A DNA stretch of 64,000 bases from IMG/VR virus record IMGVR_UViG_3300026116_000004, positions 1 to 64,000 of that record, one strand, 5' to 3'. Origin of the DNA: a virus. Positions 1-64,000 of the stretch are shown one piece after another. A program made the translations under genes and the position numbers. The notes beneath the pieces are model-generated. The model was not told the origin of the DNA. It ran no database searches and worked only from the letters and a program-made list of their open reading frames with translations. Numbering within the stretch: the first letter of the stretch is position 1; every line of letters begins with the position of its first letter.

Positions 1-1093
1 GTGAACTACGATGTGTCCATGTACCGATTGCGTTGATTTGTCCATGGATAGACTTAGTCCTTTCGTTATAAGCGAATATCCACTCGTCTAATGTGGTTAA
101 CCGCCTCGTAAGTAGAATGTGCCTAACGAGTTTCTGCGCTGCGGCAGGAGCGGTTGGAGGTAAAGTGGCGAGGTTATCTTCTGAGATTGTCCAACCGAAC
201 TTCTTGTAGTTTTCGAGTTTCTCGTAGTCTTTGTCTCGTTCAGCTTTAATGTGACCTTTGGTTTTCTCAAAGGGTTTCCATCCGAACTCATTTAGTCTCT
301 CTATACACTGCTTGGGGGATGCTGGATTGAAAGGCTCAAAATCAATACGGCTAAAAGTAGCTCCAACGCTGTATCCATGTTCTTCAATTGTCTTTTCTGT
401 GGTATCTAACCATCTAAAATCTACTGCTGAGATAGCACCTTTGACCGTTGGTCTAGGTAATACTTCTCTAATAAGGTAACTTCTAGGAGGAAATGCCTCT
501 TGTATTTCTTTATCGAGTACATCCCTAAGTTCTGAAATCTCTTTGTGTAACTTCTTGGCGTTCTCAATATTGAAGCCAAAACCATTGTAATGCATTTCAG
601 TGCAGATAATCGCTGCACGATGTTCATTGACCATACTAGCTTTAAGACTAGGATCGTCGATAAACCTCTTTAAGAATAAATAAATTCTCTCGGTGAGTTC
701 AACGTCGTTCTTACAATACTCAACCATTTCTGGTGTAAGGTGAGTAAACTGTTTAAAGTCTCCTTTGGGAAACTCTAGGCGTTCACCCCATGCCTCTAAC
801 CCATGAAGATTGTAATCCCAAGAGTTAACCAAGCGAGAAACAACAAGAGTATCAACAACTTTCTCAGGGTCTAAACCACTCTTACAGAGGCGATTAAGTA
901 CAGGCAAATCATACCAAAGGATATTATGCCCAATAAGAAAACTACCTTTGAGATACTCATTTAACTCCTTCGGATCAAGGTCAGGTCGTTCCCATGTTTT
1001 AACTTCTTTAGTTTTAATGTCTTTCGTTATACACACCCAAACTACTGTTGGGTTTAAACTATCACATTCAATATCTACTACTAAAAATTTTAT
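1..1093 (-). CDS. DNA polymerase, family A (T7 gp5-like), N-terminal part; runs off the left edge
   Basis: The open frame runs from 1093 to the left window edge without a stop. It begins KFLVVDIECDSL, the DxE Exo I motif of a DnaQ-type 3'-5' exonuclease. Exo II (GHNILWYDLPVL) and Exo III (EYCKNDVELT) follow, so this is the proofreading domain of a T7-type replicative polymerase; the palm and fingers lie outside the window. The frame has no ATG, GTG or TTG near its start. An in-frame TAG lies four codons before ATA at 1091-1093, and AGGAG sits six bases ahead of that ATA, exactly where T7 gp5 would start. I therefore take ATA as the start. A consensus promoter lies about 50 bases upstream. The family call is secure; the start is inferred. 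Confidence 0.9.
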   Translation of the reverse strand, partial: MKFLVVDIECDSLNPTVVWVCITKDIKTKEVKTWERPDLDPKELNEYLKGSFLIGHNILWYDLPVLNRLCKSGLDPEKVVDTLVVSRLVNSWDYNLHGLEAWGERLEFPKGDFKQFTHLTPEMVEYCKNDVELTERIYLFLKRFIDDPSLKASMVNEHRAAIICTEMHYNGFGFNIENAKKLHKEISELRDVLDKEIQEAFPPRSYLIREVLPRPTVKGAISAVDFRWLDTTEKTIEEHGYSVGATFSRIDFEPFNPASPKQCIERLNEFGWKPFEKTKGHIKAERDKDYEKLENYKKFGWTISEDNLATLPPTAPAAAQKLVRHILLTRRLTTLDEWIFAYNERTKSIHGQINAIGTWTHRSS

Positions 1094-1146
1094 CTTTAAC
1101 TCCTATCTCCATCGACAGACGGAACTTTGGATTTGTTTATACATTA

Positions 1147-1175
1147 ATTATATACCTTTTGTACATGTATGTCAA
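1147..1175 (-). promoter_or_regulatory. Consensus sigma70-type promoter for DNA polymerase
   Basis: On the minus strand TTGACA (1175-1170) is followed by 17 bases and TATAAT (1152-1147), a perfect match to the bacterial housekeeping consensus. The -10 continues TATAATTAATGTATA, an extension shared with the promoters at 6298-6326 and 26698-26726. The start of transcription should be near 1140, leaving a leader of about 47 bases. Confidence 0.85.
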
Positions 1176-1191
1176 CTAAAAAATGCATGTA

Positions 1192-1371
1192 CTAAATTTC
1201 TTCTAGTTTCCAACCTCTCTTTTCACAATAAGTTTTAATACCGTTTAAGCTCATTTTGCGAAAGTAGTTAATGATAGGAGCACAATGGATAATAACTCCA
1301 TCATCTCTTAGAGTAAAGGCTGCTACAAAGTGTGAAGCTTCTACACGGTACAGTTTTTCATTTGTACTCAT
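1192..1371 (-). CDS. Hypothetical protein, 59 aa
   Basis: The ORF starts ATG at 1371 (MSTNEKLYRVEASHF) and stops just before the polymerase promoter. It overlaps the end of the upstream 58-aa gene by a few bases, as is usual in this operon. The product is a mixed alpha/beta-looking small protein with no motif I recognise. Gene status rests on its tight fit between neighbours. Confidence 0.6.
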   Translation of the reverse strand: MSTNEKLYRVEASHFVAAFTLRDDGVIIHCAPIINYFRKMSLNGIKTYCEKRGWKLEEI

Positions 1372-1375
1372 TCCA

Positions 1376-1552
1376 TTAACGAGGCAAATAACCTCGTCCT
1401 TCTTCCATTTCTAAAACACGTGCCCAACTGCCTTCCTCCTGTTTAAAAGACTTCTGCCAGTTATCAGCTTCCTCTTTAGAAAAGAAAACACGAACTGGAT
1501 GAGAACAACTATCCCAACCTTCGTATTCGTAGTAACAAACGAAGACTTTCAT
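1376..1552 (-). CDS. Hypothetical protein, 58 aa
   Basis: The ATG at 1552 overlaps the stop of the upstream gene (ATGA), and GGTGGG lies just before it. The product (MKVFVCYYEYEGWDSC...) has a pattern often seen in small phage proteins, a short beta strand followed by 'FSKEEADNW'. Function is unknown. Confidence 0.6.
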   Translation of the reverse strand: MKVFVCYYEYEGWDSCSHPVRVFFSKEEADNWQKSFKQEEGSWARVLEMEEGRGYLPR

Positions 1553-1710
1553 ATCCCACCTTCTTCGTCGAGTATCTGAGGCCAGGTTTTAATCCATTCT
1601 TGCCATCTAGCCATACAGAAGTCTACTGAACCTCTATCGTCTGCTTCTTCACAATACTTAAGAGATTCTTTGAGTTCTTTCATAAACTCTTCTGCTGAAG
1701 GAAGTTTCAT
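1549..1710 (-). CDS. Hypothetical protein, 53 aa
   Basis: The start is ATG at 1710 (MKLPSAEEFMKEL) and the stop overlaps the next start as ATGA. The product is acidic, mostly helical and without a recognised motif. It is supported by translational coupling on both sides. Confidence 0.6.
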   Translation of the reverse strand: MKLPSAEEFMKELKESLKYCEEADDRGSVDFCMARWQEWIKTWPQILDEEGGI

Positions 1711-1881
1711 TTAAGCCTCCCAATATGGTTCACAGAACATAATATTTGGTCCTACTGGAATAGGAAATTGTGGTGCGTAGTGTTGCTGGTGTTTCCACTG
1801 TTGGCATTCTTCTTTGGTTAAGTCAGGTTTCTCGATATGTTGACCTGTACCTAATAAAATCACTACACACATCCATTTCAT
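1711..1881 (-). CDS. Hypothetical protein with hydrophobic N-terminus, 56 aa
   Basis: The start ATG at 1881 directly follows the TAG of the upstream gene. The N-terminus MKWMCVVILLGTGQ is short and hydrophobic, perhaps a signal or weak anchor. The rest, 'CQQWKHQQHYAPQFPIPVG', is soluble. Export is possible but unproven. Confidence 0.55.
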   Translation of the reverse strand: MKWMCVVILLGTGQHIEKPDLTKEECQQWKHQQHYAPQFPIPVGPNIMFCEPYWEA

Positions 1882-2166
1882 CTACTTATACCCTAATTTC
1901 TTAAGGCGTTCAAATTCTCTCTTATTCCATTCTTCATCTCTTTGTTTTTGTAACTCTTCCTTTCTCTCTCTATTTTCTTTTTCTAGGAGAGTTTCAGGAG
2001 TGGAATACGTTAACTTAACATAATAAGAATCCCACTCAGAATCATACTCAAGTGTGAAATCTTTATATGTCATACCTGTGTTCTGCTCGATAATGCCATC
2101 AGCAAAATCAATAACTGATTGGAGTGAGGCGTAATCGATACGATGCTCACGAAGTGTCTTCTTCAT
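1882..2166 (-). CDS. Hypothetical charged protein, 94 aa
   Basis: The N-terminal half (MKKTLREHRIDYASLQ, then YDSEWDSYYVKLTYSTPE) looks like a small alpha/beta domain. The C-terminal third is a highly charged E/K/R-rich helix, likely a coiled coil. It sits between the 127-codon ORF downstream of the helicase and the string of tiny genes ahead of the polymerase. No family is recognised. Confidence 0.6.
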   Translation of the reverse strand: MKKTLREHRIDYASLQSVIDFADGIIEQNTGMTYKDFTLEYDSEWDSYYVKLTYSTPETLLEKENRERKEELQKQRDEEWNKREFERLKKLGYK

Positions 2167-2220
2167 TAGAATGTCTTTCTTTCGACCATATAGGGGTGCT
2201 ACAGAGGTTTCTCGTATTGT

Positions 2221-2589
2221 CTAGGGGAACATACTCGTATTAAGCTCCTGAGCCTCTGGTGGCCCTAGGAGGACGTATTTGTCGAGATCTATATCTTCTA
2301 CTAACTCTAGAAATGCATTGTATGGCATATAAGCTCCTAGTCTAAAGCAGTTAGGGTGTCCTTCATCCACTGATGAGTTTCTCTCGTTGTCCTCAAACGA
2401 TTGATTGTGGATGTAGATATACATTCCTTGTTTGGCTACTACAATTTTACCTACAGCTGGCAAAGCTGCCTTCTTAAGGCGATAGACACCATTGGGTATT
2501 TTGTTTAACGGAACAAAGGATTGTGTCATTACTTCCGTTAAATCCTCTCGTTGTTGTGCTCTACGCATTGCTTCACCAGCTATAGACAT
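2221..2589 (-). CDS. Hypothetical protein downstream of primase-helicase, 122 aa
   Basis: The ATG at 2589 (MSIAGEAMRRAQQ) has AAGG eight bases upstream. An alternative ATG at 2604 overlaps the helicase stop as ATGA and would add five residues. A middle section, 'GKIVVAKQGMYIYIHNQSFEDNE', looks like a beta-rich domain. Position directly after the primase-helicase suggests a replication accessory role, but no motif supports one. Confidence 0.6.
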   Translation of the reverse strand: MSIAGEAMRRAQQREDLTEVMTQSFVPLNKIPNGVYRLKKAALPAVGKIVVAKQGMYIYIHNQSFEDNERNSSVDEGHPNCFRLGAYMPYNAFLELVEDIDLDKYVLLGPPEAQELNTSMFP

Positions 2590-2600
2590 TTTCGTTACCT

Positions 2601-4148
2601 TCATGCAGCCTGCTGAATAGGCATCTTGATTTCGTCCTCTGCGCTCATCGCACGGAGTTTATGCGTCATCATGTCGAGAATTGCTTTACCACAAGGACCA
2701 GAGGAACCACCAAGGCGAACCTTCTGAGCATTGAGGTTCATAATTCTACGAACGACTGGATCAGCGTGTTCCTTGTCTCTCGTGATATGGATCATTGTAT
2801 TAGCAACATTCTCAATGTTACGAGAACCCCTAGTACGACCCTCATCGTTAGTATGAGAAATCATGATCAAACAAAAACGCAGCTCTTTAGCTAACAACTT
2901 TAGCTTCTGACTTAAACGATCTAACTTCAATCGTTCATCCTCTTTTTCAATTCCCGTTGCAAGCCAGGTAATATGGTCGAGAAAAATAACTTCACATCCT
3001 GCAGCACTGACGAGGAAACGGATATTGTCAAGTAATGCGTTCTCGTCTTCGAGGTCGAAAGCCTGGTACAAGTGAACGCGACTATCATCGTTGCCGACTG
3101 CTGCTTTATATCCTCCCAGGATGTCACTAGTCGACAATCCACAATCTGGAAGTACTGCGGGGACACCAAGTTCGTATCCTGCAATAGCTTTAACAGTTGT
3201 TCCATTATCTTCCTCCATGTGGAGAATACCCAACTTGAGTTGAGTAGTCTTCAACAGATGATGTTCGATTGCTCGAAAGACTTCTGTCTTACCGATACCT
3301 GTTGGACCCTTGAGGACTACAACTTCACCACGATGTAATCCATAGGTTGCTGCTTGAAGACCGGGAAAAGGATACGTACCGATCTGATCTTCTTTACTGT
3401 CTTGCAGTGCAACTTCAATTTCAGCAAAGGTACTAATGATGTTATCTGGAGAATAACGCTTGGAATTACTCCACGTCTTCTCTAGAGCTTCTACTTCGTC
3501 GTTCTGGAAGTAGTCGTTTGCATCTTTGTATTTCGTGAACTTAACATGATAAACACGATTAAAGTCAAAAAGTGATGCGACCTCTCTTGCAGCAGATTGG
3601 CCAACATCGTCATTATCAAAACAAATATAGATTTTATCAAAGGAGTTAATGTAATCGTAATCGAGTACACAGTCACGTTTAGCAAAGGGACCACTCGTGA
3701 CTGAAACTCCAGCGGTCCTGCATCTAGTCGCCTCATAAACCGAAGCGGCATCAAATTCACCTTCACAAATGGTGATACTGTCTTTACTCCCAGGGTCGAA
3801 CTTGTCTTTACCAAACAACCCTGGGTTCTTCATTGGTCCTTCGGATCGAAACTTCTTCTCCGAAAGTGATCTAATCTTGAAACCACCAGAAGGATACGGA
3901 AAACCTACTTCCTCTGGTTCATCATCAAGAAGCTTCGTCTTGATATCGTAGAACTGCATAGTCCTTTCAGAAATACCTCTATGGGAGATATATCTAAAGG
4001 TCTCTTTTTTCTCTGTTTCCATTTTGTCCTTTGACTGATGAAATAAATTACAACTAAAACAAAAACCAGAACCATCTTTGTTCTCCGCGTAGGCGTCACT
4101 TGATTGACCACAAGGACATGGTTGATGTATTGATTTAAAACCTTTCAT
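2601..4148 (-). CDS. DNA primase-helicase, T7 gp4/Twinkle-like
   Basis: This 515-aa bifunctional enzyme would prime lagging-strand synthesis and unwind DNA ahead of the T7-type polymerase. Visible in order: an N-terminal zinc-binding element (C11, C13, C30, C33), a TOPRIM primase core with CEGEFD (128-133) and FDNDD (177-181), and a RecA/DnaB-type helicase domain. The helicase has Walker A GPTGIGKT (281-288), Walker B EVIFLDH (386-392) and the sensor/arginine region NDEGRTRGSRNIENV (434-448). All catalytic motifs are intact and the length is close to T7 gp4. It lies in the same leftward operon as the polymerase. Confidence 0.95.
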   Translation of the reverse strand: MKGFKSIHQPCPCGQSSDAYAENKDGSGFCFSCNLFHQSKDKMETEKKETFRYISHRGISERTMQFYDIKTKLLDDEPEEVGFPYPSGGFKIRSLSEKKFRSEGPMKNPGLFGKDKFDPGSKDSITICEGEFDAASVYEATRCRTAGVSVTSGPFAKRDCVLDYDYINSFDKIYICFDNDDVGQSAAREVASLFDFNRVYHVKFTKYKDANDYFQNDEVEALEKTWSNSKRYSPDNIISTFAEIEVALQDSKEDQIGTYPFPGLQAATYGLHRGEVVVLKGPTGIGKTEVFRAIEHHLLKTTQLKLGILHMEEDNGTTVKAIAGYELGVPAVLPDCGLSTSDILGGYKAAVGNDDSRVHLYQAFDLEDENALLDNIRFLVSAAGCEVIFLDHITWLATGIEKEDERLKLDRLSQKLKLLAKELRFCLIMISHTNDEGRTRGSRNIENVANTMIHITRDKEHADPVVRRIMNLNAQKVRLGGSSGPCGKAILDMMTHKLRAMSAEDEIKMPIQQAA

Positions 4149-4158
4149 TTATCCATTC

Positions 4159-4377
4159 TTAAAAAGAGAGATAGCTTTGGCCTAGAAACCAACAAACAAA
4201 TAAGAAAAAACCTACACCAAATACCCATGGTGCTTCAACTATAAGAAGTTGAATAACAATAGAACTCCCAAACAGAATTACTAATATAAGAGCTCCAATT
4301 CCTGTTGCTTTAAGAATTTCTATCACGTCTCTGTTCCTCATCATGCTTGCAAGCACAGTAGTCACTGTGACATTCAC
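4159..4377 (-). CDS. Small membrane protein, two predicted spans, 72 aa
   Basis: Two hydrophobic segments are visible: about residues 23-48 (ATGIGALILVILFGSSIVIQ) and 50-68 (PWVFGVGFFLFVCWFLG). The frame overlaps the 3' part of the 54-aa gene at 4310-4474 by 68 bases. A later start at the MM pair near 4344 would shorten it by eleven residues. It has holin-like topology, but its position in the replication operon argues against a lysis role. Confidence 0.55.
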   Translation of the reverse strand: MNVTVTTVLASMMRNRDVIEILKATGIGALILVILFGSSIVIQLLIVEAPWVFGVGFFLFVCWFLGQSYLSF

Positions 4378-4474
4378 ACTGCTCTTCTTCCTCTTGAAAT
4401 GCAGCGACTACAAGAAGTGCAATAAAACAAGCCACTGCACCAGCAAAGAAAGTCCAAACATAGTAGTCCATCAT
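4310..4474 (-). CDS. Small membrane protein with acidic Cys-rich tail, 54 aa
   Basis: ATG-ATG at 4474/4471 is followed by one membrane span (VWTFFAGAVACFIALLVVAA), then a polar tail with an EEEE run and four cysteines plus histidine (CECHSDYCAC). It overlaps the stop of the upstream gene and, in another frame, the start of the 72-aa membrane protein. Cysteine spacing suggests metal binding or disulfides. Function unknown. Confidence 0.5.
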   Translation of the reverse strand: MMDYYVWTFFAGAVACFIALLVVAAFQEEEEQCECHSDYCACKHDEEQRRDRNS

Positions 4475-4752
4475 GGTCTCCATCCTTTATTTTCTTTTGC
4501 CAAATCAACCCAATAACTAACCATCAAAGTCTCTCTTACGTTTCCCCTTAGACCTGTTAGTTCTACACCGATAGGAACCTCATAAATGTAGGAGTAATCC
4601 GTGAAGTAATGGACGCTTCCATTTCCATACTCCATAAAGTACCCACTATCAGAAATAAATTTCCATGCTTCTCTTTCAGTTAAGAAAATAGCACCGGGTG
4701 CAGGAGCATCATAATCGTATAGGTCTCCATTAGTAACAATATAAAGGTTCAC
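4471..4752 (-). CDS. Hypothetical protein, 93 aa
   Basis: A GTG start at 4752 is chosen because GAGGAG lies eight bases upstream and it overlaps the preceding stop. The longer frame back to 4857 would run through the upstream gene. The product begins VNLYIVTNGDLYDYDAPAPG and resembles small phage proteins with a DUF-like alpha/beta fold. No function assigned. Confidence 0.6.
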   Translation of the reverse strand: MNLYIVTNGDLYDYDAPAPGAIFLTEREAWKFISDSGYFMEYGNGSVHYFTDYSYIYEVPIGVELTGLRGNVRETLMVSYWVDLAKENKGWRP

Positions 4753-4934
4753 CAGTACAACTCCTCTACATGAAACCATCCATCGCCATAACGATGGTTT
4801 AGTTTCAATGCCTTTGCTTCTGCCTTCTTTTTCTGTTGATTGAAGTAGTAGTAACACGGTTGACCATAACCATTGATGATCACGTAGGAGTTATTACCGA
4901 TCCAATCATCAAACCAATCAATTAACTTATTCAT
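4749..4934 (-). CDS. Hypothetical protein, 61 aa
   Basis: The ORF MNKLIDWFDDWIGNNSYVIIN is rich in aromatic residues and has no known motif. Its start overlaps the preceding gene's stop region, and its own stop overlaps the GTG of the next gene. Confidence 0.55.
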   Translation of the reverse strand: MNKLIDWFDDWIGNNSYVIINGYGQPCYYYFNQQKKKAEAKALKLNHRYGDGWFHVEELYW

Positions 4935-5118
4935 GGATTATAGTCTTCCATTCTTCAAAAGAAACTGTACCAAGTTTTCTATCTCTGTTTTTTATTACTG
5001 AAACAGTCCCGTCTTCTTCAAGGATGCCAATGTGTTTCATACAAGCCTTTAACGAGTGGGATAACCTACTTGTTAGGAGTACGTTATAAACACTTCGTGT
5101 CATGAGAAGGTAATTCAC
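4927..5118 (-). CDS. Hypothetical protein, 63 aa
   Basis: The ORF overlaps the methyltransferase stop by four bases (ATGA). The product MNYLLMTRSVYNVLLTSRL is followed by a short beta-rich section, 'GTVSVIKNRDRKLGTVSFEEW'. Not recognised. Confidence 0.55.
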   Translation of the reverse strand: MNYLLMTRSVYNVLLTSRLSHSLKACMKHIGILEEDGTVSVIKNRDRKLGTVSFEEWKTIIHE

Positions 5119-5900
5119 AGGTCACTCCTTTCCAAAATGAGCTGCAAGTGTGTATTCTCTTTGATCTCAATACCAAGTTCTTCTTTGATCTTATCCTTGA
5201 TATAGTCTAGTTGGTAGTGTTTCATCCAGATTGTGTTGTACCTTTTGATATCCGTTATTTCCATGATATCTTCAAGTACAGTGATGTAGTTCTCCTTGAG
5301 TTCTCTCTCCCAATTCTCTCGATAGTGATACTTCAACAAGAAGTGATAGAAGTGGATACCACTGAAGAGCCCACCCCAATATTTCGTGAAGTCATCAAGC
5401 ATCTGAGGATCACCATACTCCCAGAGCTTACGGACATCATCACGAGCTACAATAGGCATAACTGCATGAGCAGCCCTTTGAGTGATACACATGTCTCTAA
5501 TGGCGATATAGTGAAACCCAGTTCTAAGAGCAAATTCCCAGAACCTCGCACGATCGTCATTCTTCAGATATGTGTTAATCTCATGAATAACTGAAGACAG
5601 GATCAGACAACACTTATGGTCATCATCCATTGCCTCAATGCATTGCTCTAAGATAAACTCCCAATCGGAAGAGAACACTGCATTAGGTAACTCCATGCCC
5701 ATAGCATCTTCGATCATATCCGCATTAGCATCAAACCCAAAGAACTTAGCATCAGGGTAGATTTCAGAGAGATAATAGATCATCGAGCCATCAGCACAAC
5801 CAAAGTCAAAGAAGACTTTAGCGTCTTTAATCACTTTCGTGAAATAGAGTTTGTCCTTCATCCCCAAGTGCATCTTGTGATTGTAATTCTCCAAGTTCAC
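5115..5900 (-). CDS. Class I SAM-dependent methyltransferase-like protein, 261 aa
   Basis: Motif I of class I AdoMet methyltransferases is clear (VFFDFGCADGSM), followed by an acidic loop in 'FFGFDANADMIEDA', as in proteins that bind the AdoMet ribose. The later part is helical and aromatic-rich, with 'LILSSVIHEINTYL' at the position of motif IV. The substrate cannot be inferred; small-molecule and RNA methylases share this pattern. The GTG at 5900 is chosen because GGAAG lies eight bases upstream; an ATG at 5873 is an alternative. The longer frame to 6071 would lie inside the zinc-protein gene and is unlikely. Confidence 0.7.
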   Translation of the reverse strand: MNLENYNHKMHLGMKDKLYFTKVIKDAKVFFDFGCADGSMIYYLSEIYPDAKFFGFDANADMIEDAMGMELPNAVFSSDWEFILEQCIEAMDDDHKCCLILSSVIHEINTYLKNDDRARFWEFALRTGFHYIAIRDMCITQRAAHAVMPIVARDDVRKLWEYGDPQMLDDFTKYWGGLFSGIHFYHFLLKYHYRENWERELKENYITVLEDIMEITDIKRYNTIWMKHYQLDYIKDKIKEELGIEIKENTHLQLILERSDL

Positions 5901-6132
5901 TATCGGGACTTCCGTTATCGTTGGCGAAGTCTCTAAGCCAGCCATAGATGTCATCCTGGTTTTCGTAATCGAGTTTGAGTTCTTCGACACTCTCTTTGCA
6001 TTCTTTGCAGAGCGAGTAATGTTCATTCGTCGGGTCGGGATAGAAACCATCTTCACAGAAATCTCCTGCATTTGTTTCTATCTCTTTGTCATCCACTTTA
6101 TTGCAAATAACGCATCTAAACTTCTCGGACAT
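5827..6132 (-). CDS. Zinc-finger-like protein, 101 aa
   Basis: This is the first gene after the promoter at 6298-6326. It has two CxxC knuckles, CVICN near the N-terminus and CKECKE about 35 residues later, which could bind one zinc ion. The C-terminus is acidic (SPDSELGELQSQDALGDEGQ). It could be a nucleic-acid- or protein-binding regulator. It overlaps the methyltransferase gene by 74 bases if the GTG start there is right. Confidence 0.65.
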   Translation of the reverse strand: MSEKFRCVICNKVDDKEIETNAGDFCEDGFYPDPTNEHYSLCKECKESVEELKLDYENQDDIYGWLRDFANDNGSPDSELGELQSQDALGDEGQTLFHESD

Positions 6133-6297
6133 TCGCCCTGTTCCTTACTATAGAGTTCTTTTACTCATAGAGTACTAACTCTAAGAGTATAACTATTAGG
6201 TTATTAAGTAATATTACTCATAGAGTTATAACCCCTATAGTAAGATAATCTTTACTACAGAGTTATAACTCATAGAGTATAAAACCTATAGATATTA
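6133..6297 (-). promoter_or_regulatory. AT-rich leader with repeated ACTC-N3-GAGT boxes
   Basis: Between the promoter at 6298 and the zinc-protein gene there are four short palindromes: 6163-6173, 6178-6188, 6216-6226 and 6268-6278. Three read ACTCATAGAGT and one ACTCTAAGAGT; a degenerate copy lies at 6254-6263. They fall downstream of the expected transcription start, so they could act as operators or as RNA stem-loops. Confidence 0.6.
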
Positions 6298-6326
6298 ATT
6301 ATATATGATTTATAACTATTTGTCAA
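6298..6326 (-). promoter_or_regulatory. Consensus sigma70-type promoter, leftward
   Basis: The minus strand shows TTGACA (6326-6321), 17 bases, then TATAAT (6303-6298), a perfect housekeeping consensus that continues TATAATTAATATC. It should drive the zinc protein, methyltransferase, helicase and downstream genes. It also separates these from the amidoligase cluster. Confidence 0.85.
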
Positions 6327-6346
6327 GTGTAAAATATGGTTGGTAA

Positions 6347-7102
6347 TCAGTGGATGTCATCGTTGGATAGAAGTGTGTCCCTATGACCCATTAAGTACTC
6401 GTATTTAGCCTCTTCAGATACTGGTTCAGCAGCCATTCTCAAGACTTTATCCATTGCTGCCTTCCTACGTCTGAAAGCAGTTCCAGGCTCTTGGTCAGCC
6501 CCTACAATTGAGCTAGGAGTGATGTAGTCGTAGAAGTCCATTCCACTGATCTTTCTCCTACTTGGGTACTGACAAGAAGGATAAGTACTCATGTCCTTGT
6601 CCTTCCAGTAGTCATCGATAGCGACGTAGATGAACGCCTCTGTCCATGGCATACCCTTGTAGTATAACCCATCTGAAGGGGATTGGTCTTCAACAGAAAT
6701 CTTGACTTTAATTCGTCTAGCCTTCTGACCAAGACAGAACTGACGATCCATCAAATGGATTATCTCAGCATTTACGTAGTAAAGTTCACCACGCATACGC
6801 TGTCTGATCACCTCTGACGCACCAACAACGAATACTACCGGATGGAGAGCATAATGTCTCTTGAGGATATAATGGGGAGACATCGTGTGTGCCGCTCCAC
6901 AGTACTCAGCCCCATCCAATAATCTATGGTTTGACCCACCATCTTTCTCTGTAGTCAATGCAAGATAAGGGATACGAGTATACCACTTGAGTTCATGAAA
7001 GTCCGGTGTGATATCTCCCCTATCGTACAGAGGACCATAGATAGAACCTTGGTAATCAGGAAGGTTCTCACCCTTCGGTCTAGCACTAACAATAGAAGCC
7101 AT
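6347..7102 (-). CDS. Gamma-glutamylcyclotransferase-like (AIG2/GGCT fold) protein, 251 aa
   Basis: The ATG at 7102 directly follows the upstream gene's stop. The layout resembles the GGCT/AIG2 fold: an early SIYGPLYDRG like the family's YGTL loop, then GELYYVNAEIIHLMD, then ARRIKVKISVEDQ and a late AFIYVAIDDY strand. GGCT enzymes release pyroglutamate from gamma-glutamyl amines. The Glu normally found in the LDxxEG segment is not visible here (LMDRQFCLG), so activity may be lost or changed. It ends the amidoligase gene run. The fold assignment is my inference from pattern; the second GGCT at 16214-16612 is much clearer. Confidence 0.5.
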   Translation of the reverse strand: MASIVSARPKGENLPDYQGSIYGPLYDRGDITPDFHELKWYTRIPYLALTTEKDGGSNHRLLDGAEYCGAAHTMSPHYILKRHYALHPVVFVVGASEVIRQRMRGELYYVNAEIIHLMDRQFCLGQKARRIKVKISVEDQSPSDGLYYKGMPWTEAFIYVAIDDYWKDKDMSTYPSCQYPSRRKISGMDFYDYITPSSIVGADQEPGTAFRRRKAAMDKVLRMAAEPVSEEAKYEYLMGHRDTLLSNDDIH

Positions 7103-7103
7103 G

Positions 7104-8183
7104 TCATTCAACCTCTGCAAAGTTGTCAGGTAACTTATCAACAGTGATATTGCCGTTCTTGAAATCTGCAATAAGTTTGCTTGCCTTTGCGAGTTTCGCC
7201 ATCATCTTTTCATTCTTTTCACCAATTCTCTTCATAGCGTCTGTAGCATAGAAGAGTAAGCAAGGAAGGTCTTGAGGTTCAGACCTACGAATGAAATCTT
7301 CCCACTCAATATGAGTGACATTCGCGAGTTCCTGCCAACCATTGTCGTTGTAGATATCCCAATCTTCCAACAGATGTAACATCGCCTCAGACAATTGGAA
7401 CTTGTTCTTGAATGGCATGGAGATCAGCGGCGATAGCTCTTTCGTAGAAGCTCTCGCGGTGGGAACACGAACGACTGAATTATTCTTCGCACGCGCCTCT
7501 TCCTCTCTTTTCTTCCTTTCCGCATCCAACCTCTCCTTTTCAGGACCACGCTGAACGGTGTTCCAATAATCATCGTTAGACGACTTGAAAGGTTGTCCTT
7601 GATCGAACGTCTTAGTGGACCAAGCTGCAGGAGAGAAGAAGTAAGGTTCCTGATCCGACGAGATAAGAAGACCTCTATTGTTCGACCCCGGCCAGAACTT
7701 CTCCAAGATGTCTCTGACATACGGGTCTTCAAGATCAGCGATACCCCTTGTGCCCACTAAACGAGTGAGCATAGGTGTTAGCTGAAGTTCAGCATACCTA
7801 CGGCTGTCAGATGCCCCCTGTAACGCCTCTGGATCGGTCTGCTGGCCCCTCCAAGCCTGCATGGTACCATTGTGCATGAAATACAACGAACGCTTCTTGG
7901 TGGACAGCACAGGGAACGGCTGGGTATTCGCCTCGTTAATTTCTCCTTCAGTTCTATGACGAAGATGAACAAAACGTTCAACATCCTCGTTATCCTTCAA
8001 AATCTTATAGATTTCTTGAGGATCACAAATCTTATCGTCAGAGTCCGAACAGCCCTTACGAACCTCAAGCTTTCCATTGGCCTTGAGGATAATGCCGTAA
8101 CTATGCCAATTGTTGAACACACACGTCTCCAACTTCTCGTAAGGCAGAGTATAACCCGGCTGTTGAATAAAGATATTGCACAT
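7104..8183 (-). CDS. Class II glutamine amidotransferase (Ntn hydrolase), 359 aa
   Basis: The ATG at 8183 overlaps the previous stop (TAATG) and gives an N-terminal MCNIFIQ, so removal of Met exposes Cys as the Ntn nucleophile. Other class II motifs follow: HLRHRTEGEINEANTQPFP, which matches the family's HxRxAT...NxxPF, FMHNGTMQAW for HNG, and SDSRRYAE. Such domains hydrolyse glutamine and pass ammonia to a partner, or act as amidohydrolases. The C-terminal third is charged and partly coiled coil, with no synthetase domain, so an acceptor partner must be encoded elsewhere. The ATP-grasp and amidoligase genes upstream are obvious candidates. Confidence 0.85.
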   Translation of the reverse strand: MCNIFIQQPGYTLPYEKLETCVFNNWHSYGIILKANGKLEVRKGCSDSDDKICDPQEIYKILKDNEDVERFVHLRHRTEGEINEANTQPFPVLSTKKRSLYFMHNGTMQAWRGQQTDPEALQGASDSRRYAELQLTPMLTRLVGTRGIADLEDPYVRDILEKFWPGSNNRGLLISSDQEPYFFSPAAWSTKTFDQGQPFKSSNDDYWNTVQRGPEKERLDAERKKREEEARAKNNSVVRVPTARASTKELSPLISMPFKNKFQLSEAMLHLLEDWDIYNDNGWQELANVTHIEWEDFIRRSEPQDLPCLLFYATDAMKRIGEKNEKMMAKLAKASKLIADFKNGNITVDKLPDNFAEVE

Positions 8184-8569
8184 TACTTCGTTTCTTCCTT
8201 GCGCTCTAAAGACTTTTCCCAATCATCGTACGTTTTATATTCAGCTTTCGTATCTTTTTCCGTCCTAATGAGAGCCTTTGACCAGAGTTCAACAATATTG
8301 TCTGTTTTCGATGAACGAAAGTAATCAACCTGCTTCCAACCATTGGTCCGGAGGATAGACTTCTCCTTTTCGTTGGTAGAAATGACAGTGCATAAAGCAA
8401 AATCATAACCGAACTTGCGAGCTGTGGTCAGTCTCTGTTCGTGTGCTACTTTACCACACCCTTTACCCCTGTTGTCTTTTGGTGTCCACACGTTGTGAAA
8501 CACAGCAATCTGGTCACAGCCAGGTAACGAAGTGATCTCTGACACCACTCCTCCAACATTGTATCTCAT
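8183..8569 (-). CDS. GNAT-family acetyltransferase-like protein, 128 aa
   Basis: The acetyl-CoA binding motif A is visible in WTPKDNRGKGCGKVAHEQRL (R-x-x-G-x-G), followed by the usual beta5 and 'STN...SILRTNGWKQV' segment of GNAT proteins. The C-terminus is a short charged helix. In this gene set it could acylate an amine made by the pathway, or use an aminoacyl donor. It overlaps the ATP-grasp gene by four bases. Confidence 0.75.
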   Translation of the reverse strand: MRYNVGGVVSEITSLPGCDQIAVFHNVWTPKDNRGKGCGKVAHEQRLTTARKFGYDFALCTVISTNEKEKSILRTNGWKQVDYFRSSKTDNIVELWSKALIRTEKDTKAEYKTYDDWEKSLERKEETK

Positions 8570-9336
8570 TGTGCTAAAGCCCTAGCATAGTTCTGAACGG
8601 TAGTACCCGTAAGACCAGGTGCAGTATTAACCTCCAACACAAATGCCTTAACTCCCTTGCGCTTATCGTTATAAACGATGTCAACGGCACCGAAGTCAAG
8701 ACCAGAATGTCTAATGGCCTCAATGGCGGCAGCTCTGACTTCATCTGGAGGGCGAATGTTTTCCCTCTGATAGATGAAACCATTTGCAAGGTTTCTGATC
8801 TTCCAGTTGATGTCGTCACCACTGTCAGCCTTCTGCTTGGAGAGCACTTTACGCTGTTGGTCAATGATCTCGTTACCCACTACGTGAATACGATATTCTT
8901 CCGTCTTCTTTACGTATTCAGTATAAAGTGGAGCACGAACAAACCCATCAGGATGATCACGGTCCATAATAACAATACCGTTACCTGAATGACCATTAAG
9001 AACGGTACGAGCAACCACCACTTTGCCTTCTGCGCACCACCGGATGGCTTCTGCTTGGTCAGTCGTCCAGGGAGGAAGAATTTCATTGTTGCGTTCCGAC
9101 ACCTTTCTAAAGAAGTCCAACTTGTTGGAAGCAATTCGGACAACTTCAGGCTTATTAATGATATTGCACTTTGCAACTTCAGGAGAAACTTGAGAAGAAC
9201 CCCAATTGATCACCCTCTTACGTTGTGATCCAACGAAACGAGAGTTTTCATTCTTGATTTTCGTGATACCCATTGCATCCTTGAGTGCAATAGCACCCTC
9301 AGAATGGGCATTCCATGAATAGATATAAGTAGGCAT
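8566..9336 (-). CDS. ATP-grasp ligase, RimK-like, 256 aa
   Basis: ATP-grasp enzymes activate a carboxylate as an acyl phosphate and join it to an amine. Seen here: a glycine-rich loop NGHSGNGI (114-121), 'LYTEYVKKTEEYRIHVV' around residues 137-152, and the metal-binding end DFGAVDIVY ... FVLEVNTAPGL with D219, E235 and N237. These match RimK-type peptide ligases. The lysine usually before the loop is arginine here (VVARTV). It is translationally coupled to a GNAT gene and an amidoligase gene, which suggests sequential steps on one substrate. Confidence 0.9.
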   Translation of the reverse strand: MPTYIYSWNAHSEGAIALKDAMGITKIKNENSRFVGSQRKRVINWGSSQVSPEVAKCNIINKPEVVRIASNKLDFFRKVSERNNEILPPWTTDQAEAIRWCAEGKVVVARTVLNGHSGNGIVIMDRDHPDGFVRAPLYTEYVKKTEEYRIHVVGNEIIDQQRKVLSKQKADSGDDINWKIRNLANGFIYQRENIRPPDEVRAAAIEAIRHSGLDFGAVDIVYNDKRKGVKAFVLEVNTAPGLTGTTVQNYARALAQ

Positions 9337-10511
9337 TAGTCATTGTTTCTCCAAGGATCATTTACAACTGGCTGGTTTACCACACCACCAAGAATGTCAC
9401 CGCGTGCTTGACGAACAGGTATAGGACGAGCAGCTGCTCTTAAAGCTAAGTCTCTGATACGCTGCTCTTCCGCTTCCCAAGGGCGAATTGCTGCATCACC
9501 ATCGTCGAACTCAGCCTGAGGAATTTCTACATCGCCACCTTGACGAAGCACGGCGAGTTGTTCAATACCGCGCAGCTCTTCGAAAGGACGATTGTATAAC
9601 TGTCGGGCAATTGTGTCCAAGTCGGAAGACTTTACCTTCTTTGGTTTTTGGACAGCATCCAACTTGTCCCAACCCTTTGAGTCAGGAACTGATAACGCAA
9701 TGTTAGCCGCATACCAGAAGTTATTCTCGATAAGTTTCGCTTCATCGTCAAACTTTAAGTTCTTTCTATACTTGCCAAAGATGTCCGTGAGTAGCTCTAC
9801 ACCCTTGTCTTTGTAATTGTTGATGATATCCCCTGGATACATCTTGTCCTGACGAGAGAACTTGACAATCTCATGGAGAATACCAACCCAATCTTCAATT
9901 TCCTTGATATCAGTCGTTCCTCTGAACGATCTTACTTCAAGAGAACCAAAGTTAGACAACGAATGAAGGTTCAACGCAGCATACTTAGTCAACTCACGGT
10001 CAAAGAGCATGTGTTGATAGTTCGGTTGTGATTTACCTTTCACTGTCGAAAGGTTCTTCAACATGTTAACAATGTTCTTGTAAGTCTCTTCTGCGTCACA
10101 CATAGGAAGACAAAACATGTTACCATTGCGTCCCTCACCTGAATACTTGATGAGTAGATTTTCAACGAGAGCGTATGTCGTTAAGAAGTTACCAAACGAA
10201 GGGAAACTCTCATTGAGCATGTTCACATGGACATGAACACTCGTTGTAATCGAATTTTTCTTGAAGTTAGCGTGAACTAACTTAGACTTGAACTCCTCAA
10301 GTGCCTGAGGGATCACATCGAAGTCCAGTGGTTGACGGAGTACGTACTCACGACCAAACCCACGGAGAGAACCATCTGCGTGAATATCCCAAAAGGCGAA
10401 CTCGGGGATACGATACTCTGCATCGCTCTCCGTTTCGATCTCAAGACCGAACAAACCCTTATGTTTAGTAAAGGTTCGCCCAGTCTTTTCTAAAGCATCA
10501 CAAATCGACAT
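9336..10511 (-). CDS. COOH-NH2 amidoligase, glutamine-synthetase fold, type 1, 391 aa
   Basis: Motifs match the putative amidoligase family with a glutamine-synthetase-like barrel: GLFGLEIETES (acidic metal ligands at 24 and 26), DIHADGSLRG, the paired histidines in SVHVHVNM, and NLHSLSNFGSLEVRSFRGT. These enzymes are predicted to form amide bonds from a phosphorylated carboxylate. The C-terminal 80 residues are Arg/Ala/Pro-rich and look disordered. It shares a base with the ATP-grasp gene start. The type 2 amidoligase of the same cluster lies one gene upstream. Confidence 0.88.
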   Translation of the reverse strand: MSICDALEKTGRTFTKHKGLFGLEIETESDAEYRIPEFAFWDIHADGSLRGFGREYVLRQPLDFDVIPQALEEFKSKLVHANFKKNSITTSVHVHVNMLNESFPSFGNFLTTYALVENLLIKYSGEGRNGNMFCLPMCDAEETYKNIVNMLKNLSTVKGKSQPNYQHMLFDRELTKYAALNLHSLSNFGSLEVRSFRGTTDIKEIEDWVGILHEIVKFSRQDKMYPGDIINNYKDKGVELLTDIFGKYRKNLKFDDEAKLIENNFWYAANIALSVPDSKGWDKLDAVQKPKKVKSSDLDTIARQLYNRPFEELRGIEQLAVLRQGGDVEIPQAEFDDGDAAIRPWEAEEQRIRDLALRAAARPIPVRQARGDILGGVVNQPVVNDPWRNND

Positions 10512-10512
10512 T

Positions 10513-11181
10513 TCACTGAATATCCCAGGCTAATTCATGGGAAAGATAACGAGACACAATCCAACCCATGGCGTTGTTAGGAACTCTTACGAGCATTTCG
10601 TCAGGTGCGATCCACCCAACCCAACTGTCCTTGAAATACACATTGATGTTACCCATTGCATTAATGGACAAAGCAATGTTTCTAGAGACAGCCTTTTGAC
10701 AAATGATGTCTGCCTCTTTGAGGTTTACTACAGAAGTCTTGGAGTAAATACCCCTTAACTCCTTGATGGCGGAGTCGAGTGAAGGGTAGATTCCTTCAAC
10801 CATGTCTGCAAACTCTTTGGTGAAGAAGATGTTATCGACGTACTTCGCCCTACCCCCTCCATTACCCGTTGCAGACGAAATCCTGAGCGACCTTCCTTCG
10901 ACACCTTGCTTTGTTCTCCTTGCAGGAATACGAGAGACGTAGACGACTTCTTTGCTATCCTTCTGGTTCATATAACCCAGAGGAAGGCTTGAAATGTCAA
11001 ACTCTTCATCAGTTGACTTAATACGGAATTTGGCCTCCGCATTGGAACCCGCTCTGCAATCGTACAGATCGAGTTGTCCTTGCCTGTCCCTTACTCGAAC
11101 GTAAACTGGCGCACCCTTGTAACGACAAATAGTGCCATCGAGTTTCTGAGTAAGATCAACATCAGGAATTGTGCAGCGCAT
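10513..11181 (-). CDS. Hypothetical protein between the two amidoligases, 222 aa
   Basis: No catalytic motif is recognised. The N-terminal half is basic and beta-rich (DGTICRYKGAPVYVRVRDRQ). The C-terminal half contains 'INAMGNINVYFKDSWVGWIAPDEM', which suggests a second small beta domain. The ATG at 11181 is used; a TTG at 11190 with a nearer GGAGG is possible. Its place between two ligases makes it a candidate carrier, scaffold or substrate of the pathway. Confidence 0.65.
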   Translation of the reverse strand: MRCTIPDVDLTQKLDGTICRYKGAPVYVRVRDRQGQLDLYDCRAGSNAEAKFRIKSTDEEFDISSLPLGYMNQKDSKEVVYVSRIPARRTKQGVEGRSLRISSATGNGGGRAKYVDNIFFTKEFADMVEGIYPSLDSAIKELRGIYSKTSVVNLKEADIICQKAVSRNIALSINAMGNINVYFKDSWVGWIAPDEMLVRVPNNAMGWIVSRYLSHELAWDIQ

Positions 11182-11875
11182 TGGCTTCAATATCCTCCAT
11201 TCTCGAAATGATTGAACGATACATCATTCTACGGTCGTCTTCCTTTTCCACCCAGCGGGAGGAAGGGCTTCTAAGCTCAACTCCGTAGGTCTTAGGGCGA
11301 AACGAACTTTCTCCTCCGTAGTACCTGATGCGCTCGAACTCTTCAGGTGTAACCGGCTTGAAGTACGTCGCATTACGGAAGGACTTAGCGATATGTCTGC
11401 AGTCTTCAAAATGTGAAGGGTCAAAGGGATCGGCTCCTTCAGTCCACCCAAGATGCACGTGTCCCGCTGTCGTTCTGAATGGACGATGTTCGAGGTCTCC
11501 CGGAGGTGCTTTCTGCATTCCGGTTTCAGCAGAGTAGTCAGGATCGCAGCCAAGGATTTTGCTTTCTACTGGTAAGATGCTGAAGTACAGCGGATCGAAC
11601 CTAGCGATAGGAATGAAACGGAGCTTAAGGTCTCGATCAACCTTGTGAACCATTTCAGTCATCTGGTTAAGAACAGTAACAATGTTGTTATTGAACTCTT
11701 CTTCAGAATTAGCCGGCTCAATATTAAACTCAAGGGCCATACCGTCCACTTGGACAGCGCCCTTATCAACCTTGTGGGGTTCTTTCTTCGTCCCAGGGAA
11801 CAAACCGTGGGCACTAATGAACTGTGCTCCATCATGAAGAAAAACTTCTGGGTCACAGCCGATAGTAACTTTCAT
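11162..11875 (-). CDS. COOH-NH2 amidoligase, phiEco32-like type 2, 237 aa
   Basis: The N-terminus TIGCDPEVFL gives acidic ligands D8 and E10. Then come VQVDGMALEFNIEPA, GHVHLGWTEG and YGVELRSPSSRWV near the end. This order (DPE, VDG..EFN, HVHLG, ELRSPS) is that of the phiEco32-type COOH-NH2 ligases, glutamine-synthetase-fold proteins predicted to make amide or isopeptide bonds. It overlaps the next gene by about 20 bases. Two amidoligases of different subfamilies in one operon imply two bond-forming steps or two acceptors. Confidence 0.88.
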   Translation of the reverse strand: MKVTIGCDPEVFLHDGAQFISAHGLFPGTKKEPHKVDKGAVQVDGMALEFNIEPANSEEEFNNNIVTVLNQMTEMVHKVDRDLKLRFIPIARFDPLYFSILPVESKILGCDPDYSAETGMQKAPPGDLEHRPFRTTAGHVHLGWTEGADPFDPSHFEDCRHIAKSFRNATYFKPVTPEEFERIRYYGGESSFRPKTYGVELRSPSSRWVEKEDDRRMMYRSIISRMEDIEANALHNS

Positions 11876-11876
11876 G

Positions 11877-12929
11877 CTAGTTCAAAGCCTTTCTACTGGT
11901 TAAATCGATCTCTAATTGCTTTTCTTTTTGATACTGTAACTCGTAACACTCTGCACAAGTATACACGTTCACAGGTTCTTCGTGACCCTTGTATTGGTCG
12001 TAAAGGTCCATTTCTTTCCTACAATTCCTGCAAATCTCAGGAAGAATTTCTCTACCTTTTGGAGTATTCTGCGTCAAGCGCAGAGGGGTCTCATTACTGT
12101 TTGACGGATAAGTACCCAAACGAGATTTGTTCCCTATAGGAATAACCTTCGCTCCTGCCGCTGGACCCCATACTGTTCTAGCCTCTAAGTTTGCTTGAAA
12201 CCCGTAGAGAGGTTGCTTGTCCCAGTCAGGTTCTCTATTAGTTTCAATATCGTCTGGACCAAAACGATACACATAGTCAGGTTCGAACGCAGTGATCTCC
12301 TTGAGCTTCACACCATGCCGGGAAGCAGCGAACTGGATCATACGAGCTTCGCTAGCCCAGTAAAACACCTTGCGTTCTTTGTTGATTGCGTAAAACAGTG
12401 GTCTAGAAATTTCTCTCGTAAACACAAACTCAAAGTGTTTCTTTTCAAACGCAACTATCGCGTATGCACTCTTAGAAGAGAGACCACGGAGTACATTTTC
12501 AATACCACGCTTGTCCATGTCTTCGAACATCATTTCTGAGTCCGTTTTCGTGGAGTCTTTGTATTGATCATCTTTTAGAGTACCATTGTGCATGCCAATG
12601 ATATTGGTCTTTTCGAAAGGATGTGCGTTCTCTGCGTTCACAGCACCCATCGTTGCTGCTCTCACGTGAAGCGCCATGAACGTATCGTGTGTATCGTTCA
12701 GGATTTTGTTGTCAGCTTCCTTTGATGAAGTCTGATTGAACCAAAGAAAATAACCAACTTCGTGTTCATTCTTGAGGATGCGATACCGGCGCTTCTTTCC
12801 ACTATGGTAACCTTGGAGAACGCCAGTGCCGTCAATCCCCCTTAGGCCCAGAACATAAGCGAGATCGCGCATCATACTTATATCTGATACGTTGATCCCT
12901 GGACCCATCATTCCTGCATGACCACACAT
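11877..12929 (-). CDS. Class II glutamine amidotransferase with C-terminal zinc ribbon, 350 aa
   Basis: The N-terminus MCGHAGMMG exposes Cys2 as in PurF/GlmS-type Ntn amidotransferases. ALHVRAATMGAVNAENAHPF and GMHNGTLKD match the conserved HxRxAT..NxHPF and HNG motifs, and TDSEMMFED the SDSE acceptor-side motif. After about 280 residues comes an unusual tail with two CxxC knuckles (CRNCRKEM ... CAECYEL), likely a zinc ribbon that could bind nucleic acid or a partner. No synthase domain is fused. It is the second class II amidotransferase of the cluster. Confidence 0.85.
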   Translation of the reverse strand: MCGHAGMMGPGINVSDISMMRDLAYVLGLRGIDGTGVLQGYHSGKKRRYRILKNEHEVGYFLWFNQTSSKEADNKILNDTHDTFMALHVRAATMGAVNAENAHPFEKTNIIGMHNGTLKDDQYKDSTKTDSEMMFEDMDKRGIENVLRGLSSKSAYAIVAFEKKHFEFVFTREISRPLFYAINKERKVFYWASEARMIQFAASRHGVKLKEITAFEPDYVYRFGPDDIETNREPDWDKQPLYGFQANLEARTVWGPAAGAKVIPIGNKSRLGTYPSNSNETPLRLTQNTPKGREILPEICRNCRKEMDLYDQYKGHEEPVNVYTCAECYELQYQKEKQLEIDLTSRKALN

Positions 12930-12939
12930 TCTATGCCTT

Positions 12940-13578
12940 TCAGTTGAACATTAGGTAGTCGATTAAGTTGAAGAAATAAGCTTGATTGCCACTGTTTTTG
13001 TTTTCAGACAACCAGTACTCAGGGTGAGGTTGATAACACAAAGACATCGTTTCCTTGTACCATACAACCTCCGTGTCGTACTTTGGTCTCTTTCTGCTCG
13101 CCTTTTTGCTCTCAAACTGTGTTGCACAATGGGCGACTGCGATAACAGTTCCTTCTTTCGAAGGGATCATCATCTGATGGTGTGTACTTGTGACAAAAAC
13201 AGTCTTCTTTGACAAAAGAAGGTCAAGCATCTGGTGACCACCAGTTAACCCATGGTTGTTAACGTGTTGCCACATAGAACCACCAGACATCACGTTGAGA
13301 AACTGTCCACCTCGACAAATACCCACCTTTGGGAGGGATCGGTATTTCTCAAAGATTTCCATTTCTTTGATGTCACGTTTCCAATTGTTGTGGGTTTTCT
13401 CATGGGGTTCCTCCTGGTAGAGTTCAGGACTTACATCCTCTCCACCAGTAAAACAAATAAGGTCAGCTTTTGTATCCTTATCGTTCTCATCAACCAACTC
13501 CCACCCACGATTGAGAAACATCTTCTGAGTGGCTTGGGTTGGTAGGATGATTTTTACTTTTCTCTTAGTAGTTGACAT
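12940..13578 (-). CDS. Class I glutamine amidotransferase / gamma-glutamyl hydrolase-like (peptidase C26), 212 aa
   Basis: CFTGGEDVSPELY near residue 42, the nucleophile elbow GICRGGQFLN with Cys88, and the His-Glu pair in CYQPHPEYW (H185, E187) form a complete class I triad. The spacing and TGGEDVSP resemble C26 enzymes such as gamma-glutamyl-GABA hydrolase (PuuD) more than synthase-linked GATases. It probably cleaves gamma-glutamyl amides or supplies ammonia. It overlaps the end of the upstream gene by 25 bases. Confidence 0.85.
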   Translation of the reverse strand: MSTTKRKVKIILPTQATQKMFLNRGWELVDENDKDTKADLICFTGGEDVSPELYQEEPHEKTHNNWKRDIKEMEIFEKYRSLPKVGICRGGQFLNVMSGGSMWQHVNNHGLTGGHQMLDLLLSKKTVFVTSTHHQMMIPSKEGTVIAVAHCATQFESKKASRKRPKYDTEVVWYKETMSLCYQPHPEYWLSENKNSGNQAYFFNLIDYLMFN

Positions 13579-14420
13579 ATTTCTTCCGCGCCGTTCATTA
13601 AATCTTCAAGGGTTAACTCGTAGTATTGAGACCAATTTGAGTGTTTGAGCCTGCCCATCTTGCCAATAGCTTCCGCAATCTTATCGTATTGAGGAGGCTC
13701 CCAATAGATTTTATCCTCAAGGCAAAACACAGACATAGAGAAACTTGCGTCCATACGCATTTTGCCTTCATTGAAACCTTCAACATCGAACTTCTGTTGA
13801 GAAACAATCCAATGGTTGAAGTTACCGACATTACCTTTTCGGATATTTCCTGCCACATCCATACTAAATCTGGATACAATAAAAAGGGCATCACCAGGAG
13901 TAAGACCCTTTTCCATCAGTACCTTCCATAGTCTCATATGGGCAGGGAACTCACTGCAAGCCCTCATCGCAATCATCAAACACTTTGTGATGCTCTTGTT
14001 GTACTTTTCGATGAAGTCACTCGTTATCAAGAAGCCTGTTTGTTCTCCCTTGGCATTCTTAAAGAATTCAAATCCTTCTTCTGGTAAAATACTCTTGAAG
14101 GGACTCAAATCCTTATCCATCAAAAAGTCACACCAAGGCTGTGCGAATTCCTTATTTGACTCTTTGATTGGGCAGCAAGAACCGATAGCCATTGGCTTTC
14201 TATAGTTATCAGTCCAATGAGTAAAAACTGGAGCACTACATGGAGCAGCAGTTGACGATCCAATCCTTCCAGTATAACTACCGACAGATATCTGCATACT
14301 TGTAGGATACTCAAAAAAGTATGTAGTTCTATCCTGATCAGCTGGCATTAAAACAATTTGGGAATAAAAATTTCTAGCTCTTTGGTAAGCTAGTTCTAAT
14401 TCTTCAGTCGTTGGTCTCAT
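13554..14420 (-). CDS. Hypothetical protein of the amidoligase cluster, 288 aa
   Basis: A globular protein of unknown family. Conserved-looking stretches include PCSAPVFTHWTDNYRKPMAI, several Cys and Trp residues, and a helical C-terminus. There is no signal peptide, membrane span or nucleotide loop. Overlap with genes on both sides places it in the same transcript as the C26-type enzyme. It might be an acceptor protein or an enzyme of unknown class. Confidence 0.65.
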   Translation of the reverse strand: MRPTTEELELAYQRARNFYSQIVLMPADQDRTTYFFEYPTSMQISVGSYTGRIGSSTAAPCSAPVFTHWTDNYRKPMAIGSCCPIKESNKEFAQPWCDFLMDKDLSPFKSILPEEGFEFFKNAKGEQTGFLITSDFIEKYNKSITKCLMIAMRACSEFPAHMRLWKVLMEKGLTPGDALFIVSRFSMDVAGNIRKGNVGNFNHWIVSQQKFDVEGFNEGKMRMDASFSMSVFCLEDKIYWEPPQYDKIAEAIGKMGRLKHSNWSQYYELTLEDLMNGAEEICQLLREK

Positions 14421-15036
14421 CGTGAGTGTCTAAAGCTCTTTTAACAATACGATAATTAATTGCTTTTGCTATCTCAGCATCGTTATGCCAGTAAGGATCG
14501 TGATTAGGAAGATCAAAATTGAACTCTTCTTTAACCCACTCACGAAGCTTGGTACGTCCCTTTCGACGACCGTCCCCAAGGGTAAGAAAGCTCCTTACAG
14601 ACTCAACTGTAACCCTCTTAAGGCCAGCTTCTTCGAGTACTTTAAGTCGCTTAAGTCTCTCCTCTTCCTTGGCCTTCGCAGCAGCCTTACGAGCTTCCAT
14701 TTGCTTACGGACTTGTTCTGCCCTCTTTTCTCTATAAGGAGCAAGACCAACGTTCAGATCATGGTCAGAAGCCGCATAACAACTAAGTGGTTCATCACCA
14801 TACTTTTCGTCATGTGTAGTAGGTGTTTTCTTGAAGCCAATAGCCTCAAGATATTCTGCTTCCTTATCTTGTTCATCGTTTAAAAGCACTACATTTATAC
14901 GTGAATAACCGTGGTCAATAATTGCGTAAGCAAAGTCTTCAACGCTTTTGTAGCGAGGATAGCCGTGTGCATAGCCAACGTTATAAAAATTAGCAGATGC
15001 ACAACAACCAGCAATAGAACCTCTAGATAATGCCAT
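14404..15036 (-). CDS. Hypothetical protein, possible degenerate GNAT with coiled coil, 210 aa
   Basis: Residues 40-85 (YSRINVVLLNDEQDKEAEYL then AIGFKK) look like the last strands of a GNAT fold, though no acetyl-CoA loop is visible. Residues 105-135 form a K/E/A/R-rich coiled coil (EKRAEQVRKQMEARKAAAKA). The C-terminal part, with 'TLGDGRRKGRTKLREWVKEE', may be a small DNA- or RNA-binding domain. The GNAT likeness is tentative. Confidence 0.55.
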   Translation of the reverse strand: MALSRGSIAGCCASANFYNVGYAHGYPRYKSVEDFAYAIIDHGYSRINVVLLNDEQDKEAEYLEAIGFKKTPTTHDEKYGDEPLSCYAASDHDLNVGLAPYREKRAEQVRKQMEARKAAAKAKEEERLKRLKVLEEAGLKRVTVESVRSFLTLGDGRRKGRTKLREWVKEEFNFDLPNHDPYWHNDAEIAKAINYRIVKRALDTHDETND

Positions 15037-15056
15037 TTTTCCTTTAAATCCTTTAG

Positions 15057-15656
15057 TTACCTTCTAGCGAAGGGATTAACAATTTCAGTACCAAATATTT
15101 CATTAGCAATAGGTTGTAAAATAGGTCTAATGTCTCTGTGAAAATCTCCTATCCACGTAATACACTGATGGTCAGAACGACCTCTTTCTTCGGGAGTACC
15201 AAACTTTGATGTTTCTGCCGCCTTCTTGAAACCAGAATTCTCAAACATTTCGACTGCGTGAGTTTCATTATGGTTTGTAACAGCAACAATTGAACCAACA
15301 GCAACCCACTGTGCACTTACAGGTGACTTGAGACAATGCACTAAGAGTTGCTGATTAAGTCTCAGGTTCGAGGTAATGTACTGCGAGCTTTCTTTTTGTA
15401 TTTGGGTACGTAGTTTATGTCTGTTTTCACCCCACATTTCTGTAGAAGACAGATGAGAATTAAGGCTATCCGTGATATGAGCCTGGTAGACTTCCTCGTC
15501 TGAATACTTGTTTTTCATTTTTAAACGAAGGGGCTCTCCAGGTACACTTTCTCTGATAACATTACCGTACTGATCGTAGGCATAAACTATGGGAGTATTA
15601 TACACTCCGAGCAACAATCTGCCACCACAGAACAGAGGAAAAAGACACATGCGCAT
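15057..15656 (-). CDS. Hypothetical protein, possible GNAT-like C-terminus, 199 aa
   Basis: The start ATGCGCATG offers two possible codons (15656 or 15650). The C-terminal section 'VAVTNHNETHAVEMFENSGF' followed by KK has the same N..A..F..GF pattern as the GNAT gene at 8183-8569. The N-terminal 60 residues are unlike anything I recognise. Probably a pathway component; the function is not assigned. Confidence 0.55.
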   Translation of the reverse strand: MRMCLFPLFCGGRLLLGVYNTPIVYAYDQYGNVIRESVPGEPLRLKMKNKYSDEEVYQAHITDSLNSHLSSTEMWGENRHKLRTQIQKESSQYITSNLRLNQQLLVHCLKSPVSAQWVAVGSIVAVTNHNETHAVEMFENSGFKKAAETSKFGTPEERGRSDHQCITWIGDFHRDIRPILQPIANEIFGTEIVNPFARR

Positions 15657-15658
15657 GA

Positions 15659-15874
15659 TTAACAGGCCCTTATTTTGTCTTCGTCGAACGAAGGGATTTC
15701 GAAAATAGTATATTCTTCTTGCTTCATTTCTGGCATCTTACGGTGCTTACACACAGCCGCATGATACGAATTGAATAAACAAGAAACAGCTCGTCGGCCA
15801 CTGTAGATTTGTTTCAGAGCCTGAACTGCGTGCCAATCGCTACGAGCGATTATCCATTTTTCTGCCGTTGCCAT
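15659..15874 (-). CDS. Hypothetical protein, 71 aa
   Basis: The ORF begins MATAEKWIIARSDWHAVQAL and sits one base from its upstream neighbour. It has three cysteines and no recognised motif. It is retained as a gene because of tight spacing. Confidence 0.55.
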   Translation of the reverse strand: MATAEKWIIARSDWHAVQALKQIYSGRRAVSCLFNSYHAAVCKHRKMPEMKQEEYTIFEIPSFDEDKIRAC

Positions 15875-15875
15875 G

Positions 15876-16217
15876 TTAGTCTTTCACAGTGTATTCAATT
15901 TCAATCCAATCAATGATTTCGTAGCAATGTAGCATGTCAAAGTGCTCTTTGTTCACGTAAGACTTGCCACTTATGAAAGGCATTGTGTTTTTAGCAGTTT
16001 TATACTTTAAAATAGGTATCCATGCTTTGAGAACAATAGGTTCTTTGTATTCAATCCAATATGTCTTTGCGTCATCTAAACGCAATCTATCTGAGTGAAA
16101 GTGTCCATCAGAGCCTACCCACCAGATAAGAACTGTTTGTTGGTGAATTTTAGCTACTGTCCAATGACTAGCAGAGTTTAGTGATGTGTACTCTTTACCT
16201 TCAAGGATTTCAGTCAT
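15876..16217 (-). CDS. Hypothetical protein, 113 aa
   Basis: A beta-rich protein (MTEILEGKEYTSLNSASHWT) with several tryptophans. Its start overlaps the GGCT stop by four bases. It ends one base before the 71-aa gene. No motif recognised. Confidence 0.6.
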   Translation of the reverse strand: MTEILEGKEYTSLNSASHWTVAKIHQQTVLIWWVGSDGHFHSDRLRLDDAKTYWIEYKEPIVLKAWIPILKYKTAKNTMPFISGKSYVNKEHFDMLHCYEIIDWIEIEYTVKD

Positions 16218-16612
16218 CTTACCACTCTACCCTGCCACAAATGGCATCCATTTTCATTTACACCACATTCGGACATTTCTGTGTAGGGGAAGTGTTTACC
16301 TCCCACATACATAGAAACTTCTAGTGGTTCTTCTTGGTTTCCAAGGACATAGGCTTTTACCACCTTTCGATGGTACATATAGCCTTCCCCTTCGAGACGA
16401 TCCAAACGAGCGAGAGTAGCATCATTGTCGCCAATGTCCCACACCTCTCCTATCGCTTTACTGTTTTCGTCTTCCTTGGCTACAGGAAAGCCATACTGGT
16501 AGAGTTTAAACCCCTCGACAACAGCGTCACCTATCTTTCTATGAGCACCTTCTGATAGGATGTAGTTATTGCCGTACCCACTTTTCAGTGTTCCATAAAC
16601 AAAAACTTTCAC
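16214..16612 (-). CDS. Gamma-glutamylcyclotransferase (AIG2/GGCT family), 132 aa
   Basis: The family signature MKVFVYGTLKSG is at the N-terminus, and the LDRLEGEGYMYHRKVVKAYV segment carries the expected catalytic glutamate (E74). Length is typical of bacterial YtfP/GGCT proteins. Members remove a gamma-linked glutamate as pyroglutamate; in butirosin synthesis a GGCT removes a gamma-Glu protecting group. A GTG start (16612) overlaps the upstream stop. It marks the upstream end of the amide-chemistry run. Confidence 0.85.
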   Translation of the reverse strand: MKVFVYGTLKSGYGNNYILSEGAHRKIGDAVVEGFKLYQYGFPVAKEDENSKAIGEVWDIGDNDATLARLDRLEGEGYMYHRKVVKAYVLGNQEEPLEVSMYVGGKHFPYTEMSECGVNENGCHLWQGRVVR

Positions 16613-16806
16613 AGTTCCCTTCTTTTCCAGTTCACAGTTTGGACATTTAGAGGTTCAAAAATCTCTCCCGTTAAGGTGTAAATTGGCCCATAAGCACCTC
16701 TACCACGGGCTTCCGAATGGTGTCCATCTTGAGCCTCCGAGAGTGTATTAAACACACTAAAAATAGAGACATCGTCTCCTATGTATACCATTCTACCGTA
16801 CTTCAT
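16609..16806 (-). CDS. Hypothetical protein, 65 aa
   Basis: The ATG at 16806 is preferred: GGAG lies eight bases upstream, and it overlaps the stop of the 34-aa membrane protein as ATGA. The product MKYGRMVYIGDDVSIFSVFN with a Gly/Arg loop 'ARGRGAYGPIYTLTGE' is of unknown function. Confidence 0.6.
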   Translation of the reverse strand: MKYGRMVYIGDDVSIFSVFNTLSEAQDGHHSEARGRGAYGPIYTLTGEIFEPLNVQTVNWKRREL

Positions 16807-16907
16807 GAGAATAACTCCAACCATTTGACATACAACCAGCATCCAACACCTACAATGGTGCCAATGCCGAGTACACAGATGACACTAGTTGCAAATATGC
16901 CACTCAT
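16803..16907 (-). CDS. Micro membrane protein, 34 aa
   Basis: ATG at 16907 follows GAGGATACC. Almost the whole product is one span (MSGIFATSVICVLGIGTIVG...) ending in a short polar tail. The stop overlaps the next start (ATGA), which supports translation. Function unknown. Confidence 0.55.
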   Translation of the reverse strand: MSGIFATSVICVLGIGTIVGVGCWLYVKWLELFS

Positions 16908-16934
16908 GGTATCCTCTTTGATTTGAAGTGAATT

Positions 16935-17019
16935 TGGTGCCCACGGTCGGACTCGAACCGACACGCCTTACGACAAGGGATTTTAAGTCCCTCGCGCCTA
17001 CCAATTACGCCACGTGGGC
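16935..17019 (-). tRNA. tRNA-Leu (UAA anticodon)
   Basis: The 85-base minus-strand sequence folds as a cloverleaf. The acceptor stem is GCCCACG/CGTGGGC with discriminator A and an encoded CCA. The anticodon stem AGGGA/TCCCT closes loop CTTAAAA with anticodon TAA, and the T arm carries GGTTCGAGTCC. The long variable arm fits leucine. It would help decode UUA, which is common in this AT-rich genome. Confidence 0.95.
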
Positions 17020-17026
17020 CGGTTTC

Positions 17027-17506
17027 TTAATGGTCCGACAACAGACCTGGTTTGTCTATCTCTATTCGTATCCCAAGCCTTTCCCTTTCGGTTTCAAGGC
17101 GAGACATGAATTCTTTCGCGTCAATCAAATAGAGACGCGTTCTTGTTCCATTCTTTGCGTTAGAGGTATCACCAGCGTTCAAAAAGCCGAAAGTTTCAAG
17201 GAACCCATTGAGTTTATCAACGCCAACCAATGAAGTGGCCATGATTAAACCAAAGTGATCAATCCTAAATCTCTTTAAGACTTGGTATTCACCTGAACTC
17301 TGTTGGTTTATCTCAAGGTGTTCAGTGCTAGATTCTGGGTCATGATGCCAGTTAACAGCCTTTACTAATTCACTAACGAAACTAGTGTAGTCTTGGTTCT
17401 GTGCTAAACTCAAATGAGAAAAATTACCCATGATGAGAGTGGAGCACATGTACGTATTATGAGCAATACGAAACTGTATACCAAAATTATTGTGATTGGA
17501 GGGCAT
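17027..17506 (-). CDS. Hypothetical protein, 159 aa
   Basis: The ATG at 17506 shares a base with the stop of the upstream micro-ORF (TAATG), so the longer frame to 17566 is rejected. The middle section has charged and aromatic residues, and the end 'LETERERLGIRIEIDKPG' is a charged helix. No family recognised. It lies directly upstream of tRNA-Leu. Confidence 0.55.
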   Translation of the reverse strand: MPSNHNNFGIQFRIAHNTYMCSTLIMGNFSHLSLAQNQDYTSFVSELVKAVNWHHDPESSTEHLEINQQSSGEYQVLKRFRIDHFGLIMATSLVGVDKLNGFLETFGFLNAGDTSNAKNGTRTRLYLIDAKEFMSRLETERERLGIRIEIDKPGLLSDH

Positions 17507-17589
17507 TAGTGTAGTCCCCATGTCGTGTAGACAATAAAAGAAAAGGAGGCTATGAAGATTAGCCAAGCGATAATTCCTTGAACGTTCAT
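17506..17589 (-). CDS. Micro membrane protein, 27 aa
   Basis: The start ATG at 17589 has a near-perfect AAGGAGG six bases upstream. The product, beginning MNVQGIIAWLIFIASFSFIV, is a single membrane span, and its stop overlaps the next start (TAATG). The strong ribosome site makes a chance ORF unlikely. Confidence 0.6.
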   Translation of the reverse strand: MNVQGIIAWLIFIASFSFIVYTTWGLH

Positions 17590-17647
17590 CACAGCCTCCT
17601 TAGGTTACGCAAGCCTTGGGAGGTATAGGCTCACGTGCAGTCGTCTC

Positions 17648-18166
17648 TTAAAGTTCTACGTTGAGGTTACCCTTCTTCAGGTAATATTCCTTGCCACCCT
17701 GGAGCCATTCCTCCAAGCGTTGCTGATAGTCTGCCTGGTCAACAAACCCACCTGCAACACGAGGAACGTCTCTGTTAGCATTGATGATATCTTCGATACG
17801 ATCCCAATCGGGTTCAGTATAGGAACCACGCTCAATGGTCTCGTATGGTCTTCCACGTTCAAAGCCGAGCGCAATCAAATGGTGACGCGCTTCCACTCGT
17901 ACTTCGTTCTTTCGTCTGTGCTGAAGGCCCCAGAACGTGTCCATCGACTCTTTGATGAACTTTTCAGTATTCCCAGCTTCACGAACCTTTATCACCTTCA
18001 CAGATGGCTCAGGAGGCTTAGGAGGCTCCACGCCCTTGGCGTGCTTCTTGCTATACCAGCATCTTAATGTCCTTGCGTTTGCAAGGTGGTGTCGTTCGGC
18101 CAAGCGGACCAACGTGCTCTCATGCGCAAGAGCAGCGATCCTTACGGTAAGAAGTGTCTTTTTCAT
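17648..18166 (-). CDS. Hypothetical basic protein, 172 aa
   Basis: ATG at 18166 follows the lipoprotein gene's stop by one base. The N-terminal half is basic and helical (LAERHHLANARTLRCWYSKK), followed by a proline-rich linker 'GVEPPKPPEPSVKV'. It is probably a cytoplasmic nucleic-acid or protein binder; no known domain is seen. Confidence 0.6.
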   Translation of the reverse strand: MKKTLLTVRIAALAHESTLVRLAERHHLANARTLRCWYSKKHAKGVEPPKPPEPSVKVIKVREAGNTEKFIKESMDTFWGLQHRRKNEVRVEARHHLIALGFERGRPYETIERGSYTEPDWDRIEDIINANRDVPRVAGGFVDQADYQQRLEEWLQGGKEYYLKKGNLNVEL

Positions 18167-18167
18167 G

Positions 18168-18605
18168 TTACTGTTTCCCATGGTTTTGGATCAATTCAGA
18201 CGCATCACCCTTGAAGTCAATGTCAGGGAGAATTGTCTGAGGTTTGAAGACCACGCGATAGTGATATGTGCTCACATCTGCAGTCTCCATCTGTTCAGCA
18301 AAGTAAGTCACGTTGTCAGACAGACCAAGAAAGTTCTTTTTGTATGCGTTTGGTCCCGTCTTGCATGTGACAGTTACTTCACGAGCAGCGTCGTGGTTCC
18401 CAAGAGAACACAATCCCTCCATAGAGAGCATGTATTCACCTGTGATACCATTGTAGAATACGATGCGACGTTCAATCTCGAAGTTGTCAGCCGCAGTGGA
18501 CAGGTTCTTTGATGCAATATCCGCATCGTTACAACCCACAAGAAGAGCACCAATGGTAAACACCATGGCGCAAAAGAGCTTCTTCTTTTTTTCTTTAGAA
18601 GACAT
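18168..18605 (-). CDS. Phage lipoprotein, 145 aa
   Basis: ATG at 18605 (MSSKEKKKKLFCAMVFTIG) gives a lysine-rich n-region, a hydrophobic core and a lipobox ending LLVGC. The mature part starts CNDADIASKNLSTAADNFEI and is beta-rich, as in small phage lipoproteins. Such proteins often sit in the outer membrane or periplasm and may block superinfection. Exclusion is inference; the lipobox is visible. The start overlaps the preceding membrane-protein stop. Confidence 0.75.
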   Translation of the reverse strand: MSSKEKKKKLFCAMVFTIGALLVGCNDADIASKNLSTAADNFEIERRIVFYNGITGEYMLSMEGLCSLGNHDAAREVTVTCKTGPNAYKKNFLGLSDNVTYFAEQMETADVSTYHYRVVFKPQTILPDIDFKGDASELIQNHGKQ

Positions 18606-18796
18606 CATTCCCTCGCGATAGCAACGTAGATTGCAGCAAAGAAAACAACAATCCAACTAACAGGCCAAAAGAAAGCCCACGTGAGGCACCATAAGGGCCT
18701 TGCTTGGCCACGAGTTCTACTATCGTCCAACGCAAAAATAGCAAACGACACACAGAACATGACTATGTAGTGCCAAATACCAATTGCGGTTTCCAT
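18605..18796 (-). CDS. Small membrane protein, two spans, 63 aa
   Basis: METAIGIWHYIVMFCVSFAI gives one span. After a basic loop (DSRTRGQARP) a second span, FWPVSWIVVFFAAIYVAI, follows. It is translationally coupled to the lipoprotein gene and might work with it at the envelope. Confidence 0.6.
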   Translation of the reverse strand: METAIGIWHYIVMFCVSFAIFALDDSRTRGQARPLWCLTWAFFWPVSWIVVFFAAIYVAIARE

Positions 18797-18805
18797 TTAA
18801 CCCTC

Positions 18806-18901
18806 CTACGGTTTGAATTCTATCCAGCAGTAATCACCAATTTTGGAAGAGGTGACTTGCAAACGGGTAGACATACCTGCTGGTGCATATGTCGCATTCA
18901 A
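18806..18901 (-). CDS. Possible short peptide, 31 aa (TTG start)
   Basis: A TTG at 18901 lies four bases after AGGAG. The frame reads NATYAPAGMSTRLQVTSSKI and stops next to the GAGGG that serves the following gene. An inner ATG would leave only 22 residues. This is weak evidence for a gene. Confidence 0.25.
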   Translation of the reverse strand: MNATYAPAGMSTRLQVTSSKIGDYCWIEFKP

Positions 18902-18994
18902 TGTGCTCCTGGTAGGTCAGCTACGCCTACATTTTCCCAGTCGGGTAACTTGTTTCCTTAAAGCCTTTTAGAAGACAGGAGCGTTCGAATAGGC

Positions 18995-19065
18995 ATTCTC
19001 TGCTAGCCGGTAGCGCACACATTGAAGGGAAGGGGCAACTACTCTTCTTCCCACTAGCAGAGAAT
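18995..19065. ncRNA. Structured element with 12-bp inverted repeat next to tRNA-Arg
   Basis: ATTCTCTGCTAG (18995-19006) pairs perfectly with CTAGCAGAGAAT (19054-19065). Inside, GGGAAG/CTTCCC (19028-19033 with 19047-19052) can form a second stem. It begins two bases from the tRNA CCA end, so in the leftward transcript it would be the tRNA trailer. It might be a processing signal, a small RNA or a remnant element. It is not a tRNA, because no T-arm fits. Confidence 0.5.
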
Positions 19066-19066
19066 T

Positions 19067-19143
19067 TGGTGACCACAGCACGCTTCGAACGTGCAACCTA
19101 CGGCTTAGAAGGCCGTTGCTCTTTCCAGTTGAGCTATGTGGCC
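19067..19143 (-). tRNA. tRNA-Arg (UCU anticodon)
   Basis: The 77-base cloverleaf has acceptor GGCCACA/TGTGGTC (one G-U pair), discriminator A and an encoded CCA. The anticodon stem ACGGC/GCCGT closes loop CTTCTAA with anticodon TCT, and the T arm is GCACGTTCGAAGCGTGC. It reads AGA, frequent in this phage's genes. Confidence 0.95.
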
Positions 19144-19144
19144 T

Positions 19145-19231
19145 TTACCATTTACACCAAAGTGGTACCGTAGCTACCACGATTAGAATTACAACACATA
19201 ATCCTATTAAAACAACGCCAATGATCACCAT
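19145..19231 (-). CDS. Micro membrane protein, 28 aa
   Basis: ATG at 19231 has GAGG six bases upstream and overlaps the end of the preceding gene. The product is essentially one hydrophobic span (MVIIGVVLIGLCVVILIVVA) with a polar end. It stops one base before tRNA-Arg. Confidence 0.55.
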   Translation of the reverse strand: MVIIGVVLIGLCVVILIVVATVPLWCKW

Positions 19232-19590
19232 TTTGTGTCCTCGACAGCTTTGCGTAAAGTTTCTTTGAGTAACACAAAGGTATCTTTGGCTTCCTGGCTT
19301 TGAACAATGACTTCCGCGCTTTCAGAAGCTGCGATCAAGTACATCGTTTTTGGGCTTGGACACACAACAGCTAACAACAAGAAGAAAAACCAGATACACC
19401 AAAAGCGCCATCTAGCAACAATTTTTGCTGCTACTTCATGCGTGTCTCTTTCATAGCTATTAGCGGTCGCGAAGAAACAAAGTGTGGTAAGAGCTAAAGC
19501 AATTCCACCAAGTATTGATACAGCAGCACACAAAATACCCAAGTTGTTGAGTACATCTGCACCATATAAAAACCATGAGAGTTTATTCAT
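19225..19590 (-). CDS. Membrane protein, two spans, 121 aa
   Basis: Spans are visible at about residues 17-42 (LGILCAAVSILGGIALALTT) and 64-80 (RFWCIWFFFLLLAVVCPSP). A soluble helical tail follows. Similar small two-span proteins are common in phages without known function. Confidence 0.65.
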   Translation of the reverse strand: MNKLSWFLYGADVLNNLGILCAAVSILGGIALALTTLCFFATANSYERDTHEVAAKIVARWRFWCIWFFFLLLAVVCPSPKTMYLIAASESAEVIVQSQEAKDTFVLLKETLRKAVEDTKW

Positions 19591-19808
19591 TGTTCTGAGC
19601 CTTCTACGACCTCTGATTGAAGTCGTTTAACTTGCAGCGCACTGTATTTGTGCACACGTAGCCTACGTGGTGTACCAAGTGCTACTGAGGTGAAGTGGAT
19701 GAGCGAATTGGCATCAAATTGCTCGTTGAGTAGCTTAAAGTTAGCATCATCAACTAGCACAGTTTGCTTATCGCCATTTGCTGTGAACAGCGTTACGAAA
19801 TGCATCAT
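19587..19808 (-). CDS. Hypothetical protein, 73 aa
   Basis: A beta-rich protein (MMHFVTLFTANGDKQTVLVD) with a basic segment 'GTPRRLRVHKYSALQVKRLQ'. It overlaps both neighbours by four bases. Unknown function. Confidence 0.6.
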   Translation of the reverse strand: MMHFVTLFTANGDKQTVLVDDANFKLLNEQFDANSLIHFTSVALGTPRRLRVHKYSALQVKRLQSEVVEGSEQ

Positions 19809-20038
19809 GTGGGGTAAATTTCTGCTTTCTTCTTCAACTGCTTTACATCAAAGGTATGCCCAGGGCACGCACTCATAGCGCGTTCAATGGCATTTTTGCG
19901 AGTAGTATTCTTGTATGTCATGACGACATAGGGGTTACCATCGACAATAAGCTCGAAGTCCCCCCTGTGAAAGAGACGGTTCTTGGGTTCTTTGCGTTTG
20001 CGAGACACAAAGGCGCTATCAGAAATTCTCACTTTCAT
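19805..20038 (-). CDS. Hypothetical basic protein, 77 aa
   Basis: MKVRISDSAFVSRKRKEPKN is followed by a beta hairpin 'FELIVDGNPYVVMTYKN' and a helix. Overall strongly basic; nucleic-acid binding is possible but unproven. It starts about 140 bases downstream of the KTSC-domain gene. Confidence 0.6.
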   Translation of the reverse strand: MKVRISDSAFVSRKRKEPKNRLFHRGDFELIVDGNPYVVMTYKNTTRKNAIERAMSACPGHTFDVKQLKKKAEIYPT

Positions 20039-20169
20039 GGAAATCCAAGTCCTCGTTACCTAAGATGATTGTTTATAGTTCCTTAGTGGGCTAACTTACG
20101 CTGGCAAACCCATCCAGCTTTTTAAAATTTCAGTTAGCCAAGAAGTCCCTTATTTTAGTCAAACTGAAA

Positions 20170-20185
20170 GCGTGAACCTTCACGC
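20170..20185 (-). terminator. Short hairpin overlapping the KTSC gene stop
   Basis: GCGTGAA and TTCACGC flank a two-base centre (20170-20176 and 20179-20185). In the leftward RNA this is followed by a TTTCAGTTTG tract. It may be a weak terminator or an RNA-end stabiliser ahead of the 140-base spacer 20039-20179, where I see no gene. Confidence 0.4.
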
Positions 20186-20404
20186 AAGGAACGTGTAGTT
20201 GTTTCTTATATTCCGATTGAAGTAACCACCCTTCGACTCGGATTGGAGTAGTTCATCGTACACAGCACGCGGAACACCCGCGTACCTTAGAACGGCAGGA
20301 TGGCCATGTGAACCCGTCGTGTGAACTGTGAGCACCTGGCCATTATCGTCATAGTCAGCCCTGTCAATTGCAAAGCTGTCTCTAATTTTTGATTTAGTTC
20401 TCAT
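20180..20404 (-). CDS. KTSC-domain protein, 74 aa
   Basis: The C-terminal half, YAGVPRAVYDELLQSESKGG then YFNRNIRNNY, matches the KTSC domain, a small phage and bacterial domain often found alone or fused to other proteins. The domain's role is uncertain; nucleic-acid related functions have been suggested. The start is ATG at 20404. Confidence 0.75.
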   Translation of the reverse strand: MRTKSKIRDSFAIDRADYDDNGQVLTVHTTGSHGHPAVLRYAGVPRAVYDELLQSESKGGYFNRNIRNNYTFLA

Positions 20405-20521
20405 TTAAGCTGGCACACTCCCTAGGACAATAGCGACCAAGAGAATAAAGATCGCCAGTAAGGGATTGAACACGAAAACAATGCACGCGATCAGGATGAG
20501 TAGAAAGACAAATCCACACAT
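20405..20521 (-). CDS. Micro membrane protein, 38 aa
   Basis: MCGFVFLLILIACIVFVFNP is followed by a second hydrophobic run (LAIFILLVAIVLGSV), probably a hairpin of two spans. AAAGAGA precedes the ATG at 20521, and the stop lies one base before the KTSC start. Confidence 0.55.
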   Translation of the reverse strand: MCGFVFLLILIACIVFVFNPLLAIFILLVAIVLGSVPA

Positions 20522-20523
20522 GG

Positions 20524-20694
20524 CTATCTCTTTTTCTGAGACATGCGCTTGAGGTTAGCCACCTTTGACGCCTCGCGACGAGCAGATTTATCCTTATCCA
20601 CCTTGTTGTAGTGGGGACGCCTCAGGGGCGAAAGATGTTTGTATTGATTGACGGCTTGCTTGCGTCTACGGCGGGCAGTTCTTGCAACACACAT
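20524..20694 (-). CDS. Very basic small protein, 56 aa
   Basis: MCVARTARRRRKQAVNQYKH and the tail 'KSARREASKVANLKRMSQKK' give a very high Arg/Lys content. It probably binds RNA or DNA. No named family is recognised. It precedes the 38-aa membrane peptide. Confidence 0.55.
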   Translation of the reverse strand: MCVARTARRRRKQAVNQYKHLSPLRRPHYNKVDKDKSARREASKVANLKRMSQKKR

Positions 20695-20703
20695 GTCCAG
20701 TCC

Positions 20704-20982
20704 TCAATGGTCAAAACGATAGATGGTGGGTGTAAAGTCTACGTGCTCAACTACGTTGGCAAAAGCCATGTAGCGATCATCACATATTTTCGCCTGGTTT
20801 AGTGCAGCTCGGGAACCCTTGAAGTCCCCCTGCTCGGCTTTCTCTTTTGCTATCTGGCGATAGTAGAAAGCTGCGACCTCCCACTCTTCTTCGTTCTCAG
20901 CGACTTCTGCGAGAGTACCCAAGAGTGAGATATCATCCACATCACCCGCAGTTACGGGCGGTCGTCCCTGTACTGTTTTCAT
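20704..20982 (-). CDS. Hypothetical helical protein, 92 aa
   Basis: The start at 20982 has AAGGGG upstream. The middle 'EEEWEVAAFYYRQIAKEKAE', then 'GDFKGSRAALNQAKIC', has a helix-turn-helix periodicity like a single TPR pair. It is acidic overall. Protein binding is possible. Confidence 0.6.
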   Translation of the reverse strand: MKTVQGRPPVTAGDVDDISLLGTLAEVAENEEEWEVAAFYYRQIAKEKAEQGDFKGSRAALNQAKICDDRYMAFANVVEHVDFTPTIYRFDH

Positions 20983-21002
20983 AGTCAGCCCCTTGTTTGT
21001 TT

Positions 21003-21188
21003 TTACTTGTCTTGCCAGTTATGGTCTGGCACGCATGTGTAACCCACGGCAACGCGGTTATCTTGTATTGTGCTGTTCAACTGAGCTTGAGTACCTGCAT
21101 ACTGACAGGTGTCGAAGTCTTTGAACCAACCAAGATCAGTCATGGATACACCATTAGTGATCCACAAGAATAAAACCAATTTGAACAT
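21003..21188 (-). CDS. Small secreted protein, 61 aa
   Basis: ATG at 21188 (GAGG seven bases upstream) is preferred over a TTG at 21206. The N-terminus MFKLVLFLWITNGVSM is a short signal peptide. The rest has two cysteines (DTCQYAG and VGYTCVPD) that could form a disulfide in the periplasm. Confidence 0.6.
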   Translation of the reverse strand: MFKLVLFLWITNGVSMTDLGWFKDFDTCQYAGTQAQLNSTIQDNRVAVGYTCVPDHNWQDK

Positions 21189-21333
21189 CACCAAGCCTCG
21201 TTTCAACCCCTGTTATGTAGTTCTTTTTTGCGTTAGAGTGATTTCAAGAGGTTACAACATTATTGTAACATTGCCACTCGCATAGCAAACTCCCTCTGTT
21301 AGAGTTCACATCCTACATTTAGACACAAAAATA

Positions 21334-21395
21334 GCCCCTAGTGAACACCCTGGGCGACGGAGGGACTGGAAACGTGCCAAGGTATCACTAGGGGC
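21334..21395. ncRNA. Candidate structured RNA with 11-bp closing stem
   Basis: The closing stem of 11 perfect pairs encloses about 40 bases that hold a smaller TGG...CCA stem. It lies in the gene-free region downstream of the early genes. Strand and function are unknown. Confidence 0.4.
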
Positions 21396-21398
21396 GTA

Positions 21399-21478
21399 TT
21401 CGTGGTAAACTAGGAGGGGGATAGACAGTGCGCGAGTTAGGGAACACGCACATGATTACCTAGTCAATCGACCACGAA
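21399..21478. ncRNA. Candidate nested long hairpin
   Basis: Three co-linear stems nest within each other: TTCGTGGT/ACCACGAA (21399-21406, 21471-21478), ACTAGG/CCTAGT (21409-21414, 21459-21464) and GTGCG/CGCAC (21428-21432, 21447-21451). Co-axial nesting is unlikely by chance and suggests a folded RNA or protein-binding cruciform. Confidence 0.45.
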
Positions 21479-22075
21479 CCTGTTTATTCCGAATTTCGTT
21501 GAGCCTTTTAAAGACATGCTCAGGTCTGTTTTAGAGAATTTCTTGCTGGCCCTACCGGCTAACTGCTACAGGTCAACTGTTTGTGCGGACGGGCAAAGGC
21601 TTCTCTGTTTACCTAGGTTCTATTCGGACACGCTCCGGGTGAGTTGTTGCCCTACCCAAGGGCTCAATTTATCTCTATCAGGTTTTTTCAAGTGGACAGT
21701 TTAACCACATTTCCAGGTGGTATCTCTATCTGTGCCGATGCTTTTTTGGTCTTAATTTTATGTTCTAGCGCCTAGACCTAGCGCTCAACTACACAGCATT
21801 CTAGTTGTATAATCCACGGCGATCGTTCTCCTACAAAATACCCATGTCCATGACCACTTCTATAAACAAACATGGGCGAACCAAATATTTACCAAATAGG
21901 TGTTGCCTAGTGAAACATGCGGCAGGAGAATGGAAGGTCAACCCGCCACTTGCCCAAATCACACTTAGCATTGTGTTCCTTTTTTCATTCCATTGGAATT
22001 ACTTGGTTCACTCTGCCACCTTCCTTGGCCGTATTAGGTACCATTCTGAAATGTGACTAGTTAACACTAGACAAC

Positions 22076-22110
22076 AAAAAACCCCACCGGACGAACCTAG
22101 TGGGGTTTTC
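22076..22110. terminator. Bidirectional intrinsic terminator
   Basis: AAAACCCCAC (22078-22087) and GTGGGGTTTT (22100-22109) form a 10-bp stem flanked by A and T runs on opposite sides. It would terminate the leftward transcript of the 22145-22723 gene, and also any rightward transcript. Confidence 0.85.
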
Positions 22111-22144
22111 AACTGCCTAGAGGCACGTCTCTTGGACGAATTGG

Positions 22145-22723
22145 CTAGTCTTTGTTAGACTTAAATGGAAGAAATACTGTACCCTTTTTTTCATTCGGGT
22201 TTTTAACAGTTATTTTTTCTTTAGGTGGTGCTCCCGTTTGAGTAAAAGGCATGTACTTCTTTACCGTTCCATCTTTTGCAAACGACCTATACTTAAAGTC
22301 GTCTGGTTCAGGATGAAAACCATCATTACCAGTTGCGATTGTAACGGGTTTAGGTTTGATCTTTGCTCGTTTATCTTCAACGTTCTTGATGTGCATTGCC
22401 ATTTCTTCCTTCAAAGTTTGTTTACGCTTTACAACTGCATCGTCCAAACCTTGGAGTTTATTCATCCGTTTTTGCATGATGAAATAAAGCTTATTTTTGT
22501 TCAATATAGAACGCTCTATTTCCGCACGCTGTACAGGTTCCCTAATCCCACGATGGATCAAGTGTTTTATTTGTGCTTCCACTTGTTTCATCTTTCGGGC
22601 AAGCTTGTGAATTTGTTCCTTTATAGGGACTTCCTTCACGTTTAATTCCAGGTGCCCTCTCATTTGGCCACTAAATGACCTTTGATGGGTAACGTCTTTC
22701 CAGTCTCTTGAAATCTTTGTCAT
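22145..22723 (-). CDS. Hypothetical coiled-coil protein, 192 aa
   Basis: ATG at 22723 (MTKISRDWKDVTHQRSFSGQ) is preferred because the longer frame to 22780 reads through the upstream terminator. Residues 30-120 are Lys/Glu/Gln-rich helices likely to form a coiled coil. The tail is Lys/Pro-rich. It is flanked by terminators at both ends, so it is a single-gene unit. Confidence 0.65.
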   Translation of the reverse strand: MTKISRDWKDVTHQRSFSGQMRGHLELNVKEVPIKEQIHKLARKMKQVEAQIKHLIHRGIREPVQRAEIERSILNKNKLYFIMQKRMNKLQGLDDAVVKRKQTLKEEMAMHIKNVEDKRAKIKPKPVTIATGNDGFHPEPDDFKYRSFAKDGTVKKYMPFTQTGAPPKEKITVKNPNEKKGTVFLPFKSNKD

Positions 22724-22763
22724 TGGTTTTTCCAGTCCCAAGTTTTCAAAGGTATTTAAACGC

Positions 22764-22812
22764 AAAAAACCCCACGCCAAGACAATGAAGCCTTGAAACG
22801 TGGGGTTTCTTT
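22764..22812 (-). terminator. Intrinsic terminator of the GC-rich gene
   Basis: AAACCCCACG (22767-22776) pairs with CGTGGGGTTT (22799-22808); on the minus strand the stem is followed by a T-rich run. It lies just downstream of the stop at 22827. Confidence 0.85.
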
Positions 22813-22826
22813 AGTTCACGTTGCCG

Positions 22827-23633
22827 TTAAGCCGAAACGCGATTTTCGCTTTCCGTTGCAGGCTTATTGCCGCCGGTCTGACCGACAGCCGTATCGGTTT
22901 CTTCCGAGATTTCTTCCTTCGGAATAGACTTGCCAGCGGCTTCACTTGCCGTTGCCAAATCATCGATTTCCTTCCGGCTCTTTGCGTCAAGCGGGCTGGA
23001 ATTGACCATACGCAGAAGTTCGACGCGACCCATGCCGGAATGAGGCAAGTCTTTCGCAATGCGCTTGAAGGCCGAGATAAGGCCAGAAAGTGCCTTTGCC
23101 GGCGTGAGAACGTTGTCGGTTGCCGCCTGTTGAGGCGTAACCCAAGCAATCTCACGAAACTCGCCTTCGGTCTTGGAACGAGCATTCTTAAGCCCGTCCT
23201 TGATCGCTTGCGCAATTTCCGGCTTGTCCGACTTGTTAATGGTGAAAAACTCGCCGGTGTTCTTGCCGTCCTTCATAGGCTTGGCCGTGAACTTGAAGAA
23301 AGGAACCGGGCGGACTTTCCACTTGGTTTCATCTTCGGGATCACGCTGGCCGCCGATGCCATACGCATCCATCACGTTGTTGACGTAATAGGCGCGAAAG
23401 GCCAAACTGTCCTTCGGATGCATTTCCGAAAACAGCATGTTCATGTAAACGCAGCGTCCGTGCTGTATGGCGAACCAAACAGCCGCAGCGGCGCCATCGG
23501 CGATTGTATTGAAGCTTTCGTGTGACGCTTTGACGGCAAGGCCGACAAGACGCTTCACGCGTTGCTCTTCGGTTTCCTGCTTACCCTTGTCGACATTGGC
23601 CGCACGGGTTGTAGCAATTGAGACCTTAGCCAT
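22827..23633 (-). CDS. Unknown GC-rich early protein, 268 aa
   Basis: ATG at 23633 has AAGGA nine bases upstream. MAKVSIATTRAANVDKGKQE opens a soluble protein with an N-terminal helical part (VGLAVKASHESFNTIADGAA) and an acidic, disordered C-terminus. I do not recognise it. Two sampled 60-base lines were about 55-57% G+C, against 35-40% in neighbouring genes, with GCC/GGC/CTG codons. This points to recent transfer or strong codon selection. It has its own terminator and a leader resembling that of 24569-24799. Confidence 0.75.
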   Translation of the reverse strand: MAKVSIATTRAANVDKGKQETEEQRVKRLVGLAVKASHESFNTIADGAAAAVWFAIQHGRCVYMNMLFSEMHPKDSLAFRAYYVNNVMDAYGIGGQRDPEDETKWKVRPVPFFKFTAKPMKDGKNTGEFFTINKSDKPEIAQAIKDGLKNARSKTEGEFREIAWVTPQQAATDNVLTPAKALSGLISAFKRIAKDLPHSGMGRVELLRMVNSSPLDAKSRKEIDDLATASEAAGKSIPKEEISEETDTAVGQTGGNKPATESENRVSA

Positions 23634-23651
23634 AACTGTTATTCCTTCCAT

Positions 23652-24310
23652 TTTGGTTTAGCTTTGTCATGAAACGAAAAAGACGCAAAGAGACAAAGCA
23701 TAAGCCTTGCGCCCATCGCGTTCCATAACTTATTCGATTGTCAAACAACACACATTGGACCGTGTTGCGCATTAAGCAATCGATGCAAACCTTGCTCTAG
23801 GATTTTGGACATACCTAGAGTGTACTCCAAAAACGGTTTCCCGTTTGGAGAATAGGTTTGACGCCACTAGCGCCGGACCCTACCCCGCAAATGCGGTACC
23901 TTGTCACCTCGAAAGGCGGTTGCGGGAAACCCTATGGCTTGGCACCTACAGGCACGAAGCGCGGCGGATCGGCCGCAGACAAGGCAAAAAGCCCATTCCG
24001 GACATATGCTCACAGATTGTTCCGCCTGGAAAGTCACTTAGTGTTTCACTATGTAACAATCCGTGATCCTTGTGTGTCTCATATATTGAGTAGAACAAAT
24101 AGAGAACGTATTCCAGGGGAGATTGGAGCTAGGCAATGGGGTTAGATAGGGTCTATTCAGCCCGTAGAGCGCGCTACAGTCGTTTCTCCCATTGATAGGG
24201 TATCACACACTCACTTTTGAGAACGCAACTGTAGGACCCCTACAAAGGCGATTTAAGAGCTATCACTAAACGTCAATGGATAGGAATATTTTCCTAAAAA
24301 GAATAACGCA
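23652..24310. other. Intergenic region without a convincing gene
   Basis: The part at about 23690-24060 stays GC-rich and has two overlapping plus-strand ORFs (73 and 95 codons). Neither has a clear ribosome site or recognisable product. There are hairpins at 23825-23850 (CTCCAA/TTGGAG) and 24230-24244 (TGTAGG/CCTACA). It may hold the promoter of the gene at 22827 and remnants of foreign DNA. Confidence 0.5.
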
Positions 24311-24311
24311 A

Positions 24312-24347
24312 ATAGCTCCAAGAGCTTTTTAGGTCCCTTGGAGCTAT
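24312..24347. terminator. Intrinsic terminator-like hairpin
   Basis: ATAGCTCCAAG (24312-24322) pairs with CTTGGAGCTAT (24337-24347) around a 14-base loop, just downstream of the leftward gene ending at 24357. On the minus strand TTTGCG and a later T run follow. Confidence 0.7.
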
Positions 24348-24356
24348 CTTTAAGTG

Positions 24357-24572
24357 TTATCTGTTATAAGCCTTGATTATTCGCTGTATAACCGTGTCAT
24401 CGTCACTAGGACTAGTACACATTATTGACTGTGATTTAGGATTATCACGCTTATCAGCGATTTGAGCCGCTCTAACCGTGTCTTTATCCCATGACCCACA
24501 ATCAAAACACCAAATCCTACCAGTTCGCACAAGCAAGAAATGGTATTGATTGAAAGCTAGATTGTTTCTCAT
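24357..24572 (-). CDS. Hypothetical early protein, 71 aa
   Basis: It overlaps the upstream stop by four bases (ATGA). MRNNLAFNQYHFLLVRTGRI is followed by a CFDCGS CxxC pair and a helical tail; a single zinc knuckle is possible. The small size and cluster position suggest a host-takeover protein, which is inference. Confidence 0.6.
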   Translation of the reverse strand: MRNNLAFNQYHFLLVRTGRIWCFDCGSWDKDTVRAAQIADKRDNPKSQSIMCTSPSDDDTVIQRIIKAYNR

Positions 24573-24799
24573 TTGCCTGCTTGCTTTCTCGTTTGTTGAT
24601 ACAACGCGTCGTTTGCTAGTCTACAAAAGTAACTTTGGTTAAGTTGGAAGTATTCAAAGTTAATGATGTTCCAAACTGCCCTTTCTTCTAGAATGCCACC
24701 ATAACGCGAGGCATTACGGAAGATTTCCGTAGCAACATCACTAGTTTGATTTCCAGCTAACCATGAATTACGAATGTATTTCACCATATCGTTACGCAT
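24569..24799 (-). CDS. Hypothetical early protein, 76 aa
   Basis: The ATG at 24799 (MRNDMVKYIRNSW) follows GGAAGGAAAGACT. The upstream ATG in that leader is read as part of the ribosome site, because the same ATGGAAGGA leader precedes the gene at 23633. Helical and soluble; unknown. Confidence 0.6.
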   Translation of the reverse strand: MRNDMVKYIRNSWLAGNQTSDVATEIFRNASRYGGILEERAVWNIINFEYFQLNQSYFCRLANDALYQQTRKQAGK

Positions 24800-24934
24800 A
24801 GTCTTTCCTTCCATTTTGACGTTTCACAAGAAAACACTCTGTTTTTGAGAGTGAATGCCTGTCATTCACAAGAGTTTAACAAAGCCGCCTGCTATTCTGG
24901 TTTCTAGATTAAATCATTAGTCGCTTATCAGCAA

Positions 24935-25174
24935 CTAAATCGGTTGTGTTAGTTCAATGACAAATAGACTGTCATCCATTACATACTCAATGCACCTAGT
25001 TTGATTGTCAGTTAAAGCATTGATAAGGTTTTCTACATTGGCAAATACTGGCATTTGCTTATGTGGATTGTCATGCTGTGACATATAGAAAAGTGATTGC
25101 TCTATATCACCTTCCTTTTTAGGTAGCTTACGTATCTTGATACTCTTGAAGATAGCTTTATTGACGAAAACCAT
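24935..25174 (-). CDS. Hypothetical early protein, 79 aa
   Basis: Its start overlaps the previous stop (TAATG). MVFVNKAIFKSIKIRKLPKK is followed by an alpha/beta pattern ending in 'CIEYVMDDSLFVIELTQ'. No family is known. The preceding spacer 24815-24934 carries two short hairpins. Confidence 0.6.
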   Translation of the reverse strand: MVFVNKAIFKSIKIRKLPKKEGDIEQSLFYMSQHDNPHKQMPVFANVENLINALTDNQTRCIEYVMDDSLFVIELTQPI

Positions 25175-25410
25175 TATCTTACAAATGCCTCCTTTACAGT
25201 CTCAAACCATGCTCTAGCACGTTCTGGACTATCAAAGTTTAGATCATGCAAGATTACTTCCTTGGTTTTCAACTTGATTATGTATCTAACCATGTTGATT
25301 GCATGTCCTTTTACATAACCTTTAGTTTCTTCAGGCAGTGTTATTAGTTCAATCTGCAAATTCACATTAGGAATATTGCAGACATCACCATATTTGTTCT
25401 TACGTGGCAT
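25174..25410 (-). CDS. Hypothetical early protein, 78 aa
   Basis: MPRKNKYGDVCNIPNVNLQI opens a small protein with 'SPERARAWFETVKEAFVR' at its end, a likely amphipathic helix. The leader includes GCAAGAGGGA, shared with the gene at 25788. Confidence 0.6.
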   Translation of the reverse strand: MPRKNKYGDVCNIPNVNLQIELITLPEETKGYVKGHAINMVRYIIKLKTKEVILHDLNFDSPERARAWFETVKEAFVR

Positions 25411-25470
25411 TAGTTTTCCCTCTTGCGTTGTAGCAAGCGACTTAACTAAACTCTTGTGTGTTCCTACTAG

Positions 25471-25494
25471 CTAATAAAACCGCTCGCATGAGCG
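25471..25494 (-). terminator. Repeated hairpin plus T-run
   Basis: CGCTC/GAGCG (25481-25485, 25490-25494) closes a four-base loop. On the minus strand it is followed by GTTTTATTAG. The same arrangement recurs at 25873-25898, so it acts as a terminator-like module between mini-operons. Confidence 0.55.
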
Positions 25495-25501
25495 TTGGAT
25501 T

Positions 25502-25585
25502 TCAGATTAAACTGATTATCAGCCAGTAGATTAGGGCTGATATGATTATCCCTAAGATAATCCCTTGGATGTTATTCAGTTGCAT
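25502..25585 (-). CDS. Micro membrane protein, 27 aa
   Basis: The ATG at 25585 shares its A with the upstream stop (TAATG), and AGGTG lies upstream. MQLNNIQGIILGIIISALIY is one membrane span, which resembles the 27-aa protein at 17506-17589 (MNVQGIIAWLIFIA) in size and opening residues. Confidence 0.5.
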   Translation of the reverse strand: MQLNNIQGIILGIIISALIYWLIISLI

Positions 25586-25686
25586 TAGATTTCACCTCTC
25601 AAAGCCGCTAATGCAGCTTCCTTTGCCGCCTTAGACGCTATTTCTTTCACGATTGCTTTGATTGCCGTTTGGATTTGCTTATCCAT
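25585..25686 (-). CDS. Micro helical protein, 33 aa
   Basis: A strong AAGGAGG precedes the ATG at 25686. MDKQIQTAIKAIVKEIASKA is an amphipathic Ala/Lys helix. It is coupled to the membrane micro-ORFs on both sides, so the three may work together. Confidence 0.5.
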   Translation of the reverse strand: MDKQIQTAIKAIVKEIASKAAKEAALAALRGEI

Positions 25687-25689
25687 TGT

Positions 25690-25788
25690 TCAATCCTCCT
25701 TTGGAGCAAAGAACATGAATGCAAGAAACACAACTGCTACCATTGGAACTGGAAAGCAGAAGATTAGCAGTTCAAGGTATTGGTACAT
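25690..25788 (-). CDS. Micro membrane protein, 32 aa
   Basis: AGAGGGA precedes the ATG at 25788. MYQYLELLIFCFPVPMVAVV continues hydrophobic to a short polar end. It is first in a three-gene micro-operon. Confidence 0.5.
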   Translation of the reverse strand: MYQYLELLIFCFPVPMVAVVFLAFMFFAPKED

Positions 25789-25799
25789 TGCTAGTCCCT

Positions 25800-25898
25800 C
25801 TTGTTTGAATGCCTCTAGAGCGATCTAGAGAGCCCATACAAGCGGTTTAACTAGCCAGTAGGAAATCCCAAGAGTTAATAAAACCGCTTGAATGAGCG
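25800..25898 (-). promoter_or_regulatory. Spacer with repeat, palindrome and terminator-like hairpin
   Basis: On the minus strand the spacer begins with CGCT...AGCG and GGTTTTATT (25873-25898). Next comes an AAACCGCTTG repeat also seen near 26313, then CTCTAGA-TCGC-TCTAGAG and a CAAGAGGGA ribosome site. It appears to end one early unit and start the next. Confidence 0.45.
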
Positions 25899-25903
25899 AT
25901 TGA

Positions 25904-26074
25904 TTATTTATTGTCGTAACGAGTTGCTGCGATACGTTCTAGCTCTAGTGTCTCTTGATAAGACAAACGTTCTAAAGCGTCTAAGGCTTGCTTGTGTTCC
26001 TTAAGGTCTGCCCATCCTTTCTTGTACAAACGGCGAGCGATTTCTTCGATAGAAAGCTTGATTGGCTTAGACAT
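25904..26074 (-). CDS. Hypothetical early protein, 56 aa
   Basis: MSKPIKLSIEEIARRLYKKG begins a helical, charged protein ending ATRYDNK. The N-terminal 'SIEEIARRLYKKGW' resembles a single DNA-binding helix pair. No clear family. Confidence 0.6.
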   Translation of the reverse strand: MSKPIKLSIEEIARRLYKKGWADLKEHKQALDALERLSYQETLELERIAATRYDNK

Positions 26075-26095
26075 GGTTAGCTACTTTTGTGTTGA

Positions 26096-26278
26096 TTAGA
26101 AGTTATAAGGCTTGAAACCGCTATCTTTGCAGATTTGGTTTGCCTCTTTCTTTCCAGATACAGCAATCTTTTGAGCGTTGTTGAATTCATCACCATTGCA
26201 AGGCTTAGGGCAGATAGTAAGCACATAGCCTTGTTTGGTCTTATTCAGATACGCGACTGCGATATGAGTTGATTGCAT
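26096..26278 (-). CDS. Hypothetical early protein, 60 aa
   Basis: AGGAG precedes the ATG at 26278. The product (MQSTHIAVAYLNKTKQGYVL) has two cysteines in CPKPC and a third near the end. Small alpha/beta; unknown function. Confidence 0.6.
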   Translation of the reverse strand: MQSTHIAVAYLNKTKQGYVLTICPKPCNGDEFNNAQKIAVSGKKEANQICKDSGFKPYNF

Positions 26279-26493
26279 TTGGATAGCTCCTGATTAGGTC
26301 ACAGAAGCTCACACAAGCGGTTTGACTAACCCTTGGGATAGATCATGCCAAACACAACGAAAGACGCTCTAGGGCGCTTCGCTGTGAGTGGTCTTATTCA
26401 GTTGTCAAAGAGCGGGCTGATGTCCCTGGAAAGCACAGGTGAGCCATAGTAGAACAAAAGTAGACCATACAAATGTGGCAACAATAAGGCATG

Positions 26494-26631
26494 TCAAGCC
26501 GCTCGTTTCACTCGCTCGTCACGCTCTTCGAGCGCTCCAGCCCCTAAATCGTACAACCAGTATGATAACATGATTAAACCAGTCAAGATAAGAAATAACC
26601 ATAAGAGTACAAGCCGTGAGACGGCGCGCAT
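26494..26631 (-). CDS. Small membrane protein, 45 aa
   Basis: MRAVSRLVLLWLFLILTGLI gives one membrane span after a basic N-terminus. The tail ALEERDERVKRAA is charged and helical. The ribosome site (GTAGGTT) is close and weak. The product composition is gene-like. If real, it is the first leftward gene of the window's divergent region. Confidence 0.4.
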   Translation of the reverse strand: MRAVSRLVLLWLFLILTGLIMLSYWLYDLGAGALEERDERVKRAA

Positions 26632-26697
26632 AACCTACTAAATAACCAATATATACACGTAAGAACTGATTAATTTCGTACAAAATGCATTATTCTC

Positions 26698-26726
26698 TTG
26701 ACAAACAATTACAATTGTAGTATAAT
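26698..26726 (+). promoter_or_regulatory. Consensus sigma70-type promoter for the late operon
   Basis: TTGACA (26698-26703), 17 bases and TATAAT (26721-26726) match the consensus exactly and continue TATAATTAATGTATAGAC. It faces the terminase genes, 630 bases away. The spacer contains the palindrome ACAATTGT. Confidence 0.85.
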
Positions 26727-26732
26727 TAATGT

Positions 26733-27359
26733 ATAGACTAAAGAAAACTATGAGCTATTCGAAGATCATGTTTCATACTATGGATTTGTTCTTCAGATAT
26801 TGTTCTTATCAAGTGTACACATCGATAAGTACAAACTAGTAAGAACAATCAAGACTAAAGAGAACTAAACAACCTTAAGCTAGAACCTTATGGGAATACT
26901 AAAGAGTAACTTATGTAGTTATAACTCTAGGAGTAATACAGTAATAACATGTAGCATTGTCTAGTGGATGAACTGACCATAAGTAGACAAACTAAAGTAG
27001 TCCCTAAGTGTAGGCGCTTAGAGCTCCCATTCTCCTCTAGTTTATTCTAGCTCATTTCTCTTCAAGAGAACACCTGGCCGCGCTCCTAATAACTCCTGGA
27101 GTATATCAAGTAGACTATATTTATACGTGTAGTTTATACTCTAATAGAGTAAGTAACGATAGAATTATATATTGGTTGTGATAAGTATAACGCCCAGTTA
27201 TATTCACCTGTGGAGAAAGTATATTACCCCTGGTGAGCCACAGGTGCCAGGCCGGGGGGTACCCATATCGTATACGCCATTGGCATAATTTGGGTAAAAA
27301 CGAGGTGTAAACTTTCACCTTAAGAAACAATATAGTTTTGAATAGAGGTTTAACAAATC
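26733..27359 (+). promoter_or_regulatory. Long structured leader of the late operon
   Basis: No gene is visible in this 630-base leader. It contains ACTC-N3-GAGT boxes at 26924-26934 and 27092-27102, a longer-spaced copy at 27138-27150, and hairpins TTCTCTT/AAGAGAA (27056-27070) and AGGTG/CACCT (about 27302-27319). It also has a G-rich tract at 27250-27262. Its place before the small terminase gene is typical for a packaging (pac) site, which is only inference. Confidence 0.5.
27205..27246. repeat. Perfect 9-bp inverted repeat upstream of the terminase
   Basis: CACCTGTGG (27205-27213) and CCACAGGTG (27238-27246) are separated by 24 bases. ACCCCTGG inside the loop can instead pair with the downstream CCAGG...GGGGT, so two mutually exclusive folds are possible. 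Confidence 0.55.
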
Positions 27360-27770
27360 ATGAAGAAAGAGCGTACTTTAACTGTTAATCAACAGGCGTT
27401 TCTTGATGCTCTTTTTGGGGAAGCTAAGGGCGACCCTACTCTTGCTAAGAAGCTCGCTGGTTATGCAGACAGTGTTAAGGTCTCAGAAATCACAAGATCG
27501 TTGAAGCAAGAACTCGCAGAGTTAGCGCACGATAAGCTCTCCATTATGGCCACTAAGGCGGCTATCTCTCTAGTAGAATTACTGGATGACCCTAATCAGG
27601 CTGGCGCAGTCACCAAGATTAAAGTCATTCAAGATATCTTAAACCGTACTGGCGTACAATCTAAAAGCGACAGTATTGAGGTTAAGGTACCCCATGGTGG
27701 GTTGTTCATCATGCCAGCAAAGGAGATTAAAGATGCTGAAGCCACGAAGGACACTACTGAAGAGGAATAG
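27360..27770 (+). CDS. Terminase small subunit, 136 aa
   Basis: Its position directly before the large terminase, its length and its helical content (VNQQAFLDALFGEAKGDPTL, then ITRSLKQELAELAHD) fit a small terminase that recognises the packaging site. The N-terminal half would hold the DNA-binding helix-turn-helix. A beta-like tail, 'VKVPHGGLFIMPAKE', is also usual. Confidence 0.8.
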   Translation: MKKERTLTVNQQAFLDALFGEAKGDPTLAKKLAGYADSVKVSEITRSLKQELAELAHDKLSIMATKAAISLVELLDDPNQAGAVTKIKVIQDILNRTGVQSKSDSIEVKVPHGGLFIMPAKEIKDAEATKDTTEEE

Positions 27771-27773
27771 TTT

Positions 27774-29714
27774 ATGGTTGATGAGACAACGAGGCTAGAC
27801 GATGAGTTACTGCAGAAGTATCCTGAACGTCCTAGACTCACGCGCATCCCGTACGGATATTGTAAGAAAGTAGGTGATCCTGATCTCCTCGTCCCTGATC
27901 CGGTTGTGATCCCACTCCTAGAGTCAGCCTTAGATCAGTTAGACGCAGGTATCTCACTCCGGGTAGTTGTGGAGTGGTTGAATGCAGCTACCCCAGACGG
28001 TGTAGAAATATCTCACCAAGGACTATCAAAGATCAGGCGTTACTATAGACCTGACTTTGTACGCAAACAAGTTAAACCAAAGACAGTACGTAAACTCACT
28101 CACGCAGAGTTGCTTGAGAAGAGACGTAAACACAAGATCGCTCAAGAGAAGAAGCGATTAACTAATACTAAGAAACGCATTGCTAAGCACCAAGAAGAAA
28201 TCGATATCATTCGTGGTAACGATAAAGATGTTAAGTCTGATACTTCGTTATTACTAGAGATCGACTATGGTGCAGAAGAGTTTAAAGAGATTGACCAAGA
28301 AGTTGAGGTTGTATTTAAACCTAACCCTGGTCCACAGACTGCTTTCTTCCAAGCTTCTGAAAGAGAAGTACTCTACGGAGGCGCGGCAGGTGGTGGTAAG
28401 TCTTATGCTCTTATTGCTGACCCTATGCGTTATTTTGATAACAAGCATTTTAGGGGGTTGATCCTTCGTCGTACGAATGATGAACTGCGTGAGCTTATTT
28501 GGAAGTCACAAGAACTCTATAAGCAAATCTGGCCCAAGGCTGAATGGCGCGAGAAAGATAAAGAGTGGCGCTTTCCCTCTGGGGCTAGACTATGGATGAC
28601 TTATCTCGAAAGAGAAGAAGATGTTCTTCGTTACCAAGGTCAGGCTTTTACTTATATTGGTTTCGATGAACTAACACAGTATCCTACCCCTCACGCTTGG
28701 GATTACATGCGTTCTCGTCTCCGTGATGCTTCAGGTACTTTACCTTTATACATGAGAGCCACTTCTAACCCCGGTGGCCCAGGTCATGGTTGGGTAAAGA
28801 AGATGTTTATTGATCCCGCGCCTTATGGTAAAGCATTCGATGCTCGTAACCTAGAGACTAATGAAGTCTTATTGGTTCCAGAAGATGATGAAGACTTTCC
28901 TAGGGAGCGTTGGGGCAAGCCTCTATTCCAAAGGAGATTTATTCCTGCCAAGCTTTCAGACAACCCACATCTTGCCAAAGGTGGAGAATACAAATCTAAT
29001 CTTCTCTCTCTTAGGGAAGACTTACAAAGACAGTTGCTAGATGGCGACTGGGATGTGGCCGATGGGGCTGCTTTCTCAGAGTTTAGAGCCAAAATCCACG
29101 TCGTGGAACCCTTTGAGATACCTACCAACTGGAAGAGATTCAGAAGCTGTGACTTTGGTTACAGCACAAGACAAGCCTCCGCAGTCCATTGGTTTGCTAT
29201 CCACCCCACCACTAATCAGCTAATCGTTTATAGAGAACTCTACGTTAACCAGAAGACTGGTAAAGAGTTAGCTAAAATGGTTCTCGACTTAGAGAAACAC
29301 GAGACGATTATGTATGGCGTACTCGATAGCTCAGTTTGGTCCGTAAGAGGACAGACCGGCCCGAGTATTGCAGAAGAAATGATTAGGGCTGGTTGTAGAT
29401 GGCGTCCATCTGATCGTTCTCAAGGGTCGCGTATTGCTTCTAAGAATAGACTCCATGAACTCCTTCGCGTAGACCCATTTAATGGTTTACCGGGTATCGT
29501 ATTTTTCAACACGTGTCGTCAGATCATCGCCGACCTCCCAATCATACCATCCGATAAGGACTCCGATGACATTGACCCCAAATACGCTACTGACCACGCT
29601 TATGACTCCATTCGTTATGGCATTCAGTCCAGACCTAAGGGTGGATATGATGGTCTTTCAATTAAACATGATAGCTCATCGTGGCGTCCAGCTCATTCGG
29701 CCTTTGGTTACTAA
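27774..29714 (+). CDS. Terminase large subunit, 646 aa, with N-terminal extension
   Basis: The ATPase has Walker A GGAAGGGKS near residue 205 and Walker B YIGFDELTQY near 295. The RNase H-like nuclease follows: RSCDFGYST (~457), GVLDSS (~517) and YATDHAYDSIRYG (~606). The first 180 residues are extra. Residues 24-95 (IPYGYCKKVGDP, ISLRVVVEWLN, ISHQGLSKIRRYY) resemble the DNA-binding 'recombinase' domain of large serine recombinases, followed by a Lys/Arg-rich helix. This motor cuts and packages DNA into the prohead through the portal. Confidence 0.93.
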   Translation: MVDETTRLDDELLQKYPERPRLTRIPYGYCKKVGDPDLLVPDPVVIPLLESALDQLDAGISLRVVVEWLNAATPDGVEISHQGLSKIRRYYRPDFVRKQVKPKTVRKLTHAELLEKRRKHKIAQEKKRLTNTKKRIAKHQEEIDIIRGNDKDVKSDTSLLLEIDYGAEEFKEIDQEVEVVFKPNPGPQTAFFQASEREVLYGGAAGGGKSYALIADPMRYFDNKHFRGLILRRTNDELRELIWKSQELYKQIWPKAEWREKDKEWRFPSGARLWMTYLEREEDVLRYQGQAFTYIGFDELTQYPTPHAWDYMRSRLRDASGTLPLYMRATSNPGGPGHGWVKKMFIDPAPYGKAFDARNLETNEVLLVPEDDEDFPRERWGKPLFQRRFIPAKLSDNPHLAKGGEYKSNLLSLREDLQRQLLDGDWDVADGAAFSEFRAKIHVVEPFEIPTNWKRFRSCDFGYSTRQASAVHWFAIHPTTNQLIVYRELYVNQKTGKELAKMVLDLEKHETIMYGVLDSSVWSVRGQTGPSIAEEMIRAGCRWRPSDRSQGSRIASKNRLHELLRVDPFNGLPGIVFFNTCRQIIADLPIIPSDKDSDDIDPKYATDHAYDSIRYGIQSRPKGGYDGLSIKHDSSSWRPAHSAFGY

Positions 29715-29725
29715 GGAAACTGTTA

Positions 29726-31903
29726 ATGGAAACAACTAAGACTACGACATCTAGTAAGTTCTGGTCACCTGAAAAGGGTGATGGGTTTATGTCGGTTGGC
29801 ACATCTACTGAGATCACTGCAACCTCCGATGAAATTCTAGCCCTCAAGGATAGTAAAGCCGAAGACGATGCCCTTAAGTATCAAAGCTTAATATCGTTTG
29901 TAAAGGAACGCTACTCTAGATCGAAATCCAAAAGACTAACTGATGAACAGCGTTGGTTGTCAGCCTACAGAAACTTCAGAGGTATCTACGGACCAGAAGT
30001 TGCATTCACGGATACTGAGAAGTCTCAGGCATTCATTAAGATTACCAAGACTAAGGTACTCGCTGCATTTGCTCAGGTCGTAGATATTCTCTACTCTGGC
30101 TCTAAGTTTCCTATCGGTGTTGAGTCTTCTAAAGACCCCGAGGGTATTGCCAAAGATGTTCATCTTGATCCCAAAGAGCCTGATCCCAACGCACCTCCTG
30201 GTGGAGGACAAGGCGGCCCAAGTCCTGCTACGGGTAGCACGATAGCCCGGCCTGAGTTAAAGGCACAACTTGGTTTATTTCAGAAGAAGCTTGAACCAGT
30301 ACAGGACAAATTAAAAGATGGTCCTGGTTTAACACCTACTTCGTTTACATGGTCCCCTGCGATTGAAGCTGCAAGGAAGATGGACCAGAAAATGCAAGAC
30401 CAACTTGCAGAAGCTAACGCAGATAAAAGCTTACGTAGTACTGCGTTTGAAATGTGCTTGTTTGGTACTGGTATCTTTAAGGGTCCACTTGCTAAAGACA
30501 AAGAATACCCCAAGTGGTCAGACGACGGTACTTATACTCCGTTGATTAAGATGATCCCAGATATGGAATTCGTTTCCATTTGGGACTCATACCCTGACCC
30601 AGATGCTACGAGCATGGCTGATTGCGAATACTTCATTCAGCGTCACAGAATGACTCGTACTCAACTTAGAGAACTAAAGAAACGTCCGTACTTCAGAGCT
30701 GAAGCAATTGAACAGGCCATCACAGATGGCTTCAATTATCAGGAAGAGTACTGGGAGAATACTATCAAGGATTATGTGTTACGCCAAGGTACAGAACGAT
30801 TTGAAGTTCTCGAATATTGGGGTAACGTTGATAAGTCCTTCGAGGAGATCACAGACCTTGACATCCCTAAGGACTACAAGGATCGTGACCAAGTACAAGT
30901 CAATATTTGGGTTTGTAATGGTAACGTTCTTCGAGTTGTGTTTAATCCTTTTACTCCCGCTCGCATTCCTTATCATAGTTGCCCTTACGAGCTAAACCCT
31001 TATTCGTTCTTCGGCGTTGGTGTCGCAGAGAATATGGAAGATACTCAGTTGCTCATGAATGGCTTTATGCGTATGGCTGTTGACAACGGTGTGCTCTCTG
31101 GAAATGTTATTCTTGAGATTAATGAAGACAACTTAGTACCCGGTCAAGATTACAAAATCTACCCAGGTAAGGTCTTCAGAACTCAGGGTCAGTTAGGTCA
31201 GTCGATCCATTCGGTTGATATTAAGTCTGTTTCTCAAGAACTCTCTATGCTTTTTGATAAAGCTCGACAGCTTGCAGATGAAGCTACTGGTATTCCTAGT
31301 TACTCTCACGGGCAAGGTGGTATTCAAGGTATTGGTCGTACCGCTTCAGGTATGCAGATGCTTATGGGTGCTGCAGCTCAGAATATTAAAGCAGTAGTCC
31401 GTAATATCGATGACTACCTATTAGTTCCCCTCGCAAGAGACCTTTTTGCCTTTAATATGCAATTCGAGTTCGATAAAGAATTTATCGGGGACCTTCACGT
31501 TGTTGCTCTCGGTACTACTTCTCTCATGAGAAATGAAGTTCGTTCCCAGAAAGTTCTTCAGTTTCTTCAACTTACTAATAATCCTATCGATAATCCGTGG
31601 GTTAAGCGTGACTATCTCCTGCGTGAACTTGCAGAGTCTCTTGATCTTGAAGCAGACAAGTCAGTTAATGATCCTCGTGAAGCTGGTCTTCAGGCTGAGA
31701 TCATGAAGCAGATGATGATTGCTCAGGGCATTGACCCTAATAAACAGCAAGGTTCACAGGCTAAAGCTCCTGGAAATGCCACCGGTCAAGGTGGTTCCCC
31801 TGTCCCCGGTGAACAAGGGTTCTCTGGGGGTGGTGGCGGTGCCAACTCTCCACCGCCTACGTCGAACCCCTCCCAGCCACCCGCTCAAGGTGGCGCTCAA
31901 TAA
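29726..31903 (+). CDS. Portal protein, 725 aa
   Basis: The start ATG 29726 (AAGGAAAC upstream) follows the terminase. The large size, the 'TALADEATGIPSYS'-like segment (RQLADEATGIPSYSHGQGG) and the long helical stem region fit podovirus-type portals that form the head-tail channel. The C-terminus is Gly/Pro/Gln-rich and disordered. An internal Pro/Gly-rich insert lies at residues 148-170. Confidence 0.85.
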   Translation: METTKTTTSSKFWSPEKGDGFMSVGTSTEITATSDEILALKDSKAEDDALKYQSLISFVKERYSRSKSKRLTDEQRWLSAYRNFRGIYGPEVAFTDTEKSQAFIKITKTKVLAAFAQVVDILYSGSKFPIGVESSKDPEGIAKDVHLDPKEPDPNAPPGGGQGGPSPATGSTIARPELKAQLGLFQKKLEPVQDKLKDGPGLTPTSFTWSPAIEAARKMDQKMQDQLAEANADKSLRSTAFEMCLFGTGIFKGPLAKDKEYPKWSDDGTYTPLIKMIPDMEFVSIWDSYPDPDATSMADCEYFIQRHRMTRTQLRELKKRPYFRAEAIEQAITDGFNYQEEYWENTIKDYVLRQGTERFEVLEYWGNVDKSFEEITDLDIPKDYKDRDQVQVNIWVCNGNVLRVVFNPFTPARIPYHSCPYELNPYSFFGVGVAENMEDTQLLMNGFMRMAVDNGVLSGNVILEINEDNLVPGQDYKIYPGKVFRTQGQLGQSIHSVDIKSVSQELSMLFDKARQLADEATGIPSYSHGQGGIQGIGRTASGMQMLMGAAAQNIKAVVRNIDDYLLVPLARDLFAFNMQFEFDKEFIGDLHVVALGTTSLMRNEVRSQKVLQFLQLTNNPIDNPWVKRDYLLRELAESLDLEADKSVNDPREAGLQAEIMKQMMIAQGIDPNKQQGSQAKAPGNATGQGGSPVPGEQGFSGGGGGANSPPPTSNPSQPPAQGGAQ

Positions 31904-31912
31904 GGAGGACTA

Positions 31913-32164
31913 ATGTTTAGAAAACGTAAACGTCGTTGTAGGAGAATTATCATTATGGTTCTTGACACTTCTGCCCTCGCTGCTGAGGTTGATCGTTTCG
32001 TTGCTGCTGTCGATAAGCTTGCAGAGGCATTGAATAATGCTGGTGCAGACGATGCAGCTAACCAGGCTGCCATTGATGCCCTTGCGGTTAAAATGAAGGC
32101 TGGTAACGATAAGGTTGACGAGCTGACTACTCCGCCTGCTCCTGTTGAAGAGCCGGTTGTTTAA
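31913..32164 (+). CDS. Small coiled-coil protein, 83 aa
   Basis: AAGGAGG precedes ATG 31913. The basic N-terminus MFRKRKRRCRRIIIM might be a membrane or nucleic-acid contact. A second possible start, M15, gives an acidic Ala-rich helix (AAEVDRFVAAVDKLAEALNN). Probably a minor head component; unknown. Confidence 0.55.
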   Translation: MFRKRKRRCRRIIIMVLDTSALAAEVDRFVAAVDKLAEALNNAGADDAANQAAIDALAVKMKAGNDKVDELTTPPAPVEEPVV

Positions 32165-32176
32165 TTAACTAAGGTC

Positions 32177-32198
32177 CTAGGGGTGTAAAAGCCCCTAG
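32177..32198. repeat. Stable hairpin between genes
   Basis: CTAGGGG (32177-32183) pairs with CCCCTAG (32192-32198) around an eight-base loop. No T tract follows, so an RNA-processing or attenuation role is more likely than termination. Confidence 0.5.
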
Positions 32199-32215
32199 TG
32201 ACTTAGAGGAACCAA

Positions 32216-32440
32216 ATGGATAAAAGACTCTCCGAAAAGATTATAAAGCATTTTGACTTCGGTACTATGGAAGTCTTGAAAGAGTATGTTGCTGATCGAT
32301 TAGTGTCTGTCCACAATTTGATGGACGTTACGAGTGATGCTGACGAATGGCGTAAACTCCAAGGTGAAGCGAGAGCTTTAAAGACTTTAGAAAAAATTAG
32401 AGATCACGCTGTAGCTGTAAAGGATCAAAAGAATGGCTGA
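32216..32440 (+). CDS. Hypothetical helical protein, 74 aa
   Basis: MDKRLSEKIIKHFDFGTMEV is followed by a continuous helix to the end. GAGGAA precedes the start. It overlaps the virion lysin gene by eight bases. It could be a head-assembly helper, but no family is recognised. Confidence 0.6.
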   Translation: MDKRLSEKIIKHFDFGTMEVLKEYVADRLVSVHNLMDVTSDADEWRKLQGEARALKTLEKIRDHAVAVKDQKNG

Positions 32441-35327
32441 TAGTCAATACGCTGATGACGAATACTATCAGCCCTCTCCTCAAGATATGCCAAAAGGTCC
32501 ACTTGCTATTCCTCATGTCACTAGAGACGCAGAGGGAAACGCAAAGACTATTTACCTTGATCTAAATACTGGCCAAGAAGTTAAAAACCTTAAAGACTAC
32601 ACCATCTATGATGGTAATCAATACTGGACTCCTAAGAAGTCTGACGATACTAACAAGGACGACAAGATTGACCCCGGTGAAGTAGCTAAGGCTCTTCCTA
32701 ATATGAAAGCTAATTCGGGTAGCGGTAAGTCCGTTGTAGCCGGTGGTGGTCCTAAGGGTACAGCTAGTAACAACTTTGGTTATCAACATAAACCCGGCTT
32801 CCTTGGTCCTGCAGCCACTATCGCTGGATTAGTTAATCCTGGTGTTGGTGCTGTCGGAAGTATGCTTTCAAAGGCGTACAACGTAAATAACATGGATGCT
32901 GTCAATAATGCACGAAAAGGTTTAGGTCTTTCTGCATTGTCTGGCAAGTCGATGGTCAAAGGGGCCTTTAAAGACAATAAGGGTCAGATTGCCAATGTGA
33001 ATATTGGTGATAACAAATACTCTGTCGGTTTTGAGGCTATGTCTCCCGACAAGAAAACTAATTTAACTTACAATGAAGCAAAGACTCGTGCTGCTATTCT
33101 TGGTAGGAAGGTTACTGAAACACCTAAGGATGAAGTAACTGCTCCCCCAGAGGAAGCAAAGCAACAGTCTCTTATGTCTAAGATCACTGGTCTCGACAAG
33201 GGATTTGCTAGAAGAGCGCTTGGTATTGAAAAGAAGACACCGGAAGCAAAAGTAGAAGCTGCTGTTAATCCAAAGGAGTCTCCTGCATCTAAAGTTACTG
33301 GTCTTCAGAAAGGTTGGCTTTCGAAAGCTTTAACTGATCTGACTACTACAAATAAAGTAACTCCTGAAGTTGCTTCTAAAATGCCTGAGACTATATCCAA
33401 AACAGTTGCTCCTTCTAAAGAAGCATCTATTGGACTCCCTGATAAAGCAGTTGGTCCTTCTCAGGCTAATCCTTTAGGTGTAGGTGCTGGTTCAGTAGGT
33501 TTTGCTGGCGCTATGGCGAGTAATCCTGCGAAAGCAGCTGTGAATACTGCGAGATCAGTTCCGGCAGGGGCTATCGTTGATGGTTCTAAACCAGATCATC
33601 TTGGACGTGTTGGTCTTATGTCTGTTGATTTTGATAAGATGGGTCTTCAGTCTGCCCAAGCAGCCCAAATGAAGTCTTATCAACAGAAGGCAATTGATGC
33701 TGGTATTGCTGATAAACTCTCAGTTGACGTGACTCACGCAGTTCGTACTCCTGAACAACAGGCCGCTATCCAAGCCGCTGGTTTTTCTAAAACCAAACTT
33801 GGTTATCACAATATTGGTTTAGCTGTTGACGTTTCTCCTACTGCAATCAATGCAAAAGATCAGATTACTGACCAAGAGACTCTCGATAAGTCTAGAGCAA
33901 TTGCTCAAGAATTGGGAATGAATACCTTAGATAAGTCTTGGGACCCTGCTCACATTGAGTCCAGAATTTCTGGGATGACTGCTAAGCAAATCAGTCAACA
34001 ACCTATTGATCCTCAAACTGGACTTCCTAGTTTAAGTCCTGAACAAGACCTTAGTGTTAGACAGAGTTCTGTTCCCACTCCTACTGCTCGTCCCGCACCT
34101 ACTGCTCCTGAACAGGATAGAAACTATGCTGGACAAGCTTACCAAGGTGTAACCCCTAGTTCTAGTCTTGGAGAAGATGCTAAAACCAATACTGGTTCTG
34201 TTGCTAATGCTCCTAACGCTGGTAATTTTACTTCGCAGGATGAACGTTCTAGTTTAAATGATAGATTAGGGATGACTGCCGCCCCAGCGCAAGAGACTAA
34301 TGCTTTTGGTAAGATGAAACAAGACATGAGTAGTCTAGCTACTCCTAATGCGGTATCTCCTACTGCTAGTGTTAATCTTGGAAATTCTCCCGCAGCTTTG
34401 GCTGCTATGGGTTTCACTAATAGAACTCCAGAAGAAAGAGCTGCAATCTCAAGAACGATTGCTGGTGAACTCGGTCAAAAGTCTCTTAGAGCTTTGTCCA
34501 GTGATGATCCTGCTGCAAGAGCTAACGCTTTAGCAGAAGTTGGTAGTATCGCTGCTACAATTGAAAACAGGGCTGCAACTACTAAGTTCGCTGGTGTTGC
34601 TAAAACTATCGCTCCTTCTCAGTATAACGCTAATTTTGCCAGTAATGCTAAGGTTACTAACCAGAACTACGCTAATAACCCTGCAGTTTCTAAGGCTGTA
34701 GGACAGTTCTACAATGGTGGTATCCCTGGTACACAGTATGGTGCTACTAATTACCATGCTACCGCAATGGCTAATCCTCCGAGTTGGTCTGGACAGATGG
34801 CTGATGCCACTCAGTTAGGTCAACATACTTTCGGAACACTTCCTGGGTACTCTCCTGACGCTGCTACCCAAGCTGCTCAAAAGGCGTTTGGTACTATGGC
34901 AGGGACTCAGTTCTCACCGGGTAAGAAAACAGATGACACCGTGTCTAATCCTGGTTTCTCTGGTATGAATACTCCTGGTGGAATGAAGAGCTCTCTTGGG
35001 TCTTCATCTGCTACTACAGGCTTAGGTGTCCACGATCCAAGTAAATCTAACACTCCCGGTTATGGTGGTGCAGGGCTTGGCTACAGTGGGGCAAGTTCAG
35101 GCGCAGCTGCTGGTTCACTAGGTAACCCTGGTGGTTCTAGTGGCGCTGGTGGTGCTTCTGGCTCACAAGGTTCTAGTTCGTCTAGTTCTTCTGGCTCTAG
35201 TAGCAGTGGTTCTAGCAGTTCTGGTTCGAATGGTGGCGGCTCTAGCAGTAACTCTCGGTCAGGCTCTTCGAGTCCTGCAGGTGGTTACGCATCAGGCGCC
35301 TCTAAAGGCTCTACAGGAGGTCTGTAA
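32433..35327 (+). CDS. Virion-associated peptidoglycan hydrolase with two lytic domains, 964 aa
   Basis: Two cell-wall domains are visible. Around residues 430-510 an M15 (VanY/D,D-carboxypeptidase-like) domain has GYHNIGLAVDVSP and WDPAHIE, the zinc ligands of that family. Around 660-800 a SleB/CwlJ-type hydrolase pattern has ERAAISRTIAGELG, ATIENRA, GATNYHA and GQHTFG. The N-terminal 400 residues and the Ser/Gly-rich tail (about 890-964) look flexible. It probably opens the peptidoglycan during DNA entry. Encoding beside the portal supports a virion component. Confidence 0.75.
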   Translation: MADSQYADDEYYQPSPQDMPKGPLAIPHVTRDAEGNAKTIYLDLNTGQEVKNLKDYTIYDGNQYWTPKKSDDTNKDDKIDPGEVAKALPNMKANSGSGKSVVAGGGPKGTASNNFGYQHKPGFLGPAATIAGLVNPGVGAVGSMLSKAYNVNNMDAVNNARKGLGLSALSGKSMVKGAFKDNKGQIANVNIGDNKYSVGFEAMSPDKKTNLTYNEAKTRAAILGRKVTETPKDEVTAPPEEAKQQSLMSKITGLDKGFARRALGIEKKTPEAKVEAAVNPKESPASKVTGLQKGWLSKALTDLTTTNKVTPEVASKMPETISKTVAPSKEASIGLPDKAVGPSQANPLGVGAGSVGFAGAMASNPAKAAVNTARSVPAGAIVDGSKPDHLGRVGLMSVDFDKMGLQSAQAAQMKSYQQKAIDAGIADKLSVDVTHAVRTPEQQAAIQAAGFSKTKLGYHNIGLAVDVSPTAINAKDQITDQETLDKSRAIAQELGMNTLDKSWDPAHIESRISGMTAKQISQQPIDPQTGLPSLSPEQDLSVRQSSVPTPTARPAPTAPEQDRNYAGQAYQGVTPSSSLGEDAKTNTGSVANAPNAGNFTSQDERSSLNDRLGMTAAPAQETNAFGKMKQDMSSLATPNAVSPTASVNLGNSPAALAAMGFTNRTPEERAAISRTIAGELGQKSLRALSSDDPAARANALAEVGSIAATIENRAATTKFAGVAKTIAPSQYNANFASNAKVTNQNYANNPAVSKAVGQFYNGGIPGTQYGATNYHATAMANPPSWSGQMADATQLGQHTFGTLPGYSPDAATQAAQKAFGTMAGTQFSPGKKTDDTVSNPGFSGMNTPGGMKSSLGSSSATTGLGVHDPSKSNTPGYGGAGLGYSGASSGAAAGSLGNPGGSSGAGGASGSQGSSSSSSSGSSSSGSSSSGSNGGGSSSNSRSGSSSPAGGYASGASKGSTGGL

Positions 35328-35629
35328 TGAAGTGGAAAGGTGGTAGGCAGTCTACCAATATTGAAGACAAGACACTGGAAGACTTTACTCCTAAAGAAGG
35401 AGAAGTCGTTATGGGTGGGATGTTTGGTAATGGGCCTGGTTCTAACCAACCATTTTCTAGCAAAAACCCTAAAGCAAAACAGTGGAATGACCAAGTTCGC
35501 GTATCTAAAGACATTGCTAGACGTGGTGATGATGTTCCCACTCCCACACCTCGTCCTAGTGGTCCTACTGATAATGGAACGCACGACAATCTAGTCACTC
35601 CAGGTAAATGGAAGACTAAAACTAACTAA
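35327..35629 (+). CDS. Small protein with YpfJ-like N-terminus and VTPGKW tail, 100 aa
   Basis: MKWKGGRQSTNIED strongly resembles the N-terminus of YpfJ-type neutral zinc metallopeptidases, but the peptidase domain is absent. The end NLVTPGKWKTKTN shares VTPGKW with the 74-aa protein at 47247-47471. The middle is Pro/Gly-rich and disordered. Function unknown; possibly a short virion peptide. Confidence 0.6.
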   Translation: MKWKGGRQSTNIEDKTLEDFTPKEGEVVMGGMFGNGPGSNQPFSSKNPKAKQWNDQVRVSKDIARRGDDVPTPTPRPSGPTDNGTHDNLVTPGKWKTKTN

Positions 35630-35676
35630 TTTTATGGGCTACCCTGTATATACGGCCCCCAGCAAAGGAAATTTTT

Positions 35677-36528
35677 ATGACAAAATACCGTAATGATGAA
35701 CGTGATCGTCTTTTAGACGAAGAGTTAGCCGCAGAAGAGGCTGCTTATCGTAAGCAGTTCGGCCCCAAGACTGAAGAAGTCACGGAGGTTGATCCTCCTG
35801 CGGTAACTCAGGACGAGGAAGTCTGGAAAAAGCGTCATTCTGACCTTAGGAGTTATACTCAGAAGCAGATTAATGACCTAAACTCGAAGATCAACGAACT
35901 TACTAAGCAGTTAGGTGAGAAAGAAAAGTCTCACGCTATGCCTGCTAATAGAGAAGAAGTTGAACAGTGGGTTAAAGACTATCCCGACCTAGCACGTGTC
36001 CTCGGTAATCTCATTGATGAGAGAGCAGAAAGACAAGTTTCGTCCGTTTCTGACGAAGTTAAGACAGTTAAAATGGAATTGGAAGCCGAAAGAGAAGCAA
36101 TTGCTTACGAAAGAGCGATGGCTGCCATCATTAAGGCACATCCTGACTTCTTAACGCTCGTTAATCAGGACGATTTCAAGGAATGGGTTGAAGAACAGCC
36201 CGTTAAGAGAGGTCCACGTATCGGTCAAGCCCTTTACGATGCTCTCTATGAGAATAAAACCGATGCTGAAGCCGCTATTCAGGCAATCAACATCTTTAAA
36301 GCCGATAAATCGGCAAGCAAACCGAGTAAAGCACCCCGTGAGGCTGCTCTTTCGGTTTCTAGAACATCTTCGGCCTCTCCGTCACCTACTGGTGGTGGTA
36401 AGCGTGTCTTCACTGAGAGTGAAATCGACGCTATGGATCGTTTTACTTTCGATAAGTACTACGAAGAGATCGAAGACGCAAGACGTGAAGGAAGAATTAC
36501 TTACGATCAGAGCGGAGCCGCTCGCTAA
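35677..36528 (+). CDS. Capsid scaffolding protein, 283 aa
   Basis: It is acidic, mostly helical and lies directly before the major capsid gene. There is a coiled coil at 50-90 (LRSYTQKQINDLNSKINELT) and a C-terminal segment 'TESEIDAMDRFTFDKYYEEI' like the capsid-binding tail of podovirus scaffolds. It would guide prohead assembly and then leave. Confidence 0.85.
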   Translation: MTKYRNDERDRLLDEELAAEEAAYRKQFGPKTEEVTEVDPPAVTQDEEVWKKRHSDLRSYTQKQINDLNSKINELTKQLGEKEKSHAMPANREEVEQWVKDYPDLARVLGNLIDERAERQVSSVSDEVKTVKMELEAEREAIAYERAMAAIIKAHPDFLTLVNQDDFKEWVEEQPVKRGPRIGQALYDALYENKTDAEAAIQAINIFKADKSASKPSKAPREAALSVSRTSSASPSPTGGGKRVFTESEIDAMDRFTFDKYYEEIEDARREGRITYDQSGAAR

Positions 36529-36717
36529 GATCAATTGCGGGCCACCTTCGGTGATCTAGTATTCTAAATTCATAAGAACTACTAAACATTAAAGACTACC
36601 TATTGAGTTGACCCCTGAACGACTGATCATTTAGTAAGGACACTCAACAATACATAGCCTCTCCAGATGTGACGTTGGTTTAACTTATATTATCAACATT
36701 ACAAAAGGACATATATA

Positions 36718-37776
36718 ATGGCTTTTCAGTCTGCCTCAGGTTATAGTAACCTGCCCAATGGCGTATTTTCGCCGACTATCTACTCCAAGATGGTTCAGAA
36801 GCAGTTCCGTCGTACCGCCGTTTCGGAAGCGATTACGAACTCTGACTATTTTGGTGAAATCAAGAACTTTGGTGACTCTGTTAAGATCATCAAGGAGCCT
36901 GAAATCACTATCTCCGCGTATGCTCGCGGTACGCAGCTCACGCCGCAGGACCTGAACGACAGTGACTTCTATCTGATCGTTGATCGTGCCAATTCATTTA
37001 TCTTTAGAATTGACGACATCGAGAAGCAGCAGTCGCATGTTAACTGGATGGACCTCGCGTCGAACCGTGCTGCTTATGACATGTCGATGGTCTATGACCG
37101 TGATATGCTTGGCTACATGAGTGGCTACGAGTACAATGAACAGACTGGTGTCTGGGCTGCTCGTACGACTGCAGTTGGTTCTAAGTCGGAAGCTTCGGCT
37201 GACGCTGATGAACTGCTTGGTATCCACAAGCTGGCTCGTAATGCTTTCGTCTCGGGTGGTGCGTCTACGGACTCCATCGTGGTTGGTGTTTCGGGTACCT
37301 ATGACGCGACTCCGCTTCAGGTCCTGAACCGCTTTAACCGTCTCCTTGACGTTCAGAACGTGCCGAAGGATGGCCGCTTTGTTGTGGTTGACCCGATCTT
37401 CGTTGAGAAGCTCATGGATGAAAACTCCAAGCTGGTTAACAACGACTACAACGCCAACCAGAATGCTGGTGGTCAGCTCACCAATGGTAAGCTTGTCGCT
37501 CAGAAAATTCGTGGGTTCGAAGTCTACGAGTCCAACAACCTGCCGTCTCTCGGTACGGGTGCTGGTACCATTGATGCTAATGGTGACGCTTCGAACTTCG
37601 GTGTGATTGTTGCTGGTCACCAGAGCGCTGTTGCTTCGGCTCAGCAGCTCGAAAAGACCGAGCACTATCGTGATCCGTATTCGTTCGGCGATATTGTTCG
37701 CGGTATGCACCTCTATGGCCGTAAAATTCTCAAGCCGGCGGGCCTTGTCCGTGCGATTTGGAATGTGAACGCCTAA
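36718..37776 (+). CDS. Major capsid protein (HK97-like fold), 352 aa
   Basis: Position after the scaffold, length, and an N-terminal 'FSPTIYSKMVQKQFRRTAV' with late 'YRDPYSFGDIVRGMHLYGRK' fit podovirus major capsid proteins. GC-rich, highly biased codons (a sampled line was about 55% G+C versus 35% in the portal) fit very high expression. AAAGGA precedes the start. Confidence 0.85.
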   Translation: MAFQSASGYSNLPNGVFSPTIYSKMVQKQFRRTAVSEAITNSDYFGEIKNFGDSVKIIKEPEITISAYARGTQLTPQDLNDSDFYLIVDRANSFIFRIDDIEKQQSHVNWMDLASNRAAYDMSMVYDRDMLGYMSGYEYNEQTGVWAARTTAVGSKSEASADADELLGIHKLARNAFVSGGASTDSIVVGVSGTYDATPLQVLNRFNRLLDVQNVPKDGRFVVVDPIFVEKLMDENSKLVNNDYNANQNAGGQLTNGKLVAQKIRGFEVYESNNLPSLGTGAGTIDANGDASNFGVIVAGHQSAVASAQQLEKTEHYRDPYSFGDIVRGMHLYGRKILKPAGLVRAIWNVNA

Positions 37777-37794
37777 TTTAAGGAGAATTAATTA

Positions 37795-38289
37795 ATGGCT
37801 ACTGTATCTCTCGCCGAAGCCGCCACTCGGACCCAGCGTCCGTCTGGTGGTGCTAATATTAAGCGTCCGTATCTGGTTGAGTTTACTCTCGACCTTGCTG
37901 CGGCTGCTACTGCTAAGGGTTCGGCTCTTGCCGCTGCTGACGTTATCCAGTGCATTCGTGTACCGGCTGAGTCGGTTGTGCTCTTCGCTGGTCTTGAAGT
38001 TGTTACTGCCCAGGCTGGTGGCTCTGCTGACCAGTCGATTGGTCTTGGTGACTCCGGCTCGACCTCGCGTTGGGTTGCTGCCTTTGACCTTGATGCTGCT
38101 GCTGCCGGTGCTCATGCACCAATCGCTGTCGCGACTGCAAATCCGACTGTGTTTGGTACTGCGAGCACTGTCGATCTGATCATCACTGCTGCTACTACGG
38201 TTGGTACCTCTGGTGTCCTCCGTATCTATGCTTGTATGGTTGACGTTTCGAACAAGGCTAATCCGGGTCTCGCCCAACTTAAGTCGTAA
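37795..38289 (+). CDS. Head decoration or minor head protein, 164 aa
   Basis: It follows the capsid gene by 18 bases and shares its biased codons. It is Ala/Thr/Val-rich and beta-sheet-like (FTLDLAAAATAKGSALAAAD). It is followed by an intrinsic terminator. Abundance and position suggest a capsid-decorating protein. Confidence 0.7.
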   Translation: MATVSLAEAATRTQRPSGGANIKRPYLVEFTLDLAAAATAKGSALAAADVIQCIRVPAESVVLFAGLEVVTAQAGGSADQSIGLGDSGSTSRWVAAFDLDAAAAGAHAPIAVATANPTVFGTASTVDLIITAATTVGTSGVLRIYACMVDVSNKANPGLAQLKS

Positions 38290-38301
38290 TTATTAAACTT
38301 T

Positions 38302-38335
38302 CTCCCCCTAGTTAACTCTGGGGGGAGTTCTTTTA
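38302..38335 (+). terminator. Intrinsic terminator after the capsid genes
   Basis: CTCCCCC (38302-38308) and GGGGGAG (38321-38327) form a strong stem followed by TTCTTTT. It would set capsid-protein mRNA apart from the tail genes. Confidence 0.8.
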
Positions 38336-38351
38336 AGAAAGATGCCAATTC

Positions 38352-38648
38352 ATGAGTGAAATCACTTTAAGGACTTGTAATGCAGTCTCCGTCACTTCTG
38401 TGGCGTCTTCTGCTTCTTCCGTATCTTTGATTACGGCTAATGTCGCCCGCAAGGGTCTCTCTATTCAGAATACCTCTACGGCTATTCTTTATGTATTACT
38501 TGGTGGTGGTACTGCTACCGCTACTACTTCTCATTCTGTTCAAATCCCATCGAATGGTTACTATGAAGTTCCTTATGGCTTCACCGGTGCCGTATCTGGT
38601 ATTTGGGCTTCTGCAAATGGTTCAGCAAATCTCACGGAGTTCCTGTAA
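38352..38648 (+). CDS. Small beta-rich virion protein, 98 aa
   Basis: MSEITLRTCNAVSVTSVASS leads to alternating Ser/Thr/Val strands and 'GYYEVPYGFTGAVSGIWASA'. This pattern is common in phage head-decoration or fibre proteins. Its stop shares a base with the next start (TAATG). Confidence 0.6.
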   Translation: MSEITLRTCNAVSVTSVASSASSVSLITANVARKGLSIQNTSTAILYVLLGGGTATATTSHSVQIPSNGYYEVPYGFTGAVSGIWASANGSANLTEFL

Positions 38649-39868
38649 TGTGGACTAATCCCTATACTAGAACAAGAAACTCTTTAAGTGTGGGGGTTGG
38701 AAAATCGTTTATTGCTAACGTAGGATTTACTCAAGACATCGATTGGACAACTGGCACCGTATTGAAGGGTGGTCCTCAATCTTTTAGTGGTTCCCCTGGT
38801 GCTGGTAATGATTTCCGTCAAGGCGGTAATGGAGTAGCTACTTTCGGGCCAAATCAAGCTGGCTTACTCGTTGCTATGTCGTCGTCGGCTTTTCGGCGTA
38901 CTGATCGCGGAGAAATGCAGTACCCATCGATCAACACCGCCATTCTTTGGAACCGCGATTTCACCAACGCAGCGTGGACTAAGCAAGCGGGTGTCACGGC
39001 TGCAAAGAACCAAACTGGTGCTGATGGTGGTGCTAACGCGTGCTCGTCATTAACTTGGACTGTTGATAACGCCGAATGCAGTCAGCCGTGGACATCGACT
39101 GTTAATGATAGATTGTTTCAGTGTGACATCCGTCGCATATCTGGCACTGATCCACTTGAAATGTCCATTGACGGCACGACTTGGCAAACAGCCGTTGTTC
39201 AGGGCAACTCGTTCGATGTGATGCGCCCCTCTGTCATATTCCAGGCGGCTGTTACAAATCCAATATTCAAATTTAGAAGCAAGGCAGGAAACGCATTTGC
39301 TTTCGATTTTGCAATCGGAATTAATCCCCCAACGAATTGGCCTTCTTTGGCTCCCATCCATACACGGCCTGCCACGACTTCCGCGACGGTCCAGACTTTC
39401 CTTGAACGTGCCTATGCATCCTTCCCCGATAGTTCACCACTTGCGACTATAGCTCGCGGTCCTTTTGCATTCTATTGGCAAGGTCGCTCAAGTCGTCAAG
39501 GTGGCTTCCCTATAACTTCAGCATCAAATCTTTTTGTTACTGTTGTACAGGGCACAGGCGCTGTAAAATTTCAGAATGGTGCTTCTGGTGTAGCACAAAC
39601 AGCAGACGGTGTATGGCGTTTTGATAATGCATTGACTCAAGTTAACAAAATTGCTGGTTGGTGTAATGCAACCAATCTACGTATGGCTTGTAATGGTGTT
39701 CTAGCTGGTGCTGCTACAGGTACTCTTGGTCTTGACGCTGCTCTAGACCACTGGGATTTAGGAACGAATGGTTCAGGTGCAAACTCGATCTTTGGTATCA
39801 ATGAGCGCATAGCTATGGGACCGGGTTTTTCTATAAGTGATGCTGATCTTATTACTATGACAACTTAA
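38648..39868 (+). CDS. Virion fibre or spike-like protein, 406 aa
   Basis: ATG 38648 overlaps the previous stop. 'LWNRDFTNAAWTK' and later alternation of strands and small residues (CDIRRISGTDPLEMSIDGTT) resemble concanavalin/jelly-roll modules found in phage fibres. Carbohydrate binding is plausible. No catalytic site seen. Confidence 0.6.
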   Translation: MWTNPYTRTRNSLSVGVGKSFIANVGFTQDIDWTTGTVLKGGPQSFSGSPGAGNDFRQGGNGVATFGPNQAGLLVAMSSSAFRRTDRGEMQYPSINTAILWNRDFTNAAWTKQAGVTAAKNQTGADGGANACSSLTWTVDNAECSQPWTSTVNDRLFQCDIRRISGTDPLEMSIDGTTWQTAVVQGNSFDVMRPSVIFQAAVTNPIFKFRSKAGNAFAFDFAIGINPPTNWPSLAPIHTRPATTSATVQTFLERAYASFPDSSPLATIARGPFAFYWQGRSSRQGGFPITSASNLFVTVVQGTGAVKFQNGASGVAQTADGVWRFDNALTQVNKIAGWCNATNLRMACNGVLAGAATGTLGLDAALDHWDLGTNGSGANSIFGINERIAMGPGFSISDADLITMTT

Positions 39869-39904
39869 TGGATTATGAATTCATTAAATTCCTAAGGAGA
39901 TTAA

Positions 39905-40336
39905 ATGTCTGCTACAAACACAACCGAAGACAATGTACTTAAGTTGATCTTCAATGCCACCGCATGGGGTAATATTGCAGATAATACTGCTACTTCTCCT
40001 GCAACTAATCTTTATATCTCACTTCATACTGCTGACCCAGGTGAAACTGGTTCTCAGACTACTTCCGAAAGTGCTTACACATCTTATGCTCGTGTGGCTG
40101 TAGCAAGAACCTCGGGTGGTTGGACTGTTTCTAACCCCACGGTTTCTAATGCTGCTGCTATTAGTTTTCCTGCTTGTACCGGTGGTTCTAGTACCATTAC
40201 CCATTTTGGTATTGGTTTAAGTTCGGCTGGTGCTGGTACTCTCTTATTTTCTGGAGCTTTGAGTGCTTCTCTTGCAGTTTCTAATGGTATTACACCTCAG
40301 TTTGCAATTGGGCAATTAACTACTACGTGTGACTAA
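39905..40336 (+). CDS. Virion protein, 143 aa (tail-fibre-associated type)
   Basis: The sequence LYISLHTADPGETGSQTTSE followed by 'YTSYARVAVART' is a pattern typical of small phage tail-fibre or head-fibre proteins. It is beta-rich. It overlaps the next gene by one base. Confidence 0.65.
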   Translation: MSATNTTEDNVLKLIFNATAWGNIADNTATSPATNLYISLHTADPGETGSQTTSESAYTSYARVAVARTSGGWTVSNPTVSNAAAISFPACTGGSSTITHFGIGLSSAGAGTLLFSGALSASLAVSNGITPQFAIGQLTTTCD

Positions 40337-41820
40337 TGGCTGATACAATCCTCTTTGTAACTTCTGGTACTTCATGGTCTAAACCTGTTGACTGGACTAA
40401 TGTCAATACGATTTATTGTATTGGTGCTGGTGCTTCTGGAGGGTATAGATCAAGCGGTGGTATTGCCACTGGAGGCGGTGGAGGTGCATGTTCTTTCTCA
40501 AGTAATATTACCCCCTCTTCTTCTACCGTTACCGTGCAAGTAGGAACTGGTGGTGCTAGCCAAACGGTTACTGCTACTAACGGTAATGCTGGAACAGACA
40601 CATGGTTTGACGGGGCTAGTTTAGCTGCTTCACAAGTGGGCGCTAAAGGTGGTTCTGGAGGACAAACAGGAGCTATCGCTACCGTAAATGGTGGTGCTGG
40701 AGGTGTTGGAACTAGTGGAATTGGTACTACCAGAAACTCTGGTGGAGCCGGCGGCACTGGATCAAACGGTGGTAGTTCTACTGGTGGTGGTGGTGCAGCT
40801 GGTCCTAATGGTGCTGGAAATGCCGGTGTTGGCACTACCGGTACTAACCAGAATACTGATGGAGGTTCAGGTGATGCCGGTTCTGGTGGTGCTGGAGGTG
40901 TTGGAGGTGGTAGTGGTTCTGCTGGTGGTAATGGAGCAGAATTCACACAATGGAATGGAGTTACAGCCGGTTCTGGAGGTGGAGGCGGTGGCAGAGGAAG
41001 TAGTACTGCGTGGGCTGGAGGCAATTACGGTGGTGGTGGTGGTGGGTGTGTAAATGGAACATCTAGTGGTGCGGGTGCTAATGGACTTATCGTAATAAAG
41101 TATACTCCGATTTCACTTATAGGTTCTACTACACTTACATTTACTCATTCAGGCTCTATTAAAGGTACAGGTGGACTTATTGGTTCTGGTACTATAACGT
41201 TCTCTTTGAGTTCAACTCTCAAGGGTACTGGTGCTGCTACTGCATCTAGTACTATTACGTTTACTCCTTCTGGAACTCTTAGAGGCACAGGAAATATCTC
41301 AGGCTCTGAGACACTAACTTTCTCTCCTATCGCCACAATAAAAGGTATAGGTGGTCTATCTGGTAATAATGATTTTGTATTTATATCAAGTGCTGTAATC
41401 TCGTCGATTGCTTCTATTTCTGGTAACACAAATCTTTTATTCACTAACGCTGCTACTGGTGAAATAATAACTGTCGGCCCTATGTCTGGTGCTTTGAACT
41501 TATTATTCTCCAACAATGGTCTCTTGACTGGTACAGGAAATATAGATGGTTCTGTATTAATCTCTTTTGACGCTGAAGGCTGCGGACACGTATTCGTTAT
41601 CCCGTATATTTTCAGCGAAGGCGATAGTTCAGAGGCTCTTTATGAACAGGAGAATTTAAACGATGGATCACTCTTTCCTGTAACAAGTGGAAATAATCCA
41701 GACAATCCTTTTGAGGCAGAGTCAAGCTCTGGCTCTACTTTATACATCGTGACTACAGGAACTAACCCTGATGATATTTATGATACATCAAAAGATAATA
41801 CTTGCTGTGGAGATTGCTAA
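40336..41820 (+). CDS. Glycine-rich fibre with tandem 20-residue repeats, 494 aa
   Basis: Residues 30-250 are Gly/Ala/Ser-rich (GGAGGVGTSGIGTTRNSGGA), as in polyglycine-sandwich adhesins that bind receptors. Residues 261-410 hold about eight repeats of the form 'GS.T.TF...G..KGTG.'. The end has several Cys (DNTCCGDC). It is probably an adhesin on the head or tail. Confidence 0.7.
   Translation: MADTILFVTSGTSWSKPVDWTNVNTIYCIGAGASGGYRSSGGIATGGGGGACSFSSNITPSSSTVTVQVGTGGASQTVTATNGNAGTDTWFDGASLAASQVGAKGGSGGQTGAIATVNGGAGGVGTSGIGTTRNSGGAGGTGSNGGSSTGGGGAAGPNGAGNAGVGTTGTNQNTDGGSGDAGSGGAGGVGGGSGSAGGNGAEFTQWNGVTAGSGGGGGGRGSSTAWAGGNYGGGGGGCVNGTSSGAGANGLIVIKYTPISLIGSTTLTFTHSGSIKGTGGLIGSGTITFSLSSTLKGTGAATASSTITFTPSGTLRGTGNISGSETLTFSPIATIKGIGGLSGNNDFVFISSAVISSIASISGNTNLLFTNAATGEIITVGPMSGALNLLFSNNGLLTGTGNIDGSVLISFDAEGCGHVFVIPYIFSEGDSSEALYEQENLNDGSLFPVTSGNNPDNPFEAESSSGSTLYIVTTGTNPDDIYDTSKDNTCCGDC
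41116..41575 (+). repeat. Tandem 60-bp coding repeats
   Basis: Repeat starts fall exactly 60 bases apart at 41116, 41176, 41236, 41296, 41356 and 41416, then 63 bases apart. Each codes a 20-residue unit with strand-turn-strand character. Copies have diverged, so they are old duplications. Confidence 0.75.
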
Positions 41821-42563
41821 TGCCTAGTACTTATATGGACTTGACTAATCGTCTCCTTCGTAGAGTTAACGATGTAGAGATTACAGAGTCTGACTTTATT
41901 TCAGCTAGAGGTATTCAAGCAATGGCTAAAGACGCTGTTCTTGATACTATCAGGGAAATCAATAATTCTAGAATTGACTGGCCCTTTAATGCAGTAGAAC
42001 ACACTCAAGTGTTAGAGATTGGCACAGAAGAATACTCTTGGCCTACACAGTTTACTGCAGCTGATTGGGACTCCTTTCAAATTCAGAAGGATGATGTTCT
42101 AAACGTTAAACACCAACAGCTAAAGCCAATTACTCGTGAAGAGTGGTATGCTAATTACAGAGATTTAGATTACGATACTGGAACTATTGGCAAAGCCGTT
42201 CCTTGTTACTGTTTTCCTTCTCATGGTAACGGTTGGGGTGTTACTCCTTCTCCTAATCATGCTTACACAATTAAATTTAGATACTATAAAAACCCTACTG
42301 ACTTAGTTAACTTTGATGATGAGACAACTATCCCTGATAAGTTTGATTACGTAATCACTGCTGGTGCTCTTTACCATATGAACTTATTCAAAGAGAATGC
42401 TCAAGGTGTCGCTATCATGAAACAGAAGTTTGACTCTGGCATCAAAGATATGGTCAACCTCTTTCTTCCTAACCCTGCTTATGCTTGGGATGGAAGAGTT
42501 AATTTTGGTGGTGGTCAAGTAATGCGCAGTGGTTATTACTTTTATAAAGGAAGTGGTGTATAA
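41820..42563 (+). CDS. Head-tail adaptor protein, 247 aa
   Basis: ATG 41820 overlaps the fibre stop. MPSTYMDLTNRLLRRVNDVE and the late 'TIPDKFDYVITAGALYHMNL' with 'GVAIMKQKFDSGIKDMV' match podovirus head-tail connector (adaptor) proteins. It would bind below the portal. Confidence 0.75.
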   Translation: MPSTYMDLTNRLLRRVNDVEITESDFISARGIQAMAKDAVLDTIREINNSRIDWPFNAVEHTQVLEIGTEEYSWPTQFTAADWDSFQIQKDDVLNVKHQQLKPITREEWYANYRDLDYDTGTIGKAVPCYCFPSHGNGWGVTPSPNHAYTIKFRYYKNPTDLVNFDDETTIPDKFDYVITAGALYHMNLFKENAQGVAIMKQKFDSGIKDMVNLFLPNPAYAWDGRVNFGGGQVMRSGYYFYKGSGV

Positions 42564-44131
42564 TGGCTGGTGGCATGGAAGGACTTCAATCCTATAAACT
42601 AATTTGTGAAGGTGGATTGAATTCAAATCTCAACTACCTTGAACTTTCAGAAAGAACTCCTGGAGCTGCCACTACTCTCGTTAATTTTGAGCCCTCTTTG
42701 TTTGGTGGTTATAGAAGAATTAATGGTTTTGAACCTCTAGAAGCAACAGCCCCTGAAGTTGATCCTACCGGAGCTGAAGGAAGAATACTCGGTATTTCTA
42801 TCTTTATTGAAGACATTATTGCTTCAAGAAAACAGCAATCTGGAAATACTTACAAATTCTATCAGTGGCAATCTGGTGGTGCTTGGACCGCATACGTAAC
42901 TGGTTTAACTCTTAGTACTATTAATATCGATAAGGTCAGATCAGACACATGGAACTTTGATGGTACGGATAAGATTGGTTTTGTGGATGGAGTCAATGGT
43001 GTTATCGTGTTTGACGGTACTAATTGGACCCAGCCTACAGGTGATCAGTCTATTAGCACTCCTAAGTATATTACGGTCTTTAAAAATACCGTATTCGTTT
43101 CTGGTGATAGCACTCATCCTGAACTTGTTGTGTATTCTGCTCCTAACGATGAAAGCGATTGGACAGCAGCTTCTGGCGCTGGTCAGATTAATGCAGGCTT
43201 TATTGTTAAACAGATAATTCCATTCCGTGATGAACTTTATGTCTTTGGTGAAACGAAGATTAAGAAGATCGTAATCGATAATACTGATTTTGTGCTCCAA
43301 GACGTTACTAAAAACATTGGCTTAGTCGCATCAGATGGTGTTGAAGAAATAAATGGTGATCTTCTCTTCTTGTCTCAAGACGGTTTTAGAACTATCGCAG
43401 GTACTAATCGAATTGGAGACGTTGAATTAGGTATTCAGTCTAAGAATATACAGCAGGATGTCATCGATTTGATTAAGAGTGCTGATTTACCATCGGTGAA
43501 CACAGTTATTGTTCGAAGAAAGTCTCAATTTCGTTGTTTCTTTTCTGATGAAGGTCTCGATACCGAGAAAAATAACGGTATTGTTGGTGGTTTGAAGGGT
43601 GAAGACAACGGAATTTCATGGGAATGGGGTCGACTAAAAGGTATTAGGACCTCTGTTGCTACTTCTGGTTATATTGGAACAGAAGAATTCGTACTCCATG
43701 GGGATTTTAATGGTAAAGTGTATCGACAAGAAGAAGGAACTTCCTTTGATGGAGGTGAAATTACTGCCATTTACACTACACCTTACTTTGATTTTGGTGA
43801 GTCAAACGTTAGAAAAACCATTCACAAAGTTGATGTATTTATTCGTGCCGAAGGTGATTTAACTCTAAATGTTGCTATGCAGTTTGATTGGAATTCGAGA
43901 GAAGTTTTCAATCCTACAACATACGTTTTTGAAGGTAATGTTTCTGGAACAACCTATGGAACAGGTGTTTACGGTACTTCAACTTACGCAACTCAGGTTC
44001 TCCCTGTGAGAATTAAGAATGTTGAAGGCTCCGGCTTCTCTAACAGGTTAACTTTCTCAACATCTGACATGAATGATAGTTATTCAATTCAAGGCATCGT
44101 TTATGAGTATGCCGTAAACGGAAGGAAATAA
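42563..44131 (+). CDS. Tail protein (tail tube or hub stabiliser), 522 aa
   Basis: A beta-rich protein with repeated 'FDGTNW', '[16 protein letters not shown]' and '[19 protein letters not shown]'-like blades, like the large podovirus tail-tube or stabilisation proteins that follow the adaptor. It is coupled to both neighbours by one-base overlaps. The exact tail role is inferred from gene order. Confidence 0.7.
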
Positions 44132-44132
44132 T

Positions 44133-45815
44133 ATGGGTACTGGTTATACTCGGCAATCAGACGCTGAAATTGATGATGGATTAACTATTGAGGCTGTCGA
44201 TCTCGATAATGAATTCGATGCTATTCAGGCTGCTTTTAACGGCACTTCTGGTCACTCTCATGATGGAACTTCTGGTGAAGGTCCTAAGATTTCTCTTACG
44301 ACTTCTGTTACAGGTGTTCTTCCAGTAGCTAATGGTGGTAATGCTGGTATTAACAATATCACAGCTACAACTGATCCTACGATTAATGATGATAGTAATG
44401 ATGGTTATGCAGTAGGCTCTCTTTGGGTTAATACAACTACAGATTTAGTTTTTATTGTGACTGACGTCACTGTTGGTGCTGCTGTTTGGAAAAGGTACCA
44501 GCCGTATGATGCTGATCTCACTGCTTTAGCTGGTGTAACAAGCGCTGCTGATAAGGTTCCTTACTTCACTGGTTCTGAGACTGCAGACGTAACTACTCTT
44601 AGTTCTTATGGCAGAACTCTTATCGATGACGCAGACGCAGCTACTGCAAGAGCAACTCTCGGTGTTGTCATCGGTACTAATGTACAAGCGTATGATGCAG
44701 AGTTAAATGCGATTGCAGGTGTAACTAGCGCAGCAGACAAAGTTCCTTACTTTACTGGAAGTGGAACAGCCGATGTTACTACGTTATCATCGTATGGTAG
44801 AACTCTAATAGATGACGTTGATGCGTCGGGTGCTTTGGGAACTCTTGGGTTCACAACTTATACTAAAACTCTTATTGACGATATAGATGCATCTACAGCG
44901 TTAGGAACTCTTGGTTTTAGTTCCTTTGCTAAGACTGTTATTGATGATGCCGATGCTGCCACAATGAGAGCAACGATTGGTGTTGATGCTGCAGGTGCTA
45001 ATCAGCCGTTAGATGCTACTCTTACTGCTTTAGCAGGACTTAACTCGACTGCTGGGCTTGTTGTTGAAACTGCTGCAGATGCTTTTACTAAGAGAACACT
45101 CACAGGCACTGCTGCTGAAATTACTGTAACTAATGGTGATGGTGCTTCTGGCAATCCAACGATTAGCATTCCCACTTCTGTGACTTTTACGGGTAAAACT
45201 ATTACTGGTGGTACTTACGCATCAGGTGCCTTTAATGGTACTCTTGGCGCTACTACTCCCAGTTCTGTTGCTGCTACGACTGGTACATTTTCTAGTACTT
45301 TGAGTGTGACAGGAACTTCTACATTAGGCACTACGAACACCGGTGCTTTAACAAGTTCTAGCAATATTACTGCAAATCAGAACTTTCAGAGTTCTACAGG
45401 TGCAGCTGTACTTGGTTGCACTGGTGCTGGTGGTGTTTACCTTCGTCCTAATGGTGTCGGAAGTACTACCGGACAAATGGTGGTGGATAGTGCGGGTAAT
45501 GTTACTATCTCTGGCACTACAACCTCTACTGGTGATATTACGTATTCTTCTGACGAAAGAGTTAAGAAAGATATTTTCCCTCTGAACTCTCAATGGGATA
45601 TTGTTAAAAATATTACTCCTGTCAGATTTACCAGAAAAGAAACTGAGAAAAAGAGTATTGGTTTTATTGCTCAGAACGTTAGAATGTTTGCGCCTGAGTT
45701 AGTATTAGAAGACGGTGAGGGTATGTTGTCTGTTGCTTATGGTAACATGGTGGCTATTCTTTGGGAGACTGTTCAAGAATTACAGAAGAGAATTGAAGAA
45801 TTAGAGGCTAAATAA
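44133..45815 (+). CDS. Tail fibre with C-terminal S74 intramolecular chaperone, 560 aa
   Basis: The C-terminus '[20 protein letters not shown]' then '[15 protein letters not shown]' is a peptidase S74 chaperone, which trims itself after the fibre trimer folds; the Ser and Lys/Asp dyad is visible near residue 472. Upstream lie repeats of '[18 protein letters not shown]' and '[10 protein letters not shown]' typical of phage shaft domains. The N-terminus would anchor to the tail. Confidence 0.9.
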
Positions 45816-46624
45816 TGACACTTCCTGCTTCTCCCCCTATTAAAGCAAGTGATATAAACGTTGAATTAGGACGTTCTGGTAGTGCAGCGTTTGATATAAA
45901 CGGTTCTGAAGAAAGAGCGTTAGCGGGAATTCCATCTGGAGCTATTAAATTTTCAGACTTTCTAGGAAAATCCTCCTTTAGTGTAACCTATCAAGGAATT
46001 TTCTCCACAAGTATGATTGGCTTAACAAATATAACGGTCTCAGGTGCAACTTTTGGTACGGCAAGTTCTAGCAGACGCATGTTTGCGGCCATTCATGCAA
46101 TTGGTGGCGCTGGTGCTGCAAGAACTTTAAGCAGTGCGAGTATTGGAGGTGTTGGGGCTACAATCCATGCAAACATCAGTGACCATTTCGGCGCTGGAAC
46201 CGCCACTTGGAATTTAGCTATTATCAGCGCATTGGTTCCTTCTGGTAGTTCAGGTAATATTGTTTTAAACTACCCAGCAAGCTGGACTAGTGGAACTGTA
46301 TATGTTGCCATGACTAATGCAATTGGTTTAGTAGGAAATACGGCTAACGACACTGCTTCCAATTTTCCTCCAAGTGGAGGTGCTTCTGCAAGTACGACGA
46401 TTTCTGTACCGGCCAATGGTGTCCTTATCGCCTGTGGACTGCAGGAGTTAGCCACAGATATCACGATGAGTGCGCCTACGCCCGTTACCTATGACACTAC
46501 AGACTATTGTGGGGCTATTTTGTCCGGACAGTCTTCAAATGGGTCAAGATCACTAGCTCTCACTTCTTCTGGGGGTTCAACACCTTCTTGCGCAATCGCA
46601 GGCGTAACATGGGTTGGACAATAA
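45815..46624 (+). CDS. Tail-associated protein with 'ADIN/SDFLGKS' N-terminus, 269 aa
   Basis: 'ASDINVELGRSGSAAFDING' and 'GAIKFSDFLGKS' form a short module found at the start of many phage tail or spike proteins. The rest is Ala/Ser/Gly-rich beta structure. It probably assists or caps the fibre. Confidence 0.65.
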   Translation: MTLPASPPIKASDINVELGRSGSAAFDINGSEERALAGIPSGAIKFSDFLGKSSFSVTYQGIFSTSMIGLTNITVSGATFGTASSSRRMFAAIHAIGGAGAARTLSSASIGGVGATIHANISDHFGAGTATWNLAIISALVPSGSSGNIVLNYPASWTSGTVYVAMTNAIGLVGNTANDTASNFPPSGGASASTTISVPANGVLIACGLQELATDITMSAPTPVTYDTTDYCGAILSGQSSNGSRSLALTSSGGSTPSCAIAGVTWVGQ

Positions 46625-46641
46625 TTTATAAGGAATATTAA

Positions 46642-47247
46642 ATGAGAACGTTAAATAACGCGACTCTCGACCTCATTAAGTCTTTTGAAGGTTGTAGACT
46701 GAAAGCTTATAAAGACTCAGTTGGTGTCTGGACTATCGGATATGGTCATACTTCTGCCGCTGGTGGACTACAGGTTAGTTCTGGTTTGACTATTACTCAG
46801 GCTCAGGCAGATACTCTTTTAGAAAAAGACCTTATTAAATATCAGTCTTATGTAGAAGCAGCTATCAAAGTGCCTGTTAATGACAATCAGTATGGGGCTA
46901 TGGTTTCATTATGTTACAACATTGGTCCTGGTAATTTCGCTAAGAGCACTGTAGTCAAAAAAACTAACGCTAGTGACTGGAAGGGTGCAGCAGCCGCATT
47001 TTCCATGTGGAATAAAGCAGGTGGTAAGGTTCTTGCTGGTTTAACTAGACGTAGGGCGGATGAAGCCAAACTGTATTTAAAGCCCTCTGAGAAGGTTTCT
47101 ACTCTTGAGGTATCTGTACCGCAGAAATCTACTGAAACCCCTGTAGCGCCTCCTGTGGCCGATACAGAGCCTACTGAGAAGACTTCGTGGCTTTCTGCAT
47201 TGATTAATCTCGCAATGGTACTCTTTAATGGAAAGGCAGGACGCTAA
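46642..47247 (+). CDS. Endolysin, T4-type lysozyme (GH24), 201 aa
   Basis: The catalytic E-x8-D-x5-T triad is seen as E16, D25 and T31 in SFEGCRLKAYKDSVGVWTIG. It cuts the glycan strand of peptidoglycan at lysis. The core ends near residue 150. A linker 'TPVAPPVADTEPTEKTS' and a C-terminal hydrophobic segment (WLSALINLAMVLF) follow, unusual for T4 lysozyme and perhaps a membrane anchor. Confidence 0.9.
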   Translation: MRTLNNATLDLIKSFEGCRLKAYKDSVGVWTIGYGHTSAAGGLQVSSGLTITQAQADTLLEKDLIKYQSYVEAAIKVPVNDNQYGAMVSLCYNIGPGNFAKSTVVKKTNASDWKGAAAAFSMWNKAGGKVLAGLTRRRADEAKLYLKPSEKVSTLEVSVPQKSTETPVAPPVADTEPTEKTSWLSALINLAMVLFNGKAGR

Positions 47248-47471
47248 TGCCAAAAGGACAAGCCCCTTATAATAAAGACTCTAATACTCATGATCCCGAT
47301 GACAATCATTCTTTCGATGCCCCAATGACTGCTAACGATGGCACGAGACTTATGACGCGAAAGACTTCTATGGGATCACAAAGGGTTCGCGAAAGTTCTA
47401 AGCCACCAAAAGACCAAGTTACCCCCGGTAAATGGAACTCTAAAGATTGTATTGATGGTAAAATGCCATGA
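47247..47471 (+). CDS. Small protein with VTPGKW motif, 74 aa
   Basis: MPKGQAPYNKDSNTHDPDDN is hydrophilic and disordered. The end 'DQVTPGKWNSKDCIDGKMP' shares VTPGKW with the 100-aa protein at 35327-35629. Placed in the lysis cassette; unknown function. Confidence 0.6.
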   Translation: MPKGQAPYNKDSNTHDPDDNHSFDAPMTANDGTRLMTRKTSMGSQRVRESSKPPKDQVTPGKWNSKDCIDGKMP

Positions 47472-47647
47472 GAGATTGGATAGCAGAAAGATATAAGGCA
47501 TTCGTGCCTCTGATTATGGTTGGTATCTATTTAATCAATCAGCACTATGGTTGGGAACTTCCGTTGACTAACGATGATGTCGTAGCACTCCTTGGTGTTA
47601 TAATCTCTATTGGAGTTCACGCAGTTCCTAACAAACGGAGAGACTAA
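47468..47647 (+). CDS. Holin-like protein, two spans, 59 aa
   Basis: ATG 47468 overlaps the previous stop (ATGA). Two hydrophobic segments (VPLIMVGIYLINQ and VVALLGVIISIGVH) are joined by a polar turn, with a basic end PNKRRD. The size, topology and location beside the endolysin support a holin that opens the membrane. Confidence 0.7.
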   Translation: MRDWIAERYKAFVPLIMVGIYLINQHYGWELPLTNDDVVALLGVIISIGVHAVPNKRRD

Positions 47648-48028
47648 ATGTGGAGTGCAATAGCTAGTTTACTCGGTGGGTTCTTCTCTGGACCTCTAAA
47701 ACAAATTTCTAATGATCTTAAAGAAGCCTACCAGTCCAAGCTAGCTGCTGCTAACGACGCAGAAAGGATTGCCGCTGATGAACGAATTAATACTCTTGAA
47801 GCTAGGAAGTCAATCATCCTGGCTGCTCAATCAGACCCTTTGGAAAGATTGGTCCGTATTGGTTTTGCTTTACCTTTCGTCATTTATAATGCAAAACTCC
47901 TAATCTGGGATAAAGTCTTAGGTTTTGGTATCACGGATGGACTTTCACCTGAACTCACACAGTTAATGTGGATTGTAGTTGGTGGCTATTTCTTAGATAC
48001 AACTGTGAAAAGGATATTTAAAAGATGA
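47648..48028 (+). CDS. Membrane protein resembling GTA-type holin, 126 aa
   Basis: An N-terminal hydrophobic 'MWSAIASLLGGFFSGPLKQI' and an Ala/Glu-rich coiled coil precede two C-terminal membrane segments (IGFALPFVIYNAKLL, LMWIVVGGYFLDTTV). This is the layout of three-TM holins from gene-transfer agents. It is part of the lysis set. Confidence 0.65.
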   Translation: MWSAIASLLGGFFSGPLKQISNDLKEAYQSKLAAANDAERIAADERINTLEARKSIILAAQSDPLERLVRIGFALPFVIYNAKLLIWDKVLGFGITDGLSPELTQLMWIVVGGYFLDTTVKRIFKR

Positions 48029-48231
48029 CAGAGGAACCTGATTTCAAGGATGACGAACTCATCAACATTAAACTTCCCCGTTCACAATATGAACTATTAA
48101 AAACAATGATCAAAAGAGAAGAAGCGAATTTGTGGCTTACTAATGCATTAAAGAATAGCTGGATTTGGATTGTTGGTGGTGGAGTCTTGACTATTTGGCT
48201 TCTATTTGATAAATTTAATGGAGTTAAATAA
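48025..48231 (+). CDS. Small membrane protein of the lysis cassette, 68 aa
   Basis: A soluble N-terminal part 'INIKLPRSQYELLKTMIKRE' precedes one C-terminal span (WIWIVGGGVLTIWLLF). It could be an antiholin or accessory. It overlaps both neighbours. Confidence 0.6.
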   Translation: MTEEPDFKDDELINIKLPRSQYELLKTMIKREEANLWLTNALKNSWIWIVGGGVLTIWLLFDKFNGVK

Positions 48232-49889
48232 TGTCTCAAGGTGATACTCCTAACTCTCATGATGTGACTGGTGGAACTAATGGAAGTCTAGTTAATCCCC
48301 CTGTGACACCCACTCCGACCCCAACACCAACGCCTACACCTACTCCAACCACTCCTACTGCTGCTACCGCAGATAACGCTACTAGTATTGTAGCAGGTCA
48401 GCCAGTAGCTGGTTCAGGACAGATCAATGTTACAGACTATGCTTCTCAAGTTGCACTTGATCCTAGTCTTGCGTTAGCAAAGGATGATCCTAATACCTCT
48501 CAGAATGAGAGCGAATACTTACAGGATCACGTTCAAAATATTGATCCTAACGCGGCTGGTACTAATGTTACTGCCCCAACTCAAGGAGCTACACAGGAAG
48601 GTCAGACCACTCAGGCTCAAACTGCCCAACAGGCTCAGGTTGATCCTAGAGACGCTACAACTTATGACGCTGCTACTTCCCAACAGAATGTTGAAGAAAA
48701 TGGACAGGCAACTGCACAGCAGGGTCAAGTAGATCAAAGTCATTTAGTTGATGCCCCTCAGGAAGATGTTCAGGCCATGGCTAATGGTCAGGGTCCTGTA
48801 GGTCAAGCACTTAACGATTATGCTAAGCAGAACCTTTCTAACATCATTGACACTAGTACTCCTAGTGGTAAAGCTCTCGCAGAAGCTCTTGGTGATGGCA
48901 ACTATGTTGACTCCAAGGCTACTCTTAAGGGTCAGTTAGATACTCTACAATCTGAATTCGTAGATGCTAATGGTAATCCTAAGATACCCGGATGGGCTGC
49001 TGGTACTGCTAGAAACGTTTCTAAGATTGCTGCTTTCAAAGGTATGTCTGGTACTGCTGCTACTGCAGCGATGGCTCAGGCTATCATGGAGGCTTCTATC
49101 CCTGTTGCTCAACAGGACGCTTCATTCTTTCAAACTCTTACTCTTAAGAACTTAGATAACAAACAACAGGCTACTATAAACAAAGCCAATGTGTTAGCTA
49201 ATTTCGAAATGACTAACTTAGACAACAGAATGACTGCTGCTGTTGAGAACTCTAAAGCATTCCTTCAGATGGATATGCAGAACCTCGACAACAAACAGCA
49301 AGCAGAAATGCTTAATACTCAGTCTAGAGTTCAGTCTATTCTTGAGGATAGTAAGCAGGAAAATGCTTCTAGACTTTTCGCTGCACAATCTCAGCAGGAT
49401 ATGGATAAGTTCTACGATAGTCTAAATGCTTCGATTGGTCAGTTTAACACTTCTCAGTTGAATACTATGTCTCAGTTTAATACTGGACAGTCAAACGATA
49501 TGTCTAAATTTAACGCTGATTTAGAAAATAACAGAGATCAGTTTTATAAGACCATGCAGTACAACGTAGACACTGCTAATGCTAAATGGCGTCAAACGGT
49601 TACTCTTCAGGATAATGCAAACCAGTTCGAAGCTGCTGCTACTGATGTTAAAACTATGACTACTATTTCTCAGGAACAGTTAAATCAGATTTGGGATCGT
49701 TCAGACGCCCTTCTTGATTACGCTTGGAAGTCTGCAGAGAATGAAGCAGATCGTAAGGCTCAGATGACTATGGCTAAGTTTCAAGCTAACGCTGCTAATA
49801 AGGCAGCTAATTCAGCTGGAATTGGTGCCATTGCTGGTAGTATCGCAGGTAAAGCTGCAGGCTCATTACTCGATTGGGCATTTGGTTAA
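48231..49889 (+). CDS. Internal virion protein, Gln-rich, 552 aa
   Basis: The start holds a (TP)n tract at about residues 26-42. A Gln-rich stretch follows. Then comes a long helical region with repeated 'NLDNKQQA' and 'QFNTSQ' units, ending in a Gly/Ala segment (IGAIAGSIAGKAAGSLL). This matches ejected or core proteins of podoviruses. It probably helps DNA delivery. Confidence 0.65.
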   Translation: MSQGDTPNSHDVTGGTNGSLVNPPVTPTPTPTPTPTPTPTTPTAATADNATSIVAGQPVAGSGQINVTDYASQVALDPSLALAKDDPNTSQNESEYLQDHVQNIDPNAAGTNVTAPTQGATQEGQTTQAQTAQQAQVDPRDATTYDAATSQQNVEENGQATAQQGQVDQSHLVDAPQEDVQAMANGQGPVGQALNDYAKQNLSNIIDTSTPSGKALAEALGDGNYVDSKATLKGQLDTLQSEFVDANGNPKIPGWAAGTARNVSKIAAFKGMSGTAATAAMAQAIMEASIPVAQQDASFFQTLTLKNLDNKQQATINKANVLANFEMTNLDNRMTAAVENSKAFLQMDMQNLDNKQQAEMLNTQSRVQSILEDSKQENASRLFAAQSQQDMDKFYDSLNASIGQFNTSQLNTMSQFNTGQSNDMSKFNADLENNRDQFYKTMQYNVDTANAKWRQTVTLQDNANQFEAAATDVKTMTTISQEQLNQIWDRSDALLDYAWKSAENEADRKAQMTMAKFQANAANKAANSAGIGAIAGSIAGKAAGSLLDWAFG

Positions 49890-49900
49890 AAGGAATTAAG

Positions 49901-50659
49901 ATGGGTGTTACATTCGAAGATATGGTTACCAAGTCTATGCGTCTCTATTGGAAGAAGACCAAAGACTATGGCGGTATGACTTCTACAAAGGACACGAAGT
50001 ATAATAAATCTTATTTCGATAATGTCGAGAAAGAAATGCTTCCTGCCGATCAGAAATACACTAAACCAAAATTACCAGATGCTAAAAACATGAGTGGTAT
50101 TCCTGGGATGATGCCTACTCCAAATGGTCCTATTCCCGGAGAAAATTATACTTCTGATACCAAGAACTATCCTTGGCATCGTCCCCCAGAGGTTACTAAC
50201 CTCGACGACGCTATTCAACTTTCAGCTAAACAGTTGATGGATGAAGAGAAGTCAACGGGTCTTTTAACTATGATGCAGATGGGTACTCCCATTTCGTTAC
50301 TTACCGATATCTTTGTTACAAGTGGTATTGGTGCAGGTAAGTGGACTCCGGATTATGCTATTCTATTAGCTGGCCCTGTTAGTCATATCATGATGTTGAT
50401 GGCTAAAGCAGAAGGTATTGAACCTGATCTTGGTATTGATTTACCAAATAATCCTCATACTATTTCTTACATGAAAGCTATTACAGAAGATCAACAGAAC
50501 GTTGCTAACGTTTATAAGTCTCTCGATGAGCCTGAAACGATTGCCTCTATGCAGAATGCAGTTAAAGGTTTTATGGGTATGGGTCAACAGACGTCTGCCC
50601 CTAGTGAAGAATTAAATGAAACTACACCAGATAATGAAGTGACTGAAGGAGAACAATAA
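49901..50659 (+). CDS. Internal virion protein, 252 aa
   Basis: ATG 49901 is preceded by AAAAGGA. It begins MGVTFEDMVTKSMRLYWKKT and has a helical middle. The product follows the 552-aa core gene. No catalytic site is recognised. Confidence 0.6.
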   Translation: MGVTFEDMVTKSMRLYWKKTKDYGGMTSTKDTKYNKSYFDNVEKEMLPADQKYTKPKLPDAKNMSGIPGMMPTPNGPIPGENYTSDTKNYPWHRPPEVTNLDDAIQLSAKQLMDEEKSTGLLTMMQMGTPISLLTDIFVTSGIGAGKWTPDYAILLAGPVSHIMMLMAKAEGIEPDLGIDLPNNPHTISYMKAITEDQQNVANVYKSLDEPETIASMQNAVKGFMGMGQQTSAPSEELNETTPDNEVTEGEQ

Positions 50660-52539
50660 TGGCAGGTGGATTTGCTGCAGGCTTTGGGTCTGCCTTTGCC
50701 CAGTCCTTTAATCAACAGACACAGAACGATGCTCAGCATAACGAAGATGCTTTTCGTCTACAGTACCAAGACTATATCTCCCAGAGAGATTATCGTCAGA
50801 AGATGGACTTAGAGAATAAAAAGAACCTTCGTGTTGCTCGTAGTATTGTTGCGGCTACTGGTGCCCCTCCTGAGACTGTTTCGTATGCTTACGATCAGTT
50901 AACTGGTGGTGCAGACCCCATGAGTGTTCAGAAGTACTTAACTGAAAATCAGGCCGTTGTCACAAAGAATACAAATACTACTCAGCCCGGTGCTGGTGCT
51001 ACTGCGTCTGATGCACAACCTGCTGATCCTAGAGACAGTTTAACTCAGTCTGCTCAGTCTTCTGTTGACTCTCAGATGAAGTCTTCTGGTTTAAAAGCTC
51101 CTGCTTCTGGTGGTATCTTTGGAGATATCAAACAGGGTATCCACAATGTGTTCCATAGTGGTGCACCTACTGCGGGCAGACAGTCTAACGCTAGAACTCA
51201 AGAGATTGCTGATGCTTCTGGTACTACTGCTCAGAACGTTCAGGATACTCTCGGTGGTAATAATATGCCGGGTGATCCTGTCGATGGTATGCCAAATGCT
51301 TCTGTTAAGTTTGTTCCCAAGGGTGCAACCTTTGAAGCTCTTAGAGACAAGGCCAACAACTTGGGTGATGCTCAGGCATTGGCTGTGTGGACTGAGAACA
51401 ATGGTACACCTGAACAAAAGAATTACGCTAATACTCTCTTAGAGAAGTATAAATTACTTAAGGCTAATGAGATTAGAGATAATGGTTATGCCCTTGATCC
51501 TTCAAAGGCTCCTCAGAGAGGTATGGTGAGAAATCCTGATGGTTCTTATCAAAACCAGTTTGTCACTCCTGATTACTCTCAAGGATATGATAATCCCGTT
51601 TGGAAAGACGCTAAGGGCAACGTGGTTGATGCCAAGAGTGTTGCTCCCATTGGTCCTGCACAAGAAAAAGATATGCAGGGTGTTGCCAATGAAGGTTCTG
51701 ATGACCTGAAGACTTACGATCAAGCTAAGAATGACCAGAAGAACTTCATCCGTACTGCTAGCGATTACATTAAGTTGTTGAAAGACACTAATGGTAAATA
51801 CGACGGCAAGGTCATGGATTTGACTGGCGATGTTTCTCAGGTTGCTGATAGAGTTCGTAGGGCTGTTGTTAACATTGCTGACTTAGTGTCACCTCGTGGT
51901 GAAGTGCCAGATGCTAATGTTGCTATTGCCTCTCTCGATAAGACAGAGAAAGCTCTTCGTGACGAATTAATGTCTGGAAAGCTCGTTGATAGAGTTTCTA
52001 TTAACGCTGCTAAGGCAACTCTCGTTGATATCCAGGGTACTAAACTCGCGTATCAGATGGCGGCTCAGGCCAATGGTTCTACCAAAGGTATCTCTAATAA
52101 AGACTTTGAGAACTACAAGAACGTAGTGGCTGGTGGTGGTAACCCTCAGACTGCTGCTAAGGCTCTACAGATGTCCATCCAGCAGGGTAATCAGTCTATC
52201 GCTGATATGGAGAAGAATGTTAAAACTGGTAGAGGCGCGGCTGCTTACTACAAGCAGAAGTATCCGGGTGCTCCCACTGGTTTTGATATGGGTAAAGACT
52301 TTAATACTGAGTCTGCTGAAGACCCAACTCTCGCTGAAGCTTTAAAGAATATCAATGCGGATGCTGGTGTGGAAGACAATCCTGGTCAACAGGTAGATAC
52401 TACTCCAAATGTGCCTGATTGGGCACAGAAAGCTACTAAACCTATTCTAGATTTCAAAGGTGAACCTGTCCTTCCTGGTGCTTGGAAGTATATGTCCCCT
52501 GAACTTCAAGAGTATCTCAAGAAAAAGAATGGACTCTAA
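50659..52539 (+). CDS. Internal virion protein, 626 aa
   Basis: Its N-terminus MAGGFAAGFGSAFAQSFNQQ is small-residue rich and could insert in the membrane. The rest is helical and Gln/Asn-rich. Gene order (after two other core proteins) suggests an ejected core or tube component. No enzyme motif seen. Confidence 0.6.
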   Translation: MAGGFAAGFGSAFAQSFNQQTQNDAQHNEDAFRLQYQDYISQRDYRQKMDLENKKNLRVARSIVAATGAPPETVSYAYDQLTGGADPMSVQKYLTENQAVVTKNTNTTQPGAGATASDAQPADPRDSLTQSAQSSVDSQMKSSGLKAPASGGIFGDIKQGIHNVFHSGAPTAGRQSNARTQEIADASGTTAQNVQDTLGGNNMPGDPVDGMPNASVKFVPKGATFEALRDKANNLGDAQALAVWTENNGTPEQKNYANTLLEKYKLLKANEIRDNGYALDPSKAPQRGMVRNPDGSYQNQFVTPDYSQGYDNPVWKDAKGNVVDAKSVAPIGPAQEKDMQGVANEGSDDLKTYDQAKNDQKNFIRTASDYIKLLKDTNGKYDGKVMDLTGDVSQVADRVRRAVVNIADLVSPRGEVPDANVAIASLDKTEKALRDELMSGKLVDRVSINAAKATLVDIQGTKLAYQMAAQANGSTKGISNKDFENYKNVVAGGGNPQTAAKALQMSIQQGNQSIADMEKNVKTGRGAAAYYKQKYPGAPTGFDMGKDFNTESAEDPTLAEALKNINADAGVEDNPGQQVDTTPNVPDWAQKATKPILDFKGEPVLPGAWKYMSPELQEYLKKKNGL

Positions 52540-55491
52540 ATGGCTACAGAACAAGAACTCCAATTAGAGTATGAATACGCTCAGGCCAAAGCAAAAGCAG
52601 AGGCTGAACAAAATTCTGCCATGGAACAGGAGATTAATGCTAGAGGACCAATGAATGCCTCTGGTTCTCCTGATGATCGTCAGGTAATTAGCGATGAAGA
52701 AAACGCTAATAACTACCAAAGCGGTATAGAAAATATTCCTCATAACACATACCTCGAAGCTAGAGGCTTAGCAAAAGGTGTAGCTCACACAGGAGTTGGC
52801 CTTGCTAGAACTGCGCAAGCAGTCGGTAGTACCATTGGTTTTGGTTTGGGTAATGTTTACGACTACGCTGCCAATCACTCTGGAGGTTATCTTACTCCTA
52901 GAAGTGAAGAAACTATTGCTGCTGGACACCGCAATGCGGATGAAAGTCAGAAAGAAATGGCATCTTGGGATGAAGCTATTGGTGGGGCCAAAGGTACTCC
53001 TGAAAAAATCATGATGCCAATAGGCCAGATCGGTGCTAATATTGCTTTTGCTGGCGGTGCTGGTGCTGCAGTTAAGAATGCTATTGTTCCAGCTGTTGGA
53101 AAGGTGGCAGGTTATCTTGGTGGAGCACTAGCAGGTGGAGCAGTTGCTGCCTCTAGTATGCCCGATCAAGAAGGTCTTATCGTTCGTTCTGATGGTCCTG
53201 TTGGCTTCAAAATCAACCCCGATGACGACGCTGCTACCCAACAGACCAAGAAGTTTATGAACCAATCGTTGGATAACATGGCTCTTGGTATTGTTGGTGA
53301 CGGTGCTTTTGCCCTTGGTAAAAAGGGCGTTGAAGTTGTTAACAACATTAGGAAAAGCATCTTTACCAATTGGAATAATCTTCCTGCCATGAAGCAACAG
53401 GCTGCTGAAGATGTCTTAAGTGTCTATGGTCAGTTAGGTGAACATCCTACTGCTGAACAACAGAGACAAGCTGCCCAAGAAGTCGTTGATCTTATCGATC
53501 AACATGGTGAGAAAGCCTATGACTTTGGTGAAGGTGTTGGGACTAAGACAGTCAAACAAGACACCATTAGCACTATTAACTCTGGTTTGGATGAAACCAA
53601 TCCTGAACAGTTGTCTGTTAAAACCAAGATGGAAGCTTTACGTTCGTCTGCAAAGAGAGGTAACGCTCCTAAGACTGCGGTACAATTACAGGAACCAGAA
53701 CGAGTTCTAAATGAAGGACTCCAAGAGGCCCAAGCTGCAAGAGGTGGTAAAGCTGCAATTGATCAAACAAGACAGGCTCTCCAAGAGAGAGCTCAAGTAG
53801 CCGCTGCTAGCGAAGATGTTCCTGCTCAAATGGCTAAAAATAATTTAGTTAAGCAATCTTCTGACTACACTGATGTCCTCAGGAACGATCCAACTTTTTC
53901 CCCTATTATTAAACAGGCGGAAGATAGTGGTATTAAACTAGACATTAACAAACTTGAGAATAGTAAGAAGAGTGAGATTGTTCAGGCAGTAAAAGATATC
54001 CGTAGTGCAGACGCTTCGGTTAGAAATGCTGCTTACGATAAGATATCTGAAACTGGTGTACCTTATGGGCCTAAACTCTGGGGGGATGCAGTAGAAAAAG
54101 CGAAGGATTATATCCCTAGTAACATTGAAAGTCTCATTGAGAAATCAGATGGTACTTTTGGTTATTTGAATAACGAAATTCGCCCTAGACTCTCTGAAAC
54201 TATCAGTGCTGCGCGTAAAGCAGGCGATTATGAAACTGCCTCTGCTTTACAAGAGCTGAGAGATAATATCACTAAGAGTCAGATTGATTATATCAAGAAG
54301 AAGGCTGGTGGTTCTGCCACCGCTCGTTTGGTCGATGAAGCTACTGCAGAGAACATTAGATACTCTGAGAAATACAATCAAGGTATCGGTAGAGAACTCA
54401 AACAGAACGAGAAAACCTTTAGTCCTAAAACTATGCCTATTGACTTTGAAGAAAAGGGTAGGCAAATCGTAGATAATGCTATTGGTAACCCCAATAGAGA
54501 TAAATCTATTGGACAACTGAAGGAAATTCTTGGTCCTGAAAAGGAAGGTTTGGTTGCTGATACTGCTTTAGTAAAAGCTACTAAAGACATTCAGGCAGGT
54601 AAAGGTGCTGACTTCGATAAGATTACTGATGATCTTCAGAAGATGGGTCATAACTTCGGTCCTGAGCAGCAAGCTAGACTTGAAGGTTTTCTAAATGATG
54701 TCAAGAACAAAAAGATGTCTCTTGACGATTTAGAGAAAGAAATCCCTGAACTTGAAAAAGCTTCAACTATTGCTAAAGATAAGATTTTCAATGACGATTT
54801 TCCCACTCTCTTTGAAAATGTTTCTGGCAAACAAGTTCCTAAAGGTAGAGGTTATGAAGTCTTTGAAGACGCAATGAATGCAAAACAACCTCGTGTTATT
54901 GAGAAACTCGTTGAACAAGCATCTAAAAATCCTAGAGACCTCGAAGGTTTAAAGACTGCTTGGCTTAAGTCTGCAGAAGGAAAGATTAGTTCTAATCCTA
55001 AATCAATTGGAGAACTCTCTGAGAACTTCGTTGAGAATGGTAAGAAAATCTTTGGTGATGACTCACCAGAAGTTAAAGCTGTTACTGGTCTAAGAAACGA
55101 AGTTGAAAAACTTCAACAGTCTCTAAATAGACCTGGAATGGAAGGACTTTCTGCTACAGAGAACCAATCGAAGTTCAGAAGCGCTATTGCATTCTTATCT
55201 ACGTTTGCTTTCGGTGTTCTTAATCCTACAGCTGCTAGAGTGAATAAAATCACTAGTAACCTAGCGGAGTCTTATAACTCTACAACTAAAGCTCATGAAG
55301 CTATCGATACTATCCTTTCGGATAATAAAGAAATGAGAGACGCTATGGTTAACTTGATTAACAAATCGAGAAACCAATTGTCTCCTGCTCAGTGGAAACA
55401 GTTGTATGCTGCGGGTGCTCGCATTGGTCTTTACAATTTGAGATCAAGTAAGCCCTTGAACATTCAAACCGATACAGCTATTAGCAAATAA
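52540..55491 (+). CDS. Large internal virion protein, 983 aa
   Basis: This last gene of the late operon is mostly charged helix (repeated K/E/Q-rich segments). It has a glycine-rich hydrophobic stretch near residues 165-210 (GQIGANIAFAGGAGAAVKNA) and another near 880. A podovirus large ejection protein is the best fit. No lysin motif is visible. Confidence 0.6.
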   Translation: MATEQELQLEYEYAQAKAKAEAEQNSAMEQEINARGPMNASGSPDDRQVISDEENANNYQSGIENIPHNTYLEARGLAKGVAHTGVGLARTAQAVGSTIGFGLGNVYDYAANHSGGYLTPRSEETIAAGHRNADESQKEMASWDEAIGGAKGTPEKIMMPIGQIGANIAFAGGAGAAVKNAIVPAVGKVAGYLGGALAGGAVAASSMPDQEGLIVRSDGPVGFKINPDDDAATQQTKKFMNQSLDNMALGIVGDGAFALGKKGVEVVNNIRKSIFTNWNNLPAMKQQAAEDVLSVYGQLGEHPTAEQQRQAAQEVVDLIDQHGEKAYDFGEGVGTKTVKQDTISTINSGLDETNPEQLSVKTKMEALRSSAKRGNAPKTAVQLQEPERVLNEGLQEAQAARGGKAAIDQTRQALQERAQVAAASEDVPAQMAKNNLVKQSSDYTDVLRNDPTFSPIIKQAEDSGIKLDINKLENSKKSEIVQAVKDIRSADASVRNAAYDKISETGVPYGPKLWGDAVEKAKDYIPSNIESLIEKSDGTFGYLNNEIRPRLSETISAARKAGDYETASALQELRDNITKSQIDYIKKKAGGSATARLVDEATAENIRYSEKYNQGIGRELKQNEKTFSPKTMPIDFEEKGRQIVDNAIGNPNRDKSIGQLKEILGPEKEGLVADTALVKATKDIQAGKGADFDKITDDLQKMGHNFGPEQQARLEGFLNDVKNKKMSLDDLEKEIPELEKASTIAKDKIFNDDFPTLFENVSGKQVPKGRGYEVFEDAMNAKQPRVIEKLVEQASKNPRDLEGLKTAWLKSAEGKISSNPKSIGELSENFVENGKKIFGDDSPEVKAVTGLRNEVEKLQQSLNRPGMEGLSATENQSKFRSAIAFLSTFAFGVLNPTAARVNKITSNLAESYNSTTKAHEAIDTILSDNKEMRDAMVNLINKSRNQLSPAQWKQLYAAGARIGLYNLRSSKPLNIQTDTAISK

Positions 55492-55492
55492 A

Positions 55493-55530
55493 AAAACCCC
55501 CGGCGTCCACTTAAGGATACCGGGGGTTTT
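55493..55530. terminator. Bidirectional terminator between converging operons
   Basis: AAAACCCCCGG (55493-55503) pairs with CCGGGGGTTTT (55520-55530). It stops the late operon and, from the other side, the leftward nucleotide-metabolism block. Confidence 0.9.
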
Positions 55531-55533
55531 CTT

Positions 55534-55704
55534 TTACTCTATGTGTACTACAGCTTCATCAATAAGTTTCATAATCTCTTTGAGAGCTTCTGACTTACCA
55601 AGTATTTCATCATCGTAGTCACCATGGGTTGAAGGGTGATATGAGATATAAATTTCATTTAAAAGAACGTCATAAATACGCTCTTCTAGTTCTTCTCTAG
55701 TCAC
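55534..55704 (-). CDS. Hypothetical acidic protein, 56 aa
   Basis: A GTG start at 55704 overlaps the previous stop. VTREELEERIYDVLLNEIYI is followed by an acidic end. It is last in its operon, next to the terminator. Confidence 0.55.
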   Translation of the reverse strand: MTREELEERIYDVLLNEIYISYHPSTHGDYDDEILGKSEALKEIMKLIDEAVVHIE

Positions 55705-56000
55705 TCAACAACTCTTAGTTCTTGAGAATACTTAAAGTACTTTTCGAACTTCTCTTGTTTTGCTATTACGGCAGCTTCAGTAACAGGAAATTCAGGTAAA
55801 GGTAAGATTTTCTCTTCATGAGCTAAATTGATTAAAGCAAACATATCAGTAATTTCGTTAACGATACGTTCTCTATTAGTAAATTCAGACTTATGGTATT
55901 TCTCGTTTAAACCAAAGATGAGTGTTTTATTGATATCTTGGATTACTTCAGCGGCTTCTTCAGCAATTTTAATGAGAATATACTGTTCGCGACTAAGCAT
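55701..56000 (-). CDS. MazG-like nucleotide pyrophosphohydrolase, 99 aa
   Basis: ATG at 56000 (GAGGACTACT upstream) overlaps the preceding gene. MLSREQYILIKIAEEAAEVI followed by 'RIVNEITDMFALINLAHEE' has the EExxE ... ExxD pattern of all-alpha MazG enzymes, which hydrolyse NTPs or dNTPs. It would shape the nucleotide pool. Confidence 0.75.
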   Translation of the reverse strand: MLSREQYILIKIAEEAAEVIQDINKTLIFGLNEKYHKSEFTNRERIVNEITDMFALINLAHEEKILPLPEFPVTEAAVIAKQEKFEKYFKYSQELRVVE

Positions 56001-56346
56001 AGTAGTCCTCACTAGCACGCCAGTTGTCTAAGATTTCCTGAGTTGCAGTCGAGTTATTACCAATGACTTCAGGGCGATCATCAATCCAGACATCCGGGTT
56101 CCAACCATGATCCACGGGGGACTTCTTGTCAACAAACCAATTGCAAAAGAAACGTTTAGCGATACCATCAGTATAAATAACAGGGATATCTGAACGGACC
56201 TGGTTCTCTGAGAGTTTATCATCTACAGGAGAACGATACGTAACAATACGTACCTCGTGACCTTTCTTCTTAGCTAGGTCAACAACGTCATTCCAGAAAT
56301 CTCTATCTAAGTTATAACACTTGTCGTAATCAAGACCGATCTTCAA
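55993..56346 (-). CDS. HAD-like phosphatase, 117 aa
   Basis: 'MKIGLDYDKCYN' carries the DxD nucleophile pair (D6, D8), 'VRIVTYRSP' fits motif II, and DVWIDDRPE the acidic motif IV. A small HAD, possibly a nucleotidase or phosphopeptide phosphatase. It overlaps the gene downstream. Confidence 0.65.
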   Translation of the reverse strand: MKIGLDYDKCYNLDRDFWNDVVDLAKKKGHEVRIVTYRSPVDDKLSENQVRSDIPVIYTDGIAKRFFCNWFVDKKSPVDHGWNPDVWIDDRPEVIGNNSTATQEILDNWRASEDYYA

Positions 56347-56773
56347 GTTTATTCCCTTCTGTCCAAGCCTCTACAGCGTTAGGATACTTCTCAATAATAG
56401 CTGTGGCCTTTTCGTTTAGTTCTTTAATCCAACCATCATTCATTTTCGGGGGTCTATCATCGTTGAACTTACCAGCGATCATAGCATCACGGAGAACCAT
56501 AAGGGTTGCAATAGCTTTGACCACATGGGAGAGACCGCTATCAGGATCGATGTCTTCTCCTTCCCACCAGGCCATCATATGTCTAAATAAAGCATCATAA
56601 TAAACACTCGCAGAAATACCTGCAACTCTATAATTATGTCTGCCATACTTACGAGCCCCTTCGAGCATAGCTAATCCTACTTCCATCATTGCGGGAGAGG
56701 ACACAGTGCTCATAGGGGCTTTTTTCGTTCCTACACTATCCTTAGGGTTAGTATCTTTCTTACTTGCTTCCAA
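56330..56773 (-). CDS. dATP/dGTP diphosphohydrolase-like protein (DUF5664 type), 147 aa
   Basis: 'NPKDSVGTKKAPMSTVSSPA', 'EGARKYGRHNYRVAGI' and 'HMMAWWEGEDIDPDSGLSHV' are hallmarks of the phage DUF5664 family, named in databases for dATP/dGTP diphosphohydrolase. In other phages it acts on purine dNTPs. Here it sits among nucleotide-pool genes. Confidence 0.75.
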   Translation of the reverse strand: MEASKKDTNPKDSVGTKKAPMSTVSSPAMMEVGLAMLEGARKYGRHNYRVAGISASVYYDALFRHMMAWWEGEDIDPDSGLSHVVKAIATLMVLRDAMIAGKFNDDRPPKMNDGWIKELNEKATAIIEKYPNAVEAWTEGNKLEDRS

Positions 56774-57053
56774 GCTTCTTCAAATCCTTCTCTAGTTCTT
56801 CTGCGTAGGCTTCTAACTTTGCGAGAGTATCCATTGCATTTTGGATTGCTCTCTGATTGGACTCTACTGTTTTCTTCCAGGAGTTAATCTGATTGTTAAC
56901 CCTATCGAGGTTATTCTTGATCAACTTACGGGAAGGGGTGGTATCAACGTAGTTATTACCCAACTGCTGTGGAGGAGTATAAATAGGAACCTCTACACGA
57001 GGCATTACTGTAGTACTCGGTACTAAATCAAAATAGTCTAAATGATTTGCCAT
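56760..57053 (-). CDS. Coiled-coil protein, 97 aa
   Basis: The second half (NNLDRVNNQINSWKKTVESN ...) is a continuous coiled coil. The first part has a Pro-rich stretch (VEVPIYTPPQQLG). It overlaps DUF5664. Unknown role. Confidence 0.6.
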   Translation of the reverse strand: MANHLDYFDLVPSTTVMPRVEVPIYTPPQQLGNNYVDTTPSRKLIKNNLDRVNNQINSWKKTVESNQRAIQNAMDTLAKLEAYAEELEKDLKKLGSK

Positions 57054-57235
57054 TAATCTAAATCTAACTCCAATTGTCTCTCTTGAACCATTACGGCTGT
57101 TCTATATTTACCATCAATCTTTACGATCTCACCTTTGATAAAATCATGTTCCATTTCTAGTTCGTAGAACGTGTCTTCCAACCAAAGGCTTGCATCCTCC
57201 AGATTGTCGAATTCTTCTAGACGAAACTCTCTCAT
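57053..57235 (-). CDS. Hypothetical acidic protein, 60 aa
   Basis: ATG at 57235 (GGAAGGATAAACAAA upstream) is preferred over the 78-codon frame. MREFRLEEFDNLEDASLWLE is acidic and ends in 'ERQLELDLD'. The 95-base stretch above it (57236-57330) has no firm gene. Confidence 0.55.
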   Translation of the reverse strand: MREFRLEEFDNLEDASLWLEDTFYELEMEHDFIKGEIVKIDGKYRTAVMVQERQLELDLD

Positions 57236-57330
57236 TTTGTTTATCCTTCCAGTGAACAAAGCCAATCGGTTGTTGGAGTTCTGTTTCATAAACTGTCATA
57301 GTTCTATCTGTAGGCCAGAAAAACTCATCA

Positions 57331-57906
57331 TCATCCCCATTGGGCTGCCATTGCTTCTGCGAACCCTTTAAAGGTTGTACTCCTGATGTTACTTCTCTCT
57401 GCTGAGGGAGGGAGGTTATACCACGTTGGGAGACTCTTGCCGGACTTCGTGACATGTCTTTCTCCTTTATCTACGATATTGGTCGGTTCTAACAACGGGA
57501 GTCCTTTCAACCAGAGTCCTGTTTTCTTAGAGAACGGATCGCCGAACATCCACGGATGTACATACTGGTCAGCTTTGCGAAACATCTTACCGAGACGTCC
57601 CACAGGGTTCTCAATAGCAACGCGATCAGCATACTCGAAGAAACTAGAAGCAAAGGTAATAGCAGGAAGGTATAAGTCTGGGCGGTTTGCATACCATCTA
57701 TTTCCTGATACAGCTAGGTAAGTACACGATGGATGAGCAATGATAATATCCCAGCCACGTCCAATAACATCAGCGACATCACCAACATAGTGATTATCGC
57801 TCCCGTCAGTTGCAGGAAGAAGGTCGCACGAAAGTACTTCATGACCCCTTGCACGAAAAGCTTCCCGTACTGTTCCACTAAATTCACACGCAACAAGTAC
57901 TTTCAT
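57331..57906 (-). CDS. DNA cytosine methyltransferase-like protein, 191 aa
   Basis: 'MKVLVACEFSGTVREAFRAR', 'SCDLLPATDG', 'DIIIAHPSCTYLAVSG' and 'GDPFSKKTGLWL' match a compact C5-methylase-like family common in phages. In classical enzymes PCQ holds the nucleophile; here it is PSCTYL. It is shorter than usual and lacks a full target-recognition domain. It may be a pool enzyme or a DNA modifier. Confidence 0.75.
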   Translation of the reverse strand: MKVLVACEFSGTVREAFRARGHEVLSCDLLPATDGSDNHYVGDVADVIGRGWDIIIAHPSCTYLAVSGNRWYANRPDLYLPAITFASSFFEYADRVAIENPVGRLGKMFRKADQYVHPWMFGDPFSKKTGLWLKGLPLLEPTNIVDKGERHVTKSGKSLPTWYNLPPSAERSNIRSTTFKGFAEAMAAQWG

Positions 57907-57983
57907 GAACCTCTAAACATACAAAAGATAACAACACCAATACACAGAAAGAAAACACTTACTGCAAAACAACTATAAAACAT
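57903..57983 (-). CDS. Micro membrane protein, 26 aa
   Basis: GGAG sits seven bases before the ATG at 57983. The ATG shares its A with the RNase H stop (TAATG), and the stop overlaps the methylase start. [20 protein letters not shown] is one membrane span with three cysteines. The coupling on both sides supports expression. Confidence 0.55.
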   Translation of the reverse strand: MFYSCFAVSVFFLCIGVVIFCMFRGS

Positions 57984-58363
57984 TATCTAACTCCACGTGC
58001 TAATTCGTCAGCTCGCTCATTGTATTCATGACCGGCATGACCTTTAACCCATGTGAATTTAACTGACTTCTGTCTCTTAGACCAAATATCGTATAAATCC
58101 CACAGATCATTATTAATGTTTCTTTTCCAGCCAGTAGCACATCCAATTACATATTGACTATCAGTGATAATTTCTACGTCAGTGGATATACCACGTCGAT
58201 CAAGATAAAGGAGTGCCTCTAACACCGCTGTTAGTTCCATACGATTATTAGTAGTATCTTCAGTCTTACCAAAGATGCTAATCTCTTCGTTGTCACTAAC
58301 TGTGATAATGGCACTCCATCCACCTTGCCGACGGCTACATGAACCATCGGTGTATACTCTCAC
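57983..58363 (-). CDS. Ribonuclease HI, 126 aa
   Basis: The catalytic residues are in place: D6 (YTDGS), E43 ([11 protein letters not shown]), D68 (ITDSQYV) and D119 (NERADELA). It removes RNA from RNA-DNA hybrids, as in primer removal. Length is typical of small phage enzymes. Confidence 0.93.
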
Positions 58364-58533
58364 TTATGCTTCTTCTTTTTGTTCTTCTTACTTTTACCTG
58401 CTTCACTCATAGCAATAGCGATAGCCTGATCCTGTGGTTTACCATTGCTACGTTCAATTGCAATATTTGCAGAAATAGCCTTCTGCGAGCTACCTTTCTT
58501 CAGGGGCAATACGCGGGTCTCCTTTTCTTCCAT
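58360..58533 (-). CDS. Small basic phage protein, 57 aa
   Basis: '[20 protein letters not shown]' plus a lysine-rich end ([11 protein letters not shown]) is a pattern of small phage proteins often found near structural or replication genes. Nucleic-acid binding is likely, given the charge. Overlaps its upstream neighbour by 34 bases. Confidence 0.65.
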
Positions 58534-58676
58534 TCGTAGATGGCGTATTCATAACCATCGAAATACGTTAATGTTTTATAATCGCACTTAGTACATTTCA
58601 GTTGGTCAATGAATGGTCCGTTATCGACATACTCTGCGTGACCACCACATTCACACTTTAAGTCTTTTAATTTCAT
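58500..58676 (-). CDS. Small zinc-ribbon protein, 58 aa
   Basis: [20 protein letters not shown] and '[10 protein letters not shown]' give two CxC/CxxC knuckles about 20 residues apart, a minimal zinc ribbon. It could contact nucleic acid or replication proteins. Confidence 0.6.
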
Positions 58677-59149
58677 TCAGCGTCTACCACTTCATAATCA
58701 TGAAGTTTAAACCATTCTCCTGAATGTAAACTGTCTTTGAACTTCTCATGAAATTCTTTCTCTCTATAACCACCGTCTTCAATAAATCGAACTATACTTA
58801 TGTGGTAAGGGTTAGCAGCCTTTAATTGTGAGACTCTTCGATTTAAATCGTCTGTTCTTCCTATTTTAACAAATTCATTGCAACGAATGAAATAAAGATG
58901 TCTACCAGTCTCATGTATCATTTTAATTCTCTTCGAAGAAAGTTCTTTCGCTAGACACCCACAAGATTTAACTGAGTTAGACACTAAATGAGAAGACTTT
59001 ACTTGAGTCTCATTTCCACAAGAGCAGGTACACCTCCATAAGATGTACCCACCCTTACGAGTCTTACCAACTGGCTCTACTGCTGTTAATCTTCCGAAGA
59101 CTTTACCACTATGGTCTTTAGCTTTATGTGGTAATATCAACGAATTCAC
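58673..59149 (-). CDS. GIY-YIG/T5orf172-type homing endonuclease-like protein, 158 aa
   Basis: The N-terminus 'GKVFGRLTAVEPVGKTRKGG' and 'WRCTCSCGNETQVKSSHL' with CGC form a zinc-binding DNA-contact domain seen in phage endonucleases. The C-terminus 'HLYFIRCNEFVKIGRTDDLN' and 'EKEFHEKFKD' match the T5orf172 GIY-YIG-like nuclease. It lies directly downstream of the reductase gene and overlaps it, as is common for free-standing homing enzymes. Confidence 0.8.
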   Translation of the reverse strand: MNSLILPHKAKDHSGKVFGRLTAVEPVGKTRKGGYILWRCTCSCGNETQVKSSHLVSNSVKSCGCLAKELSSKRIKMIHETGRHLYFIRCNEFVKIGRTDDLNRRVSQLKAANPYHISIVRFIEDGGYREKEFHEKFKDSLHSGEWFKLHDYEVVDAE

Positions 59150-61079
59150 ATGAGTCAGCTGTACAACTTAGAATCTGCATACCAGAAGTATTATCTTCTT
59201 GTTCATAATACGAGAGGTCTTCCCACCTTATCTCTTTAGGCATCTTCCCTTTCAATGCTTCATACTCTTCTTTAGTGCATTCCTGATAAGGAGCTTGTCT
59301 ATAAGTGTGATTTGAATAAGGGAGAAAACTAACCCCACTGATAATATCGAAGTTCTTATAAACCCATCCACCAACTTCTGGCCATTCGTTTTCCTTGACC
59401 GATACAGTAATGGAGGGTTTGTGTTCACACCAATTCTCCTGAATTCTCTTCCAGTACTCAAGTTGTTCTAAAGCTGACCAATCATCACGTTTGATTGAAC
59501 CTTCTGGTGATTTCATAGGAAACGAAAACACAGTGGTTGTGTTTGGTTTCATCACATCGGGTTCATGGGGGATGCCACTCTCAATCAGAAAAGTCGTGAG
59601 AGGGTCTTTGTTATCGGCTCGTACTGTACGTATATAATAAGCAGAATGTCTGCCGTGCAAACCACTGGCGCTATCCACGAGCTGCGATACAGTGCCAGAA
59701 GGCTTAACACAAGTACTAGCGGTACTGGTAGGAATGCCAATAAGAGAAGCGTATTCACTGTTGGTTGCATTTACTACATCCTTTAAAATACTCTCGCTAA
59801 TTTCCCCTTTAACAAACGCAACGTTGTCAAGTTGACCCGTTAAGCTTACACCTAAGAGTCGTTCTTCTTCAGTGTTATCTGTCCAGATTTTTCTAAGGTA
59901 GGGAAAATAAGTGAGGGTACTTTGGAGCGTACCAAGGATTGCTGCAAGACGTGCTTTAGCTCGTAGAGTCTCTTCTGTATCATAGGATCGGATAACAATC
60001 TCTGTAAGATTACAGAACTGGTATGGTCTAAGGATAATTTCACTACAGGGGTTTGTCCCAAAGTCAATATCCGATTTACGTCTTCCGTTTCGAGCTGCTT
60101 GTCGTTGACTAGCGACACGATTAAAGATACCTCGCTCGCCTGATTTACTTTCATATAATGATAACCATTCTTGAAGGAATGCTCCAACCTCTGGTTTCTC
60201 TGTGTACGTTACAGAGTTATTTGCTAACGCTCGTTGTCCTTCTGTTTCCCACCAACTACCACTCTTAGCTTTTCTCATACGATCATCGCTGAGATTACTA
60301 AGAGAGATCATTGCACTACGGCGAACTCCTCCGACAACGACGATCTCTCCAATCTTACAGAGGATATCGTGGCACTCAAGGGAGTTAAGCTTTCGACCAG
60401 ATGCATTTCGAAACTTAGAAATGACGAACTTAAACAAGTCCTCCAAAGGACCGGGACCACTAGCGCGACCTCCGAAAGTCTTGAGACGAGCGCCTGCGGG
60501 CCGAATTCTACTGATGTCCCATTTGGGAATTTCACCAGCATACAATAGTGAGACCACTTGCCGTAAGGCTTTGGCCCAACCTTCTTTAGAGTCTCTGACA
60601 ACAACTGTCGTCTCGCTCTCAAATAGTTTGCTTGGAACCTCTGGTAGCTTCTGGACGTATTGTCGTTCAACGCTAAATCCTACTCCTGTACCACACAATA
60701 GAATAAACATTGCTTCATCAAATGACTTAACATCATCGATAGGTAAGTATGCACAATTGTAACCAGCAGTGTTGTCTCTCTCTAGTGCAGGACCTGCAGT
60801 CATCAGTGCCCTCATAGAGGGCATTACTTCTAGGTTATATATCGCATCATATAATTCACCATACAGATCGTCTCCGACAACAAATCCGTGCTTGTCGAGA
60901 ACGTGTGACTGAATGAAGTCAAGGTAACGCGAGACCGTTTCGTCCCAGTTTTCACGCCGTTTTTCATCTGGTTTAAACCTTGAGTACCTGCTCTTGTAAA
61001 TGAATTCTTCGTAGAATGTCGGGAAAGGCGAAGCCTTTGGCTTACTTGGAAAGGGTGAGGGTTTATTGGTCTTTGTCAT
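59124..61079 (-). CDS. Adenosylcobalamin-dependent ribonucleotide reductase (class II, monomeric), 651 aa
   Basis: The barrel finger-loop region FGTNPCSEIILRPYQFCNLT holds the radical-site Cys. 'GTGVGFSVE' and 'CHDILCKIGEIVVVGGVRRS' match the monomeric RTPR type. The C-terminal CTADSC pair would recycle the active-site disulfide. It makes dNTPs from NTPs without a small subunit, and needs host-supplied B12. No intein or intron is seen. Confidence 0.9.
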   Translation of the reverse strand: MTKTNKPSPFPSKPKASPFPTFYEEFIYKSRYSRFKPDEKRRENWDETVSRYLDFIQSHVLDKHGFVVGDDLYGELYDAIYNLEVMPSMRALMTAGPALERDNTAGYNCAYLPIDDVKSFDEAMFILLCGTGVGFSVERQYVQKLPEVPSKLFESETTVVVRDSKEGWAKALRQVVSLLYAGEIPKWDISRIRPAGARLKTFGGRASGPGPLEDLFKFVISKFRNASGRKLNSLECHDILCKIGEIVVVGGVRRSAMISLSNLSDDRMRKAKSGSWWETEGQRALANNSVTYTEKPEVGAFLQEWLSLYESKSGERGIFNRVASQRQAARNGRRKSDIDFGTNPCSEIILRPYQFCNLTEIVIRSYDTEETLRAKARLAAILGTLQSTLTYFPYLRKIWTDNTEEERLLGVSLTGQLDNVAFVKGEISESILKDVVNATNSEYASLIGIPTSTASTCVKPSGTVSQLVDSASGLHGRHSAYYIRTVRADNKDPLTTFLIESGIPHEPDVMKPNTTTVFSFPMKSPEGSIKRDDWSALEQLEYWKRIQENWCEHKPSITVSVKENEWPEVGGWVYKNFDIISGVSFLPYSNHTYRQAPYQECTKEEYEALKGKMPKEIRWEDLSYYEQEDNTSGMQILSCTADSCEFVDITT

Positions 61080-61273
61080 TATTCTCCTTCATCTTCGTCT
61101 TCCATTGGATGATCATCTTGAATATCAATTAAGTCTTGTAGAGCAGCACAGAAAGCATTCCATGCAAGGTTCATATCAGGATCGTCATCGATAGGTCTTT
61201 GACCCATGTAGTGAAACATATCCTCAAAGGAACCCTCCCAGTCCATCTTCTTGAAGAACTCGTTTTTTGTCAT
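61079..61273 (-). CDS. Hypothetical acidic protein, 64 aa
   Basis: MTKNEFFKKMDWEGSFEDMF has a long acidic end (EDEDEGE). It is coupled to the reductase gene (TAATG). It could be a reductase partner, but this is unsupported. Confidence 0.6.
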   Translation of the reverse strand: MTKNEFFKKMDWEGSFEDMFHYMGQRPIDDDPDMNLAWNAFCAALQDLIDIQDDHPMEDEDEGE

Positions 61274-61569
61274 TCCTTGTTTCTCTCTTCAAGCTTACTA
61301 TAGTTGAAGTCAATCATTTCCTGGAATGTGATACCAAAGGTATTGAGTACACCTGCTACACCCCAGAAGGTATCACCAATTTCATCAATGATCTTTTCGC
61401 GATCAATCTCTTTACCTTTACGGTTTGCCTTCGTGAGCAATTCAAGGACTTCGCCCGCTTCGCTAACCATTTCCAAAATGGACTGTGCCTTCGCGTCTTT
61501 GTCATTAAACTTCTTCTTTACGTAAGCCGCATAGGTCGGTTGCCAATTCATATATTCATCAAGAGTCAA
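61270..61569 (-). CDS. MazG-like nucleotide pyrophosphohydrolase, 99 aa
   Basis: A TTG start overlaps the previous stop. MVSEAGEVLELLTKAN and 'IIDEIGDTFWGVAGVL' show the EAGE ... DExGD helices of MazG proteins. A second such enzyme is at 55701-56000. It would clear non-canonical or host dNTPs. Confidence 0.8.
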   Translation of the reverse strand: MTLDEYMNWQPTYAAYVKKKFNDKDAKAQSILEMVSEAGEVLELLTKANRKGKEIDREKIIDEIGDTFWGVAGVLNTFGITFQEMIDFNYSKLEERNKE

Positions 61570-61724
61570 TCTGGTTCTCCTGCAACATTAACTTTAAAAA
61601 TGTAGTACGGACCGTCGTAACCTAATTCCTTAACATAAAAATTCTCGTGAAACTCTTCAGCTTCCTTCTTTTTAAAGAAATAGTACTTTTCACCATCTTC
61701 AGTTTCAAGTCTGAATATTGTCAA
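61566..61724 (-). CDS. Hypothetical protein, 52 aa (TTG start)
   Basis: A TTG at 61724 has AAGGA six bases upstream and overlaps the previous stop. LTIFRLETEDGEKYYFFKKK followed by 'EFHENFYVKELGYDGPYYIF' is a compact alpha/beta protein. Unknown. Confidence 0.5.
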   Translation of the reverse strand: MTIFRLETEDGEKYYFFKKKEAEEFHENFYVKELGYDGPYYIFKVNVAGEPD

Positions 61725-61951
61725 TTGACATCCTTCTTATCTTTAACTTCAGGGGGTTCAATCTCCCACATTGTCTTAACTAGTTCAGTAGCTACAAGTT
61801 CAGCAGACTGTTCTGGATCAGGAAGAAGATCAATAGTCACCTGATAGATTTCATTCACAGTTTCAATAATGAAATGAGCTTCAAGTTTTGGCATGTGAAC
61901 CTCAAGGAGTTTATACTCCTGGGGTAAGTACTTACTAATCAAGTCTTTCAA
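61721..61951 (-). CDS. Hypothetical protein, 76 aa
   Basis: MKDLISKYLPQEYKLLEVHM is alpha/beta with an acidic C-terminal end (EIEPPEVKDKKDVN). It overlaps both neighbours. No family is recognised. Confidence 0.6.
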   Translation of the reverse strand: MKDLISKYLPQEYKLLEVHMPKLEAHFIIETVNEIYQVTIDLLPDPEQSAELVATELVKTMWEIEPPEVKDKKDVN

Positions 61952-62148
61952 ACTAATTCACTCTTTTTGAGAATTGCAATAGCAACTTTGCACTGTTCTA
62001 TAGTTATGTCGTAGTCAAGAATAAACCCTTTTAATTCAACGATAGCGTCTTCATTTGACTTAATACTTCTAGTGTTATTCTCTTTCTGACTTTCGCAAAG
62101 TTTAATTTGTCTTTCTAGAGACTTAATTACTCTGTCAACGCCTTCCAT
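61948..62148 (-). CDS. Coiled-coil protein, 66 aa
   Basis: ATG at 62148 lies inside the last bases of thyX and starts MEGVDRVIKSLERQIKLCES. The whole protein looks like one helix-loop-helix coiled coil. Unknown. Confidence 0.55.
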   Translation of the reverse strand: MEGVDRVIKSLERQIKLCESQKENNTRSIKSNEDAIVELKGFILDYDITIEQCKVAIAILKKSELV

Positions 62149-62828
62149 GAGTAGTCTAACTCCTTGATATTTCCGATTGTATCCTGCCACATCTTAGCAA
62201 GGTCTTGTATTTCCTTCTGAGCATGAGGATCAATACGTAGTTTATAAGCTCTAGCCCAAGCAGCTAGAGAACCCGTCGTATAATACTCGGTGTACATCGA
62301 TTGAGGGAGAACCATACGAGCTTGTTCAGGGGCGACTTCGTTTTCAATCATTGTATTGTAAAGCCACTCAGCGTGGTCTAGAAATTGAAGATACAACTCC
62401 TTGACATCTTTAGTTGCAAATTCAGATCTAATCCATCCATCCTCGTATCTTTCTTTATCAATTTCCCATTGAAGTTTTAAGATGAATTCATCAGATGATC
62501 CTTGTTTAACTGATCCTTCTGGTCGTTTACGCCAAGTGTCAGGAGTGAAGAATTCAGGGGCATCATCAACATAACGTCTGGAGACTTCATTGTAGGAAAA
62601 ACCCACCATGTGTTTAAATCTCTGTCTTGCAACAAAAATGGGCACTTTTTCTCTAAGAGTGATTTGTACATGGGTGAAGGGTGTGAAATGATTGTTTCTC
62701 GCTAGAAAATTTATTAGACCTTGGTTCTGATCTTTAGTGTAATTACTGGCTTCCTTATGAAAGGAAACTCTTGCTGCGTCTGCAACACGGTCGTCAGAAC
62801 CCATGAAATCAATTAAGGTTACCTGCAA
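62127..62828 (-). CDS. thyX: Flavin-dependent thymidylate synthase ThyX, 233 aa
   Basis: The ThyX signature is seen as RQRFKHMVGFSYNEVSRRY (residues about 69-87), where the family has RHRxxSxNExSxRY. 'MVLPQSMYTEYYTTGSLAAW' is the second conserved block. It makes dTMP from dUMP with FAD and folate. It overlaps a homing endonuclease start region by ten bases. Confidence 0.92.
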   Translation of the reverse strand: MQVTLIDFMGSDDRVADAARVSFHKEASNYTKDQNQGLINFLARNNHFTPFTHVQITLREKVPIFVARQRFKHMVGFSYNEVSRRYVDDAPEFFTPDTWRKRPEGSVKQGSSDEFILKLQWEIDKERYEDGWIRSEFATKDVKELYLQFLDHAEWLYNTMIENEVAPEQARMVLPQSMYTEYYTTGSLAAWARAYKLRIDPHAQKEIQDLAKMWQDTIGNIKELDYSWKALTE

Positions 62829-63154
62829 ATTATAGGCTCCAAATAAGAAAAAAGTTCTTGAGCCTTCTTTAGTCTACGCTCTCCTAAATGAGGCATAACT
62901 CTTATTAAAGTATCAAAAACTTCTTGTTGTCTTTGTATTGTTAAAATCCATGTAGGTTTTCTAGTTGGGCGGGGTGCCCTATAAGACACCCTTCCTACAC
63001 CCAATTCTTTATGAAGTTTATTGATAATATCTTCATCAGTCATTTCACATTGGATAGAACACTGAAATGTTTTACCCTTTCGTCGTTTGAAAATACTAAA
63101 ACAACCTTCACCTTCTAGAATACCAGAGGACCACTTAAAGTCCTCTTCCATCAT
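62819..63154 (-). CDS. LAGLIDADG homing endonuclease, single-motif, 111 aa
   Basis: 'WSSGILEGEGCFSIFKRRKG' is a LAGLIDADG helix with the catalytic acid. The remaining alpha/beta pattern (EMTDEDIINKLHKELGVGRV) fits a homodimeric free-standing enzyme. It lies between the protease and thyX and overlaps the latter; such enzymes often target nucleotide-metabolism genes. Confidence 0.85.
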   Translation of the reverse strand: MMEEDFKWSSGILEGEGCFSIFKRRKGKTFQCSIQCEMTDEDIINKLHKELGVGRVSYRAPRPTRKPTWILTIQRQQEVFDTLIRVMPHLGERRLKKAQELFSYLEPIICR

Positions 63155-63952
63155 TTACTGATAAACCTTCTTGGTTTCTGCTGCGGGAGCAGTACTCTTT
63201 TCGGCAGTCTTATCATCCTTCTTCTTAAAGACATCAGACAAAGCAGTCTCAAGGTAGTCGTTAATCTCTGTTACAGGAGTGTAGTAGTTGATGTAGCTAG
63301 CACGAGGATAGCCACCAGTAAGAACACCAATCAACTTATACTTACCATTGTCAAAGGTGAACATACCAGAACCACTTGAACCAGGGGCAGTATCCGGAGT
63401 TGCTCTATAGAACATACGGGACTGAGAGATATCGTTAAAGGCGTCCTGCTGTTCAAGATACCCAAGCTTACCTTCAGTTTCCGTCTGGCCTAAACCAAGG
63501 GGGAAACCCTCGACGATGACAGCCTGACCATACTGAAGATTGATGTCACGAGAAGCTACTTCTGCGACGTTCTCGAAAAGGTCCTTCTCGTCACGAAGTT
63601 TAACAAGGGCTAGATCAGACTTGTAGGACTGACCAAAGACATCACCATCACTGATCGACTTGCCATTCTTCTTAATACCATCATACTGGTCCTTAGCGAT
63701 AGGAACCATAGACTTATCGTCGTCCTTAACACAGTGCTTGGCAGTCAGTACGTATGTAGCCACCTTTCCAGTCTTGTCATCCCGCTTAGACGAAATGATT
63801 GTTCCTGAGCAGTAAGCATCGAGACGAACAACAGGGGCACGAACCTGATCAACAAGGGGATCAGCCTTTGCATTGCAAGAGCCAATTGCAATTAATCCAA
63901 TCAACCCCAGAGCAACTCCAAGGGCGAAAGATACATTAGGTCTAGTAAACAT
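63155..63952 (-). CDS. Secreted trypsin-like serine protease, 265 aa
   Basis: ATG at 63952 (AAGGAG upstream) is preferred over TTG at 63973. The N-terminus 'FALGVALGLIGLIAIGSCNA' is a signal peptide, perhaps lipobox-like (IGSC). The S1 triad is intact: H73 in TAKHC, D113 in SDLALVKL, S193 in GSSGSG. It would act in the periplasm or at the envelope. The C-terminus is Lys/Ala-rich. Secreted trypsin-like proteases are unusual in phage genomes. Confidence 0.85.
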   Translation of the reverse strand: MFTRPNVSFALGVALGLIGLIAIGSCNAKADPLVDQVRAPVVRLDAYCSGTIISSKRDDKTGKVATYVLTAKHCVKDDDKSMVPIAKDQYDGIKKNGKSISDGDVFGQSYKSDLALVKLRDEKDLFENVAEVASRDINLQYGQAVIVEGFPLGLGQTETEGKLGYLEQQDAFNDISQSRMFYRATPDTAPGSSGSGMFTFDNGKYKLIGVLTGGYPRASYINYYTPVTEINDYLETALSDVFKKKDDKTAEKSTAPAAETKKVYQ

Positions 63953-64000
63953 GAGTCTCCTTTTAGTTTTCAAGGTATTTAAAAATATCTACGTTGGTAG

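Follow-up and report, generated by a model that had tools for sequence, protein, structure and literature searches.

A phiM6-type version of a known phage amidoligase cassette, with a possible role in modifying cell-wall precursors

We analysed a window of 64,000 nucleotides (positions 1 to 64,000 of IMG/VR record IMGVR_UViG_3300026116_000004), which forms part of a 69.5-kb record of a phiM6/HMO-2011-like virus. A sequence-only reading had described 15 overlapping leftward genes between positions 6347 and 16612, and the ORF list of the window bears this out: all 15 ORFs run leftward, with neighbours overlapping or abutting (Table 1). The start codons of the genes at 6347–7102, 7104–8183 and 10513–11181 probably lie inside the listed ORFs; that of glutamine amidotransferase B (GAT-B) is the ATG directly before Cys2. 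The same reading had assigned two amidoligases, an ATP-grasp ligase, two class-II amidotransferases, a C26 hydrolase and a GGCT, all of which stand, and a "clear GNAT", which is slightly too strong given its PHROG and NCBIfam scores. The catalytic residues it named are all present, and those other than Glu74 of the GGCT are 98–100% conserved among aligned homologues. An impression by eye that the 14404 and 15057 products are GNAT-like or phiM6_81-related was unsupported by hhalign and iterated HMM searches.

Table 1 Genes of the leftward run at positions 6347 to 16612 of the window.
Coordinates	Strand	Product	Evidence
16214..16612	(-)	GGCT/AIG2-like gamma-glutamyl cyclotransferase, YGTL motif + Glu74	PF06094 3.6e-20; phrog_2520 3.7e-14
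15876..16217	(-)	Lineage-specific gene without assigned family	Homologue only in 2 loci of near-identical contig
15659..15874	(-)	Lineage-specific gene without assigned family	Found in 4 loci only
15057..15656	(-)	Non-core gene without assigned family	No Pfam/PHROG/NCBIfam match; near-identical contig only
14404..15036	(-)	Non-core gene without assigned family	No Pfam/PHROG match; near-identical contig only
13554..14420	(-)	X1, core protein, candidate cysteine enzyme	HMM family in 108 loci; Cys61
12940..13578	(-)	Peptidase_C26, gamma-glutamyl hydrolase-like	PF07722 5.7e-18; triad C88/H185/E187
11877..12929	(-)	Class-II glutamine amidotransferase A (GAT-A)	PF13522 5.3e-12; phrog_4736 2.8e-40
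11162..11875	(-)	COOH-NH2 ligase, phiEco32-type, glutamine-synthetase-like	phrog_3815 5.7e-56
10513..11181	(-)	X2, core protein between two GS-like ligases	phrog_11055 4.4e-17
9336..10511	(-)	Amidoligase_2, glutamine-synthetase/GCS-like ligase	PF12224 8.3e-8; phrog_7469 3.6e-44
8566..9336	(-)	RimK-like ATP-grasp ligase	PF08443 2.1e-4; phrog_2599 3.3e-82
8183..8569	(-)	GNAT-like acetyltransferase, accessory	phrog_1249 1.7e-3; NCBIfam ArsN1a 7.4e-6
7104..8183	(-)	Class-II glutamine amidotransferase B (GAT-B)	PF13230 7.1e-6; Cys2 after ATG at 8183
6347..7102	(-)	Degenerate GGCT-like protein	PF06094 0.0043, sub-threshold; phiM6_70 E 7e-7

In the Pfam check of the ligase-like proteins, Amidoligase_2 matched PF12224 at 32.8 bits against a cut-off of 22, and the ATP-grasp protein matched PF08443 at 21.4 bits, barely over the cut-off of 21. 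Amidoligase_2 residues E24/E26/E28, H93/H95, R128, E192 and R194 are kept in 150–151 of 151 homologues, as are the Mg/ATP residues D219/E235/N237 of the ATP-grasp protein, whose closest solved structures are alpha-L-glutamate ligases of the RimK family and whose nearest NCBIfam models are MptN/RimK alpha-L-glutamate ligases, well under the curated cut-offs. PF14395 did not match the 11162 ligase, but this model matched nothing in the control genomes either and so has no positive control. The COOH-NH2 ligase family HMM that we built detects the phiEco32 founder phi32_86 at 5.8e-64, and D8, E10, E49, H139, H141, R193, K195, E200 and R202 are invariant in aligned homologues; this homology, together with the conserved acidic, His and Arg active-site residues, identifies the predicted 11162 product as a COOH-NH2 ligase of the phiEco32 type. 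The ATP-grasp protein of Slicky01 was considered as an amidotransferase fusion and rejected, its extension being a low-complexity linker and a domain without identification.

Both amidotransferases carry the N-terminal Cys and the Gln-pocket residues. In GAT-A, Cys2, H114-N115-G116 and D130 are at least 99% conserved where aligned; its C-terminal tail is zinc-ribbon-like (CxxC...CxxC), and it weakly matches the NCBIfam EgtC model, far under the equivalog cut-off. GAT-B conserves R88, H117, N118, G119 and D139, and has orthologues in phiM6 and RHph_N3_19. The C26 triad is present in 123–125 of 125 homologues, and the nearest NCBIfam models (gamma-glutamyl-GABA hydrolase and gamma-glutamyl-CDP-amidate hydrolase) match well under their curated cut-offs. 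Glu74 of the GGCT at 16214 occurs in 63 of 71 homologues, with phiM6_94 at the equivalent position. For the 6347 protein, the reservation that it lacks a visible catalytic residue held: it reached 18 bits against PF06094 (cut-off 22.8), and inspection by eye revealed no evident catalytic Glu, so that it falls short of a GGCT assignment; its relative phiM6_70 is annotated as a GGCT-domain protein. The GNAT at 8183 matches ArsN1a below the curated NCBIfam cut-off.

The neighbourhood search proposed for the 10513 and 13554 proteins (X2 and X1) recovered both as recurrent core families of the cassette, in 152 and 108 loci, respectively. In X1, C61 occurs in 111 of 111 and H203 in 101 of 112 homologues, with R153 and E157 also conserved. 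Several phages have a duplicate X1 next to an additional COOH-NH2 ligase; phiEco32 and tf have a positional counterpart only (phiEco32 sequence score E 0.37). Its AF2 model (pLDDT 72) gave no PDB match by predicted fold, nor did its sequence. We regard X1 as a candidate cysteine enzyme that may act together with the COOH-NH2 ligase. The X2 family HMM reaches phi32_85 (2.5e-6) and tf_20 (1.3e-5); X2 is a core component of the cassette, traceable to phiEco32. Its AF2 model is confident (pLDDT 91.3) and matched solely phage proteins in BFVD, no match was found among PDB sequences or folds, and its C terminus is variable.

The genes recur as a module, (X1)-(C26)-GAT-COOH-NH2 ligase-X2-amidoligase-ATP-grasp-(GAT-GGCT)-primase, found with variations in phiM6, O4/PA11, CW02, CVT22, tf/LUZ24, phiEco32 and more than 100 IMG/VR contigs, and always adjoining primase and other DNA-metabolism genes. 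This clustering exceeds chance, since 39 of 40 loci retrieved through the ATP-grasp gene alone (full flanks) contain the remaining two ligases together with X2 and a GAT. Among the 72 loci with full flanks, X2 is present in 70, two GATs in 11 (a minority trait) and a GNAT homologue in 4, which places the GNAT outside the core. The COOH-NH2 ligase occurs in 315 of 50,697 phage records; 84,980 prokaryote genomes yielded only seven loci, all with the same module and five adjoining a phage-type primase.

The window thus has the genes of the phage putative "peptidoglycan modification cassette" of the RIO-1/PA11/phiM6/phiEco32 type: three ligases and a class-II GAT, with GGCT and C26 in the run and primase/helicase adjoining. 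The tie that the sequence-only reading drew to the amidoligase gene-neighbourhood literature is supported, and the cassette prediction reportedly dates from 2009. A view of the cluster as unusual is not supported; it is a phiM6-type version of a cassette already known, widespread and repeatedly published, with putative peptidoglycan modification proposed in RIO-1-like podoviruses (PMC5498523), phiM6 (PMC6256558) and LUZ24-like U17 (PMC11945000). Our literature search found no report of an experimental test of its function.

We tentatively favour, at somewhat less than an even chance, the reading that this version of the cassette is transcribed together with the replication genes and performs amide and gamma-glutamyl chemistry in the cytoplasm on a substrate of host origin, most likely the peptide part of cell-wall precursors. 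The families, intact active sites, synteny, X1-ligase co-duplication and restriction to phages are observed; the substrate, the order of steps and the biological purpose are inferred. In this scheme, the three ATP-dependent carboxylate-amine ligases would couple glutamate or other amines or carboxylates; the class-II amidotransferases, C26 hydrolase and GGCT would strip or swap gamma-glutamyl groups, or liberate ammonia; X2 may be a core partner to both glutamine-synthetase-like ligases, and X1 a Cys-dependent partner to the COOH-NH2 ligase. The purpose might be a superinfection block or preparation for lysis, as proposed in the literature. The cassette probably does not encode the substrate, because it holds no evident precursor peptide that is conserved: apart from the GGCTs (18 loci), every small non-core family is confined to 12 or fewer of the 135 distinct loci. 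A graspetide-type ribosomal-peptide system was rejected, as no conserved precursor peptide lies beside the ATP-grasp gene across these loci. Counting against a wall target, the cassette is grouped with replication genes and not lysis genes, neither X1 nor X2 has a fold match suggesting cell-wall chemistry, and the 69.5-kb record holds no Mur-ligase-like gene, although host precursors would serve.

It is possible, though unlikely, that the cassette instead produces a small gamma-glutamyl metabolite, a peptide or an amide, by a non-ribosomal route in which a gamma-glutamyl group shields an amine during a second ligase step and is then stripped by C26, GAT or GGCT. Such protection and deprotection has precedents in putrescine utilisation (PuuA/PuuD), butirosin (BtrJ/BtrG) and ergothioneine (EgtC). 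The idea, raised in the sequence-only reading, is reasonable as chemistry. Protein similarity fits a gamma-glutamyl theme, the nearest models to C26 being gamma-glutamyl hydrolases and those to the ATP-grasp protein alpha-L-glutamate ligases; the weak EgtC match of GAT-A, the BtrG-like annotation of the tf GGCT, and the co-occurrence of ligases and gamma-glutamyl-removing enzymes in nearly all cassette copies point the same way. Against it, the NCBIfam matches all fall far under equivalog cut-offs, and neither a transporter nor a carrier protein nor a tailoring enzyme belongs to the core. Quite unlikely, in our estimate, is a reading in which X1, as a novel Cys-dependent enzyme or an acyl carrier, serves the COOH-NH2 ligase alone and X2, with a new fold, is a scaffold for both GS-like ligases; the cassette would then be an assembly line peculiar to phages, yielding a gamma-glutamyl compound or a wall modification unknown from bacteria.

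RimK-type ATP-grasp enzymes glutamylate ribosomal protein S6, and with RimK-family enzymes the nearest solved structures, peptide-tagging or polyglutamylation of host or phage proteins deserves mention, a role also speculated for phage ATP-grasp ligases (PMC4431377). We consider it distinctly doubtful: the cassette has no conserved small tag protein, the variable X2 C terminus is unlike Pup or LysW-type acceptors, and two extra GS-like ligases and the gamma-glutamyl hydrolases would be left unexplained. We give very little weight to counter-defence or metabolic takeover, whereby the enzymes would destroy or divert a gamma-glutamyl metabolite of the host or one of its defence molecules, such as glutathione or the glutamine pool; the early-gene location and the gamma-glutamyl compounds that GAT, C26 and GGCT alike could use are consistent with it, but degradation needs no set of three ATP-dependent ligases, and PADLOC gave no match, on which ground an anti-phage defence system was likewise rejected. 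A DNA-base adduct (hypermodified phage DNA), named as a possible product by the sequence-only reading and favoured by the constant primase neighbourhood, is rejected as a likely product and considered highly improbable because searches of the 69.5-kb record (perhaps an incomplete genome) for base-modification genes found no TGT/DpdA-type, QueC or ThyA/dUMP-hydroxymethylase-type gene, Pfam scans showing ThyX and a class II RNR and nothing else of this kind, and because the DNA of two cassette phages is sensitive to ordinary restriction enzymes: tf to RsaI, HpaI, EcoRV, SmaI and HaeIII (PMC3517423), and U17 to 11 of 16 enzymes (PMC11945000).

A large proportion of the podovirus-like phages that infect Gram-negative hosts carry the cassette. 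New here are the core parts X1 and X2, the ligase-X1 pairing and the evidence against DNA modification, which leave fewer experiments to choose among; the wall hypothesis, if true, would describe a phage route for remodelling host peptidoglycan precursors.

Compared with known systems, phiEco32 (phi32_77–86) likewise has COOH-NH2 ligase, X2, amidoligase, GAT, ATP-grasp, GGCT and primase in series, but its GAT lies between amidoligase and ATP-grasp, no C26 was found and X1 is undetectable by sequence. The LUZ24-like phages tf, UFV-P2 and U17 share the first six of these genes, but have a single GAT and no C26 found. Pseudoalteromonas PSA-HP1 (RIO-1-like) shares amidoligase, second ligase, ATP-grasp, GAT and GGCT as a cassette common to phiEco32, PA11, tf, LUZ24, PaP3 and CW02 (PMC5498523); it has seven genes, whereas the window version is expanded by C26, two GATs and GNAT. 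Set against the peptide-bond module of Sinorhizobium phage phiM6 (SmphiM6_70–80 and 94; PMC6256558), which carries an HNH gene inside it, the window has a GNAT separating ATP-grasp from GAT-B, and four lineage-specific genes lie in the interval from X1 to GGCT; the two share GGCT, X1, C26, GAT, COOH-NH2 ligase (~55% identity), X2, amidoligase, ATP-grasp, second GAT and second GGCT, with identical order and primase neighbour.

The 69,498-base source record, of which the window covers bases 1–64000, carries 15 leftward ORFs that follow one another almost without gaps between 16612 and 6347. This bears out the gene run described in the sequence-only reading, and Pfam, PHROG and NCBIfam scans returned the families proposed there for the key proteins. 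The COOH-NH2 ligase gave no match to the Pfam PF14395 profile; it matched PHROG 3815 (5.7e-56), and its family HMM reached the phiEco32 founder, phi32_86 (5.8e-64). The GNAT, previously called clear, kept its family only with weak matches (PHROG 1.7e-3; NCBIfam 7.4e-6), and of two supposed GGCT-like proteins one was recovered, whereas the degenerate one fell below cut-off (0.0043). The family-level reading is correct and the observation real.

Coordinates of the cassette genes and of other features of the record
Feature	Position	Strand	Remarks
Methyltransferase-like protein	5115-6132	-	Between primase and cassette; best Pfam 2e-5, below cut-off; overlaps small zinc-ribbon-like ORF
Degenerate GGCT-like protein	6347	-	
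GAT-B (class II glutamine amidotransferase)	7104-8183	-	
GNAT	8183	-	
ATP-grasp (RimK-like)	8566	-	
Amidoligase (Amidoligase_2)	9336	-	
X2	10513-11181	-	
COOH-NH2 ligase	11162	-	
GAT-A (class II glutamine amidotransferase)	11877-12929	-	
C26	12940	-	
X1	13554-14420	-	
GGCT	16214	-	
tRNA-Leu(taa)	16935-17019	-	Just upstream of cassette
tRNA-Arg(tct)	19067-19143	-	Just upstream of cassette
964-aa protein	32433-35327	+	After portal; resembles endolysins/cell-wall hydrolases, but weakly (phrog_465 3e-5; PF07486 0.008); may be a wall hydrolase associated with the virion
Class II ribonucleotide reductase-like gene, then T5orf172/MUG113 (GIY-YIG type) endonuclease gene	58676-61079	-	Reductase may be divergent or interrupted, because its barrel match is short
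LAGLIDADG endonuclease	62822-63154	-	2.4e-6; flanked by ThyX and trypsin-like protease
Trypsin-like serine protease	63158-63973	-	PF00089 1.2e-14; unusual for phage of this type; hydrophobic N-terminal stretch, signal- or lipoprotein-like

Scored in alignments of up to 151 sequences, the catalytic residues named earlier proved near-perfectly conserved: D8/E10 of the COOH-NH2 ligase, E24/E26 of the amidoligase, D219/E235/N237 of the ATP-grasp, the cysteines of both GATs, and the C26 triad C88/H185/E187; E74 of the GGCT was present in 63/71 homologues. The cassette active sites are intact.

Relatives of the COOH-NH2 ligase occurred in 315 of 50,697 phage records, and gene tables revealed an equivalent gene series, with variations, ending at the primase in phiM6, RHph_N3_19, O4, tf, CW02, CVT22, Slicky01 and phiEco32. 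Scanned with the COOH-NH2 ligase and, separately, with the ATP-grasp, IMG/VR gave several hundred encoding stretches per bait, and the 80 best from each scan were retained; GAT counts were pooled, since both GATs belong to a single HMM family. Of the distinct loci in this set, 72 had complete flanks around the amidoligase; all of them carried the COOH-NH2 ligase, an ATP-grasp and a GAT, 70 had X2, 67 C26, 64 X1, at least 30 a GGCT, 11 a second GAT and 4 a GNAT. As COOH-NH2 ligase and ATP-grasp had served as baits, we recounted on loci retrieved via ATP-grasp only, and observed COOH-NH2 ligase, amidoligase, X2 and GAT together in 39/40. Core-gene spacing was typically -4 to +1 bases. A conserved-peptide-pattern scan of 84,980 prokaryote genomes, which would miss distant relatives, yielded seven loci, all on metagenome-assembled contigs; the same module was found in 7/7, with a phage-type primase adjoining 5/7. 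The module is, as far as tested, phage-bound, and the cassette is known and widespread, not peculiar to this phage.

Gene neighbourhood also placed the two proteins formerly without a family. X2 belongs to the cassette core: its HMM family was present in 152 loci (best 80 per scan), and homologues are still detectable by sequence in phiEco32 (2.5e-6) and tf (1.3e-5). AlphaFold modelled it with high confidence (pLDDT 91.3); the model matched no PDB structure and had phage proteins, CW02 among them, as sole structural matches. X1, recurrent in the full-flank loci, is much more variable and its predicted structure moderate (pLDDT 72.5); its Cys61 is invariant (111/111 aligned sequences), and R153, E157 and H203 are conserved at 90–95%. 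The COOH-NH2 ligase is duplicated in at least four distinct contigs, with X1 directly preceding the extra copy (L022:9893-11728; likewise L014, L016 and L107), all ten active-site residues kept in both copies, and X1 duplicated too in three. This pairing suggests that X1 functions as partner of the COOH-NH2 ligase. Upstream of C26 and X1, several phiM6-like phages conserve the phiM6_81 family (~220 aa; L003:5354-5998 and relatives), which was not detectable in the window.

The published peptidoglycan and cell-wall readings reportedly originate with Iyer 2009 and Hardies 2013. A "peptidoglycan modification cassette" was described in PSA-HP1 and related RIO-1-like podoviruses, and as common to phiEco32, Salmonella 7-11, PA11, tf, LUZ24, PaP3 and CW02 (PMC5498523); in phiM6, seven ORFs were assigned to peptide-bond synthesis and the peptidoglycan proposal restated (PMC6256558). 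The same reading was given for LUZ24-like U17, adding superinfection block and lysis preparation (PMC11945000), and a cell-wall/superinfection reading for phiEco32 (PMC10580990). We found no experimental test of cassette function. Putative cell-wall modification remains the leading proposal, chiefly for two reasons: it is compatible with cytoplasmic ligases that act on peptides containing Glu, and it is the hypothesis already in place.

The main rival, near the earlier hypothesis, is a gamma-glutamyl protected metabolite; C26 and GAT-A gave weak NCBIfam matches to gamma-glutamyl-pathway enzymes. No conserved precursor peptide was found within the cassette in 135 distinct loci (best 80 per scan), where, GGCTs aside, no further family recurs in more than 12. 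A DNA-base adduct, also suggested earlier, is unlikely, as the 69,498-base record contains no TGT, QueC or ThyA-type genes and common restriction enzymes cut the DNA of cassette phages tf and U17, according to the literature. Favoring the gamma-glutamyl route, the known Puu, butirosin and ergothioneine pathways add and remove gamma-glutamyl groups with the enzyme classes present in the cassette.
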